Positions 1 through 64,000 of a DNA stretch of 64,000 nucleotides are shown here, one piece after another. The stretch spans positions 5,519,378 through 5,583,377 of the forward strand of contig NC_087381.1 in the NCBI RefSeq assembly GCF_963675165.1, written 5' to 3'. Position numbers and translations under genes: made by a program. The notes below the pieces were generated by a model. It saw only the letters and a program-made list of their open reading frames with translations, did no database searches and was not told the DNA's origin. Origin of the DNA: Halichondria panicea (lineage: Eukaryota > Porifera > Demospongiae > Suberitida > Halichondriidae). The first letter of the stretch is position 1. The number at the start of each line of letters is the position of its first letter.

Positions 1-298
1 CAAACAGTGGCTGTAATAAAGAGGTGATCTGCTAACACATGCAATGGAGACTTTGGGGCCCATTACATGTATAAACCTGGCTGTATTATAGAGGGTGACA
101 TGAAGTTTTTCTAGAGTGCTTGACCGTTATCGTGTATGCGAGCTATTGCATCTACATGTAGAATTGAATTGCCTCGTACAGTGAATACATGACAATGTGT
201 TGACAGCCACTGTTGGGTAGATCAACAGTGGCTGTAATAAAACCTTGCTAATACAGTAGGTCAAAACACATGCTGCAGAGAGACTTTGTGACCCCCCC

Positions 299-299
299 C

Positions 300-367
<68 letters not shown>
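299..367. repeat. (CA)n microsatellite ending at a CSDE1 splice acceptor
   Basis: A C-run followed by about 33 CA units runs almost directly into the acceptor CATGTACAG at 366-374, so the repeat occupies the place of the polypyrimidine tract. Bases 1-298 look intronic and hold a piece of a dispersed repeat (AGACTTTGGGG, CCTGGCTGTATTATAGAGGGTGAC) that recurs near 11480, 25570 and 63370. Confidence 0.85.
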
Positions 368-371
<4 letters not shown>

Positions 372-374
372 CAG

Positions 375-3300
375 GGTTCGTGTGCTATCGTACAGTGACA
401 CAGACCAGGTGGGGGACTTCACAATGCTCTCTGGGGACATAGTCAACTTCAGTCTGGCCATTGACAAGAGAGACGGCACAGAGAGAGCCACAGGTGTGAG
501 GCTACACCGCCTGGTTGAGGAGCAGAAGGACACATCTCAGAGGGAAACGGTGGGTTCATTGTCAGTGTAACAAATATTGTGCCAAGTTAATAACAAAACC
601 AGATCTTCACATATCTAGAGCCTGAACATTTGTAAGGCTTACAGAAAATAATGTACAGAATAGCATGTACATATACGTGTCTTTATCATAATTATCATTT
701 TGGTTGGATTGAAAGCAAGTACATGTACATGTATGTATATGGACTCTGTACATATTAATTTGTACTGTCTTCACATCATGTCGTTATTGCCTGCCTCCCC
801 TACAGGGTGTGGTGGCGGCACTAAGGGACGGGTTCGGGTTCATCAAGTGTGCTCAGAGGGACATGAGGATGTTCTTCCATTTCAACGAAGTCATTGATCT
901 CGTAAGTGTGCTAATAACAAGTTTCACCAGGTGTACGTACGTTGGAACACTGCTCCATCAATGCCTGTACATGGATACAAAGAGCTATGTGTACATGTGT
1001 ACAGCGCACTAAAATAGTGTACATGAATAGGCAAATAAGTAGCCTCAGTTGAAGGCGTAGCATTGACAACCAACTATCAATGGTGTCTTTACGTGAGGCC
1101 GTACCAAAATTATGCTTAGAGTGCCAAATTGTCTAGTCATTAAAAGATGCACTAGAACAAACCAGTAACACGTATTCTAGCTGTCCTATTAGTGTGTGTT
1201 CTCTCTACATTTCAGGACCACAAACTGGCTCAGTACGACGAAGTCGAGTTCTCTGTACAGAATGTGAGTGCACTCATGTGTATAAATGTACAACATTTTA
1301 GCCAGTATACATGTAGTACAGTACAAAGGTGGTCTTGGTTGAGGGATTGTGTTGCACTATTTGGGACCTGTGGGTTCCTGACCGTTGTATTGCAGTTGCC
1401 ATTAATTTTCCTTAAGAGTGGCCATTGAGAAGGTCACCACACTGTGTACTAGTCAGCTGCCCATCACTTGTCTGTGTTACTGCAGGACTACACAAATGAG
1501 AGACTCCATGCTGTCAGGATCAAGGTCATACCCCTGGGCACTGTAAAGTTTGAGGTAAATTTAGTACAGTTACATGTATGTAGAATCACATACTTTTGTA
1601 CATGCATATACATAGAACATGTAAGACAGTATGTACATGTGTAATCATAGTATTATGAGGAAAGTTATTTGGTGGAAGCTATATTGAGTGTTGGGCCACC
1701 CAAAAGTCTGTATGAACTTTTATTGATGAATGCAGAAGTTGGTCAGAGTGGCATTCCATAAAACAGGTCACCCTCTATACAGTGTACATGATTGTACAGC
1801 TTGTACACTGTACAGTTGTACTTGTATGTGCACATTTTGCAATACGTGTACAGCTGTTAATAGGCCCCCTAGCATGCATTTGTACCTGTTAGCAGCTGTT
1901 AGCTATAATTACAGCCAGTTTAATGGGCCTCAAAGTCTCTCCATAGCACGTGTTTCAAGTAGTGTTAGTAGACCACCTCTTTATTGCAGCCACTTCTTGG
2001 GGTACCCTCTATTAATAGCGTGTTTGTACCTTGCAGCTGTGTTCTAATGATGTGTACACTGGATCAGTGGAGGAAGAGCTGCCTGGAGATTGCCCTAGGA
2101 ACCAACCCAGCGTGCACAAGATACAGAGGTGGGTGGTGGGTGGTGTGAGGGAGTCCCTAGCAACCAACCCTGCTTATACTGTACGTGTACGTGTACTCGA
2201 AATCCATGGAAACACACTCTGAGGCCTTGTGTTCTTTTCTGCCCTTGCAACTATAATTTTAATTGAATCAAAGCTACAAAACCATTTAGCAGCTCTAAGG
2301 ACGTGGTGTGAATCTAAAAATTAAAACTAATATACATGTATGCATGTAGTTACTCTAAATCATCAAGTTTGCTATTGCTAGCAATTTTAATGTTCATAAC
2401 ATGTACAGCCAGCTTAAAGTACACATGACTTGTGCACGTATAAATTCTGTTGGTCATAAATGAACATAATAATTATTATACATAATTATGATATGACCCC
2501 CCCCCCCCCCCACACACACGCACAGTGAGGGTGACTCTGGGACTATTCGTTTCCTGGGTCCCACTGGTGATGTGGAGGTGGTCAAGTTCTACTGGTCCTC
2601 CGATCGTCTACAATTTGGGGATCAGGTGAGAGCTCGGGGCTTTAAATTAATTAGATATTTAAAAGATTGTTGATTTACACGGTTACTCATACTGGTGTAT
2701 GTACATGTGGCTGTTGAAGTCTACGTTTTGGAGAGATCATAATTATAAGTGCAACAAGACTAGTGGTACACATTAATTGTAGAAATTGAGAAATGGGTCC
2801 ATTTGTGGTTAAGTGCGACAAAGCACTGTCCTCTGTGGAGGGTACTTAATACCAGTACAGAGGGTATTTATCGGAGGTTCCACTACATGCAGTGATACGT
2901 CTAATTTCGAAGTGGTGGCTATAATTATTTCAATCCTCAATCAACAACCACATTTTTCGCTTTTACATGTATGTAGTAAACTAAGCCTAAGAGGTTTTTT
3001 TGTTGTCTAGAGGTGATTAGTACCAACCACCACCGACTAGTGTACTATACATGTATGTACATGTATAGTACTAAAAGGCCTCTGAATAATACTTATTAGT
3101 TTGTCCTTCTCTCAATACTATCTACTGCTGAACAACATCTGTTCCTCTCAGGTTGAGTTCCAGGTGGCCACTCGTAGCTACGACAACCTCGTGTTCGCCA
3201 CTGATGTGAGGGTGGTTCAGAAAGCCAAGGACATCAAGTTCAGGGTACGTACAGTGTGTGCTGGATCGTGTACATACAATGGATATGTAGCCTGGTACGT

Positions 3301-6300
3301 ATTGTATATTATAAGCACATGTGCTTGTAGGGTTATGTATAGGTGAGCTTATGATTATGATATTGCCTGGCGAACTGATCACTGAGCTCATTAGAGAACA
3401 ATCATTCAAGCATTGCGATGCTAAATGCCTCGGGGCATACATGTTTCATTGATACTATCAAGAGTTTATGATAGAGAGAGAGTATCGAACGTAGGCATAC
3501 TGTACATCAGATGTATGCGGAGAGTAACGTGACTTCCTGTATCTGTCACAAGCTTGGAATTTGCACACTGACCAATCCAAGCGTGGGTGATGTAATCTAT
3601 CAACCCATCCAAGTGTGGGTGATGTAATCTACTTTCTTGATAGATGACATCACCCACACTTGGATTGGTCAGTGTGCAAATTCCAAGCTTGTGACAGATA
3701 CAGGAAGTCACGTTACTCTCCGCATACATCTGATGTACAGTATGCCTACGTTCGACACTCTCTCTCTATCATAAACTCTGGGTACTATGGAGTGGTATGG
3801 AAGAGAACTTAAAGATGTGAGGGGAAAATGTTGTGTATACATGGTACCTGTAGGCTTTGCATGTATATAGTGTTATGGCTGGACCTTATTGTAGAATTCT
3901 GCCCGGATCTCATTTGAGTAACTATGCGCGTAATTTTCAGGAAGAAGTGTGGATGTATGATGTATTTATTGCGCATGAATTCAAGTGGCTCATGATGTCC
4001 ACTGCTGTACTAACTATAGCCTAAACAAACATGTAAGTGAAGCTACATGTATCAAGACCTCAAATTCTACTCTGTAGTTACTTACCAGATTCGTCCATGC
4101 TCTCTTTCTATTTAAGCTTCCTACCTAGGTATGATCCCCAGTCACTGTCCTGTCATTCAACAAGGCCAGTCTAGCTTCCCTAGAACCTCTCTGAGGTTGT
4201 ACTACGGAGATCTTGTAACATCGACAATTATCAAACGGTCACATTTCTTTCGACGATTCTAAAGCAAAAATAATATTAAAAATACCACGTGAAAAAGCAG
4301 CTCAATGCGCATGTGCATAGCTCCAACACAGTGTGCACAAATTATGTTTTGAACTTGATCGGTAGCCATCAGAGGAGGTTATGATTTCAGTGTAAAGTTC
4401 TAGCTTGTTTTGTTGCGTATCAGAGACTGAGAGCTGACTGTTTTGGACTTCCTGGCTCCTTGGGTGTATAGCTACCCGACATCCAAATATCCTCTTCATT
4501 CTGACGAATTATCAGTGCATAGAATGTTTGCTAGATTCCTGCCAGCCAGTATAATGCAAGCTACAGCACCGCTGATTATACTCTACCTTTACCCTATACT
4601 ATAGTCTAGCTAATCTCTCTCAACAGATACAGCTAGTCAGGCTCAGTACAGTCGGACATAGCAATAACTTTTTGCAGTTGTTCGGTATCTATGGTGACGG
4701 GATAAAAAACTTTAGGAATGTCACATGAATGATGACACATGTCCAACCTCCTCTGGGTAACCATGCCGACAATAAGTCAGTTAAAGCGAGGAAAGAGTTA
4801 AGAGATTCAATAATATTAGATATGGAGATATGACTATACAAAATAAATGAGAGACTATAATACCTGCTAATGACATTGTAAAAATATCTATGAAAAATAG
4901 TTTGGAAGCTTGAAAAGTCTCATGCTCTCAGCATCCTATCGTTTCTGCTAGTTCGTATCTTTGTGATGTCCCTCACACGCATTCGTTTCAGCATCTGAGT
5001 GATGGTATTCATACTTGTCTTTCTTACGATCCCTCACTCCACACACGACAATGATGATTAGACTACCACAGCATACAATGAGCAGGATCACCACAATTGG
5101 TACCACTATGGCAACAGTCAGATTGACTATAACTGCTACTTCAATCTTTTCCGTGGTGTCAATGGTGCTTGTAGTAGTGTCAATGGTGCTTGTAGTAGTG
5201 TCAATGGTGCTTATGGTAGTGTCAATGGTGCTTGTGGTAGTGTCAATGGTGCTTGTGGTAGTGTCAATGGTGTCAGTAGTTTCTTCTTCCTCTGGTAAAG
5301 GTCGATCTAGATCTGAGAAGAAAATACAAAGCAATGAAGTCGAGTGCACAGGGAAGCCACGTATATACCTATGTACATGTATTAAGGACTGCCTGAATAA
5401 ATTATTAATAATGACTACTTATTATTGACTCTTGCATGGTACCACATTTCCATAATTTTATTGGCAAAGAACAGCCCTTTCATAATAATTATACGTGGGG
5501 ATGGTGTGCATGGAACTATTTTTCATTGTGTAATGTGTGCTTACCATCGGTAGATACCATGAAACTGTTGGTATCGTTTACACTGACAATAGTTGTAAAC
5601 AAAGTGACATTAGCAACAGAACTGCAGTTGACAGCATTGTCTCCCAATGGAATAATGTTTATGACCTCAAAAGAATTGGATGTGGCTGAAACTTCAATTC
5701 TCCACTGATAAATGGCCTCATTTGGTGCTGTGATTTCTGTTGACGCGTACAAAACGACACCCCCTTCTTGTACGGTGAGATTAAATGACACACCACATTC
5801 GGAAATAGTGAATTTCCACCGAGCCTGCTCCCCACGTTCCAGTTCACCATTGTTGGTGGTGTTTCTTGGAACAGGTGTTGTAACTGGATTTTGTTTGAGA
5901 ATAGTAGTAATTAATTATTGTAGGCCTGCATACGTATATATATAAAGGCTACAATGTCATATATATATACAAATTATAGTGGTGCATGGGCCCTACGATA
6001 AAAATGGTATCAGTAATTACAATCATTAGCATGCACGGTATAGTACGTGCTAATAGTATAGGGTTGGATTTTAGTTGCAAATGAAAATGAATGGTTTACT
6101 TGTGTTGCAAATCTGTTCCTCTTGAGCACTCTGAACGCACGACAACTGTGAGAAGTCAACAGAATTGAAAATATGCTGCTGTTGACTGGCAATGGCTACC
6201 AAATCTTCTCTCCGAAATCTAGTCCCGACTCCGATTGCAAACACATTAATAGGTGGAGAGGCAGCCCTCAAATCAGCCGCAGCTTCAGCAACTGATGAAT

Positions 6301-9300
6301 AGCCACAGTCGTTAGTGTTTACTGTAGACTGCCCATCAGTTAATACCATGGCCACTCTAAACACACTGGGATCTGTACGACCTTCAAAACTCGGAGAAGT
6401 TTACAGAGAGCATCTGCATGGTATGTTGGTGTTTCCTCCATTATAAGGAATAGCTGCCACAGCATTTTCCAAAGATGTAGCGTTGCTGTGGGTGTCTAGA
6501 CGAAATTGCTCCTGGGCAGAGGTGCTAAATGTGATCACACCTACTCGATTATCATTTGGTCCGATTTTCAAGCTGTCCACATACTGTGCAGCAAACTGTC
6601 TCACTAGACTAAAATCATCACGCCCAACACTGCCAGATTCATCCAGGACCATCACAATATCGCTATTAACCCGACAGGCTGTGAATGATACAAAGACATG
6701 CTGTTGATTAAATTAACATAAAATTATAATGCCATACAACGCTTTCACTAAGACTGAATCTGTTTGGCAGTAATGCATGCACTTGCCAATAAATTTATGC
6801 ATGTACATGTATATCTTTCTCTTACGATTTTTGCTTGTCAAGAGGGTAACGTCTTCAATATATGTCTCCACAATGGTGTTACTGCTGTAGTGCGTACTCC
6901 AGTAAGCAGCCTGTCCTGGTACATCACACGGAATAGATTCTGTATCAGAAATGTTTAACAGAAACAGTCTCGCTGCTATTCCCGAATAAAGGGGAATCCT
7001 CAAATCCCTCCACTGCACACTCGGCCAATCAATGTTGAACGCCGTTCTTACGGCAACATTTTGTGTACTAGATCTATTTGTGTCTTGAGTGCTCAAAAAC
7101 TTATCTTCATCCACCTGCCATATGCCTCCATTGTAGCCAGGTCGATACGTATCCGTGTCAGTTTCATCTCTCGATTCAACAAAAGCGATTCGCCTGAGAA
7201 GTTGTCGATCAAAACCGAACATAGCTTGGATTCTATTTACTGCTGCTCTGACAACATCGGACCCGGATGCTTCTCTTTGCAAAGTCAAGTCCACTCCCTG
7301 AGCAGTCAGTAGAGGGAGTAATGCACTGAGAGTAATCAGCACACTGAAACTAGCAGTCTTCATTGATGGATTGATTGATTGTCAATAATGAGTTGATTAG
7401 GATTGTTAAAGTCACAATGATAGTTTGATAATAATTTTGGTCATAACTCGGTCCTTTTATAGCTCTTTAGGTTGAGTGGTGCATGCCTGTACCTTATGTG
7501 CACAAAAACTTTGATGTGCTGGTGTAAGATGCAGGCATGCATGCACTGAGGGTATGGTACTGGAAGCAAGGGGAGGGTAAGTACTGGTAGCGATTAAGGG
7601 GAGGGTATAGTGTACTGGTAGCAAGTAAGGAGAGGGTAGCACAGGAAATGACATACTGTGCATGGAAGTAAGGGTGCACATGCAGCGAGGAACGTACAAG
7701 ATATATTGTATAGCCAGGGTACCAAAATAATAATAATTAGCTTCCAAATGGGAGGATGCACATGTACTGTGACGTATAAGCTTACGAGTAATACGGTAGT
7801 GTGATCATACTTGCATGTGTATCCCAACTTCCCCCAAGCCTGAGATGTCATTCTACATGTATGTAATGAAACCTGAGTGTTGTATGAAATATACATGCAG
7901 GTATACAAGCTGGTGAGCTGCCTGCATGTATATTGCATACGACACGAATTTTATATCATAGCGATCTTTACCAAATTATGCCTCGAGGCTATACGTGACC
8001 GTGTAATGTTATAAAAATACGGTTAGGGACTGTATGAATTTCATTACTCGCTTGTTACCTTGACAACATGATGTTAAAGTGGTGGAGCTACCCACGCTCT
8101 GTATGAGTAATTGATAGCTAAGAACTTTTAATCACTCTAAATTTACTATGCGATCTGTTCCTCCCTCAGGGCTTTGTGGCTACTCTGAAGGACAGCTACG
8201 GATTTATAGAGTCCGAGGAGCACGACTGTGAACTGTTCTTTCCCTTCACGTGAGCAGGGCCGGGGTATTCGGTGTCAGGGTCGTGTTAGTGTTATGTTAG
8301 TGTCAGGGTCATATCAGTGTCAGGGTCAGGGTCATATTTATAGTGGGGCTCCTTCTCATGTGAAATAAATAGTGTGGAAATTCCACTACATGTAAATGCG
8401 TATATACATGTAGTGGAACTCCCCTTCTCTGATATTCATGTGCAGCGTACAGTACATGTACATGTATGTAGGGCCTCACTAAGGCCCTGTATGGAGGGCT
8501 GGCCACAGCTACATGTATTGCAATAACGAGTTTACATTTGCAGCAGTTTCATTACCATTTTGTATGCCATGGACATATTTTGTCAGAATCATTAGATTTT
8601 AACCAGTAACTTGTTCTAAGCTCTAACTATTCCATATGATACGTACATGCAGCTCCCTAAGAGCTACTGAATGCATACATGTACATGTATTATTTTAGTT
8701 TTGATTTTGAAAATTGGTCGATCCAAACTAAAAACTACAGTCAGTCAAAGATACAGCATATATGCGTCACTGGGATTGTAAGGCTGTAGTCATGGCTTGT
8801 TTACTTTTCTTCCTTTGTCACCTCCAGGTCATGCAACGGATTCTGCGACCCCCATGAGCTCAAGGTGATGGACGAGGTCGAGTACGGTATAGTACGCAAG
8901 AACAGCAAACTGTCGGCTGATGAGATCACCAAACTGCCCCAAGGCACTATTCAATCGGAGGTGAGGGTGTAGTGTTAAGGTTTTATTTAAAGGGAGGGGG
9001 CGCTAGTTAGGGCACATCTGGCTATAGCTGCCAATGCAAGCAATGTACATATACATGTATACAGTACATGTATACAGTACATGTATGTATGGTTTCTATT
9101 CTCCGTAAATGCCTAACTTTTAATGGACCACAACTTGCTGTTAGATCGGACCTTTTCAAACGTACGTGACAGATACAAGTGGCACCTGAGATAATTGTAC
9201 TCAGTCTAAAAACAGTAAAGCACCCACAAGGATTGCACATGTACAGCTACATGTACTCTTGCAAACAAAGGAGTCGAACAAGAAAGCGCCATTAGAAAGA

Positions 9301-11714
9301 AACACACTCAGAGCACTATGTGAAGTGCTAAACCCTCAGCTGTTTTGTTGGCATGACTAATAAGGAAAAAAGTGCATGTGCTTCCAAAACTCGCTTCCAC
9401 AATACAATTTGTTAGTACCTGAGAATGAACTGGATGTGCAAACATTTCCTGGAAAGGGGGTTGTCATGTATACAACGTGGAAGTGAATAATTATGTTAGG
9501 CCACTCCAAATGAGACTGTATAGTTCCCGTCCACCACTTGCATCCTGCCACTGCTAGTCATTTATCGGCACACAATAAGATTGCTTTCAAGCACATGCTG
9601 TTAAATTGGTGGTTCTTTAATGAAATTCATGGATGATGTCGCACGTTTATAATGATATTCACGATAATACTGCACCTCTGACAGGAAACTACAGTTTCAT
9701 TTGTAGTGACCTTATGGTGATGTTCAGGGGCGGGGGTTTAGAGAGTAGCAGAGGGTGCTCCAGCACCCCCTGACCTTGAAGAATTTAATCTCAAAATCAC
9801 GTGTGCGTGTTTCCTTTCCTTTTGCACCTACATTGTACCTACCTACTTGTTTTTCCTATACTGGTAGATCCGCCCCTGAATTGTTCCATTTTAATAAGAG
9901 GCACCGCAGTACATGTATTTTGATACATTCATTATTCTTTCCCCACATGTCCTGCAGGCTTTGAAGCAAGGACAGTACAATGGCGTCGTAGAGAAGCCAA
10001 TGAAGAGCACAGACAACGCTGTGAGCATTGTGTACAAATAATTATAGCTAGCACTAATGTGTGTACATTGTAGCTCTTGAACTAATGTTACATAGACCAT
10101 GTGTTCACCAATACGTATACGTAACTGCATGTCAGGAGGGCACTCCTGGTACTGTATATTACATGTATGTGCTTTTTCCTTATTATACGTGTATGCTTTT
10201 TCCTGGCAATGCTCTTGCTGCATAAATTATACCTGGTAGTACATTGTACGTAGATGCATGTAGGCATTGTACCAGTGCATACTGTACATACATGTACATG
10301 TACGTGTATACTTTAATACTTGTTCTCGGTATTGTCTGCACATCTACTTCACCCATCTCTCCCACCCTCCATAGCTTGACTATGAGGGCATTATCAAGCC
10401 TACTGGCGGAGATGGCCCCTCCCTTCCTCCTCAGCTGCCCTTCAGTGCCACGAGCCTCGCTGATCACAGAGTTGCACTAGCTCAGGGAGACACGGTACAT
10501 AACATGACTGTACATAATTGTATGTGCACTGTACTTGCACTGTTCTTACACAGTTTTTTTACATGTTTCTCTGTTAAAATTCTTAAGCGTATTATAAAAC
10601 CGTCTGGATTGTTACCGTATAGCGGGTAATTTTCGTGGGGTAAAAATTCGTTCAACTCGAGAAACGGTGGTTTTCGTGAGTAAAAATTTCGTTTAGTCTC
10701 GTTGTCTGCCTGCACTGCCTGCATTCCTACGTTCCGGTAAGCCACGCCTACGTTAAAATTCCGTGGAGGTCAGCTTGCCCACGAAAATAACGAATATTTT
10801 ACCCCACGAAAATTACCCGCTATACGGTAATACTTACATGACGAAACGTTTTAGTAGCTTTTAAAGACCAAACATGTACTGTACGTACATGTACAGTATC
10901 GTTGCTCTTAACCAAATCTATTTTCCCACTGTATAAGCACACATAGTCATATATATACATGTAACTGCATGCATGCTTGACGTTATTGAAAAACATGCAA
11001 ATATACACATGTACATTTGTACATGTATGGCAGTTCTCTGGTTATGGCCGGGGATTGTCAACCCTGTTTTGAGTAATTTCCACATCCTGCATAAAACAGT
11101 ACAATCTCATGTAATTAGATTGTTAATTTTAACACTCTGATCTAAAGCCCCTCCCATTTTCTCAGGTCCAGTTCCGGGTGGGGGTGTGTCCCCATTCCGA
11201 CACTATGCGGGCCGTCAATGTGCAGTCATGCAAGAAGTTCCTCAGGGGCACTGTGGAGACCATCAAGGGAGAGGTGCATACATGTTATAAACTAGAGACT
11301 ACCGCTAGACAACACGCGCTAATAAAGAGTGGATTGTGAGGATTGTACCAACAATCTGAGCACATCACTGTACATGTGACTAGTACAAGCAGCTATTCTG
11401 CTTATAAGATGTTGCCTACAGGTATTTTAGGGTTCGATTTTCGGTTAAAATGAGAACCTTGAAACACGTGTTGTTTTAGAGACTTTGGACGTAATAACCT
11501 GGCTGTTTTATAGAGGGTGCATGCTGCTTTTGGGGTGACCACAATAGACAGCATGATATGCCATGTGGGCCAACCATGCACGTGCCATGTTTTGTTTGGA
11601 ATAGTCTAACTGCATGCATGTGTACATGTACATGCATGTTTACTTATTGCACCACAATCATTTCTGCATACACACACGTATACATATACAACTGTACCAA
11701 CGTCCCCTCACACT

Positions 11715-11766
<52 letters not shown>

Positions 11767-11790
11767 CACACTCGCACACACACTCACACT

Positions 11791-11867
<77 letters not shown>

Positions 11868-13375
11868 CGGATTCATCACCTGCCACGGGTCCTTGTCCAG
11901 CCGTAGCAACAGCCCCACCAGTAATGGAGAGAGTATCTTTTTCCACATGAAATCTGTGGAAACTGATTTCACTGCCCTACATTCTGGAGATGAGGTCGAG
12001 TTTCTTTTGGTGAGCAACAGCAAATCAAAGAAGAATAGTGCCAGCCATGTCAAGAAGCTCAGGTGAGAGGGACACACGTACAGTATGTACATGTATGTGA
12101 CGTGTGTCCCACACACGTACAATGTGTGTATACATGTAAGTGTTGTAGTTGAAGTGGTGGCTATTTTCTATCTCTCAATTCAATATGTACAGTGTAGTAA
12201 ACTGCATCATAATCTCATTTGCTCCTGACTACATGTACATGTACATGCATGGAAGCCCATACATTATTGTCTTAGTGGTGGTTAGTACTAAAAGGCCTCT
12301 GAATGTTGGAAAAACGAACTTTTTGTAATGTGGACCTCAGCACTATCTGCATGTACACGTATACTGGTAAACAATATGAGGCTGTTTAATTTATCCCCAT
12401 GCATACATGTACAGTACCTTAATTTATATACATGTATATGTATATGTACATGCATAAGAGTATACCTTAATTTATCTTTGTGTAGACTTTATATACTTAT
12501 AGATGTATTGTGTCATGCTTGAATGTGTTTGCATACACATGTACATGTACAGTGCCAATGAAAGGCCAGAAAGGTTGAGAAGAAAACAAGTCACGCCAAG
12601 AGCTCAGGCCCCAATGTAAGTTTTCTTCAGCTGATCACTTCAATATATTCCGAGGGGGAGTTGCCTGTGTAATTGCTACATTGTATATTTGTGGCAACCC
12701 CTCCTTACCAAATTATGCCTGGAAGCGTTTGACCGTGTAAGGGACTGTATGACTTTTATTACAATGCTTGTTACCTTTACAACGTAATGTAGGCGTACAG
12801 TATATGCATGTACAGTAATTTGGCTATTGTAATGTTTCTCGTCATCCGCCTTGGTCGCATCAAACGTTCATTATGTGTCTGTGGCTTTATATTGCATCCT
12901 GTACGTGTGGGTTGCTTTAGTCAGCAGTAAATCGTCACTCTATGAATGATACGTACATCAGGGTTTCATCTAGGATTAAAAGTTTGGGGTGGAAGGTTTA
13001 CGCACGCTGCAAAATGTTTGGCCACTCCCACATTTGTTGACCACACCCTCTATTACATAGTGCATCACAGTAGATCTAGTTACATATTGCACATCATAGA
13101 CTGTACTAATGTATTATACAAATTCACCCCAGCCCCCCCCCCCCCACTATAGATGAAACCCTGTACATGTATATAGAAATATGAATATCATAATTATTAT
13201 ACAATCAGACAAATGAAGTAGCATGAACAAACACATAATTATACGTGCAAGTTGACATTATGATTTTCATTTCTTACACACTGACAGGAATGTGAGCCGT
13301 CAGCCGATTGGTCCGGACAGCAGTGGTGGGTTTGCTCCTCGTACGTTCCTCCCCTCCCCTGTTCTCAACCGGTGA
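375..13375 (+). CDS. CSDE1: CSDE1/UNR-like multi cold-shock-domain RNA-binding protein, 5' end outside window
   Basis: Fifteen GT-AG exons give an open frame of about 507 residues: 375-549, 806-901, 1216-1263, 1486-1554, 2037-2128, 2526-2625, 3152-3244, 8170-8249, 8828-8960, 9958-10020, 10375-10494, 11166-11273, 11866-12062, 12553-12615 and 13288-13375 (TGA at 13373). Canonical cold-shock domains carry the RNP-like motifs FGFI and FFHF (exons at 806 and 11866) or YGFI and FFPF (exon at 8170). Less canonical cold-shock-like blocks lie between them, as in animal UNR. The C-terminus [12 protein letters not shown] matches the vertebrate CSDE1 tail RQPRGPDNSMGF. UNR binds single-stranded RNA in the cytoplasm and controls translation and mRNA stability. 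Vertebrate CSDE1 is about 800 residues, so roughly the first third is upstream of base 375. The intron 3245-8169 joins two phase-0 exons and contains an antisense gene copy. Family call is firm; a few exon edges are by eye. Confidence 0.9.
3461..3779. repeat. long foldback element with 143-base arms
   Basis: Bases 3461-3603 are the near-perfect reverse complement of 3637-3779, with a loop of only 33 bases. A short stretch next to the loop (GTGGGTGATGTAATCT) is duplicated in tandem. It lies in the large CSDE1 intron and contains no coding potential. It is probably a foldback MITE or a recent inverted duplication. Confidence 0.9.
4948..7363 (-). pseudogene. lysozyme-like / vWA / PPC-like single-pass receptor copy 1, nested in the CSDE1 intron, frame broken
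   Basis: Four antisense exons match the intact copies downstream: 7363-6826 (signal peptide [13 protein letters not shown], lysozyme-like domain), 6678-6100 (vWA), 5883-5545 (PPC-like) and 5312-4948 (stalk, transmembrane segment, basic tail). All splice phases are 1. In the vWA exon, sister genes read ATACCAGATGC where this copy reads ATACCATGCAGATGC near 6420 (4 bases gained). A CTCAACT block is absent near 6385 (7 bases lost). The first change leads to an in-frame TAA within about six codons, so only the lysozyme-like part and half the vWA domain could be made. The MIDAS start DESGS is kept. The stalk is a run of Thr/Asp/Ile repeats. Its location wholly inside an intron of CSDE1 and its orientation suggest a transposed duplicate. 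A truncated secreted product cannot be excluded. Confidence 0.8.
5158..5280 (-). repeat. 21-base tandem repeat encoding a Thr-rich stalk
   Basis: About six copies of a 21-base unit (sense strand roughly ACCATTGACACTACCACAAGC) encode STIDTTT repeats just before the membrane segment of receptor copy 1. The other copies have only a short TTDTT-like stalk here, so the expansion is specific to this copy. It resembles an O-glycosylated mucin-type spacer. Confidence 0.85.
7364..8169. other. CSDE1 intron stretch with no recognised gene
   Basis: Upstream flank of receptor copy 1 and the remainder of the CSDE1 intron. It holds degenerate GGGAGGGTA / TACTGGTAGCAAGTAAGG tandem units around 7565-7640. 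A dispersed repeat (ACCAAATTATGCCT.., ACTGTATGA.. CTTGTTACCTTGACAAC) at 7970-8070 recurs at 12706-12800. I see no coding exon here. Confidence 0.6.
8263..8335. repeat. short GTGTCAGGGTCATAT minisatellite
   Basis: Several imperfect head-to-tail units of GTGTCAGGGTC, some followed by ATATTA, start directly after the CSDE1 donor at 8250. Confidence 0.7.
9726..9882. mobile_element. short hAT-like MITE
   Basis: The ends CAGGGGCGGGGG and GATCCGCCCCTG form terminal inverted repeats of a 157-base non-coding element in a CSDE1 intron. A further copy of the same end (CAGGGGCGGATCTATGG) sits at 54554. TIRs beginning CAGGGGCGG are typical of hAT-type non-autonomous elements. I could not confirm an 8-base target duplication. 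Confidence 0.6.
10615..10827. mobile_element. 213-base MITE, TIR CCGTATAGCGGGTAATTTTC, flanked by TA
   Basis: The terminal inverted repeats extend about 30 bases and are followed by subterminal TTTTCGTG-type repeats. A TA dinucleotide lies directly outside each end, as expected for Tc1/mariner-like target duplication. There is no coding capacity. A diverged and interrupted relative is at 52843-53251, and single ends are visible near 47510 and 50370. Confidence 0.85.
11715..11865. repeat. (CA)n / (CACACTCA)n microsatellite ending at a CSDE1 splice acceptor
   Basis: About 150 bases of CA repeats with CT and CG interruptions end in CACAG, which is the acceptor for the CSDE1 exon starting at 11866. 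Confidence 0.9.
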
Positions 13376-13524
13376 GTGGGTGAACTGTCTTTCACATTCG
13401 TACAGTCCTGTATGTTAAACTGAGCCAATTCTTTCATTAGGGTTCTTGGTATTGCATATAAAATTATAATTATAATTATACATGTAGCTGCATGTGTGCT
13501 GTACGTGTTAGCATTGTACATAAT

Positions 13525-14113
13525 TATAGCCTCGAATCCAGGCCGATTAAAATACGGCCTGGTATCTATTGCATGGGTAATTAATAATAAATTATGTGTG
13601 GTCCATCCACGCCCATGTACTATCTACATTGTATGGCCTGTGGTGAAGCTTAGCTAGCTCGTGTTGCCAGAAGGCTTGCACACTGGTCTGAAGCCATAAG
13701 AGGCTCTCATCTACCTCTATAATGGTCGTATCCATGGTCAGGATTTGAACTTGGTTTCTGTGCTGACTATGGCAAGTCTTTGACTTTGTGCTTCCAATTA
13801 ACTGTGACTATACGACCATCGTAAATACATGTATATACATGTAGATGAAACCCTCTTCTGGCTTTAGACCAGTGTGCAAGCCTTCTCGACAACGGAATAG
13901 AGGGCATAAGCCACAGCTTCACAGGAGACAAAGTATAAAAACTAGTAAACAAACTACATCAGTGTATATAGTTTACGGTATAATTTTACAAAGGTTTACT
14001 GACGTATAACGAATCCCCCCAGATTCTGGGGGACTCAGTTTGTGCATGTGCACTATCACCCATTCAATATAGATACCAGGCCGTATTTTAATCGGCCTGG
14101 ATTCGAGGCTATA
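13525..14113. mobile_element. 589-base foldback element, ends TATAGCCTCGAATCCAGGCC
   Basis: The outer 40 bases are an almost perfect inverted repeat (13525-13565 against 14073-14113). A second inverted pair lies inside it (CTTGCACACTGGTCT near 13673 against AGACCAGTGTGCAAG near 13868). The element begins about 150 bases after the CSDE1 stop codon. The outer sequence belongs to the TAGCCTCGATTCCAGGCC hairpin family seen at several other places in the window. Confidence 0.85.
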
Positions 14114-16787
14114 AGAAGCTTGAACTTGCACGTTAATTGGTTCTATACTATAGCTGTTCATGCGACCTTTATTTGATGTAGAGCTATACATTTGCAGCTG
14201 AAGTTATCCTTTATACCGGTCTCTAATTTGTAGTTTGTTGCTTCTGTATTAGATGGTTTTTGTACATCTATTATTTTATTCATATGTCAACAGGCGAGTT
14301 TGTCTGTTTGTGACATCTGCTTACCTGTGTGTTTGCAGTTTACAGCATTGATATACATGTAGCCTTCCACAACAAGTCATTAGTTTTTGTAGTGGCAGAT
14401 TTTGATATTAAAGCTTCTATTGAGGCAAATTTGCATGCATGGGCATATTCTTGAGGCCTATGCAGGAACTTTCGCTTAAAGTGGGGCATGGGCGTAAATC
14501 TCAGTAGAATATGGTACAAAGGGATTTCAATGTCGATATGTGCTTATTGACTCCGTTTTCCCACTGTAGGAGTTCAAATGTGAGCCCCACTCCACAATAG
14601 TTAGTACCACAATGCAAGCTAAAGAACTGTCAAGTATCGAGACACCCTAACACAACGTGAACAATTATAATTCCTTGCTGTCAGTCATTAATATGGAAAT
14701 TAATATAATTAGAATTTCTATTTTGTCACAATTTTGCATGCGTGTAAATGTATATAATTATACACTGTGTATATATTATAGCATGCATCCCATCTGTTAT
14801 ACAGTAGCTCTGGGAGTTAAGAAATATATAGTTTGAGATATACACCGTCCTGCATGTTGAATGCATGCATGAATGCTTACATCTACAGTGCAACAACCGT
14901 GCAAAGAGAGTATAGAACTTATGATTTTGTTTATGTGAATATCAGTCTTCTAAACTAAAATTTAATGTGATTGGATCAATTTGAGTGCAGGCACATGCAT
15001 GTATTATAATATTATACTGAGATACAACAGTCAAATAGCTTAATTGCAATTCCCAAAATACAGACATAATTATAAATTGCTAAAATTTTATGTTCCAGCT
15101 TTTAACCTACAGTCATGTAGTAGATCTACTTAGACTGGAAGGCAACAAATTACCGTATATAAAGCTATAATTATACTGTTTACAAAAATATATAGTACCA
15201 GGAGTGCATGAAGATGCACTCTTGATACTACTGTACATGCAGTGCAACAACCAATGAAAGAGAGTACGTAGAACTTTAGATTTTTTATGTTTTTGTGAAT
15301 ATCTTCTAAACTATAAATGTGATTGGATCAATTTGAGTGTAGGTACTGAAAGTTCAACTATTGGCGCTTCCATTGGGCCACCACCTGTTACATCATATGA
15401 CATCATCATTCCAAAATGGCTGCTAGAATAATTATGTGTACATTGAAAATAATTATGTTAGGCGTAAAACTATCTTATAATTATGTTTGAGTTAAGATCT
15501 GTAATTAAATTTTGTTGTGCAAGTATTTTATTACCTTGCTATAATACGGTAGACTCTTGATCGCTATATTCCGGTGTGCCCCCTTGGTTATTACGGCCAT
15601 GTAAATAATCAGGTCACGTTGAGATTTTGGCAGTGCATGCCGGGACATTATAATAGTAGCTGTTAGTGGAGTACACATTAGAACTTAGTGACTCATGATC
15701 GGTAGTTGTGCATTTATACATTACTTTAACAGTTTGACTTCAAAGTTGGAGGATGTGTTAATTGTTATGGTATTGAGGACACTCCATGCAGTTCAATTTT
15801 ACACCTCAGAAGTATTATTATTTTTAAGCTTCTGCTCATAATTATAATATCATAAAGCTGGACAATAATTGACAATAAATTCGTAACATTTTGATCATTA
15901 CCTACAATTACAATTACAGTGGCATCAGAGCTAGGGTATAATTAAAAATTATGATGGTTGAGAAGAGTCACCCACCTCGGCCTAAGCTGGCACAATTAAC
16001 TGTGCGCGCGTGCATGCATGGTTAACAAAAAACTTATAGGTATAGCCTTAACTGTAATTACTATATGTGACTCTCAGAATATCGCCCTACAGAAGAAAAG
16101 GTATAGGTTGTGTCTGATGATAGATTTTTTTGTCCGTTCTTACCGTTTATCAGACGCTAAATCTAGCACATTTCAGCTTTTGAAGACTTAGTAGTTGATA
16201 TTTATCAATTCTTTTTTGCACATACATTCATAGTAACACATGCTTGATCAGATTGTGCAAAAGAAAACTTTTTATCACTGCTTGTTTCCTTAGAATGAGT
16301 GTCTGAACATGCATTGTGTCTGATTATAGATGCCTTACTCTAGATCTAGTTGTGGACTTCATTTAGCGTTAATTACAAATTTGCTAAAATTCGCTAAAAT
16401 TAGTACCCGTTTATAATAGTATAAAAATAATAGACATGTGTTTTGAGCGAATTCATTAGTTTTCCAGAATTCTATAGTAAATTCTTAGTTATACTTTCCA
16501 CAACTAGTGTAAAGGGAAGGAGTATAGGCCCTGATAAATTATGCTCAGAATAATTGCAAGGGTAAAAAGGATAATTGACCATCTACATAAATTATAATTA
16601 TGCTTGTCTTCCTAGCAGCCCACAACTTTATTTCAGTACTGTAACATGTATAACATAAATCAGCATCTATATAATTATATGGCATATAATCAACCTTCTA
16701 TTCATATACTATAACTAACTAGATCTAGAAGTTAAGTTAAGCGGCTAAAAACTCAGCTATTTACTTTCATGATTTTGTCCCTTTGAG
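14114..16787. other. gene-free repeat-rich spacer
   Basis: No coding exon recognised. Two imperfect copies of a roughly 110-base segment (GTGCAACAACC.. TGATTGGATCAATTTGAGTG) are at 14888-14995 and 15239-15343. Bases about 15570-16030 are a relative of the segments at 32460-32840 and 39355-39700 (CCCCCTTGGTTATTACGGCC, AGATTTTGGCAGTGCATG). A single end of the TAGGCCCTGATAAATTATGC element lies at 16526. This is the intergenic space between the 3' ends of CSDE1 and the minus-strand GPCR. Confidence 0.6.
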
Positions 16788-19700
16788 TTATTTCTTTTCT
16801 TCATTGTGTAGGGAATACTGCTTGCTTGATAATGTGCTCATGCTCGATAATTCCTCTCCGACAGTGCTAGAATTATCTCGCGGATTAGTGCTCCCTTTCT
16901 CAGAAGACACAAAGTTATCAGTATTTGATCTACAGCCACTAAAGAGTTTTATCCATAGCTGGCGGAAGTTAGTGTTTCGAATACCATATAGAATAAAAAT
17001 CAGCACACCTTGAGAACCCACAAAGATAGAGAATATCACTTGGAATGTGAATGACAGCTCTACAAGACCAGAGCTTGTTGATACTAGTCCAAGGCCCCAA
17101 CCCAGGCCAAGTACAATCGATAGGCACATTGCAATGATCAAGTTCTCCTTAACATTCCTCAACTGTTGACGTACGGAGCTCTCACGAAGTGACTGCAGGT
17201 TTCTAAAATGCTTGCAAATGGACACCATGATGGCAACAAACACAATCCAGTTGAGTACGTAGATGATGACAAAAGGAAGAATGAATCCAAAATAGAAAGG
17301 CCATTCAGTAGGACGACAGCTGAATGAATAATGATGTGTGTATGTGATCGATGGAATATACACATGTCCTATTCATAAAAATGTATAACTGGAGCACTAA
17401 AGTGCAAACCCTCGGCTGGTGACATGATTATAAAGAAACCAGTAGAGTGATATAATGCAGTGCATGTATAGTGATGTATGACTGAGCTGTCTAGCACAGC
17501 AACTCAAGAGCAATAAAACTAAACCAGACTAGAGGCATGCTGTGAGAACAGAGTTTTAGTGGTACATGAGGCATGCACAGTGGACTAGGTCCAGGATCAC
17601 ACTATATACTATACTACTACTATACCCGTGGCCGCCCACGCGTGCCTCAGGTAACAAGAGTGAATGATTTGAACTACACGGAACTTCTTTTAGTGTGCTA
17701 GTATATCCTCCCCCACGCTAAAAATCAGCCTATAATTCCTTTCACAAACATTCATTTTGGAATTACTATATAAATCATTTACTAGTATGGGTTGCTGTAG
17801 TACTGGTATCCTGCTCCAGCACTGACGACTACAATCATAAAGGGCAGCACTGCATGGACAAAGCATCCTCATTATACACACACAAGAATCACTGAATGCA
17901 CTATCAACTCATGAGTGCACAAGCAATCCCTCAAGATAAACAATACACGATAATTATTAGTGATTGCTTACACCAAGCTGAGAGTCCAGCCTTCAGCATA
18001 AACTTGGAGGTGAGGGACTGAGATCCCGTTACTACTACCAGTTTGAGATAGAGCCAGACAGCTTCTACAGCCATCCAGGAGAAAAACACTAGGAAGAAGT
18101 ACTGCAAGAGGGCAGACATGAACCCACAGATAGGTGGGATACCAACAGCGAACCCTCCAATGAGGAAGGTGAAGTACAAACACATCAGGGAAATACTAAT
18201 GTTGATGAGGATTTGATTCTGTTTATCAGCGAGTAGCTTCCTAGAAATTTCAAACTTAACGTTGATGTAATAAGGTTATAATTATTATACTTACTTGCTG
18301 ACAAAAATGGTGAATATGAACACCAGAAGACAAACTACAGACAAGCTCAGACCAATGTATGTGATGGTGCTCAAAGCAATTGAAAGCTTTTCAGGTAATG
18401 AAGTTGGATTCAAATCCTGTAACCATGAGGAGATACAAAAGGTTGCAGGTATGCATATTGCCATTGTTGCCAGGTAGACTCTACTAAACTTACAAAGAGT
18501 ATTCCAAAGTGGCCCAATTGTCTGCACTCGCAATCTTTTCTCCCATTGGAACTGGTTATCTCTCTACATCCAGCAGTGTCCCAAGCTCCAAACTGATCTG
18601 AAATAGCCGGCATTAATAAATGACAGAATTTTTTTGTGAGCTTCTTAAAGCTGCATTTACCATACTGCAAACTCTTAAGGTCTTTTTTCGTTTTCAAACA
18701 TACACCACCATGCATTATAATTTATGTTGTATAGCGATACATCTCAAAGTGCTTAATTTTCACTGTTTTCGATCCAGTATGAAAATTAGGTCCACGAAAT
18801 ACTTAGCTAACAGAAGACACAACGTCATTTGACCAAATTAATAGCGCGAAATTTATTATGCTTTTAGAGGTGATTTCACAAAACGAATGGAGAGAGTGGA
18901 GTTAGTGGGTGGAGTTAGTGGGTGGCATATCTTCATAAGTTTGCAGTTATTCAGATATTTATTTGTAACGTTTTCCTCGGATATCAAAGGACCTGGCACC
19001 AGACACTATAATTATAATCAACCATGCATGATTATTCGCTTCTCAATCCTTGTTTCTATTATTATATCGTCATGAATTATTGGATAGTAATTCGCATGTA
19101 CATAATTATAATAGATGCAACAGATGAGAATAAGACAATAACTTGGAAGGCAGAGTATAATTATATATACTGAGTGCAACAGATGAGAATCTATGTAGAA
19201 AGACAAGAACTTGGAAGACAGAGTAGCTGAGTGCAACAGATAAGAATGTAGGAATTAAGACATTAAACTTGGAAGACAGTAGCTGCATGCAGCTAGCGGT
19301 TGTCTATCTGTTTGCGCGAAATGTTTTTTGAATTACTGGCCATTCTCTTTGAAGTTTCTGCTATCAGTGGCTACCCTTTGATTGACTATTATATAGGACC
19401 ATTGATTGCTGGAAAGTTTCAGATACACCTAGTATATAGAGTCTACCCTCAGACTCTGGCCATAGATCTCTGCTCAGGGGTGTCCACAAGTGGCTGGGCC
19501 TGGGATGTATTGTCAATTAAGGTGAGCGATATAAATCAATAATACCCTTTCATCATTGGAAAAGTGTACACTAACTATAGCTCAATCCTTGGTACCTGGA
19601 TCATGCCTGGATCAAGGTGTGACATTACGGCACTGGCACTGGCGTTGTGTACCATCACTGTGAGTATAAAATGTGTAGTGAATTTATTGTAATACAGGAG

Positions 19701-22700
19701 CAAAATCAAGCCTTTTCCCTCCAACCCCCGTCGTACTAGCTGATGGGTGCGAACTCATTGAAAGGGGATGCCTCAGTGACACTCGTGCATGTCCTTCTTA
19801 GGGACCGATCTTATAGAACTACCTGTACTAAATCTATATACTGAGATGGATATAGCTCTACCAACACTTCTAGTTGCTATCTTGCATGGCCAGTAACGTC
19901 AGGATTCTATTGTCTCTTGATGCACTGCATGTGAACACACAATCTTTGTCATGCCACCTGAAGGCTTAGCAGGCACATCCAATGCAGTATTAAGCCTCTC
20001 TGGAAGCTCTTATTTGAGATCCTTGCTTCTAAACATTTACCTGTTAAGACACAGTATTGCTGTGCAGTACACTCTACAAAAAATAGCTATTATCTCGGAC
20101 TATAGCAGCATTAATTTCCAGTGCATATATCACTTAATCACTGATGTGACATGGCACAAAAATAATATAATACAATGCACAATTTCCGGTCACGCCCAGA
20201 TACAATCAATATCAGGCCGGGGAGTCGACCTAGTATTATTTTAGAGACAAATCAGCCAGGGAACGAGAGTAACAAAACACTGAATAGCTCTAGAAACTAG
20301 CTATGCAGTCAGTTTTCAGATGTGATTCTTCTCTGCAGAGATATAACAGTTTAAACACCCGATAATATAATTATGTGAAAAGTGCTAAAAAGCTACAAGA
20401 GTAGTGCCAATCCAGTTAAAGCCTATTGGTTTTAACAATAGTGCTGCATGTGTTACTGCTATCCAAGGGCACTTACCTTTAGTCTTATACACAGCACACC
20501 TGCTGTTATTGACATTATCCTACAAACAAATAATGTAATAAATCTATACAGAGTATTAAGTTGCTCATACCGTCATCCTGATCAGAAAGCTAGTTCGTAT
20601 TGGTACTGTCTTGTTGGTCTGCAGACAAGCTAGTCTTGCAGCCACCACAATAGATCCCACCCGATTAGTACTTCTGTTCTCAGGAAGGAAAAGCACATCA
20701 GACAAAAAAACAGAGTAACTTAATCTCTGCCAAAGTGAAGTACGATTTATTGTAGGGCATTTTTCAAACAAGGAAGGGCTTAAGCGTAGAGAGGCAGTTG
20801 AGTTTTCTGTGTCTTCACTAAGAGAATCAATCTCAGATCTATTATCAGCATTAGTTGTCATCAAAGCATATTGGTCGATAACGCCAGTATTTTTCATTGC
20901 CTCTTCAACTGGACCTAAATCAACAGCAAATGTCTGGCCTTGGAAACTGTCAGGGTCTAAATCTTGCACTGTGATAGCAAATGTTTCGAAACTGAGAACA
21001 GTTCGATTGCTTGTGGAGTTTCTGAAAACAGTTGAAGTATTGAGATTGACCACAAATGTTTCGAGGCTTGCAAGAATCCTATACCGGGAGGGTAAAATAA
21101 TAAAGCTATATAGCGTAAACATAAATTTTGCATGGCAAAGATTATATAGCATAATTAAACTGGCTTGCTATAACAATTAATACAGTGTTGACTAAGTCTA
21201 TTGATCAACAGCCACTATATTCATTATGAAATGGCTTTCGGCAACTATAAACACATGCAGGGAATTGAAGGTAAATAGCAAAGAGAATTAGGGAGTCCCA
21301 CAACATTAATTACGTTGGCTACATGCATTATTGCATACCTTGTTGATGAATTCATTACCATCTGGCTCTCATAGATGACGTCAGCATCGGCTTGCTGAAT
21401 ATTGTTGATTGTTTGAAGATAGTTGTCTCTCACCTAAACATGTAAAAATTCGGCAAGCTTTAGATCCCACTTGTGTGTGTTTAGCAGGGAATTAGCCATA
21501 ATTTCATAGTCTCCCAGAGAATTATAAGCTTATATAGGGTATAAAGTTAAGTACACCGAGTGTACAAAAATGGGAATTATAAACTTGAGGGTATAAAGTT
21601 AAGTACAAATTGAGTATTATTATACAGTACAAATGAAGCTGTAGCTGCAACTATAATAGGGCTATTTAGTGTTTCTATTTATAGCGCTTACTGGTTGGTA
21701 GGGTTCACCTGTAACTTTTCTTGTCTCTACGAGGAATACTGAGAGCTAATGATTTTAACTGTCCATTGTCACAAGCAGGTTTTTGTGTCTAAGTATTTGT
21801 CAACTTTGTCTTCCTGACTTCTGTTTCTATTCTGAAGCCATGTTTTAAAATTGTTTGTACGCCTATTCAGTAGACTCTATATAGTGTCTTTTTGGGAACG
21901 ATAGTGTATAGCAAGTTGTTCCTTGCTAACTAGCCGTACAGAACTGAGAAGCTTGAGCTTTTTTTTGCAAAAAAGGGGGCTGGGCTCGTTTGTTGCAGAG
22001 CGCTTCCTGCAGAAGGTGGAGTCATACATGTAGTTAATCCACAATGTTGAAGCTGGGCAATTCAGGGCCAATACAAAGGTTTTTTAGCAGGGAAGCAGAA
22101 ATCACCCTGTCAGAACAGGGCAGTTTCAAAAATAAAGCTGTTGCTAAGGCTTGCTGCTTTTATAGATACACTTTTTTCCTGCATGAGGTACGGCTAGTAC
22201 ATATAGCCAATGAAAAGTGCATGGGATCAGTACATGTGCATTCAGTATCTATGGTTATAGTGTCCCTCATCTCTCGGGCAAGCCCTCGAGATTTAGGACA
22301 CTATAATTATATAATAGATACCTCATATCCATGCATATTGTGACAGGCTCTGGGAAAACCAGACTATTGGAGCAGAATTTAGTATTGAGCTACAGCTAAA
22401 TTTATGCCTACAGTATAAAATCTCAATTAAAATGTTATTGATGTATAAGTATCTACAGTCCTTCTACTACCTCTCTGTAAAATCTGATGCTCTAAATCCA
22501 ACTCTTTCCATCGAAACGCTTCGTCCAAACTTTCGCTATTACCTTATTTTTCCTAATTAAGCAATCTTTGAGAGCCGTTTTTCTCGATACTACATTTTAC
22601 GGCTTCGAGTTTCCAACGCGCATAACTCGGGTATGAAACTAGGTATGTGAACACTAAGCATATCATTGTGTAGGCAATGCTCTGCTCTATCACTTGGTAC

Positions 22701-25700
22701 ATTAATCACCAAAATTTTAGTCTGCTCCAATAGTCTGGTTTTCCTAGAGCCTGTAAAGGTATGTGAACACTAAGCATATCATTGTGTAGGCAATGCTCTG
22801 CTCTATCACTTGGTACATTAATCACCAAAATTTTAGTCTGCTCCAATAGTCTGGTTTTCCTAGAGCCTGTCACAATTATATATACTAACTATCACATAAT
22901 GTTCACCTCTTGGTTGATAGCAGCTTCTGCTGCTACTTGCTCTACTATTGCAGTAACCAAGGTGATATGACTTGCAGTCAGATTTTGTGGTCTGGATGTG
23001 ATGTTGGCAATCTGATTGGATGTTTGCGTTGTCTTATTTGTTGAGAGTCCCTAGTAAAAACAGAATAGCATTTCAGTACAGTAAGTGGAAATGAAAAGGA
23101 ATTCAGCTAGCTTGTTCTAGTTGTATTTTTTGAAACAGTTAGCTACATATATATATAATTATATAGAATTAGTCCTGCAGTTGTTCAACAGATAATATTT
23201 ATTTCCTCAAACCACTTACTAGTGCAATCTCACACAATTCCCGGGATATGTCTGAAAGTGTAGTCTCACAGCTGCTGAGGTCAAGCTCATCCTTCCACAT
23301 ACCTCCCTCACTGATTGATCCAGAGCACTGTCTGCTGACATTCCCTGCAAACACATCCAATACTTCTACACATGGACAAGGGGACAGTGCAGTAGACCCT
23401 AGTGCCGTGTTGGGCCAAGAATGATTCTGGTATACCTCTGCTTTACAACCAGCTGTAAAAGTGTGTGCATTGTACAAGACACATACAAATAAATCCATTG
23501 CTCTATATATAAATGACACTAATGTAGCCGATGCTATAAGAGGAGTAAATAAAGCTGCTTGAACCAATGTACTGTGTACTACATGACCTTTGTAATCACT
23601 TAATTATCCCAAGGCACCAATTGACTTATATTATACGTTAATAAACATAAAAATTAATAATTACTATAAAACATCACGTTGTTTTTATTCCAAATAAAAT
23701 AACTTTTAATACCAAAAATGTTGTGGTAAAAACCTTATGAATGAGCCAAATCAACAGAAAATCCGTTGCAATCTACCAGTACTAATTTAGGTGTTACGAT
23801 TTATTATTGCGAATTGATTAACTCTCGCACATGCAGTTTACACATGTTTGATGCTCGCAAAGTAATACGGTAATTGTTATAACAAAAGTATCCACACACT
23901 CACTAGCTGCCACAAAAATCTTGTTGAGAACATTGAAAAAAATATGCATTTAGTATATTATAGTTAACTGTGTTAGGAGATTTACATATAATTATATTAC
24001 TATAGTTTGCTTTGTTATAATTATTGTTGTGCTTGTAATTTTTGACAATTAACCCACGCAGCCATTATATAGAAGCTTAAATGGAAACAGAAGTCTATTA
24101 CATATCTGATGGCTTGATGAATGATTTTCAAGGGATTTTCAAGGATAGAAGCATGTAAAAGTTGTAATAAGTGTTTTGCACTTTCTGTCAAAAAAAGGGG
24201 GTATTACAGTGGTGACTATAGTGTTATACGGTTGTTACAATCGTTACATGCATGCAGTAGTGACTGGTGTTACAGGTGTTACAGTGGTGACAGTTATATA
24301 TACAGTAAAAAACAAATTTGTTACATTAACATAAAACATGTTAAATAAAGTGTGAAAACACTATCAGCAAAAAAACATTTGCGAAAAATGTCCAGTCATG
24401 TGAATGATGTTGTAACAGATTGGAGTTATACTCGTGCCGAATTTTTGTTTCTACACTTTTTGGTCAATCTTAGCAACATTTCACATTGCATGCTATATAC
24501 AGGCTAATTATAATCAAGGTATGGGCACAAACATTATTTTAGTTACATAATCCTTACAGCCATTGTCAATGACAATCAGATCCAATGTGTCACGTGCCAG
24601 TAATCCCCTTGGTGGCGTTGTAGTAATACTTAGTTGCAATTGGGCAGTCTCCATGGGCTCTTGAGCAATACTGTCTACCCGATACGTAACAATGATTTCT
24701 TGATTCACACCCGGACGAACTGTGTATCTGTCGGAACTGATCTGAAAATCTATGCCCACACCTGCAAAAAATAAAGCTAAAATAATAGCCAAACAATTTT
24801 TTGGGAGAGATTTCATTAACACAAAGAAATTAGACGATTAGCCTCACTTGCAGTCCCATCATCAGCTACAAGGATGTCTCCTCTGATAAGGTTGGTAACC
24901 GAGTCAGGTCGTTTAATGTACCCAATACCAACCATATAGCCTTGTCCCCTTTCAACTGCTTCTAGCCTCTCTTCAAGAAATCCATACACTGTGGATATTG
25001 CAATTGGTAGAACGTTACTTGTACCATGATGTGCTCTGACACTAAGGAATATCCATTGAAATTCTCAGGATACTCCAGAGTACAAATCCCATGTACCCTG
25101 CTAGGGTGTACATTAATTCATATACCCTAGGGTACATTGGCTGTGGTCAGCCTGAAGCCCTCCTACCCTTTAAGGACCCTCTCTTTTAAAGAATACTATA
25201 CCGAGAAAAATTTTGTGAAAAGCAAAAAATGTGCGGGTGTCTGAAGTTGTAAATGTGGTTTGTCAAGTGCAAGCACACGCACACAAAATGTGCACAGTGC
25301 ATGCACGGCAGGGATCAAAGAGTGTTTACTACTACTCAGCTGTAAATGGTTGGATAACAGCTTCTAATTGCTTCTACTGGTATTCATAGTACAAGCTACC
25401 TATACCATGGATATCTGCGTGTGTATATATTGTTATTGTACTACCTCGTGCAGTTGTATGTTTTCCCTCGGACTGCACCCTCGGGGAATACATAGAACTG
25501 CCCTCGGTAGTACAAATCCGATACACCCTTGATATCTATGGTACAACTATTACATGTATGTTATTATTGTGGTTACCCCCTGTATGCAGGTCACCCTCTA
25601 TATATAATACAGCCAGATTAATGGGCCTCAAATTAAATACCTATATTGAGAGATTACATACCGATACAGTCGATGCATTGTCCCAGTAGGTTATAGGAGA

Positions 25701-27848
25701 GTCCGGCAGTGCTGAGACAACACTCTCTAACCTGAGCAGTAGCTGACTCGATCAAACTTACAGAAATGATGTCTCCGTTACACTCGACCTCACTATAGCA
25801 ACCAGTGATGGAACGAGGACCTTAAAAAAGAGCAATAACTATTTACTTGTATAACCAAGATATTTTTTAGTCTAACACGATAGTAAATAACGTATATCAG
25901 GGAATTTTCGTCAATACAAATTTTCCTACTAACTATAATAATTACCCACTTTATTTCGTATTAAAAAGTTTCACCCTACTCAAGGTGGTGACTATTGCGC
26001 ATTGTTGCATTTTGAGTGGGCAGATCAAAGGAAACACTGTGCCAGTATCTGCCATATGGCACAGGTCAAGCCTTGAACTGTGCCACTATCTAGATACTGG
26101 CATAGTATGGCTGAAGTTACGTAAAGCCCACCCTCCACCCAGTAACCTGAAACGGTCCCTTTTATAGTATAACACTGTTAACAGATTCAGTGGTAAGCAG
26201 AAAACGTTTTTCATGCGTCTGGTGCATTCCACAGCCACCACAAGTAGTTGAAACTAGTTGTCCTATAAAAGGAGTGATGTGTACACGGAAAAGAATGCAC
26301 AAGGAATGCAACAAATCAGTTGTTACACAGCTCACTCGTGCGCACATCGGATATATTGGCTCAGTAGTGCCTTTGATCTTGAGGCCTGCGGCCCTCGGGC
26401 CTAAGTCACTACTGAGCCAATATATCCCATGTGGCACTCGTGCATGTGTCACAACTATAACTTAATTTTCAGACGAATAATTAAACTAGCTACCAAAATG
26501 TGCACCGTACGAAAAATTTATAACTCGTATATACGGTAATTTGTAGAGATAGACTCACATTGTAAACATCTTCCTGCACTGTCTGTGTAAGCCACTCCCC
26601 CACCAGTAGCACAACACTCGCCACGACTCAGAGATTGGCTGGCATTAAAGCCATCAGTACAGCCAATGTTAGCCGAGCAAATCACATTTCCTGCATTTGA
26701 ATGGAGAGAAATCATAAATTTATTATGAAACTAATACTAGCTGGAGTCGAATGGATCAGCACAGCCAGCTATAGGGATATAGTCGAGCAAAGCATGCATA
26801 TTGACTACTAAGCACATTGCTCTACAAAGGATATTACTAGTTAAAAAATGAGTTAAAATTTTCTAAAAAGAGCACAGTCCCCTCTTTAATTCACATTTTT
26901 AATACTGTGAATCTTACCGGAGCACAGTTGACAGATATCGGCTCCTGTATTGAAGGACAAGAATCCCTCATCACAGCAGTCCTGACCTGCGACTCTTAAT
27001 GTTGGTCGTTCACTACTGCAACTGAAGTCTGCTGTACTGTAACATTCGACCTGACCCATACCTGTTCAATGCCAGAAAAATAATTATTGATGATACATAA
27101 TAGATTAACCTTAAAAAACCCAGGCCCGGAACAAAAGCCTAGATTGTGATTCACATCATGTAACAGCTGGTTGCTTGAGCCATATATACCTATTAATTAA
27201 TATACCCATGCAGTGATGATAAAATTATATTATACCACACTCAACGGCCGGCCAACTGCAATATATAAATCAGCCCATTTTTTGTGTACAACACATTTCC
27301 TACAAAGGTCACCTCTGTATAATGGCTAAAAGTTGGTTCCCAAATGTTTACGGTGAAAGAGGTTCTCAAAAACATGCACAGAGCCGAGCAAGCATTTGGA
27401 TAGCCAACTGTTCGTAAGTATTTTGCCAGTAGATCATTAAAAATGGAGTGTTCACAAGAAGGGCTGCTGGCTGGCAGTATATACCAGCCAGCACTGCAGC
27501 CCTTCTTGTGAACTCTGATCTCATTGCATGCAGTTTTGCCAGCTTTTTTCTGACTCTCAAACAGCTATATAGCGCTTTTAGTGCACAGCTAACTCATAAG
27601 TAGTCTCCTTCACAGGTCTTGAAGGAAAAAAGAGTGCATATATATATGGCCTGGGATCGAGGCTAAATAACACCCATGCACTGGAAGCAGCATGTCCTAC
27701 CATCAGTATAACTGAATACATTCCTGCATTTATATTATTGACACAACAGTCCTCACATTGTATTATTTATTAAAAAAAGCAGTGTCTTACCAGCAGTGGA
27801 ATTGAGCAAGAGGATCAATGTCAGTAGAAGTTGACTTGAAACTCCCAT
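16788..27848 (-). CDS. adhesion GPCR with three Cys-rich modules, HormR, GAIN, GPS and 7TM
   Basis: Sixteen exons splice into an open frame of 1009 residues: 27848-27791 (signal peptide MGVSSQLLLTLILLLNSTA), 27061-26918, 26690-26559, 25820-25662, 25063-24848, 24761-24558, 23452-23220, 23050-22907, 21433-21339, 21078-20571, 20519-20477, 18597-18494, 18416-18295, 18240-17972, 17849-17783 and 17319-16788. Exons 2-4 each hold one Cys-rich module. Exons 5-6 are a beta-rich region of unknown type, distantly Calx-beta-like. Exon 7 is a HormR-type module (SWPNTALGS, RQCSGS, GGMW). Exons 8-12 form the GAIN domain and GPS. Exons 13-16 give seven membrane helices, including the family-typical FFSWMAVEAVWLYLKL in TM3 and a Ser/Thr-rich tail. 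Such receptors sit in the plasma membrane and signal through G proteins or adhesion. The usual GPS cleavage residues are changed. Start and phases are consistent throughout; exon 5's acceptor is the least certain. Confidence 0.88.
19112..19280. repeat. three-unit tandem repeat in GPCR intron
   Basis: About 60-base units, each containing GTGCAACAGATGAGAAT and AACTTGGAAGACAGAGTA-like blocks, are repeated three times with small gaps. They lie in the intron between the two exons that make up the GPS region. Confidence 0.75.
22337..22873. mobile_element. TIR element with internal tandem duplication in GPCR intron
   Basis: GTGACAGGCTCTGGGAAAAC at the left end is the inverted repeat of GTTTTCCTAGAGCCTGTCAC at the right end. 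The right terminal 115 bases occur twice in tandem (about 22642-22755 and 22758-22872). No coding capacity. Confidence 0.8.
25405..25548. repeat. foldback hairpin in GPCR intron
   Basis: TACCATGGATATC.. GTACTACC near the left end pairs with GGTAGTAC.. GATATCTATGGTA at the right end, with a second paired block around CCCTCGG. An imperfect stem of roughly 60 bases with no coding potential. Confidence 0.65.
25985..26462. repeat. foldback element with TGTGCCA / ATATTGGCTCAGTAGTG stem
   Basis: The inner stem ATATATTGGCTCAGTAGTG (26350) pairs with CACTACTGAGCCAATATAT (26407). Outer blocks ACACTGTGCCAGTATCTGCC and TGTGCCACTATC are related. A much shorter derivative is at about 42055-42160 and another fragment at about 44217-44260, both beside or inside the chimeric GPCR gene. 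Confidence 0.7.
27451..27513. repeat. short hairpin TTCACAAGAAGGGCTGC
   Basis: Two inverted arms of about 30 bases (TTCACAAGAAGGGCTGC against GCAGCCCTTCTTGTGAA) meet with almost no loop, in the first GPCR intron. Probably the core of a non-autonomous element. Confidence 0.7.
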
Positions 27849-28921
27849 CCTGCATGCATGTGTTCTTTTTGACAATGATTGCTTTGGTTGTAAGGCCACA
27901 GTTATGCTCATTCCCATGCATCCTGTTTATATAAACAGGATGAGGGAGAGCGGTCATTATTCATCATTGTTGGTTTGACATGCACCATTTGCAGGTGAAA
28001 ATTAACAGAATGTCTGTTGATAGTTATTGTGTAATGTTTTATTAGTGTTTAAACAGTGTGTTTAAATAGTGTGTAAGTAGGAAATGTACCTATATCTAAC
28101 CACACCAGGAGTGTACGAATACATGCACTTGTGGTGTTGGATAGTGCATTTCCTACTTCACAGTTTATACAACAACAAGACTATATATAATAATAGTGTT
28201 TGTGACGTAGCTTAGTCAAATTAGTTTATGGCCTTGCGTATTTTGGTCAGTATAATTATGTCTATAGACGCCTATACTTGTCTCACATTTGCTCTAAATA
28301 TCGTGTGTATCATACTGGTGATTATATACATGTAGTATTACTGTTTAAAAGTACCACAGAGATCATAATGACAAACCTATAAAGCTGTGCGCGCATTTCT
28401 CTTTTAGTGTGAACTTGCCAACCTCACACTATAATGTTATACACTGTACTGTGTAACAGCAAAAACTCCTGGTAACAGTTATTCTGCATGTTTATTCACT
28501 GCATTACATATACATCTACATCCCTGTCGCACTGTTTGGAAGTACCACAGAGACTAAAATCATCAATAACAAACCTTATAGCTAAAGCTGCATTTCTCTT
28601 TTAGTATAATTATGATCATGCCGACCTCACACGAAATGTACAAACACATTCACTGTCAAAAGCTCCCTTTCTCTTTTGCAGGATCAGAATAGAATTATTA
28701 AACAAAAATTGTTTGATTTTTTGTCTATTTGTAAATCTTATCTGCATTGTTATGTTATTGTTGTATTCCATGATTGTGTTAACTTGTTTTTATTGACTCT
28801 GTTTAGCATACTAGATTTGAAGAAGCTAACAGAGATATATTTTGTATCACAATAAACATGAAATATACACAACATTAGGTGTTACTTTGCTTTAGCTCTT
28901 GGTATACACTCTTTAAATGTT
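27849..28921. other. upstream flank of minus-strand GPCR, no gene seen
   Basis: This should contain the GPCR promoter and 5' untranslated region. It also holds an imperfect hairpin (28078-28160) and two diverged tandem copies of a roughly 130-base segment (AGTACCACAGAGA.. CATTTCTCTTTTAG) at about 28348-28470 and 28540-28670. No coding exon recognised. Confidence 0.55.
28078..28160. other. imperfect hairpin, possible structured RNA or MITE core
   Basis: AAGTAGGAAATG at the left pairs with CATTTCCTACTT at the right, and TCTAACCACACCA pairs imperfectly with TGGTGTTGGATA further in. This gives an 80-base stem-loop with bulges. Size and shape allow a pre-microRNA or a small foldback element; nothing in the sequence decides between them. 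Confidence 0.4.
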
Positions 28922-31560
28922 TTATTGTCTTTTTACGTAGATGACTGGTGGACGTAACTGGAAATCATACAAGAGTATTGAGGATTTCGTGACTGAATCT
29001 TCCCACTCAATTCGCTTCTTCTTGTTTTCTGGATCCTGTCTTCTTGCCACTATCCATTTGCTGTTGTATTTCCCTTCCATCCAGACAATTCTATACCTCT
29101 GAATCTGAGATCGATCGAACTTGAGCAATCCATGGCTCGATGTTACTGCTTGGACAGCTTCTGGCTGCCAGCAACTGATCAATCTTGAGACCTGCTAAAT
29201 CCTGCACCTCCCTAACATCTGTCCGTGATTGCTTTCGGTAGGCCCCAGTGTACACCTGTATGACATCGAATTTGAAGGTAGATACCATGTGAAGCAAAGC
29301 AACCTAAATTTAGGAAGCCTGCTCAGTTAGGGATGGTATAATTTTTTTGTATGCACACATGTGACCTAAATTTAGGAATTGTGTGTATATACTTATGCAT
29401 TACGTATACCTAAGTTGAAGAATTATGCAAAGTGACCTAAATTTAGTATATTTAGGGAAGGTGCAATAGGTGTGCTGAACTGTCGTATAATTATTGCTTA
29501 CATTGCACTCTTCATTCTCTGCAGCAAATAGAGCTTGAAGCTGGGTATTCTGAGGCGCATCACAGCTCATATCTGCTGATCCTGAGGCTGGGAGTTGGGC
29601 CAGTTGACAAACTGTGTAATAATTATTAAAGTATAATGGTGTTACGTATATAATTCTGATTGAAATGAAAGTTTGCTCACCTTCTTGGAGATGTAGCAAG
29701 GGCCAGGGGGTAATTCCAAATTCAAATTGCTCCCACCAAATACGAGCATCATCAGAGATCCAAGACTAAAACTTTGGAATATCTATGTGTAGACGTGTGC
29801 GGCAGGTCTATCTTGTTGTCAGACAGGTGAACTCTATTTGGAATGCCACATGGAATCTCCTGCAGTAAACATTTTGCATGTAAAGTTGAGGTGTATTTTT
29901 GGTAAAGATCCTTACAGTAAAATGCACGAATCAGCGAAAATTAATACTCAAAATGTTACGCTATTATAGTGTAAAATCCAAATTTTTATGAGCGTAATAG
30001 GCACATTTTTCAAGAATTCAAGTATCGAATGGGTGTATTATCAGGGCCTAGAGAGCTGTACAATATAACGAACATCAGCGTCTGTAAAAAACCGCTATTA
30101 GCAACTGCATACACCCTAACACAAAGTGTGTTGCCATACATAATGTAGTATGCATGTGCTTGTACGGTATTTATTATGATCACTGACAAATCGTTATATA
30201 TTACATGCAGACTTACTTAGAAGTAGTTTCACTGCTACATCATTTCACTGCTACATCAGCATTGCACCAAGCATCACTGCTCCAATGCTGAAAATATATC
30301 ACAGCTTTCCCATCTTCTAAAAGAATTTGAAGCAATGTGGAAGAGAGTGACCGTTTAGTCCGTCAATACAAGGTTCCAGCCACGACCTCACATCAGAAAT
30401 AGTATTGAGTACCTCAACCGTTGGGGTAGGTTTGCTTGACTGTGTAATCTGCTTTTGGAGATCTGTACAATTATACATGCAATAATCATTATGTAAAAGC
30501 TGGTCAATGTCCTCATGGGTATATTTATGACCAACAGGTAGGAAGTTTACCAGCACCTATTATAGCACAATGTATACAGTGTCATATGCATGCATGGGCA
30601 ACCATGCATTGACAATGTGTGCATGAATGATTATAATTGTAGTCATTAGGGCAGGGCAGTGCATGCAGTTGCTATGTAATAATTATTACAATGCTATAAT
30701 AATGATACCTTAGTGAATATCTTCCGTTCTACCAACAATGCACAAAACCCCAGGAAGAACTTGTTTTGGTTTTCTTTTGTTGTATTGTCCAGTTGGATGT
30801 TCAGAACTGGTGGGAGATGATCTAAAGCAATCAAGGATTTGAGTAGCACATGAATTGTAACGTTGCAGTCATGAGGGAATTGCAGTATGTCAATGTAGAC
30901 GTGAGCTAACTTTCCATGAGGTGCATGCCCGGGTGTGTACTAGCACTCCAGTGACGTGTTCTGAGAGGAAGCAATCCCTGCACAGACTTTGAGATCTTTG
31001 CGAGGTGAGGAAGATTGGTCTTGTGCTGATCCATGCCATCAATGATGAGGGTAACACTGTGCTGTGGATTTGTTCTAGATTTCTCCCGATGACCATAATA
31101 CTTCCGCCTTCCTTGCCTGTCACCATAATAATAATAGCAAGATGGAATAAAATGCATAATTGTGAGTTACGTACATTTTATTGCTGTCTGACTAAAGGCA
31201 AAGAATTAATTGCGTGTAAATGTAATCTGTACTTGAATATAAGGTAAAGGCTTGCAGAGTCACTTACTGAACAATCTGTAGATGTTGATCATACTCCTCC
31301 TTAAATCCACTCTTCATTCTTTCCTGGTCAAACTTAGTGCAAATATCACACTTGCTGAAAGCGCTTTAATTTGCTGTAAATTGGTATAGTTGATATGGTT
31401 ATAGTATAATTATAGAATACTTACACTGGGAATGAGCACCTTCGAAAAATCTTCTTTCCAAAAGCGGTAAAAGGTAGAAACTTTTACAACTGGGATTCCT
31501 CCAGCCATGAGCTCCCTCTTCATCCTGAGGTACACATCGTACTTAGTGAGGAAATGAGGA
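28922..31560 (-). pseudogene. decayed DUF7869-type transposase-like gene
   Basis: Minus-strand pieces in order recall a family common in cnidarian and sponge genomes. They include FYRFWKEDF and SKCDICTKF (a CxxC pair) around 31270-31540, the block IIDGMDQHKTNLPH near 31040, HVYIDILQFPHDCN and LNIQLDNTTKENQNKFF between 30920 and 30740, FLPVGHKYTHEDIDQLL near 30530, and PHCFKFF at 30320. GT-AG borders are visible, for example the donor after the exon ending near 29500 and the acceptor before 29260. The reading frame changes at least twice near 30910-30970 and again near 29120, and stops intervene. I read it as a once-spliced transposase-related gene that has decayed. The family name is from memory of the motifs; the decay is seen directly. 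Confidence 0.6.
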
Positions 31561-31694
31561 AGGTGTATACGCGATCGATGTGAGGCATCTTATCTCCAAT
31601 GAGATTAAAGTATTGCCTCATCCAAGTCTCTCATCCAAGTATTCTTTGTGTTAATATAGCTTAGCTTGCTTAGCACTATTCTAAATCAGTTATA

Positions 31695-31808
31695 GGCCTC
31701 ATCCAACGGTCACTATGGGATTATGAGACCCTCAGGCCCTTAGTAGCGCCTTCGCTGCACTCGGGGGCGCTACAGCCTCAGGCCCTCGGGGTCTCATAAT
31801 CCCATAGA
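31695..31808. repeat. hairpin with CTATGGGATTATGAGA arms
   Basis: CACTATGGGATTATGAGACC.. GGCCC pairs with GGCCCTCGGGGTCTCATAATCCCATAG around a GC-rich centre. Related single copies occur at about 33888-34000 and 41041-41150, each after a GGCCTCGTCCAA-type lead. Confidence 0.75.
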
Positions 31809-31898
31809 AACCTTGGATTCATCCTATAACTATATATAGGCAATTTCCTTGAGCACAACTAGATCATTATTATATTGCATTGTCTCTCTTTATTATAG

Positions 31899-32161
31899 AT
31901 CAGCTTCTAACCGAGGAAGAAGTCATCACTGACACTACTATAAACCCCCCTGAAGTAGTAGTCACAGTCAATCTAAACACGGCCATAGTGGTACCAATTG
32001 TGGTGATCCTGCTCATTGTATGCTGTTGTATTCTAATACTCGTTGTCGTGTGTGGAGTGAAGGATCGTAAGAAAAAAAGTTGTCAATCCGATACTGAAAC
32101 GAGTGCGTTTTTGGATAAAAAAAAGATACGACTGACTGAGTACAATACTTGGATACTATAA
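31899..32161 (+). pseudogene. orphan transmembrane/tail exon of the receptor family
   Basis: After the acceptor TATTATAG, 263 bases encode a short acidic stalk (LTEEEVITDTTINPPE), a hydrophobic helix ([15 protein letters not shown]) and a basic tail with a stop at 32159-32161. It closely matches the last exon of receptor copy 2 (38762-39009), including the 5' flanking intron. No lysozyme-like, vWA or PPC-like exon precedes it on this strand; the space upstream is taken by the decayed transposase-like gene. It is most simply the 3' remnant of another tandem copy. Confidence 0.75.
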
Positions 32162-33269
32162 CAAGTGAAAAAGTAGTTAGCTAACATGAGAGTATTTTGA
32201 GCATTTTAGACTTTGTTCATTTGCATGCTGTTTTTGCTTCTTGAGTTTTCATATCAATTTCATGCTGCCAGCCCCTTTTTAATTCCTAACGAAGCGAGGC
32301 TCTAATCCAGGGCTGTAAGAAAATGTTTTATGGTGGAGGCACAAATAGAAATGGGGGCGAACTCCTGGGCAAGGCGGCTCTTGCGCTGGTGAAACTTAAT
32401 TTAATGTTCTCATAGTTGTTAACATAGTTTAGATACATAATTGCAGTATGAAAACCTGCCCCCCAGCCCCCTTGGTTATTACGGCCGAGTAATCAGGTCA
32501 CGTTGAGATTTTGGCAGTGCATGGACGTTATAACATTAGTGGCAGACACATTAGAACTTAGTGGCTCTGGTTGTTGCATTTACGTTACTTGAACAGTTTG
32601 ACTTCAAAGTTGGAGGACGTGTTAGCTATGGTATTGAGGACACTCTATGCAGTTCAATTTTACACCTCAGAAGCATTAAGTGTTCTGCTCATAATTATTA
32701 TATGCAATAAATTGACAATTCGTAACATTTTTACTGGCATCAGAGGGGTACAATTAGTATGATGGTAGAGAAGGGTCACCCGCCTCGGCCTATAGCTGGC
32801 ACAATTAACTGTGCGCATGGTTAAACAAAAACCGCCAACAAAATTAATGTTCAGGTATGATTATTTGATCAGTCTGCACAATTTCAAGGGTCAACTATCA
32901 ATTCATATTTTTGCATTTTAATTAACGAAAGGTATTCCTTTTGTTGAAATGGCCTATAGCGTCGAGAACAGGCTGCTTGTTACAGACAGAACGCCTGGTC
33001 AAGTTCCAATGTGGCAATTGGTATACCAGGAATTTCATGGACTGGTAATTAACAACCATAACGGGTCATGAAATCGTTATGATATAAACATTCCATGGAA
33101 TGGCTTATCAAAGGAGATCTGACAAGCATGGTGCAGCTCAAGCTCTTATTACTCTCTTCAAGAGTATATAGCTCTATATACAAGACCAAATCCAACTGAC
33201 CTGCACTGCACTGTGCGTCAATGGCATGCACCACCTATCTTTTCAAAATCCACCTCTGTGCATGTGTAT

Positions 33270-33453
33270 ACAGTGGAACCCCTCTATAACGGACACCTTT
33301 GGTGAACAATGTTTTGGCCTTTATACAGAGGTGGCCTTTGTTGAGAGGTTGTTTTGTATACAAACTGTTCATTTGGGACCTGGGTGCCTGGCCGTTATAT
33401 ATAGCAGCTGGCCTTTATTCGGAGGTAGTTGTTAACTGAGATTCCACTGTAGT
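33270..33453. mobile_element. MITE with CAGTGGAACCCCTCTATAAC end
   Basis: The left end TACAGTGGAACCCC and right end GAGATTCCACTGTA form short TIRs around about 180 non-coding bases with internal GGCCTTTAT.. repeats. The segment is absent from the duplicate at 39-41 kb, which supports it being an insertion. Confidence 0.7.
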
Positions 33454-33536
33454 ATAAAAAACGGCTTTTACATAAGTTTATTTGGTCAATATCACTTTTT
33501 CCATGACTTTTGTTGATATCTGTATTGTTTTTTCTT

Positions 33537-33655
33537 CCTCGTACGTCCCTCCCCTCCCCTGCTCTCAACAGGCAGGTGGGTAAACTGTCTTTCACATTCG
33601 TACAGTCCAGACTCCTATATCACTACGTTTAGATAAACTGAGCCGGTTCTTTGAT
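33537..33655 (+). pseudogene. fragment of the CSDE1 last exon and 3' UTR
   Basis: Bases 33537-33655 match 13340-13443 with few differences (CTCGTACGTNCCTCCCCTCC, then AACTGTCTTTCACATTCGTA). They cover the last codons, the stop region and the beginning of the 3' UTR of CSDE1. The stop codon context is altered (AACAGGCAGG against AACCGGTGAG). It lacks the rest of the gene, so it is a small duplicated or transposed fragment. Confidence 0.8.
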
Positions 33656-34030
33656 TATAGTTACACCGAAAAACAATAATTATAGTCTCAAAGTAGACTA
33701 TAATACCATTATTATACTGCAGAAAGAGTGGCCAGATTTTGTAGCCTTCAAATGGCTAGTTGAACAACATGTCATGTCGTCTCCTACACAGATGCGCTGT
33801 GCTTTCCAAGTTTTTTGTAAGTCTTCAAGCTCGCAAACCACGCTCATTGATCTTTCTCATTGCTTAGTTGTCCGGTATATATAGCCTCGTCCAATGGTCA
33901 CAATGGGATTTTGAGATCATCAGACCATTAGTTTATATAGCCCCCTCGCTACGTTCCATGTAATTTAAAGTATGTCTATGCTTCGGGTCTCAAATCCCTT
34001 AATTGGACTCATTGTTGGTGCATGCATTGG

Positions 34031-34748
34031 TTTAGGTTAGGCCCTGATAAATTATGCTTTTTTTTCCCCATTATTTTACATTATTTTTGAAAAATGTACC
34101 TATTATTCTCATAAAAAATCCGATTATTCCCTGATTATTCTCATAAAAATGTAATTATTCCCAAAAAATGTGACATAATAATTATTGACGAAATTAAGAC
34201 GTAGGCATAAACACAGCACATGCATGACTGACACATGACATAATTAATATGATCATGCATGGTTCTCAGTGTTATCTTGCCGACTTGAACTGATCCATAA
34301 TATTCACTATAAAGCCAAGCCAACTTAATTACATGCTTCACGGATGCAAGCAGGTCTCTTTTTGTAAAAAAACACCCTTATAAGGCTTTTTTGTGACCAC
34401 AACTTACCAGTGTGGTTTGGGAAGCCTAACAATTTCTCTAACAGCCTAAACACCCACTCTCCCTTCATTTTTAATGAGATTCATACTTTTTTTTTTACAG
34501 GCCTAGCTGGTCTATAAATTGCTAATGAAAGTCGTGAAACATGTTATTAAGTTGGCTTGGCCTAATCAGTACTCCCCTTCAGCCACTTTTTGCTATGAGA
34601 ACATTCGTTATGCAAAAATTGATTTCCCAAAAATGAACATTGATATCTTTAGACACCTAGATCTATTTAGCCTCGATCTTCGCGGCTGGAATCGAGGCTA
34701 AGATCTATTATGCTAAAATTATTCTGAGCATAATTTATCAGGGCCTAG
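34031..34748. mobile_element. TIR element TAGGCCCTGATAAATTATGC
   Basis: TAGGCCCTGATAAATTATGC near 34037 is inverted as GCATAATTTATCAGGGCCTA near 34729. Inside it, CCAAGCCAACTTAATTACATG (34313) and CATGTTATTAAGTTGGCTTGG (34540) form a second inverted pair, and a hairpin TAGCCTCGATCTTCGCGGC lies at 34668-34700. Single ends of the same family are at 16526 and near 30040. Confidence 0.75.
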
Positions 34749-35111
34749 TTGGGTATACAATGTTATGCTAAACAATGCACCAACACATACTTGTACACAG
34801 TCATATATCCTTTTGACATTTCACGATATTGAGCCTTGTTTTATGAGAGTACATTTCTGAGGTTAGAGTTTCCTACTTTGTGTGGGTTTGAGGTTAAACT
34901 TTCCTTGTGTGTGTGGGTATAATTTTCTTTCTGGTGGCCTAGTTTCCTTATGTGTGTGTGCATGGGTTTGAGGGCATAATTATAGTTTCCTTGTGCTGTG
35001 TACATGATTTTCTGAGGGATACTTCCCTATAGTGGCCATCATGCATCACTTTCTGCACTGTCAACATTAATTTTAGTCGCCACATCACTTGTTAACTTAA
35101 TCAATATATCA

Positions 35112-38100
35112 ATGAAGACTGCTGCTTTCAGTGTGCTGATTACTCTCAGTGCATTGCTCCGTCTACTGACTGCTCAGGGAGTGGACTTGACCTTGCAAAG
35201 AGAAGCATCTGGGTCCGATGTAGTCAGAGCAGCAGTGAATAGAATCCAAGCTGTACTCGATTTTGATCGACAACTTCTGAGGCGAATTGCTTTTGTTGAA
35301 TCGAGAGATGGAACTGACACGGATACGTATCGACCTGGCTACAATGGAGGCATATGGCAGGTGGATGAAGATAAGTTTTTAACCACTCAAGCAAATAGTG
35401 CACTGAATGTTGAGAGACATGACGCCATAAGAGAGGCGTTTGACATTGATTGGCCAAGTGTGCAGTGGAGGGATTTGAGGATTCCCCTCTATTCGGGAAT
35501 AGCAGCGAGACTGTTTCTTTTAAACGTTTCTGATACGGAACCTATTCCGTGTGATATACCAGGACAGGCTGCTTACTGGAAGACACACTACCGAGTCTAC
35601 CGTGGCATTTATACTTGTAATAAGGCTGACTCGGAGGAGACATTTATCGAATATGTTAACATCTTAGCAAAAAGAAACCGTAAGTTTAGATAATTATAAG
35701 CATGCATTCTCTGTGATACACATGCAGCACACATACAAAAGGGCACCCGCTCTAGCTGTTTGATTGGCGAATTGAAGTTAGGAATCTGTATACAGTAGCG
35801 TTAATCCGGTCACCCTTGGGGCGCAGTGCAGCTTGGCCGGAATAGCGATCACGAGGTGGCTGTATTTCAGAAAATAGCCGCGGCTAAAAAACGACTTTAC
35901 CTCGAATCTATAATGGTTCATTTTGCGGTTCTATTTAGATGATAATAAAGGGTATTGAATCATTTTGCTCTCTATTTAAGTGTAATCAAATTTTATCTGC
36001 CAAACCACACCCAAAACGTCATATTTGGCTGTACGTTGAAAACCTAGTTTGGGGCAGCAAGTAAATATTATATGGAAAGCAAGCTAGCTATAGCAATCTG
36101 TGCCAAACCAAATGGCCGGTATAATTATGGAGATGGCCGTACTCGGAATAGCGAGAGTTTACTGTAGTCTTGTGTGCACAATGTACATGCATGCATGCAG
36201 TGTTGATATGCTAAAATTGAATGTGGGTAGCTACATATTGTTGTCATGTATTGTGCCACTATAATACATGTGCTTGAGGACATTGAGAATCTAATCCTGG
36301 CTCTACACCCCTGATGTGTGCCAAATAAATGGCAAGACAGTTTATCTATAACTGTCAGAGTCTGACCATAATTATACACCCTGTTTGAACTTTACACTGC
36401 ATTGGGAAACATGTTATGAAATAGATACAATTAATGTATAGTCCTCCGCTATATTACATAGTAAATAAAATGCAGGTTTTTCGAAGCATGATTGCCTGAC
36501 AGCATGTTAAATTTAGATCTGCAGCATGGCTTTACATGCATGCATGCATAATTATATACTAATCAATGAATGCGCGCGTCTTATCATTTACAGCCTGTCG
36601 AGTTGTCAACGACATTGTGATGGTCCTGGAGGAATCTGGAAATGTTGGGGAGGCCAACTTTAACCGGGTGAGAGAATTTGTTATTCAATATGTGGACAGT
36701 TTGCAAATTGGACCGAATAACAATCGAGTAGGTGTGATCACATTTGGCACTACTGCCCAGGAGCAATTTAGTCTAGACACCTGCAGCAATGCTACATCCT
36801 TGAGAAATGCTGTGGCAGATCTTCCATATAGTCGGCAAGGAGGTACTAACATACCAGATGCTCTCTGTCGACTTCTCCGAGTTTTCTCAACTGAAGGTCG
36901 TACGGATCCCAGTGTGTTTAGAGTGGCCATGGTCTTAACTGATGGGCAGTCTACAGTAAACACTAACGACTGTGGCTATTCATCAGTTGCTGAAGCTTCG
37001 GCTGCTTTGAGGGCTGCCTCTCCACCTATTAATGTGTTTGCAATCGGAGTCGGGTCAAATGTCCAGAGAAAAGATTTGGTAGCCATTGCCAGTCAAGAGC
37101 AGTACATTTTCAGTTCTGCTGACTTCTCACAGTTGTTGTGTATTCAGAGTGTTCAAGAGGAACAGATTTGCAACACAAGTAAGACCCCATTTTGTTTGAG
37201 TTCATAGCATGCAGAGCAAAATTAATGACATTATTACCCAAATCTGTACGTATAGTCGCAGCAACTGTTCCAAGAAACACCACCAACAATGGTGAACTGG
37301 AACGTGGGGAGCAAGTCCGATGGGAATTTACCATTTCTGAATGTGGCGTGTCATTTAATCTCTCTGTACAAGAAGGGGATATCGTTTTGTACGCGTCAAC
37401 AGAAACCACAGCACCAAATGAGGCCATTTATCAGTTGAGAATTGAAGTTTCAGCCACATCCAATTCTTTTGAGGCCATAAACATTATTCCTTCATTGGGG
37501 GACAATGCTGTCAACTGCAGTTTTGTTGCTAATGTCACTGTGTTTACAACTATTGTCGGTGAAAACGATACCAACATATTTACTGTATCTACCAATGGTA
37601 AGCCATATTACTATAATTATAGCTATATACAATATACACACAAAACGTTGAAAAATCACTATAAATTGCACTAATTATGCCTCGGTGCGCATGCGCAAGC
37701 GAGGTATAAGGTAGTGTGTTTGTGTGTGTGTGTGTCGATCTGTGTAGACTGCTACAGCTTCTCAAGGATCAATGAAGTGCAAGTAAGAGTTTCTATATAT
37801 AGGCTTCTAGTCATGTTTTCTTGGATTTTAATTCGTGGAATACCGCACTTATTCGATTTAAAGCCGCGACCCTCCAAATATGCGATACCCTCGATCTTTT
37901 CAAATTTTCTGACCTCAAAAAGAAGCAACTGCAGCATTGACAATTATTTTTTTATGTCGCGTAGATCGAGGTCAAACTACAGCCTCGATTCCAGGCCGCA
38001 AGAAACAATCTAGGATATAGTAGAGTAACCTCCAATTATAGATGCCACCCTCTAAATATGCGACACCAGGACTTCAACATAATTTTCAACCTCCAAAAGA

Positions 38101-39009
38101 AACGACCTCTGGCTGTGGAATTATTTAAATAAGTACGGTAATGCTTCGTTCTCAAGCCTTATGCCTAGTTTTGCTTACTTGGAATGCCATTGCAGCCTTT
38201 TCAGAAGAGCACGTAGCCAAACTTGTTTACCGAGTGTTGCTATAGTCTACTTAGCAGTTAGTTCTGCACTAGAACGCTAGCTATTGGTAGCTGCAAGAGT
38301 GAAAAGAGATTGCACGCGAGCAAAGCTCTGCTGACGGGAACCAAGCCTATCTATACAGTTTTGTTCTGGCCTGTTACGCAATAGCATCATTATTTTTAAG
38401 TGGGTGTTAGCCAATAGCGATGAATATCACTTGTGTTGGCCACGCCTTTCAGTCAATCCAGCGTGTGCAAAATTCACGTGGTAAAAGTGGGTGTGATCAA
38501 ATACTGATTGGAATCTTTGACTTTTGATTTGATACACTCATATGACAATGATAGATTAGTTATTTAATGATAGAATATCTTTTGTTATAGATTTCTGAAG
38601 TTAAAACGGCTAGCCATTAAAACTAGAAGCATGGAAATGGTGCGCTTGAGTCCATTTTAATATTTCGAGAGGTCATTTTGTATAATTACATAATTATAGG
38701 CAATTTCCTTGAGCACAACTAGATCATTATATATTGGCAATGCATTGTCTCTCTTTTATAGATCAGCTTCTAACAGAGGAAGAAGTTACCACTGACACTA
38801 CTATAAACCCCCCTGAAGTAGAAGTCACAGTAAATGTTGCCGCTGCCATAGTGGTAACAATTGTGGTGATCGTGCTCATCGTAGGCTGTGGTAGTCTAAT
38901 ACTCGTTGTCGGGTGTCGGGTGAGGTGTCGTATAATAAAAAAAAGAAAAAGGTGCAAATGCTGTCAATCCGCGCCAATACTGGGAGAAAAAAAAGATACG
39001 GCTAACTGA
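35112..39009 (+). CDS. lysozyme-like / vWA / PPC-like single-pass membrane receptor, copy 2
   Basis: Exons 35112-35679, 36594-37178, 37256-37597 and 38762-39009 splice in phase 1 to a 580-residue protein. Exon 1 has a signal peptide ([16 protein letters not shown]) and a lysozyme-like domain with the candidate catalytic Glu in FVESRDG, then YNGGIWQVD and [13 protein letters not shown]. Exon 2 is a vWA domain starting CRVVNDIVMVLEESGN and ending with paired Cys. Exon 3 is a roughly 113-residue N-glycosylation-rich beta domain, with a possible resemblance to PPC domains (GEL.RGE..RW.F, VLYAST). Exon 4 gives a short stalk, one membrane helix and a Cys/Lys-rich tail. The MIDAS motif DxSxS reads EESGN, so metal binding may be weakened. 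It is predicted to be a surface protein; the ligand is unknown. A duplicate of its last exon is at 31899. Confidence 0.85.
35796..36167. mobile_element. MITE-like insertion in intron 1 of copy 2
   Basis: The left end TACAGTAGCGTTAATCCGG and right end GGAATAGCGAGAGTTTACTGTA are imperfect inverted repeats, with GGCCGGAATAGCG and ATGGCCGTACTCGG blocks inside. No coding potential; sibling copies lack it. Confidence 0.55.
37675..38460. repeat. dispersed TATGCCTCG element in intron 3 of copy 2
   Basis: It begins TTATGCCTCGGTGCGCATGCG, contains a GT run, then AGGCTTCTAGTCATGTTTTC. It is similar along its length to 46208-46600 in the chimeric GPCR gene. The copy here carries an extra insert (about 37840-38150) with CCTCGATTCCAGGCCGC. 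Confidence 0.65.
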
Positions 39010-39924
39010 GTATACAATACTCGGATACTATAACGAGTGAAAGTAGTTAGCTAACATGAGAGTTTTTTGAGCTGAATATTGTTTTAGTCATTTGCATGCT
39101 GTTATATTTCTAGCTGCTTGAGTTTTCATATCAATCATATATTGCCCCTTTTTAATTCCTAGCGAAGCGAGGCTCCAATCCAGGGCCGTAAGATGTTTTA
39201 TGGTGGAGGGCACAAATAGAAATGGGGGCGAACTCCTGGCAAGGCGGCTCTTGCGCTGCCCAGAGGGTGGGTCCGAGAGGGGGGTGTTCCGCCACACCGG
39301 AGGCGAAATTTAATTTAGTTGTTAATAGATACATAATTGCAGTACGAAAACCTACCCCCCAGCCCCCTTGGTTATTACGGCCATGTAATCAGGTCTCATT
39401 GAGGTTTTGGCAGTGAATGGACGTTATATAATGTTGGTGGCAAACACAATAGAACTTATAAATTAGTGGCTCTGCATATCATGGTTGTTGCATTTACGTT
39501 ATTAAACAGTTTGACTTTAAAGTTGGAGGACGTGTTAGTTAACTTACGGTATTGAGGACACTCAATTTTACACCTCAGAAGCATTATTATTTTTAAGCGT
39601 TCTGCTCATATTAATTATAAAGCTGGACAATAATTATTCTTAAATTGACACTTTGATCATTACCTACAATTACAGCATCAGAGGGTATGATGGTTGAGAA
39701 GGGTCAAAGGTCAATTGCATTCTAGTTAACGCAAGGAATATATTCTTTTTGTTGAAATGGCCTATAGTGTCGAGAGCAGGCTGTTTGTTACAGACAGAAC
39801 ACCTGGTCAAGTTCCAATGTGGCAATTGGTATACCAGGAATTTCATGGACTGGTACTGGTACTGGTAATTAACAACCATAACGGGTCATGAATATCATTA
39901 TGATATAAACATTCCATGGAATGG

Positions 39925-40805
39925 TACGGAAGCCCATAGGGGCCATTCAGTTCCACTCTAAGATCCCACTCTAGAATGCACTTCCACTCTGACTGTAGCA
40001 AGGGCTACTGAAATTCAGCCGTTATAATTATAGCTACACATCTTTGAGATTACAAAACTGACCCCCCCCCACACATAATTATAGTGTATTAAAAGAGTGT
40101 GCATGGGAGTATAGTGTCCTCAATGCAAGATAAAGTCCCGCCCACCAGCTCTGCCCTCTCTGATGTTCAACCAGAGTGGAGCCTGGAGGTATATGTCAAG
40201 GACTGCAAAGGTCAAATTGACATCATCTGGTCTGTACATGTTCAGGCACTTGGTAACAGAACTGGTAGCTATGAACATTAAAACTGCAGCTAGAAATTTA
40301 GCGTTTATTGATGATTTGTAACATTTATATCAATTTGTGCATGTGTTGGAGACAGATCATTAGCATTCATGTCCCCAATGCTGTCACCGTATAACAGTGG
40401 TTGTTTGATTGTGTCCTAAATATGTTTCAGAATAATTATTACAAGCAGTAGCTGTTGGGGATTAACTATCCCAAGCCGAGTTTTCGCTTTTATAACGGTT
40501 AGGCAAACAACGTTGTTCACCTAACGGTACCGTTATAAAAGCTAAAACTCGGCCTGGGATCGAGGCTAGGGATCAACAAGATAAAAAACACAGGCCTGTA
40601 AGAATACCCATGCACTCTCAAAATATTAACAAGTTTCTCAACTTCACTATAGCCATTTTTCACACTGGATGGAGACAATAACACAATGGAATTTCAGAAT
40701 GGAATTTCAGAATGGAAGTGCATTCTAGAGTGGAATTGCAGAGTGGAAGTGCATTCTAGAGTGGAATCTTAGAGTGGAACTGAATGGCCCCTATGGGCTT
40801 CCGTA
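39925..40805. mobile_element. 881-base MITE with TIR TACGGAAGCCCATAGGGGCC and 6-base target duplication GAATGG
   Basis: The left end (39925) and right end (40805) are inverted repeats extending about 60 bases through the TTCCACTCTAAGAT region. GAATGG lies directly outside both ends (39919-39924 and 40806-40811). The duplicated segment at 33098-33103 has a single GAATGG and no insert, so it is the empty site. A palindromic second element (about 40471-40560, arms around GTTTTCGCTTTTATAACGGT) is nested inside. Confidence 0.92.
40471..40566. repeat. nested palindrome of the CCAGGCCGAGTTTT family
   Basis: CCAAGCCGAGTTTTCGCTTT at the left pairs with AAAGCTAAAACTCGGCCTGG at the right with hardly any loop (GCAAACAACGTTGTTCACC). 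The right flank GGATCGAGGCTA links it to the TAGCCTCGATYCCAGGCC hairpin family. Confidence 0.8.
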
Positions 40806-42370
40806 GAATGGCTTATCAGATGAGATCCGACCGGCATTTATTATATTGCAGAAAGAGTGGCCAGATTTTGTAGCCATCAAAAGGCTCTTTGTAAGCTATT
40901 TTCTTCAAGTTCACAAACCACGCTCATTGACCTTTATCTTTGCTTAGTTGTCCAGTATAGCATCATCCGTGCTGTCAATTGCGTATCTTAGTCTGTATGC
41001 TTAGCCTTATATATAGCGCTATATATTATAAACCAGTTTTAGGCCTCGTCCAATGGTCACTACGGGATATTGAGATCCTCAGACCGCTAGTATATATAGC
41101 ACCCTCGCTACGTTCGGGCATGTAATTTAAAGTATGTCGATGCTTTGGATATAAAAATCCCCAAATCCCTTAATTATAGACTCATTGTTGGTGTATTGTT
41201 TAATTGGTTTGGGTACAATAATATTAACCCAAACCACGTACTGATTAAACAATGCACCAACACACACTTGTACACATAATCCTTTTGACATGTGGTTGAT
41301 GTAGTGCATGTCCATGTGATTAAGAAGCCCTCAGCTATTCGTAGAACCCTCTCTACACACAGGATACTATAAATCAGTGCTTCTAAATCTCATGGACACA
41401 AAACAGTAATTATGCGTAATGTTTGGTGCCTTCTACTAGTACAGCCTTACAAATAAGAAGCTTAGTAGAGCATTCACCCCCGTGCGTTGAACTTGCAGCG
41501 GAAAAACGAGATAACTGCTTTTTACCGTAATGACCTTAACATTATGGGGAATCGTGAATTGATGAATATCTACAATTTACATCGATCAGACTTAGTTTTT
41601 TTGTTGTTTTCAAAGATTTCCTACAAGTTTCAACTATAATATTTCAACTTATACTGTCTCATTAGCAGCTAGAGTAGTCCATGCATGAAAGTGTCTAGTT
41701 CGCTCAAACAGCTCATTAATGTTGTGTCCACACACACACCAATCACCCTGCATGCTGCGCACGGGGTAACTATATATTATGTACTATTAAGGCATCCCTA
41801 GCTCGGATCACACTTACATCTACTATCAATGGAAGCATGTATCTATGGTGGAAGTTACATCGACCACGACTGACTTAATTTCTTCCTGCAGTGCATTACC
41901 AGGGGATGTTTGAACTGGCATGCAGTGCATAGAGTACAGGAAGTGAGGGTATTACTTGGAAGTGAATGATTACAGGAGGGTGACAGCATGACAGGGTAAA
42001 CAAATAGTTTCAAATTATGAATGGTATGTTTGTTGCATATTGACTCCTGAGATCAGAAGAAACACTGTGCCAATGTCTGCCATATGACACAGTTCAGACG
42101 GTGCTGTGCCACTACTGAGCCAATATATCCCATGTGGCACTGGTGCATGTGTCACAACTATTACATACTGTTATAGTGCTTCCATACTGTTATAGTGCTT
42201 CCATACATTTCCTTCTTGGCAGCTGTTTCATTATTATTGGCTGGGAGACAACCACTTACTACTAGTGGAAGTTACACCTAACCACGACTGAATCATTCTC
42301 AGAAAGTTATAATTATATAGTCTATTATGCATGGATAAGATCCTATAAATCTTCAACTTTAATTAACTCA

Positions 42371-45300
42371 ATGAAGACTGCTACTTTCAGTGTGCTGATT
42401 ACTCTCAGTGCATTGCTCCCTCTACTGACTGCTCAGGGAGTGGACTTGACCTTGCAAAGAGAAGCATCTGGGTCCGATGTTGTCAGAGCAGCAGTGAATA
42501 GAATCCAAACTGTGCTTGATTTTGATCGACAACTTCTCAGGCGAATTGCTTTTGTTGAATCGAGAGATGGAACTGACACGGATACGTATCGACCTGGCTA
42601 CAATGGAGGCATATGGCAGGTGGATGAAGATAAGTTTTTAACCACTCAAGCAAATAGTGCACTGAATGTTGAGAGACATGACGCCATAAGAGAGGCGTTT
42701 GACATTGATTGGCCAAGTGTGCAGTGGAGGGATTTGAGGATTCCCCTCTATTCGGGAATAGCAGCGAGACTGTTTCTTTTGAACATTTCTGATACGGAAC
42801 CTATTCCGTGTGATATACCAGGACAGGCTGCTTACTACAACCGAGTCTACTGTGGCTTGACATGTAACGAAACAGAGCAGCACTTTGTCGAAAGTGTTAA
42901 CATAATCTCGGCAAACAGAAACTGTAAGTCCTTAATACAGGTTTAAACCGCAAATTGATAAACGTATTATGCCAAAATACGATTTGTACAATCATGCATG
43001 TACAGTTATACATAGTGTAATATCCATGGTATTGTATAATTATATATATTGTAAGTTTAATGTTTTATTTCATAAAAGATCGAGTGACTGCACTATAATA
43101 TCCTGATTTACAGTTAATAGCGACATTGTGATGGTCTTGGATGAATCTGGCAATATTGGGAAGACCAACTTTAACCTGGTGAAACAATTTGCTGCACAGT
43201 ATGTGGGTAGTTTGCAAATCGGACCGAATGACAATCGAGTAGGTGTGATCACATTTGGCAGTCATGCCCGGGAGCAATTTAGTCTAGACACCCACAGCAA
43301 CGCTACATCCTTGAGAAATGCTGTAACAGATCTTCCTCATGCTGGAGGAAACATCAACATACAAGATGCTCTCTGTCAACTTCTCCGAGTTTTCTCAACT
43401 GAAGGTCGTACAGATACCAGTGTGTTTAGAGTAGCCATGGTCTTAACTGATGGGCGGTCTACAGTATACGATAACAACTGTAGCTATTCATCGGTTGCTG
43501 AAGCTGCGGCTGCTGTGAGGGCTGCCTCTCCACCTATTAATGTGTTTGCAATTGGAGTCGGGAAAGATGTTCGGAATGAAGATTTGGTAGCCATTGCCAG
43601 TCAAGAACGGTATATTGTCCGTATTGATAACTTCTCACAGCTGCCATGTGTTCAAAGTTATCTAGAGGGACAAATCTGCAACATAAGTAAGATCATTCGT
43701 TCATAAATAATTATTGTTACATAAGCCCCCTATGGAGTTCTTATAAACAAGAAGTATTATAATTATAATGTCATTCCATTTCTGTAGCAACGACTGTACC
43801 AAGAAACACCGGTACCACCAACAATGGTGAACTGGATCGTGGGGAGTTAGTCCGATGGAAATTCACTATTTCTGAATGTGGCATGTCATTTAATCTCACT
43901 GTACAAGAAGGAGAAGTCGTTTTGTACGCGTCAACAGAAATCACAGTGCCAAATGAGGCCATTTATCAGTGGAGAATTGAAGTTTCAGCCACATCCAATT
44001 CTTTTAAGGTCATAAACATTATTCCTGCATTGGAGGACAATGCTGTCAACTGCAGTTCTGTTACTAATGTCACTGTGTTTACAACTATTGTCGGTATAAA
44101 CGTTACCAACATGTTCACTGTATCTACCAATGGTAAGCCCTATAGCTCAATGCACTTATACAAAGTAGTCTCCCCCGCCCTGCATGCATGTTTATATGTT
44201 TTTGTTGCCCAGTGAGTGGGCAGATCAAAGCAATCCATTGCTGTGTATATGGCATCACTATACCACCATGCATGCAGAACATAGGTTTCAAAAGACCTCT
44301 AATTTTGACTAATGCCACACCATCCCACCCAATAACCCAATTGGTCCTTTTTATAGAATCTACCTTTTGTACTAGTTGTGGGAAGCAAAACTAATGATTT
44401 ATGATGGAATTCGGCAAAACTAATGAAATCACTCAAAACACATGAGAGAAAAACTTGCCCAATCAGAAAAGTTTGACGTCATTGGGCAAGTTAGTTATTG
44501 CAGGCGCCCTCGTGCAACATGCCAAATAACTAGATAACTTATAATCCGCACTTGTGCTTGGCAATAACAGAATGAGAGAAGAAGTATTACCATTTCATTT
44601 TCATGATTCTATTTGAGCTGCTTTTGTTTAGCTGTGGTGATGGCCTAGTTGATGAGATCAGTCAGAGATAAAGTATGTTGGATTGTGGTCTGCCACAACA
44701 TGTTCACCTGTAGTTGTTGAGTTAGCACCACAGCACTGCATGTGATTCTTTCTAACTGTGGACGATATGCTTGTCAATTGGTTAATTCTATCACCGCCTT
44801 CCTCAGCCCCACAGACTCAGTGTCCTCCTCTACCGGCCATTCTCAATGGATTCATCACCTACGCTCCTGACAACACACCTGACTATGATCTGGGAACTGT
44901 GGCTACTTACGCCTGTGACATTGGGTTTGTTCTAGACCTCTCCCTAGGAGGATCTGAGATTAAAACTTGTGCGGACAATAATAGACTGGATACTATTGGA
45001 GCGTTTGATAACCTTAACCAAACTCTAAGATGTACCCGTGAGTAAGATATCTCCTATAAAATATACCCTATTTTGCAATGTACACTATTTTATTGCAAAT
45101 CTTCCATCTGTATTACAGCCATTGAGTGCCCTCCTCTACTGGACATTCCTAATGGTACGATCTCCTACTCTCCTGACGTCAGCCCTAATTTTGATCTGGG
45201 AACTAATGCAACCTACACTTGTGACGATGGATTCTATATCATGGATGTCACTGAGGCACGAGTTTGTATGGATGAAAATGCTATGGGAGTGTGGAGTGGT

Positions 45301-48300
45301 CAGAAGCCTCTTTGTATCGGTACGTTATTGCATACTTTAAATATACCGAGGTAGTGCACGTCTCAGACTTAACGAAATTACAGCCATGTATGCATGGAAT
45401 TTAAGCATAAGTCTTGCAATGCATGACATCTATATAAATTATACATGCATGTATACATGAATGTTTAATAAAGATATTTTAGCAGAGCAATAATTATAGA
45501 GACATTGCATGTGTCTATTGTGCACGACCTTAATTTGTATTTGAACGTCCATACATGCATACTCTGTTTTTGTTGCTTAGTAAACAAAGTCATGCGTTTC
45601 ATCTAGCTATCAATTGAGATGCTGATGATTTGACTACCTAACTCTTATCTGCAAGGGAATTAACCGTAGCTACATAATTATGCTTAACAAATCATTCTCT
45701 CTTACAATGCACAAAATTATGTTTCAGCTGGCTGTGTAGCGGGTATACACCAGGATCATTCTTGGCCCAACACGGCACTAGGGTCTATTGCGCTGTCTCC
45801 TTGTCCATGTGCTGAAATGGGTGTGTTTGCAGGGAATGTCAGCAGACAGTGCTCTGGGTCAATCAGTGAGGGAGGTATGTGGAAGGATGAGCTTGACCTC
45901 AGCAGCTGTGAGACTACACTTTCAGACATATCCCAGGAATTGTGTGAGATTACACTAGTAAGTGGTTTGAATAAGTGTATAGTATAACATCTGTGTCATG
46001 TTTGTTATAGCCAGCTATAGGATTTAGCCACTTTAATTAATGTACTGAAAAATCATGGAGTATAGCAAGTCCATCGCAGTAAGAAATATATATAGTGTCC
46101 CTTAGTCAGTGTACTCACTTAAAGTGAAACAAATGATTGGCCCGGTGCCCCACCACCCAAGGTTTTACTCATGTCTGGATGGTAAACGTTGCTGTAAATA
46201 ATAATTATTATGCCTCGAGGCGTAGCCGCACGAGGGATACGGTAAAGCTGACTGTGTGTGTGTCTGTGTGTGTGTGTATTCCAGCAGTAACTGCTCAACG
46301 GTTGCAATGCGACGAAAACTAACAGCTTCTATAGGCTTCTAGCCACGTTCTCTTGGATTTTGATTCGTGGATTAGCAAACTAAAGCTTCTTTCTCTAGTT
46401 ATGGCTAGTTTGACTCACATTGAAGGCTGTTGCAGTCTCTTCAGAATCTTTCATAGCATCATCTGTTCGCACAAACTTTCTATTCAACATATGAGTTAGC
46501 CTTGAACTAAAGCGCTAGCTTTTTGTTAGCTACAAGACTCAAAAAATATCTGTTAAAACAGCTAGCTAGCAGTAGCCATTTGTGAAAATTGATCTCTTTG
46601 GACACACCCTTTAATTATTGCTGTGGATGTAATGCGCATGCGCGCTCATTCCCCATGTGTGAGAAAATAATATCCAAGATCCAGATCCAGATCCTCCTGG
46701 CAGAATCATCTTTGTCTTGAGGGCTAGGGCCTGGTAAGCCATAAAACACTACCATATAACAATATTAATATAGATAACAATATGCATGTACAGGTCTTTT
46801 CTTCTTAGATATTATATACACTGAACTACAGATCCTGGAAGAATCAATTTTCTTCTTTCTTGAGGTCCTGGTAAGCCACATAATACAACAATAGATGCAT
46901 GTAAATAAATGTTTTCTTCTCAGTGACTTTATATAGATAAGCTAACTTTAGATAACATTCTAATACTTTTGAGCGAAAGCAAAAACATGGCGAGAGGCAT
47001 TAGCACAGCGCCAGCTTGAACACTAGTTATTATAGGCACTCTCATCAAATACAACAACAACAACTCAAGCATCCAATCAGATTGCCAATATCACATCTAA
47101 GCCACAAAATCTGACTACAAATCAAATCGCCATGGTTACTTCAATAGTAGAGCAACTAACAGGAGAAGCTACTGTCAACCAAGAGGTAAACATTGTTACT
47201 TGAAGTCCAAATTAATTTTAATGACTCTTCACATGTCCATGCAGGTGAGGGACAACTATCTTCAAACAATCAACAATATTCAGCTAGCCGATGCTGAAGC
47301 CATCTATCAGAGCCAGTTGGCAATGAATTCATCAATAAGGTATCACATATATATATACAGCAGATTTAGGGGGGGGGGAGATATACGTAGGTGAACATGA
47401 CGCATGAGAAGTGATCATTGGAGCTTTACCTGCAGTTCAAGCAGAAAGTGGTAACCACGTGCACAAAATTCATATCCACGAAGACAGAACTGACTACAAA
47501 ATTAACCTTCCGGAAATTACCCGCTATAATTTTACGATAAATTATTGCAAGCTTGAACAACTCCAAATGCTTTGGCAACAGATTGCCGCTCATATACATG
47601 CACTTGCTCTTAAAAGTCCTTGGTCTTTCCCAAATGATTGCTGCTATAATAAGTATAATTATTGTACCATGCATGCAGTAGTGGTTTTTGCACTATGTCA
47701 ACACATAATAACTTTATAACGTTATACAATAGTTGTGAGCATTAATGTATCTTATTTTACTGGCATAGGATTCTTGCAAGCCTCAATTCATTTCTGGACA
47801 ATCTCAATATTTCAACTGTTTCCAGAAACTCCACAAGCAATCGGACTGTTTTCAGTTTCGAAACATTTGCTATCACAGTGCAAGATGTATACCCTGACAG
47901 TTTCCAGGGCCAGACATTTGTTGTTGATTTAGGACCTGTCGAAGAGGCAATTAACAATACTGGCGTTATCGACCAAGATGCTCTGATGAAATTTAATGGT
48001 GGTAAAGGTAATACAGCTGATAACAGATCAGACAACAAAAACTCAACAGCTTCTCTCCATTTAAGCCCATCAATTCTTGAGGATTGCCCAGCAACAAATC
48101 GTACCTCGCTTACGCAGAGATTAAGTTACTCTGTTTTCTTGTCTGGTGTGCTTTTCCTTCCTGAGAACAGAAGTACTAATCAGGTGGGATCTATCGTGGT
48201 AGCTGCAAGACTAGCTTGTCTGCAGACCAACAAGACAGTACCAGTACGGACAAGCTTTCTGATCAGGACGATGGTAATTATAAGAAACTTGAATCTTAAT

Positions 48301-50114
48301 AGCTATATACTTAATAAGTTACTTTGCCTGCAGGATAATATCAACAGCAGCAGTTGTGCTGTGTTTAACACTCAAGGTTAGCGACTAGAATAATTGAGGA
48401 CACTTTTACTATTATGAATCATCATGGTGAAATATCTTTAGTATAAGCTCACAAACAAAAAGTATACTGTCATAATGCCGACTATTTCAGATCGGTTTGG
48501 AGCTTGGGACACTGCTGGATGTAAAGAGATAGCCAGTTCCAATGGGAGAAAAGATTGCGAATGCAGACAATTGGGCCATTTTGGAATACTATTTGTAAGT
48601 TTATATTTGCATGGCAACGAAATTAATGAAATCACAACCTTTTATGCACCTCACGGTTACAGGATTTGAATCCAACTTCATTGCCTGAAAATCTTGCAAT
48701 TGCTTTGAGCACCATCACATACATTGGCCTGGGCTTGTCTGTAGTTTGTCTTCTGGTGTTCATGTTTACCATTTTTATCAGCAAGTAAGTGGAAGCCTGA
48801 TTACACCAACTTATAAGCTTGACATTTCTATTTCCTTCACAGGAAGCTACTCGCTGATAAGCAGAACCAAATTCTCATCAACATGAGTATTTCACTGATA
48901 TGTCTGTACTTCACCTTCCTCATTGGAGGGTTCACTGTTGGTGTCCCACCTCTCTGTGGATTCGTGTCTGCCCTCCTGCAGTACTTCTTCCTAGTGTTTT
49001 TCTCCTGGATGGCTGTAGAAGCTGTCTGGCTCTATATCAAACTGGTAGTGGTAATGGGATCTGATTCCCTCACATCCAAGTTCATGCTGAAGGCTGGGCT
49101 CCCAGCTTGGTGTAAGCAATCACTCGATTTAAACAGTGTTCGTTTATAATTATTATGCATGCATGTATACTTAAGGGATAATTCATTCAATTGAACGCAT
49201 GCACAACATTGTGCTTCTTGACTGTATAGTGATGATGATTTACCACTCCACATGCAGTACTCCCCTTCGTGATTGTAGCCATAAGTGCGGGGGCAGGCCA
49301 CCAGCACTACAACAATCCATACTAGTAAGTGAATCAAATCGTATATAAGATAAAATAAACTTGGCCGATTCTTTATGTTCAGCAAAAAAACATGGGTCTG
49401 GGGGCAATTAAGTCAAATCAAGTACTGTGGATCCTACAAGTTTTGTGTATAGTTACTTAACTCAAATCATCATAATTATGTAGTCTCAATACTGGAATAT
49501 TAGCTAGGGCATGTGCATGGATGTACCCCGTCATTCATTCATTCATATACACACATTACTATTGATTCAGCTGTCGTCCTACTGAATGGCCTTTCTATTT
49601 TGGATTCATTCTTCCTTTTGTCATCATCTACGTACTCAACTGGATTGTGTTTGTTGCCATCATGGTGTCCATTTGCAAGCATTATGTCAACGGAAACCTC
49701 TCACCACTAAAAGAGAGCTCCCAAAGTGAACAGTTCAGCAATTTTAAGAAGAACTTGACTATTGCAATGTGCCTATCGGTTGTACTTGGCCTGGGTTGGG
49801 GCCTTGGACTAGCATCAACAAGCTCTGGTCTGGTGGAGCTGTCATTTCCGTTCCAAGTGATATTCTCGATCTTTGTGGGCTCTCAAGGTGTGCTTATCTT
49901 CTTTTTTTATGGCCTTCGAAGTACTGATTTTTGCCAGACATGGATAAAACTCTTTAATTGCTCTAAATCTAACACTGATAACTTTGTGTCTTTTGAGAAA
50001 GGAAGTACTACTCAACGTACGGTTTCTGGCACTGCAGTAGAGGAGTTATCGAGCATGTCAAACACATTGCCGAGAAAACAGTACGCCCAACACAACGAAG
50101 AAAAAGAACTATAG
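42371..50114 (+). CDS. chimeric adhesion GPCR: lysozyme-like + vWA + PPC-like + two sushi + HormR + GAIN/GPS + 7TM
   Basis: Fifteen exons give an uninterrupted 1343-residue frame: 42371-42923, 43114-43686, 43788-44132, 44807-45037, 45119-45319, 45728-45957, 47036-47185, 47245-47339, 47769-48273, 48334-48376, 48491-48594, 48663-48784, 48843-49111, 49258-49324 and 49571-50114. Exons 1-3 are the receptor-family ectodomain (signal peptide [13 protein letters not shown]). In the sisters exon 3 splices, in phase 1, to a single-pass anchor; here the next phase-1 exon is a sushi domain and no anchor exon is seen in the 674-base intron. Exons 4-5 are two sushi domains and exon 6 is HormR. Exons 7-11 are GAIN and GPS, and exons 12-15 the 7TM. 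The tail is closely related exon by exon to the minus-strand GPCR at 16788-27848. MIDAS reads DESGN with Ile in place of the TNI threonine, and the leading CRV of the vWA domain is missing. The alternative is two genes, with a start near 44767 just before the first sushi domain. Confidence 0.78.
44807..45319 (+). CDS. two sushi (CCP) exons of the chimeric GPCR
   Basis: Exons 44807-45037 and 45119-45319 each encode one sushi module. Both begin with CPPL(L/P)..I(L/P)NG and continue through a YSPD/YAPD..(F/Y)DLGT.ATY.C core, and the second ends in GVWSG. Both are phase 1 on each side, so they can be inserted or lost without breaking the frame. The minus-strand GPCR lacks them and has three other Cys-rich modules in the equivalent place. 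A Met codon at 44767 lies in frame with the first module if the acceptor is ignored (MLVNWLILS..), so a separate short leader is conceivable. Confidence 0.85.
46208..46630. repeat. dispersed TATGCCTCGAGGCG element in GPCR intron
   Basis: TTATGCCTCGAGGCGTAGCC, then a GT run, then AGGCTTCTAGCCACGTTCTC and TTGATTCGTGG. This is the same order as in the element at 37675-38460. Non-coding. Confidence 0.65.
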
Positions 50115-51011
50115 GAACACGAGATAAAACAATAGTTGTATCACTTATACTTGTTTATTCCTATCCTTTTATGTGTATAATCCGATTGTGAATGTTGAGA
50201 CGGTCAGACGTTTATACTGTATATACATGTAGTAGGAAATGTTTGTGGGTTCTAATATCGCGGTTCAATCCCAGAAAACCACACCCACCAATAGCTTTGC
50301 ATGCATGTGAAGTATCGGTGCGTGGGAGTTTTGTTAACTGCTTTACCCTCGAAAAGGCACCTCACACAAATTTCCCGCTATACAGTATAGCATTAGTGAA
50401 ACGTCGCACTAAACATTTAGCCAATGATATGAGCTAGATTTCCACAATTTTATATCTAGATGTACATGTAGTGTATATTATAGTTTAACATTCCAATGAT
50501 GTGGCAATATCCCCCCATTTCCTCGAGGGAAAAAAGGGGGAGTTTGGTAAACTGCGGGGCCACTCCCTCACTGTGCCAACATTCATACCACTGCATGCCT
50601 GAACAGCAGCTTTTTAAAGCCTTATGCCGATGATTGCTTTGGCCGCTTGGTCACGTCATCTGCTAGGCCGCTTGGCCATACCGCATTCATTATAATTTAG
50701 CTTAATAATTTATTAATAATTACCTATACTCTAATCTGAGGGAGTGAATGTTTAAGCTCCCATAAGTATGAGAGAGTGGTGCAATGCCCCGACACCGAAG
50801 GCAGAGAAGTATGGTAAATACGAAATAAAGCGTTAATAACAACATTTTCAAACCATGCTATATATAAGGGTGGGAAGGGAGGGGAAGACTTTGCAGCTGA
50901 CAACTGAATATGTTTATGCTTGTGATAGAGCTAGCAGTATAGCTATAGTGCACAATAATTGTATTTAGCTGGGAATTTGAAGGTATGAAACTTTGTGGGG
51001 GATATCTTGAG
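50115..51011. other. spacer downstream of the chimeric GPCR, no gene seen
   Basis: AT-rich sequence with one MITE-like end (TTTCCCGCTATACAG, about 50370) and a C/G-rich inverted patch near 50513-50545 (CCCCCCATTTCCTCGAG, GGGAAAAAAGGGGGAG). Nothing coding is recognised. Confidence 0.5.
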
Positions 51012-52760
51012 CTAGGAAGTAGTCATGATTGCTTGAGAGTGATCAGAGTGTAGGTCGAACTGTGTCAGAGTGCATTTTGAGAGCAAGAGATCGGCCATTT
51101 TCAGTAAGCTCGAGGTGTGCGGTGATCCCATCATCGTTGCACCAATATATCCCACTCTTCCATATAGAGCAGAATTTTTGAAGAGTATAGGGACATCGTG
51201 CAATACTTTGCTAGCAGGGGCAAGGCGGAACGTGAATACTATCCTCAGAATGAGGACCTGAAGGCAGCGAGAATCGAAAAACTTGGTATCTTGAGAGGTT
51301 TCAAGTATCCAACCAAAGTGGTACTGCTTGATGCTTTGAGCATCTTTCCAAACTTGATCTGGAGTTTCGATTCGAATGAGTCCTGGAAAGAAAAGGTATC
51401 GAGCGTCAGACTCAGGAACAGAAGTATCTCTGTCAGTGGAAGAAGCAATCTCCTTTGAAAAAAAACTTGCTCATCTAAGATTTCTAAACACAGCTCTAAA
51501 TGAGACATGTAGGCAATCAGCATCTCTATATCGAAGCCATTAAATTCTTTCTTGAATTTCGACAAAGGCACCACTCCAGTGCTTGAAGCTAGCTTGCAGT
51601 GCTGGCGGAACCTTTAGGAACAAACACGTTTCCAGTGACTCGGGACAGAAGTGTAGCTTGGTCAATCACTATAATAAAGACTTCTCTGGAGAGGTGTCAT
51701 TGCGAAGAACAAGAGGAGACCTCTTTTATGCAGCTGGTCACAGATCTCTACAAGGTGAGGGACGGTGCTGGGTATGAAAGAAAGAATATCTTGGGTGCAT
51801 TTTGACAGATCCTTGCTAAGATTGCTCTTAATTTTTTCGTATACATTTTCCAAAGACAAAGCAAGGTAGATGTAAAAGGTGTGAGCATTCAGGCTGATTG
51901 TTTCTGGAGAGCGGAGAATAGTTTCTGAATCTGTTTTCTTGCTTTTGTCATATCATACGAACCAGCAAAGCGACAATCCATTGGAATGAACTCTTTGAAC
52001 TCAAACTTTTGATAATGGGGGCAAAGATTCCCTCTTTGGCTTGCGAATCTTCTCCCATTTCCTTCAACGTGTCGGCATGGCTACCAACTACTATCACATG
52101 TGCTTTGCCTTTCAGATTAGTGCACTGGTTTTGGACGAGGGTCAACCAACGATTCATGGAATCAATAATCACTTGCTCATTTTCTACAAGCTTATTAGCA
52201 CAGAGGATAATGATGGGTGGAGAGGTTGGAACAGCATCCAGCCAGCCATAGAATGCACCCACTGACAGAGCACTCGCCTGTAGTTGGTATATTGTAGCAC
52301 AATTTACACGGTTATTGATTACATTGTTACAGCATAGATAAAGAAGAGAGGGATTGGCAACAGAAGTTAAAACGTAGACTTTTGTGCAGGGGGTGTGGCT
52401 TAATCTTGAAACGATGCGTGTTGTCCCCCACCGTAACGCCGCGAAACACTTTACAGTATAACTGTACAGACATGAATACATGAATACAGACGGATGACAA
52501 AAGAGAAAAGAGGCTATCCTAATACTGGACGGAGTTTCCCGTTACAAACGCTAGAAGAAGTCATTTGCTGACCTTGCTGAGTGCACACACTCTCTGCCAA
52601 CTTGTACTCACCAATGCTGACTAGAGCTTTCACAATATCTTTCCACTGTATGCCAATATTTTTGATTTTGGCTGCCTGGAGACTTGCTATGTTGGCTCTT
52701 TTTATGGTTTTCAGTTAGTCATTGCCCAATCCAAATTGGTCACATTCCAGCTGACTCAGC
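51012..52760 (-). pseudogene. Roc-COR (Roco family) pseudogene
   Basis: Minus-strand fragments follow Roco order. A possible death-domain end (QWKDIVKALVSIG) is at about 52630, and a Roc GTPase part with VIVVGSHADTLKEM near 52080. A COR linker follows (SLNAHTFYIYLALSLENVY near 51870, VVPLSKFKKEF near 51560, YLFFPGLIR near 51390, and an ILETSQDTKFF.. LQVL block near 51280). The pieces sit in different frames: after 52010, between about 51940 and 51890, near 51690, near 51590 and near 51480. At least four frameshifts separate them, so a full protein cannot be made. No intron signals explain the changes. Sponges carry expanded Roco families, which fits. Identification of COR motifs is from memory of the family; the frame breaks are seen directly. 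Confidence 0.65.
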
Positions 52761-52842
52761 TGTTCCAGTGATGGGAACGAGGACAGAGGATCTATACATG
52801 TAGGAGAGATTTAGAAGCCAAGAGACTCATATAGCTATGTAG

Positions 52843-53251
52843 TACCGTATAGCGGGTAATTTTCGTGGTTGAGCAATATATTTAGTCATTTCGTGGATAA
52901 CATTTTTGTGGTTGCTGCTTGCACTGCAGGTAAAAGGTAAGCCTGCAAGGTCGCTTCATTCGTGGGTGAAATATTCATGGTCAGGCAAAATAACAATTGT
53001 GTTTGATGCATGCATGTCATAATATTAGTATAACTAACAACAAACTCAATGCCTTCTAAGGTATTTCTGATATAGTCTGCGCCGGCCATGGTAGGAGAAT
53101 GATGTAATTATTCTATGTATGATTTATAAACGTTGTATTAGAGAATATCCTGTATGTCCACAATCATGTGTGCATTGCTGGCCATGGTTTTGTTTGGGCA
53201 ATCCGCGAAAATTAATTTTAGTGCCCCTCGAAAATAACCCACTATACAGTA
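52843..53251. mobile_element. diverged, expanded relative of the CCGTATAGCGGGTAATTTTC MITE
   Basis: The left end TACCGTATAGCGGGTAATTT is intact. The right end CGAAAATAACCCACTATACAGTA is a diverged inverted copy. The middle holds TTCGTGG-type subterminal repeats plus unrelated sequence, making it nearly twice as long as the copy at 10615. Confidence 0.7.
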
Positions 53252-53471
53252 TTATACTTACAGAAAGCATAATTATTTAGATCAACAATGCACTTTACTA
53301 TCCTTATTGTTATGCAGTTAGTACAGTGCAGTAATGTATACTCATTTCCTCATGCAGAGCTTATATTTGAGATCCGTTTTCCTATAGTGTTTGGACGAGG
53401 CTGATGAACTGATAACTTCTGAGTGCCTGGGACAGATTGATATTCAACGTCCTGGGGTACTGTCCTATCAA

Positions 53472-53618
53472 GGTTCAGAGGTCAATACATGTACCCAAGA
53501 AGTGACAAGTTTTCAACTCGTATCCTATAAGGGTGGTCTAGTTCAGAGGTCAATACACGTACCCAAGAAGTGACAAGTTTTCAACTCGTATCCTAAGGGT
53601 GGTCTAGAGATTAAAGGT
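53472..53618. repeat. two-unit tandem repeat of about 75 bases
   Basis: GTTCAGAGGTCAATACA.GTACCCAAGAAGTGACAAG and the following GGGTGGTCTAG occur twice in direct succession with only a few differences. Confidence 0.85.
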
Positions 53619-53845
53619 CATATTCAAGAAGAAATGTTTTACAATAATACTTCAGCAGTCCATTTATTATTGCCATAATTACGAATTCAGAGGTCATTTC
53701 GCATTGATTGAAGTTAACATTTTCCATCACTCTAGCCATTAACACTCACTCAGGAAAACTATTGTGTATCCACCAGTTCTGCTACAGTGTATTTATTATA
53801 CTGGTATAGTACTATATTTATGACTGTGGTTTTGGGTATACTTTA

Positions 53846-54346
53846 TCAGAGCCGGAGGAAGCAAATATGAAGTGGTCAGGCCGGACCCATAAAGGGGGTC
53901 CGGGGGTCCTCCCCCGGGAAATTTTTTTTGAATGGTGCTTGCTGGTGCATTCTGGTGCATTTTGAGTAATATTTAATGAATTTGAAAATTGACATTTTAA
54001 TTGAGACAATCACAAAAATTAATATTGGTACAGGTATATGAGGTTGCACCTAAAACTTCTGAGACGGTGAATGATACCGGTTTGGAGAGGCACCAATGTG
54101 AGGACACTGAAAGGAACTCGATTGCAGTTTGGAGAGAGACATTTTCTTCTGGCTAGCAGCTAGATCTGACACTAGATAGCCTGTCCTGCGGTACTACTAC
54201 AGTATCTAGCTATTACCAGCACCGTTGAGTTAACAATTATTACCTGATTAATTTTTCATTAACGACCGTTACCAAATAAATAAGTGAATGCAAGAAAAGT
54301 GGTCAGGTTTTGGCCTGACCAACCTGACCGGTTCCGCCGGCCCTGA
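53846..54346. mobile_element. DNA transposon remnant with TCAGAGCCGGAGG ends
   Basis: TCAGAGCCGGAGGAAGC at the left and CCGCCGGCCCTGA at the right form imperfect TIRs, and AGTGGTCAGG occurs subterminally on both sides. The inner GGGGGTCCGGGGGTCCTCCC stretch is GC-rich against an AT-rich background. Non-coding. Confidence 0.6.
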
Positions 54347-54984
54347 TTTATGACTCTGTGAAAGTTTGTGTTGTTGTGCATGAGGTATACATAATTGGGT
54401 GTGCTGAATGATAGTCCAGAAGCCTGTAATGACTTTATGGCGTTGCGTGTATCCTGTGTCGTGTGCATGAAGTATATTATGCTAATTGGCTATACAGTCC
54501 CTGATGTTTTAGCCTTGCTTTCTTGCTATCAACTTGTATAATGTTGATATTGGCAGGGGCGGATCTATGGGGTGGGTTGCAACCCCCCCAACACTCACAA
54601 AAACTAGCTCAACCACACTTGTGTTGCTTGTGACTAAATGAGCAATGTGGTTAACTTACAAGCTGTGAACTATGATGTATTAGTACTGCCCTTTGCACTT
54701 GGAAGTTTAGGGCAAATAGTAATTGCAAAAAAACCACTTGAGATAATTAAGTGTAACAACTTATACATAAGTAAACCACAACACTATAGAGCAAGAGACC
54801 AAGCTTAAATTTTGGAATAAATATCAGGAAAAACGCACATTTGCCACAATATAGTCGCCATCACCTGGTCTCAGCTGAACCATGGGGCCCTGGGGTGTGT
54901 GTGATGTGTGGGTGGTGTAAGATGTGACAGTGGTGTGTGAGAGATGTGGGGTGTGTGTATGTGGGGGGATACGAGTGTGTAAGA

Positions 54985-56016
54985 TGCTTTCAACTCTATC
55001 AATAGGAAATCCGCCCTTCATAACGTCAGTGTGCTGTGTCCCCTCCTTGCACAAGTGCTCATCAACACATATATAGTCACCCTGTCCGCTTGTTTATCAC
55101 AAATGGGGGTGAAATTCAAAGTACAGAAGGCACTACCCAAGGCGACCCCCTGGCAATGGCCATGTATGCCATTGCCATTGCCACTATACCACTAATTAGA
55201 AAACTGAAGGAAAAGTGCCCAGATGTTAAGCAAGCCTGGTATGCAGACGATGCCACCGGAGCCGCCTCATGTAATAACCTAAGGTATTGGTGGAATGAAC
55301 TCTCTCGACTAGGGCCCCTCTATGGCTATCATCCCAACCCAGCCAAAACATACCTGGTTGTAAAAGAAGAGCATAAGGAGAACGCCACCTCTGCCTTTGC
55401 TAACACCGGAGTTCAGATCACTACAGAAGGCAAGCGCCACCTTGGAACTGCTATAGGCTCACACAGTTTTACCAAAGAATATGTCACTGGAAAAGTTGAG
55501 GAATGGACACAGGAAGTCGAACGCCTCGCTCGGGTTGCAGTATCACAACCCCAGGCTGCATATGCAGCGTTCACACATGGTCTCACAGGCAGATGGACTT
55601 ACCTACTTCGAACAATCCCAGACATACACAATCTCCTCTTCCCTCTAGAAACAGCAATAAAACATCTTCTCATCCCTGCTCTATCAGGCCTCCCATCTTG
55701 TTCAACGCTAGAAAGAGATCTACTCGCTCTCCCTGTGAGACATGGAGGATTGGGCATTGTCAACCCTACAACCCTACCCTCACAATTCTACAAGGCATCC
55801 GAAACAATATGTAAACCCCTAGTCTCTCTCATCGTGTCTCAAGACATGGATCAGAATGCAGACCCGATGATAACAGCAACCGCTAAAAGAGATGTGAGAG
55901 CCCTGAACCGTGCGGAACATGCTCAACAAGCCAATGATGTCAAGGACAAGTTACCCAGTGATCTGAAACGTCACGCAGATCTGGCAAGTGAAAAAGGAGC
56001 CTCATCATGGCTATCG
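54985..56016 (+). pseudogene. 5'- and 3'-truncated retrotransposon reverse transcriptase fragment
   Basis: The fragment begins inside the polymerase domain (AFNSINRKSAL), shifts frame once near 55072, then runs open through EGTTQGDPLAM and the catalytic YADD box (codons at 55240-55251). Then come GYHPNPAKT, a thumb-like region and LALPVRHGGLGI, ending near GASSWLSV. The family is a non-LTR-like RT of the kind common in invertebrate genomes; I cannot place the clade. No start region, endonuclease or complete C-terminus is present. Downstream, at about 56017-56106, it abuts an inverted piece of the receptor family's first exon, so a rearrangement breakpoint lies here. Confidence 0.75.
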
Positions 56017-56106
56017 GTTATACCAGGAGCCCATAAAGAGAAGGAGCGACTAAATTCAACGTACACTCGGGGATCACGTCTCGTAATTGCCGGTGAAACC
56101 GCACTT

Positions 56107-56245
56107 CTTGGATTCTATTCACTGCTGCTCTGACAACATCGGACCCGGATGCTTCTCTTTGCAAAGTCAAGTCCACTCCCTGAGCAGTCAGTAGAGGGAG
56201 CAGTGCACTGAGAGTAATCAGCACACTAAAAGTAGCAGTCTTCAT
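56107..56245 (-). pseudogene. inverted, truncated first exon of the receptor family
   Basis: From the ATG at 56245 the minus strand encodes the family signal peptide and the beginning of the lysozyme-like domain ([16 protein letters not shown], then NRIQ), after which similarity fades at about 56107. No later exon of the family follows. It is the left arm of a large inverted duplication whose right arm is the promoter and exon 1 of receptor copy 4. Confidence 0.88.
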
Positions 56246-58151
56246 TGATTGATTGAGTTGATATAAATGTGTAAAAAGTCGCAATCGATAATATGCTTTT
56301 GCTGGACTTGTAAGTCCTTTATAGCTATATCACACAATTTGTGACTCCATAATTATGCCACGTTTTGCATTTTGCATCTATAGGAAGACTCCGGACGGAA
56401 AGCGTTATTATGATTGGGAACAACAAACATGCGCACGAGGAAAGGTGCACGACTTATGATACTGTACAATATAATGTACTGATTCAGTTGTGGGTGTGAT
56501 TTCCACTAGTTGTATGCTAATTAAGCACTGTGATCGTCTCATGTCAATCTCATGTCAATACATGCAAAGCACCTATACCATGCACAGAGCAAGAGCATGA
56601 CCTGGACATGTTTTATACACCTGATCTATATAGTGCCTCAAAAGGTATTCAGATCTCTATAAAACATACTTATATAGTCATAAATCTACAATTTCAAAAC
56701 ATGCACTGAAACTTTGTTCCTGCAGTATAATTATACAGTCATTGTAGATGAACCATATAGATCTAGCAAAGCCATGCATGCATACTGTATGCTGTAAAGC
56801 CACATCACATTTGTAGATATGGATCGATGCTATACAGCTGCACACACAAACATATATTGCATGAATGCATGGGTGGGTACAGTGCATGGTTCCAATCCCT
56901 GGGTATATATATATATCAACATAATTATACATGCACTACTGTTTTTTACATAATGCATGATCGACAGATCATGAATCTATAAAGCAACAAGGATTAGAAA
57001 ACTAAAACAGTGATTTTGTCATCTTCACAAATTTCCTATTATTTTTCAACCATGCACTGTCTCATTAGATTTATGACTATATAAGTATGTTTTATAGAGA
57101 TCTGAATGCCTTTTGAGGCACTATATAGATCAGGTGTATAAAACATGTCCAGGTCATGCTCTTGCTCTGTGCATGGTATAGGTGCATGTGTATGGGAACT
57201 GCATGGGGGACACATGCATGTGTGCTAGCGTATGCATGTATATGAAGGAAAAATACTGAAAATGGCCGGGGTGTGCTTATCCATGCTCTTGTTCAACATC
57301 ATTTGTTAGCGGCTATAATCTGTTCAAGCAGTATACATTTTATGACATTGTCATGTGTAATTGGGAGATCAGAGTTAATGCCTGCATGGCATGCGTGCAT
57401 GTGAAGTGTGAAGGATATCTTATAATGGTGTAACCACCAGATAGGATGTTTATATAGGAAAGGGATTACAGCATTGATACTCATAGTCTTTCCTATTATG
57501 TCAACGTGTGTACTCATTAATAATAAGCAAGGTGAATATTATGCTAATGTCCTTGACTGCATGCTTAGCCTCAAGTATAGTATGCTTAAATCCTTCTACA
57601 GCCTTATAACTACACAAACAAATGCATGAGGTCATGCGCAATTATGGGACAAGCACTCTTATACTCTTGGAGGAAACAGGCAATAGAAAGCTAGACATCC
57701 TTTGCATGTATTGACATGAGACGATCACAGTGCTTAATTATCATACAACTAGTGGAAATCACACCCACAACTGAATCAGTACATTATATTGTACAGTATC
57801 ATAAGTCGTGCACCTTTCCTCGTGCGCATGTTTGTTGTTCCCATTCATAATAACGCTTTCCGTCCGGAGTCTTCCTATAGATGCAAAATGCAAAACGTGG
57901 CATAATTATGGAGTCACAAATTGTGTGATATAGCTATAAAAGGACTTACAAGTCCAGCAAAAGCATATTATCGATTGCGACTTTTTACACATTTATATCA
58001 ACTCAATCAATCAATGAAGACTGCTACTTTTAGTGTGCTGATTATTCTCAGTGCACTGCTCCCTCTACTGACTGCTCAGGGAGTGGACTTGACTTTGCAA
58101 AGAGAAGCATCCGGGTCCGATGTTGTCAGAGCAGCAGTGAATAGAATCCAA
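56107..58151. repeat. large inverted duplication of receptor promoter and exon 1
   Basis: Bases 56107-56687 are the reverse complement of 57067-58151, except for an insert of about 515 bases in the right arm (about 57187-57701). Shared landmarks include GGAAGACTCCGGACGGAAAG, AGCAAGAGCATGACCTGGAC and AGCATATTATCGATTGCGAC. The centre 56688-57066 is unique. The arms carry the presumed promoters of copy 4 and of the truncated exon, which therefore face away from each other. Confidence 0.9.
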
Positions 58152-60550
58152 ACTGTGCTCGATTTTGATCGACAATTTCTAAGGCGAATTGCTTTTGTTG
58201 AATCAAGAGATGGAACTGACACGGATACGTATCGACCTGGCTACAATGGAGGGATATGGCAGGTGGATGAAGATAAATTTTTAACCACTCAAGTAAATAG
58301 TGCACTGAATGTTGAGAGACATGACGCCATAAGAGAGGCGTTTGACATTGATTGGCCGAGTGTGCAGTGGAGGGATTTGAGGATTCCCCTCTATTCGGGA
58401 ATAGCAGCGAGACTGTTTCTGTTGAACATTTCTGATACAGAATCTATTCCGTGTGATGTACCAGGACAGGCTGCTTACTACAACCGAGTCTACTGTGGCT
58501 TGACATGTAATGAAACGGAGCAGGAATTTATCGAAAATGTTAACACCTTGACAAACAGAAACCGTAAGTATCTATTATAAAGGACTCACTGGTATAATTA
58601 TGTGAAATTATGTGTGTATACTATTATTATAGTCCTCTGCATAAGACAATTCAGTTTGGTTTCACCCTTGTTTGATTCTTGTTTGTTGTGTTGTGAGTCT
58701 GATCAGTAAATTATGCTTAATTGTGATTGCCGCCTGTTCGCATGTATTATTTTACAGCCTGTCGAGTTAACAGTGACATTGTGATGGTCCTGGATGAATC
58801 AGGCAGTATTAGGGAGCCCAACTTTAACCGGGTGAGAGAATTTGTTGTTCAATATGTGGACAGTTTGCAAATCGGACCAAATGACAATCGAGTAGGTGTG
58901 ATCACATTTGGCACTACTGCCCGGCAGCAGTTTAATCTAGACACTCACAGCACTGCTACATCCTTGAGAAATGCTGTGGTAAATCTTCAATATAGTGCAG
59001 GATTTACCAACATACCAGATGCTCTCTGTCGACTTCGGCAAGTTTATTCAGACGATGCTCGTACAGATCCCAGTGTGTTTAGAGTGGCCATGGTCTTAAC
59101 TGATGGGCAGTCTACAAGAAACACTAACGACTGTGGCTATTCATCAGTTGCTGAAGCTGCGGCTGCTTTGAGGGCTGCCTCTCCACCTATTAATGTGTTT
59201 GCAATCGGAGTTGGGTCAAATGTTCTGAGAAGTGATTTGGTAGCCATTGCCAGTGAAGAGCAGTATATTTTCAGTTCTGCTGACTTCTCACAGTTGTCAT
59301 GTGTTCAGAGTGTTCAAGAAGAACAGATCTGCAACACACGTAAGATCCTAATTATATAGAGCTAAAAATTGAATGATTGCATGCATGTGACTTGTATCCT
59401 GCTATGATTATACAACTAGCTTACATCCATACACTTTGTACCATAATAAGAAACATAATTATAATTATTTTAGCCTCGTTCCCAGGCCGATTTAGAAGGG
59501 ATATGGTGGAAATTGCAACTTGGCGGAAATGAGGCTAATAGAAATGCTTGCACGTGGTTGTCTTGATTTTGACCTGTCCCTAATAATTTCATCTGGATCC
59601 CCCTAAAATAATTCAGTGCATGTTAATTAAGGTGGTCGAATAATAATGGTATTATTATGCCTTTGCTACAATTCTTGGCATATATAGTCACAACAACTGT
59701 GCTACGGAACACCACCAACAGTGGGGAACTGGATCGTGATGAGGTCATACGCTGGCAATTCACTATTCCTGGATGTGGCGTGTCATTTAATCTCACCGTA
59801 CAAGAAGGGGATGTCATTTTGTACGCGTCAACAGAAACCACAGCACCAAATGAGGCCATTTATCAATGGAGAATTGAAGTTTCGACCTCTTCTAATTCTG
59901 TTGGGGTCATAAACATTATTCCTCCATTGGGGGACAATGCTGTCAACTGCAGTTCTGTTACTAATGTCACTGTGTTTACAACTATTGTCGGTATAAACGT
60001 TACCAACATGTTCACTGTATCTACTGATGGTAAGTATATACACATTCAGTCACTCAATTTTGCAGGCTGTATGTGGAGTCAAAATTACTGTAATTATGGT
60101 GAATAAGCCCTTATAGCGAGTTAAAGTATGGTCGCAATGCATGCATAAATTAATTAGCAGTATGCTCAGCCTCCAATTATATAGAGAGCTTGCATGCGCT
60201 GTACTTAATATAGAGGTTAGACATTAATGTGTGCATGCATGCCATGGTGTATATATACGTGTCCTTGTAGTTTCCTTTTACACTAAACACTATATCGCTT
60301 GCACTATCTTTCCTCTATAGATGATCTTGGTGAAACCAGCACGGACACTACTACTGTCGACAATGATTTTGAAATACCAGTGCTAGTCATCATCAATTTT
60401 GCTGCTGTCATAGTGGTACCAATTATCGTGGTGATCCTGCTCAGCGTATGCTGTTGCATTGTGATAATAGTTGTTGTGTGTGGAGTGAGGGATCGTAAGA
60501 AAAAGTACCACTACAAACACTCGGATGCTGAAACAAGTCCAAAGAATTAG
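58014..60550 (+). CDS. lysozyme-like / vWA / PPC-like single-pass membrane receptor, copy 4
   Basis: Exons 58014-58563, 58758-59339, 59688-60029 and 60321-60550 splice in phase 1 to 567 residues. The order matches copy 2. The signal peptide is MKTATFSVLIILSALL; the in-frame Met at 57921 is upstream of the conserved family start and is unlikely. The lysozyme-like domain keeps FVESRDG and YNGGIWQVD. The vWA domain has an intact MIDAS (DESGS, TNIPDAL, LTDG). The PPC-like domain has several N-glycosylation sites, and a membrane helix (AVIVVPIIVVILLSVCCCIV) precedes a short basic tail RDRKKKYHYKHSDAET that resembles the tail of copy 1. It is the most canonical member in the window and the best reference for the family. 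Function is inferred only: cell-surface binding, possibly of bacterial wall or of self ligands. Confidence 0.88.
59471..59537. repeat. TAGCCTCG hairpin in intron 2 of copy 4
   Basis: TAGCCTCGTTCCCAGGCC at the left and GCGGAAATGAGGCTA at the right form an imperfect 67-base foldback. It is a diverged member of the hairpin family also at 34668 and 60669. Confidence 0.6.
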
Positions 60551-61461
60551 CCTGAACTGACTTAAGCTGACTGCATCATTAATAATTATTTATTTACACA
60601 CTAATCATTAGCTATAGAGGTAGAATTTCATATCAAGTTTAACATCCCTCTGATCATTATTTTGCAATAACCTCGATTCCAGGCCGCGAAGAGAAAGGCA
60701 CGTTTTTCTTCGCGGCTGGAATCGAGGCTAGGCATGCAATAGCCTCAATCCCAGGCCGCTCTTCCTCTCCTTTTTGAGGCCTTGTGAAGGCAGCTAGGCA
60801 TGCAAAGACACTCATGGGGCGGGGCACAATAATAATTATAGAGGGGCGGGGCATGTTTCTAGCTCGGGCGGTACACTGCTGAGCTAGCTCAACACTAACA
60901 ACCATTGAAGAAGTACAGTGCTGGTGCTAGGATCTAGTGGGAATCACTGCTGTCAGGTAAGTATAAATTATAGATGTTTGTGTGTGCAGCTAGCTAAACA
61001 TAATTATTTGATCACTGTACTAGATCTATTAATAATGGTATATAAATTATGGTAGACATGTGATGGTACTATCAAAGCAATATTATTAATCCATACAGCC
61101 TATTTATTGTATTGCTGTCTTGGTTGCATCACGGGTCTCCCTATAAGTATAAATATGTATGTTTTAAGTAATGGCTATAACCGTACCATGAATTAAGTGT
61201 GAAAGGTCGGCACGAGTATCAATAATTAAGTCTATAGGCGATCTTTTAGCTGAGCAGACCAGTAGTGGCCGTAGTATCAGTTGTTTTGCTAATTAATTGA
61301 TACAGATGCTATGCATGGGCCTATATTAGCTTGGCTGTATTCTATAGCATGACCACTCTGTGACATCACTGCATTAGCAACCTTCACTGACCATTGAAAT
61401 GTGTACTGCATTGTGTTTGCACAATTAATTCTGAATGTTTATATCACTATAGAAACATAAG
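60551..61461. other. spacer between receptor copy 4 and Rab11
   Basis: It holds a strong hairpin at 60669-60730 (CCTCGATTCCAGGCCGCGAAG against its complement) followed by a second partial copy (CCTCAATCCCAGGCCGC). It should also contain the Rab11 promoter and 5' untranslated exon. A donor-like CAGGTAAGTA at about 60955 could end such an exon, with the acceptor TATAG at about 61452. This is inference only. Confidence 0.5.
60669..60730. repeat. TAGCCTCGATTCCAGGCCGCGAAG hairpin
   Basis: The two arms (60669-60690 and 60709-60730) are nearly perfect complements around AGAAAGGCACGTT. Same family as 34668-34700 and the ends of 13525-14113. Confidence 0.85.
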
Positions 61462-61845
61462 ATGGCCAACAGAGATGACTATGACCTTTTATTCAAGAGT
61501 AAGTTGCAACATTTCTCTGAATGAAGGACACTTATAATTGGGAGCAGTCACTTTGTTTATTATAGAGAGGCTGTTTCTTAGTGTGGGATGACAATAACAC
61601 TGCATTCTGTTCATATTCAGTCTATCCTTTATAATTATAAGAGGTTTCACAGCATTTAACCTTAGTTACAGTGGAGCTTAGTCAGCTCTATCACGTACTG
61701 TGCATGTGCTTTGTGACGTGTTTTAACATCAGATGTATGGGTAGTATTGTACACACCCACACACGCACACACACACGCACACTCCCCCACCACACACACA
61801 CACCCTTCACACACACACACACACACTCCCCCACACACTCCCCCA

Positions 61846-61903
<58 letters not shown>

Positions 61904-63692
61904 GTGTTAATTGGTGACTCTGGTGTGGGAAAGTCTAACCTCCTCGCACGATTCACGAGGGACGAGTTCTTCTTAGAATCTCGGACAACTGTGGGGGTGG
62001 AGTTTGCCACTCAGAACGTCACAGTGCAAGGGAAAACCATCAAGGCTCAGATCTGGGACACAGGTACTGTGTAAAAACTCTTAGACAAAAGTTTCAAGAT
62101 AAACACGAGAAATTTTTTACCTTCGGGAATGTGGAATGTAATTAGTAGCTAGATCTAGCACATGTAGAGCAATATATAGAGCCTTCAAATAATTGTTTCT
62201 GTGAAGCTAAGAGTGTTCATTGTCATAGTAGAGAGAGTTAATAGGCTGTATATACGTCCGTCTTTGAGAGGCTAGTAAAAACACTACACTAGACTAACAG
62301 TCATTCTTAGCCATGTTTACTTAATAGAGAAACTAGTAATACCGTGTTAAGAGATTGCTTTCACACTCTTTGTGTATGTTGTTTAAGTATATCTACAAAA
62401 GGATAACTATTACCTAAAATCACAATGACTGTCAGTCAGTACTTGGCAACAATCGATGATGTGCTTTTATTCTTCCACAGCTGGACAGGAGAGATTTAGA
62501 GCCGTCACCAGCGCGTAAGTGTGTGTGTGTGTGTGTATTGTACATCGTAACGTACAGTTGAACTCGTAGAAGGCAAATGTGGACTCCCTGTACAGGAGTA
62601 TGTATTTCATTTGTCCCAACTAATAAAGACTATTACATAGTCTAGCTAGAAAACACGTCAGTGAGATAATAGTACTCAACCCCTAAAATGTCATGTGCTT
62701 TCTCTGAAAAAAGGACACCTCGTATAACAATTAGGACTCTCAACTCAGTAGAAGCATGCACGTAGAAATCAATCTTCCTTCGAAATGAGGACACCTGAAC
62801 AAAAGATACCCTAGGTCCCCAAAGTATCCGAGGCTCCGGTGTATTATCAGCGTATAGTGTTTCGTGTCTCAAACATCATGGGCTTTAAACTACCTTGAGG
62901 TGACATATCTTCACAGGTAGATTTGTTGCGTTTTCACTGTTTACATGTAGCTCGATCATTGTGAAATTAACGTTTCTAATTACTCGCAAGTGGTTTTAAT
63001 GAGATTCTTCATTGCATTTTCCAATTATCTGCGAGTACAAATTTTTGTGATTTTACTCTCACTCGCATAAATAGCAGAAATTATTACTCGCAAAAATATG
63101 TCACCTTAAGGTATACTGTGCATTCCCCCGCTCTACAGTTACTACAGAGGAGCAGTGGGTGCTCTAGTGGTGTACGATATTGCTAAGCATCCCACATTTG
63201 AGAATGTACAGAAATGGCTGAAGGAGCTAAATGACCACGCTGATCCAAACATCTGTATTATTCTGGTAGGAAACAAGTCTGATCTAAAACACCTCAGGGC
63301 AGTACCGACTGACGAGGCTCAAGAGTTTGCTAGTGAGTGTTTGTGGGGGTGGGGCATGCATGAAATGGAGACTTTGGGGTCATTAACCTGGCTGTATTAA
63401 TTGTAGAGGGTACGTGCAATCCTCATAAACTGTATACAGATACAGATAATTATGTATACGACGTATAACGAGAGTTACTAGGGAATTTAACTACAGCATT
63501 GTGCACCCTAATGGTACTGGCTCTTTCATTTTTATTCGTGAGGTCTGAGTAGGCTACCACGCTGTAAATGCTGCATATACATGAACGTACATGTGCTCTA
63601 AACCCCTGCAGAGACCAACGGGTATGCATTCATAGAGACATCAGCTCTAGACGCCACCAACGTGCAAATGGCCTTCAATAACATCATCGGCG
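61462..63692 (+). CDS. Rab11: Rab11 small GTPase, last exon outside window
   Basis: Exons 61462-61498, 61902-62063, 62481-62514, 63139-63332 and 63612-63692 splice in frame. They encode [12 protein letters not shown], the P-loop [16 protein letters not shown] (switch 1), [23 protein letters not shown] split by introns (switch 2), [16 protein letters not shown] and [10 protein letters not shown]. Position by position this is Rab11; YDIAKH and [10 protein letters not shown] are characteristic of that subfamily. Rab11 is a membrane-bound GTPase of recycling endosomes. About 170 residues are visible. The hypervariable tail and C-terminal prenylation cysteines should lie after the donor at 63693. 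The first intron ends in a long CA repeat. The gene is intact and conserved, unlike the receptor cluster beside it. Confidence 0.95.
61750..61901. repeat. (CA)n microsatellite forming the Rab11 exon 2 acceptor
   Basis: About 150 bases of CA repeats with CTCCCCCAC interruptions end in CACAG, and exon 2 starts at the next base (61902). Confidence 0.9.
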
Positions 63693-64000
63693 GTGAGCAT
63701 GCATCTGTATAGTGTATAATAATGGTGCAATGTGAGAAAGAACTATAGTCTCAATTCCAGGCTGCAGGGTAAATCTTATTGTTGGAGTATGCATACTGTT
63801 GTTTAACATTGATTAGGTGGTATATGACACTAACAGTAATTTTTTCCCTTGAACCGGGTATAATAATTACGAGTACATCATAATTATTATTATCACTGTA
63901 TATTTGAACCGGACATCCATCCTCTTTTATAAGACAAAAGTTACATGCTGCTCCCAAAATGTCCTTTAATTAAAACTAGCTGTACTAAAAACTTTTAGCA

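Follow-up and report, generated by a model that had tools for sequence, protein, structure and literature searches.

The stretch of Halichondria panicea DNA analysed here (64,000 nucleotides of contig NC_087381.1, referred to as the window) contains a locus on the plus strand, labelled D (42371–50114), that raises the question of whether a single sponge gene joins a lysozyme-like head and a vWA domain to the seven-transmembrane core of an adhesion GPCR. The original prediction had read this locus as one open frame of 1343 residues in fifteen exons with matching phases, and a gene model rebuilt independently reproduced it exactly: 15 exons (4032 nt, 1343 aa plus stop) with no internal stops, GT-AG borders in 14 of 14 introns, consistent phases throughout and a phase 1 start in each of exons 2 to 6. 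The predicted domain order is likewise upheld, since the Pfam search that had been proposed as a check matched vWA, two sushi domains, GPS and 7tm_2 in the predicted protein, with HormR below threshold and GAIN placed by position. The exon model reflects more than chance, because exons 1 to 3 recur as a set at three further places in the window and exons 6 to 15 each match a copy on its minus strand (23453 to 16791). Known here as a gene model, D is probably one chimeric adhesion-type GPCR gene.

In its C-terminal part, the predicted protein shares with adhesion GPCRs the 7tm_2 and GPS domains, with a sub-threshold match to HormR, and it has a modular N-terminus like theirs. Exons 4 (44807–45037) and 5 (45119–45319) each encode a sushi domain, and exon 6 (45728–45957) a putative HormR domain (PF02793) that scores 20.7 bits, under the cut-off of 26.2, against 29.3 bits for paralogue B in the window. 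The GAIN region, positioned between HormR and GPS, spans exons 7 to 10 (47036–47185, 47245–47339, 47769–48273 and 48334–48376) and yields a sub-threshold match to GAIN subdomain A of GPR128 (E 0.68). The GPS motif (PF01825, 29.7 bits versus a cut-off of 22.5) starts already in exon 10 and continues in exon 11 (48491–48594), and exons 12 to 15 (48663–48784, 48843–49111, 49258–49324 and 49571–50114) carry the 7TM domain (PF00002, residues 1024–1272, E 2e-27), the cytoplasmic tail and the stop codon. Autoproteolysis at the GPS is marked by an HL-T/S signature, and some adhesion GPCRs are uncleaved. Unlike that signature, the GPS of D reads CECRQLGHFGILF, with QLG at the cleavage position, as in B and B'; because uncleaved adhesion GPCRs are known, the class assignment is kept.

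The N-terminal part has a different kinship. Exon 1 (42371–42923) encodes a signal peptide, identified by eye, and a phage-type lysozyme-like domain; exon 2 (43114–43686) a vWA domain (PF00092, E 3.7e-33); and exon 3 (43788–44132) a domain of 115 residues, with no type assigned, that is common to a family of single-pass receptors. The metal-dependent adhesion site of vWA domains follows the motif DxSxS...T...D; in D this site is incomplete, reading DESGN and carrying Ile where Thr is expected, while copy E retains both DESGS and Thr. As had been predicted, exons 1 to 3 are kin to a single-pass family with its own membrane exon elsewhere in the window, where paralogous sets lie at 7363–5546 (minus strand), 35112–37596 (plus) and 58014–60028 (plus). 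Paralogue matches to the membrane exon are found at 5316–4951 and 60308–60538, with a weak one (E 0.007) at 38815–38931, and another stands without exons 1 to 3 beside it at 31952–32107. Across the genome, exon 3 has 12 matches, four distant and eight close (D, D', F, C', C23, A, E and C), and a membrane-exon match lies downstream in five of the eight close loci, the exceptions being D, D' and F. The single-pass copies A and F are both broken, F already so, which indicates that decay of exons 1 to 3 is common here.

Between these parts lies the junction intron (44133–44806), more than half of it occupied by a dispersed genomic repeat (about 44199–44568). A paralogue search between 44132 and 44807 found no membrane exon, bearing out the claim that this exon is missing at D. 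Matching phase at the junction alone has a chance of about one in three, so the open frame by itself is no proof of a joined transcript. We infer the fusion of exon 3 to exon 4 in one transcript from the missing membrane exon, from the lack of a convincing start before the sushi exons, from the exon-3 donor, which ranks first of 14 in the gene (the exon-4 acceptor ranks sixth of 14), and from the identical layout of D', an inverted copy of D. A search among the matches listed for a second fused locus, with an exon-1 match just upstream of 7TM or HormR in the same orientation, found none (150 of 227 candidates were scored in one search). Breakpoints could not be mapped by DNA similarity, as paralogue introns do not align with D except for intron 2 with C; homology between D and its paralogues stops a few bases beyond the exon-3 donor. 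Poly(A) and TATA motifs gave no guidance, the junction intron holding no poly(A) hexamer and the 486 bases past the final stop none either.

An unlikely alternative is that two genes abut at this intron, a truncated lysozyme-vWA gene that has lost its membrane exon (with a secreted product, or a pseudogene) being followed by a GPCR gene that starts near 44767. An in-frame Met at that position opens a weak signal-like sequence (MLVNWLILSPPSSAPQTQC...) that contains a short hydrophobic run, and a stop in the same frame lies upstream at 44743; truncated and broken lysozyme-vWA copies are common in the region, which also holds the orphan membrane exon mentioned above. The hydrophobicity of this start, however, peaks lower than at the start of exon 1 (9-residue mean of at most 1.87 versus 2.69), and its sequence coincides in part with the pyrimidine-rich tract of the exon-4 acceptor. 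Sushi exons of the paralogues, furthermore, come after other exons: all seven fetched GPCR paralogues (L039–L045) have between one and eight sushi-like exons ahead of the HormR exon, and the open frames read further upstream in five of them hold still more sushi exons or domain-like stretches. No exon 1 to 3 match was found within about 5 kb upstream in any of the seven. Because no start exon was identified in any GPCR paralogue, the reading that D has no GPCR start exon of its own rests on sushi-exon homology. Less probable again is that one promoter yields two products, the fused receptor and a secreted lysozyme-vWA protein, through alternative splicing or read-through. Read-through at the exon-3 donor leaves the frame open for about 27 codons before a stop, so that a secreted product of exons 1 to 3 is conceivable, and the junction offers other fair donors (44212, 44490 and 44673) together with acceptors that outscore 44807 (44278, 44504 and 44821), which also count against the plain fused reading; against the production of both, the exon-3 donor is the strongest in the gene.

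The inverted copy D' (L038) bears on the fused reading from another side. It is near-identical to D and has the same layout, with a junction intron 98.2% identical (gaps ignored), and the two are recent duplicates, so that D' is not an independent confirmation of the arrangement. Net indels in exons 1, 3, 7 and 9 of D' are multiples of three, but four lesions (a stop in vWA, two extra nucleotides in sushi 2, a GT to AT change at the exon-13 donor and a stop in exon 15) show that both of its halves are broken, whereas the exons tested in neighbours from the same duplication, three in C' and nine in B', contain no stop, a pattern that counts against two separate genes. The fate of D' also lends some colour to the notion that the fused gene is non-functional and came together by chance in a tandem region that is turbulent and rich in duplicates and repeats, as does the high dN/dS of the vWA exon of D (0.73 versus C, 0.78 versus E). 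This notion is very improbable, given that the 15 exons of D contain no lesions and that neither half reaches a dN/dS of 1 (0.23–0.62 in exon 1; 0.28–0.55 in five GPCR exons versus B). Comparisons in which stops were dropped in alignment (D with A and with D' in exon 2, D with D' in exon 15) were left out of these values, and in the valid comparisons with D' divergence is too small to weigh selection.

The suggestion that exon 1 is lysozyme-like began as a guess, and is now backed by homology to a phage family, by the lysis neighbours of one phage homologue and by the predicted fold. Searches of exon 1 by sequence against Pfam and the PDB gave nothing useful, and no Pfam SLT or lysozyme model matched D. 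The profile of phrog_3108, a PHROG family of phage proteins to which gp54 of phage phiKO2 belongs, matches residues 53–176 (E 2.9e-10), and exon 1 shares with it the conserved Glu, GxxQ, Arg and Tyr; a protein from a bacterial MAG is 42% identical to exon 1, and a huge-phage protein matches at E 7e-7. On sequence comparison, exon 1 is thus homologous to a phage family, which in phages takes the form of a short protein or of a segment within a longer open frame. The motif YWKKYYNT is retained in the two paralogues on chromosome C2 and absent from the D copy. Scanning viral contigs with an alignment of this genome's own rows found no relative; searches that used one phage or bacterial relative at a time did recover relatives. 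Among 42 alignment members, SLT matches five and Phage_lysozyme2 four (E up to 0.05; best 0.00017 and 0.0015, respectively).

Gene neighbourhoods in phages point the same way in one case. In phage PSA28, a phrog_3108-type gene is followed by a holin (phrog_785, E 1.1e-25) and an Rz spanin (phrog_89, E 1.7e-8), making it the one record of six examined with named lysis genes beside the homologue. A hand-chosen set of 50 TM-bearing neighbours includes six Rz-spanin families (one to three members each) and three holin families (one each). Small membrane proteins neighbour the homologue at 34 of 55 loci, a count without a control.

Long exon-1 matches occur at 12 loci in the sponge genome. A midpoint-rooted tree of 54 rows, including ten of these 12, places nine of the ten in one clade (98/94), which groups with huge-phage, Deltaproteobacteria-MAG and marine viral proteins (98/91). 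The long-branched row L024 falls outside this clade and the long-branched L022 inside, all ten appearing together in 22% of bootstrap trees, a result compatible with one origin or with several. Contamination by phage DNA was considered and rejected, because the contig that carries exon 1 is 7.6 Mb long and vWA exons follow exon 1 in six of six loci inspected (A, C, D, E, C' and D').

Structure prediction against lysozyme-like folds had also been named beforehand as a check. A first AlphaFold model, built from 12 rows of this genome, reached a pLDDT of only 58 and was set aside, its PDB list being noise except for three rows of phi6 lysin. With phage and bacterial relatives included (42 rows), the model reached a pLDDT of 92.7 and a pTM of 0.90, and Foldseek placed lysozyme-superfamily enzymes in 17 of the 20 best PDB rows, representing seven different proteins; the best values were a probability of 0.93 and a TM score of 0.53, with E 0.26 or worse, so that no solved lysozyme is significant alone. 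The predicted fold is therefore nearest to lysozyme-superfamily enzymes and leans towards membership. Across the 42 hand-chosen rows, Glu63 is conserved in 42, Gln83 in 41 and Gly80 in 40; Glu63 is presumed, from the motif and without superposition, to be the catalytic Glu, accompanied by G80-I-W-Q83 and Y155.

The PDB list is filled by GH23 lytic transglycosylases and goose-type lysozymes (MltE, Slt, g-type), but none falls under an E-value of 0.001. One survey reports that demosponges yielded no lysozyme of the g-type (PMC11576321), and another study reports GH23 lysozymes in Porifera (PMC12855814). The Enc34-type endolysin (PHA02564) is described as a phage lysozyme fold with no recognisable sequence similarity to known types (PMC8943055); because it is absent from a PDB profile search of the exon-1 family at E 10, no membership of that type is claimed. 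A precedent for an animal protein with a phage-type wall-lytic domain is the ascidian Rusticalin, whose phage-like domain is a peptidase and not a glycosidase, and whose report does not use the term GPCR in its main text (PMC6339383).

Taken together, a mechanism can be proposed in which a single-pass copy contributing the signal peptide, phage-type lysozyme, vWA and exon-3 domain came to lie, minus its membrane exon, immediately ahead of the exons that encode sushi, HormR, GAIN and 7TM in an adhesion GPCR, and phase 1 splicing would join exon 3 to the sushi exons in one transcript. The lysozyme domain would then be displayed at the cell surface, where it may bind, or cut, peptidoglycan-like or other beta-linked glycans, and the strain would travel along sushi, HormR and GAIN until it reached the tethered-agonist segment, the receptor staying uncleaved. 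Because the GPS cleavage motif and the vWA metal site are both incomplete, we expect from these motifs that the receptor is uncleaved and senses through its lysozyme head. A wall-like ligand would fit the phage kinship of exon 1. That a lytic enzyme of phage type was taken up by an animal, first into a single-pass family and then, by shuffling, onto an adhesion GPCR core, so that the receptor reads the bacterial wall or its turnover into 7TM signalling, is a possibility we hold at somewhat below even; the sensing of bacteria, as food, symbiont or pathogen, is the function judged most likely, and more tentatively still.

Among known receptors, the demosponge adhesion GPCR repertoire includes members with immune-type heads (SRCR repeats), while sushi, lysozyme and vWA are absent from the main text of that paper (PMC4302439). 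A sponge adhesion GPCR, related by its authors to the latrophilin type, is up-regulated at transcript level after exposure to microbial patterns; it has no lysozyme domain, the word being absent from the main text (PMC6208332). No adhesion GPCR with a lysozyme-type head is described in the titles and abstracts surveyed, and a search of GPCR papers for the word lysozyme came back empty. A fused transcript, should it exist, would provide a defined and testable animal route from bacterial-wall recognition to GPCR signalling, bring a phage-type lytic domain into the animal receptor repertoire and display, at the resolution of genes, how N-terminal modules are exchanged in an adhesion GPCR family. 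A further outcome concerns phrog_3108, which carries the label 'unknown function' and now gains a likely role, its proteins probably being lytic enzymes.

The candidate chimeric adhesion GPCR, hereafter D, was rebuilt independently as 15 exons on the plus strand (42371–50114), forming a single frame of 4032 nt and 1343 aa in which 14 of 14 introns show GT-AG borders and phases agree throughout; the 15-exon, 1343-residue open frame of the original prediction was thus reproduced. Pfam recovered part of the proposed domain content, namely a vWA domain (residues 188–362, E 3.7e-33), two sushi stretches, a GPS (residues 968–1009) and a 7tm_2 domain (residues 1024–1272, E 2e-27). HormR fell below the Pfam cut-off in D, while passing it in the window GPCR paralogue B, and no Pfam model matched exon 1. 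By dN/dS against paralogues, both halves of D look coding, with values of 0.23–0.62 for exon 1 and 0.38–0.87 for exon 3 (D vs. the exon 1–3 paralogues A, C and E) and of 0.28–0.55 for five GPCR exons (D vs. B). The vWA of D evolves fast by the same measure (0.73 and 0.78 vs. C and E).

Exons 1–3 belong, as had been proposed, to a single-pass receptor family seen elsewhere in the window with its own membrane exon. Four exon 1–3 sets were found in the window: D, A (7363–5546, minus strand), C (35112–37596, plus) and E (58014–60028, plus). A membrane exon follows A (5316–4951) and E (60308–60538), and a weak match (38815–38931, E 0.007) follows C; unlike these, D has no membrane-exon match downstream of exon 3 in a search of the window, in line with its claimed absence. 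A (7363–4951, minus) is probably a pseudogene, since an out-of-frame stretch carrying a stop interrupts its vWA exon. In the 131 Mb genome, exon 1 yields 16 matches at 14 places, comprising 12 long matches (at least 135 of 184 residues), one partial match and one copy broken into three pieces (F), whereas exon 3 yields 12 matches and the membrane exon seven. Among the eight close copies of the 12 exon-3 matches, the other four being distant, a membrane-exon match lies downstream in five; the three that lack one are D, the copy D' that duplicates it, and F, which is broken. A lone membrane exon of the family, with no adjacent match to exons 1–3, occurs in both copies of the duplication that gave rise to D' (31952–32107 and C5:5150463–5150642). 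A partial exon-1 copy (56245–56084) adjoins, on the opposite strand, a 369-aa open frame (55024–56133, plus) that is reverse transcriptase-like by eye (YADD box).

The fusion of exons 1–3 with the GPCR exons, as predicted from the gene model, is probable. The exon-3 donor (ATG/GTAAGC, exon ending at 44132) is the same site as the exon-3 end of A and C, and ranks first of 14 in leave-one-out donor scores. The exon-4 acceptor (exon starting at 44807) ranks sixth of 14, nearby acceptors at 44278, 44504 and 44821 outscore it, and the junction intron bears a repeat with dozens of genomic matches. An alternative GPCR start at 44767 offers a hydrophobic run weaker than that of exon 1, and poly(A) motifs at D do not discriminate between the readings of the junction.

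An inverted segmental duplication about 400 kb away (window ~5000–50000 and C5:5.13–5.18 Mb), in which D', C', B' and F mirror D, C, B and A, preserves the complete D layout in D'. With gaps ignored, D and D' share 95–100% identity in exons and 98.2% in the junction intron, introns 13 and 14 being less alike (86% and 77%). The net indels of D' in exons 1, 3, 7 and 9 (12, 6, 6 and 18 nt) are each divisible by three, which is what former coding sequence in both halves should show. D' is broken all the same: it carries stops in the vWA and in exon 15, two extra bases in sushi 2 and a GT to AT change in the exon-13 donor, whereas no stop occurs in three tested exons of C' or nine of B' in the same duplicate. 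Decay of both halves beside intact neighbours is consistent with a single transcription unit; since decay is frequent in the family (A, F), it is weighed as moderate support. About 800 bases of intron 6 (46211–47024), starting with a TG-rich run, are missing from D' and are probably an insertion in D.

Different heads in different paralogues indicate that the GPCR core of this subfamily carries heads that vary from copy to copy. For B (23453–16791, minus), neither a sushi exon nor exons 1–3 were found upstream on its strand; three short open stretches there (25657–27065, minus), alike in Cys pattern by eye and lacking a Pfam match, may be its own head. The HormR exon has 13 genomic matches, and in seven GPCR paralogues examined it is preceded by one to eight sushi-like exons, with exons 1–3 absent within ~5 kb upstream in all seven and no start exon found for any. 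Upstream open stretches in four of them (L039, L040, L043, L045) resemble Calx-beta repeats by eye; of three stretches submitted to Pfam, one gives no Calx-beta match and the other two match it below threshold (E 3e-4 and 0.0094). The paralogue with eight sushi-like exons (L044, C5:7258300–7263500) has a retroelement-like open stretch upstream, again by eye. On chromosome C7, a distant exon-1 relative (38%; 4788510–4788974, plus) and a distant HormR-exon relative (52%; 4795293–4795514, minus) lie ~6.3 kb apart in opposite orientation, so that linkage between these families may be old.

The lysozyme-like assignment of exon 1 can be sharpened to a phage-type kinship. A PHROGs search retrieved phrog_3108, a family labelled as of unknown function (E 2.9e-10), and among 50,697 phage records a huge phage gave a match (E 7e-7). 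Scanning prokaryote contigs with an alignment of H. panicea exon-1 rows brought up a single related protein, encoded on a 3.2 kb contig from a Deltaproteobacteria MAG, with 42% identity in the best segment. Among 152 relative loci (L062–L213), an open frame matches the family profile in 150 (58 without near-copies). The structure predicted from 42 rows is all helical (pLDDT 92.7, pTM 0.90) and nearest to the lysozyme superfamily: 17 of the top 20 PDB rows, representing seven different proteins, are lytic transglycosylases, g-type lysozymes, chitinase or phage transglycosylase. MltE comes first with E 0.26 (probability 0.93), and no PDB row falls under E 0.001; that threshold is passed by two predicted viral structures, both lacking a functional name. 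Glu63 is invariant in the 42 chosen rows, and Gly80 (40/42), Gln83, Arg133 and Tyr155 (41/42 each) are conserved. The phage motif YWKKYYNT is kept in two chromosome C2 paralogues and absent from D. In a midpoint-rooted tree, the H. panicea rows group with three proteins from phages or bacteria (98/91), except for one H. panicea row on a long branch, whose place is unsure; the simplest reading, under midpoint rooting only and within a comparison that covered H. panicea, phage and prokaryote sequences, would be that the domain moved from phage or bacteria to the animal line.

The phrog_3108-type family is best read, from sequence, as putative lytic enzymes of the lysozyme superfamily, in part endolysins. 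In Pseudomonas phage PSA28, a holin (phrog_785) and an Rz-spanin family match (phrog_89) come after the homologue; a named lysis neighbour is absent from the five other phage records examined, and in phiKO2 the homologue comes after a small protein that has three hydrophobic segments but no match to a named family. For 50 TM-bearing neighbours hand-picked from the flanks, the families listed, in which the same protein can be counted twice, include six of Rz spanins (one to three members each) and three of holins (one each). One member is annotated as endolysin in its record and has an SLT match below cut-off (E 0.0011), and another has a Phage_lysozyme2 match, also below cut-off (E 0.0049). 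In two viral contigs (L096, L101), the domain forms part of an open frame 613 and 534 codons long, respectively, a candidate virion-associated lysin.

Cleavable receptors carry HL-T/S at the GPS. D, B and B' read QLG in its place, so autoproteolysis is not expected and the D receptor is predicted to remain uncleaved; the segment after its GPS, HFGILF, we take to be tethered-agonist-like. Two positions of the vWA metal site are lost in D and kept in E, and this loss, together with the GPS reading, leads us to propose that the lysozyme domain would be the primary ligand contact. The vWA and exon-3 domains would serve as spacers or protein contacts, and ligand binding would act on the uncleaved GAIN through tension or conformation. 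Published accounts describe SRCR, Ig, fn3, EGF and HRM heads for Amphimedon adhesion GPCRs (PMC4302439) and list many adhesion GPCR heads (PMC12716839). The words lysozyme, sushi and vWA are absent from the main texts of both and from the portion covered of a 2026 review (PMC13197933), and no title or abstract among the open-licence papers listed reports an adhesion GPCR with a lysozyme-type head; some of these listings carry little weight, because their papers never mention "adhesion GPCR". Microbial patterns are reported to up-regulate a sponge adhesion GPCR (PMC6208332), so a ligand of microbial origin is plausible for receptors of this class.
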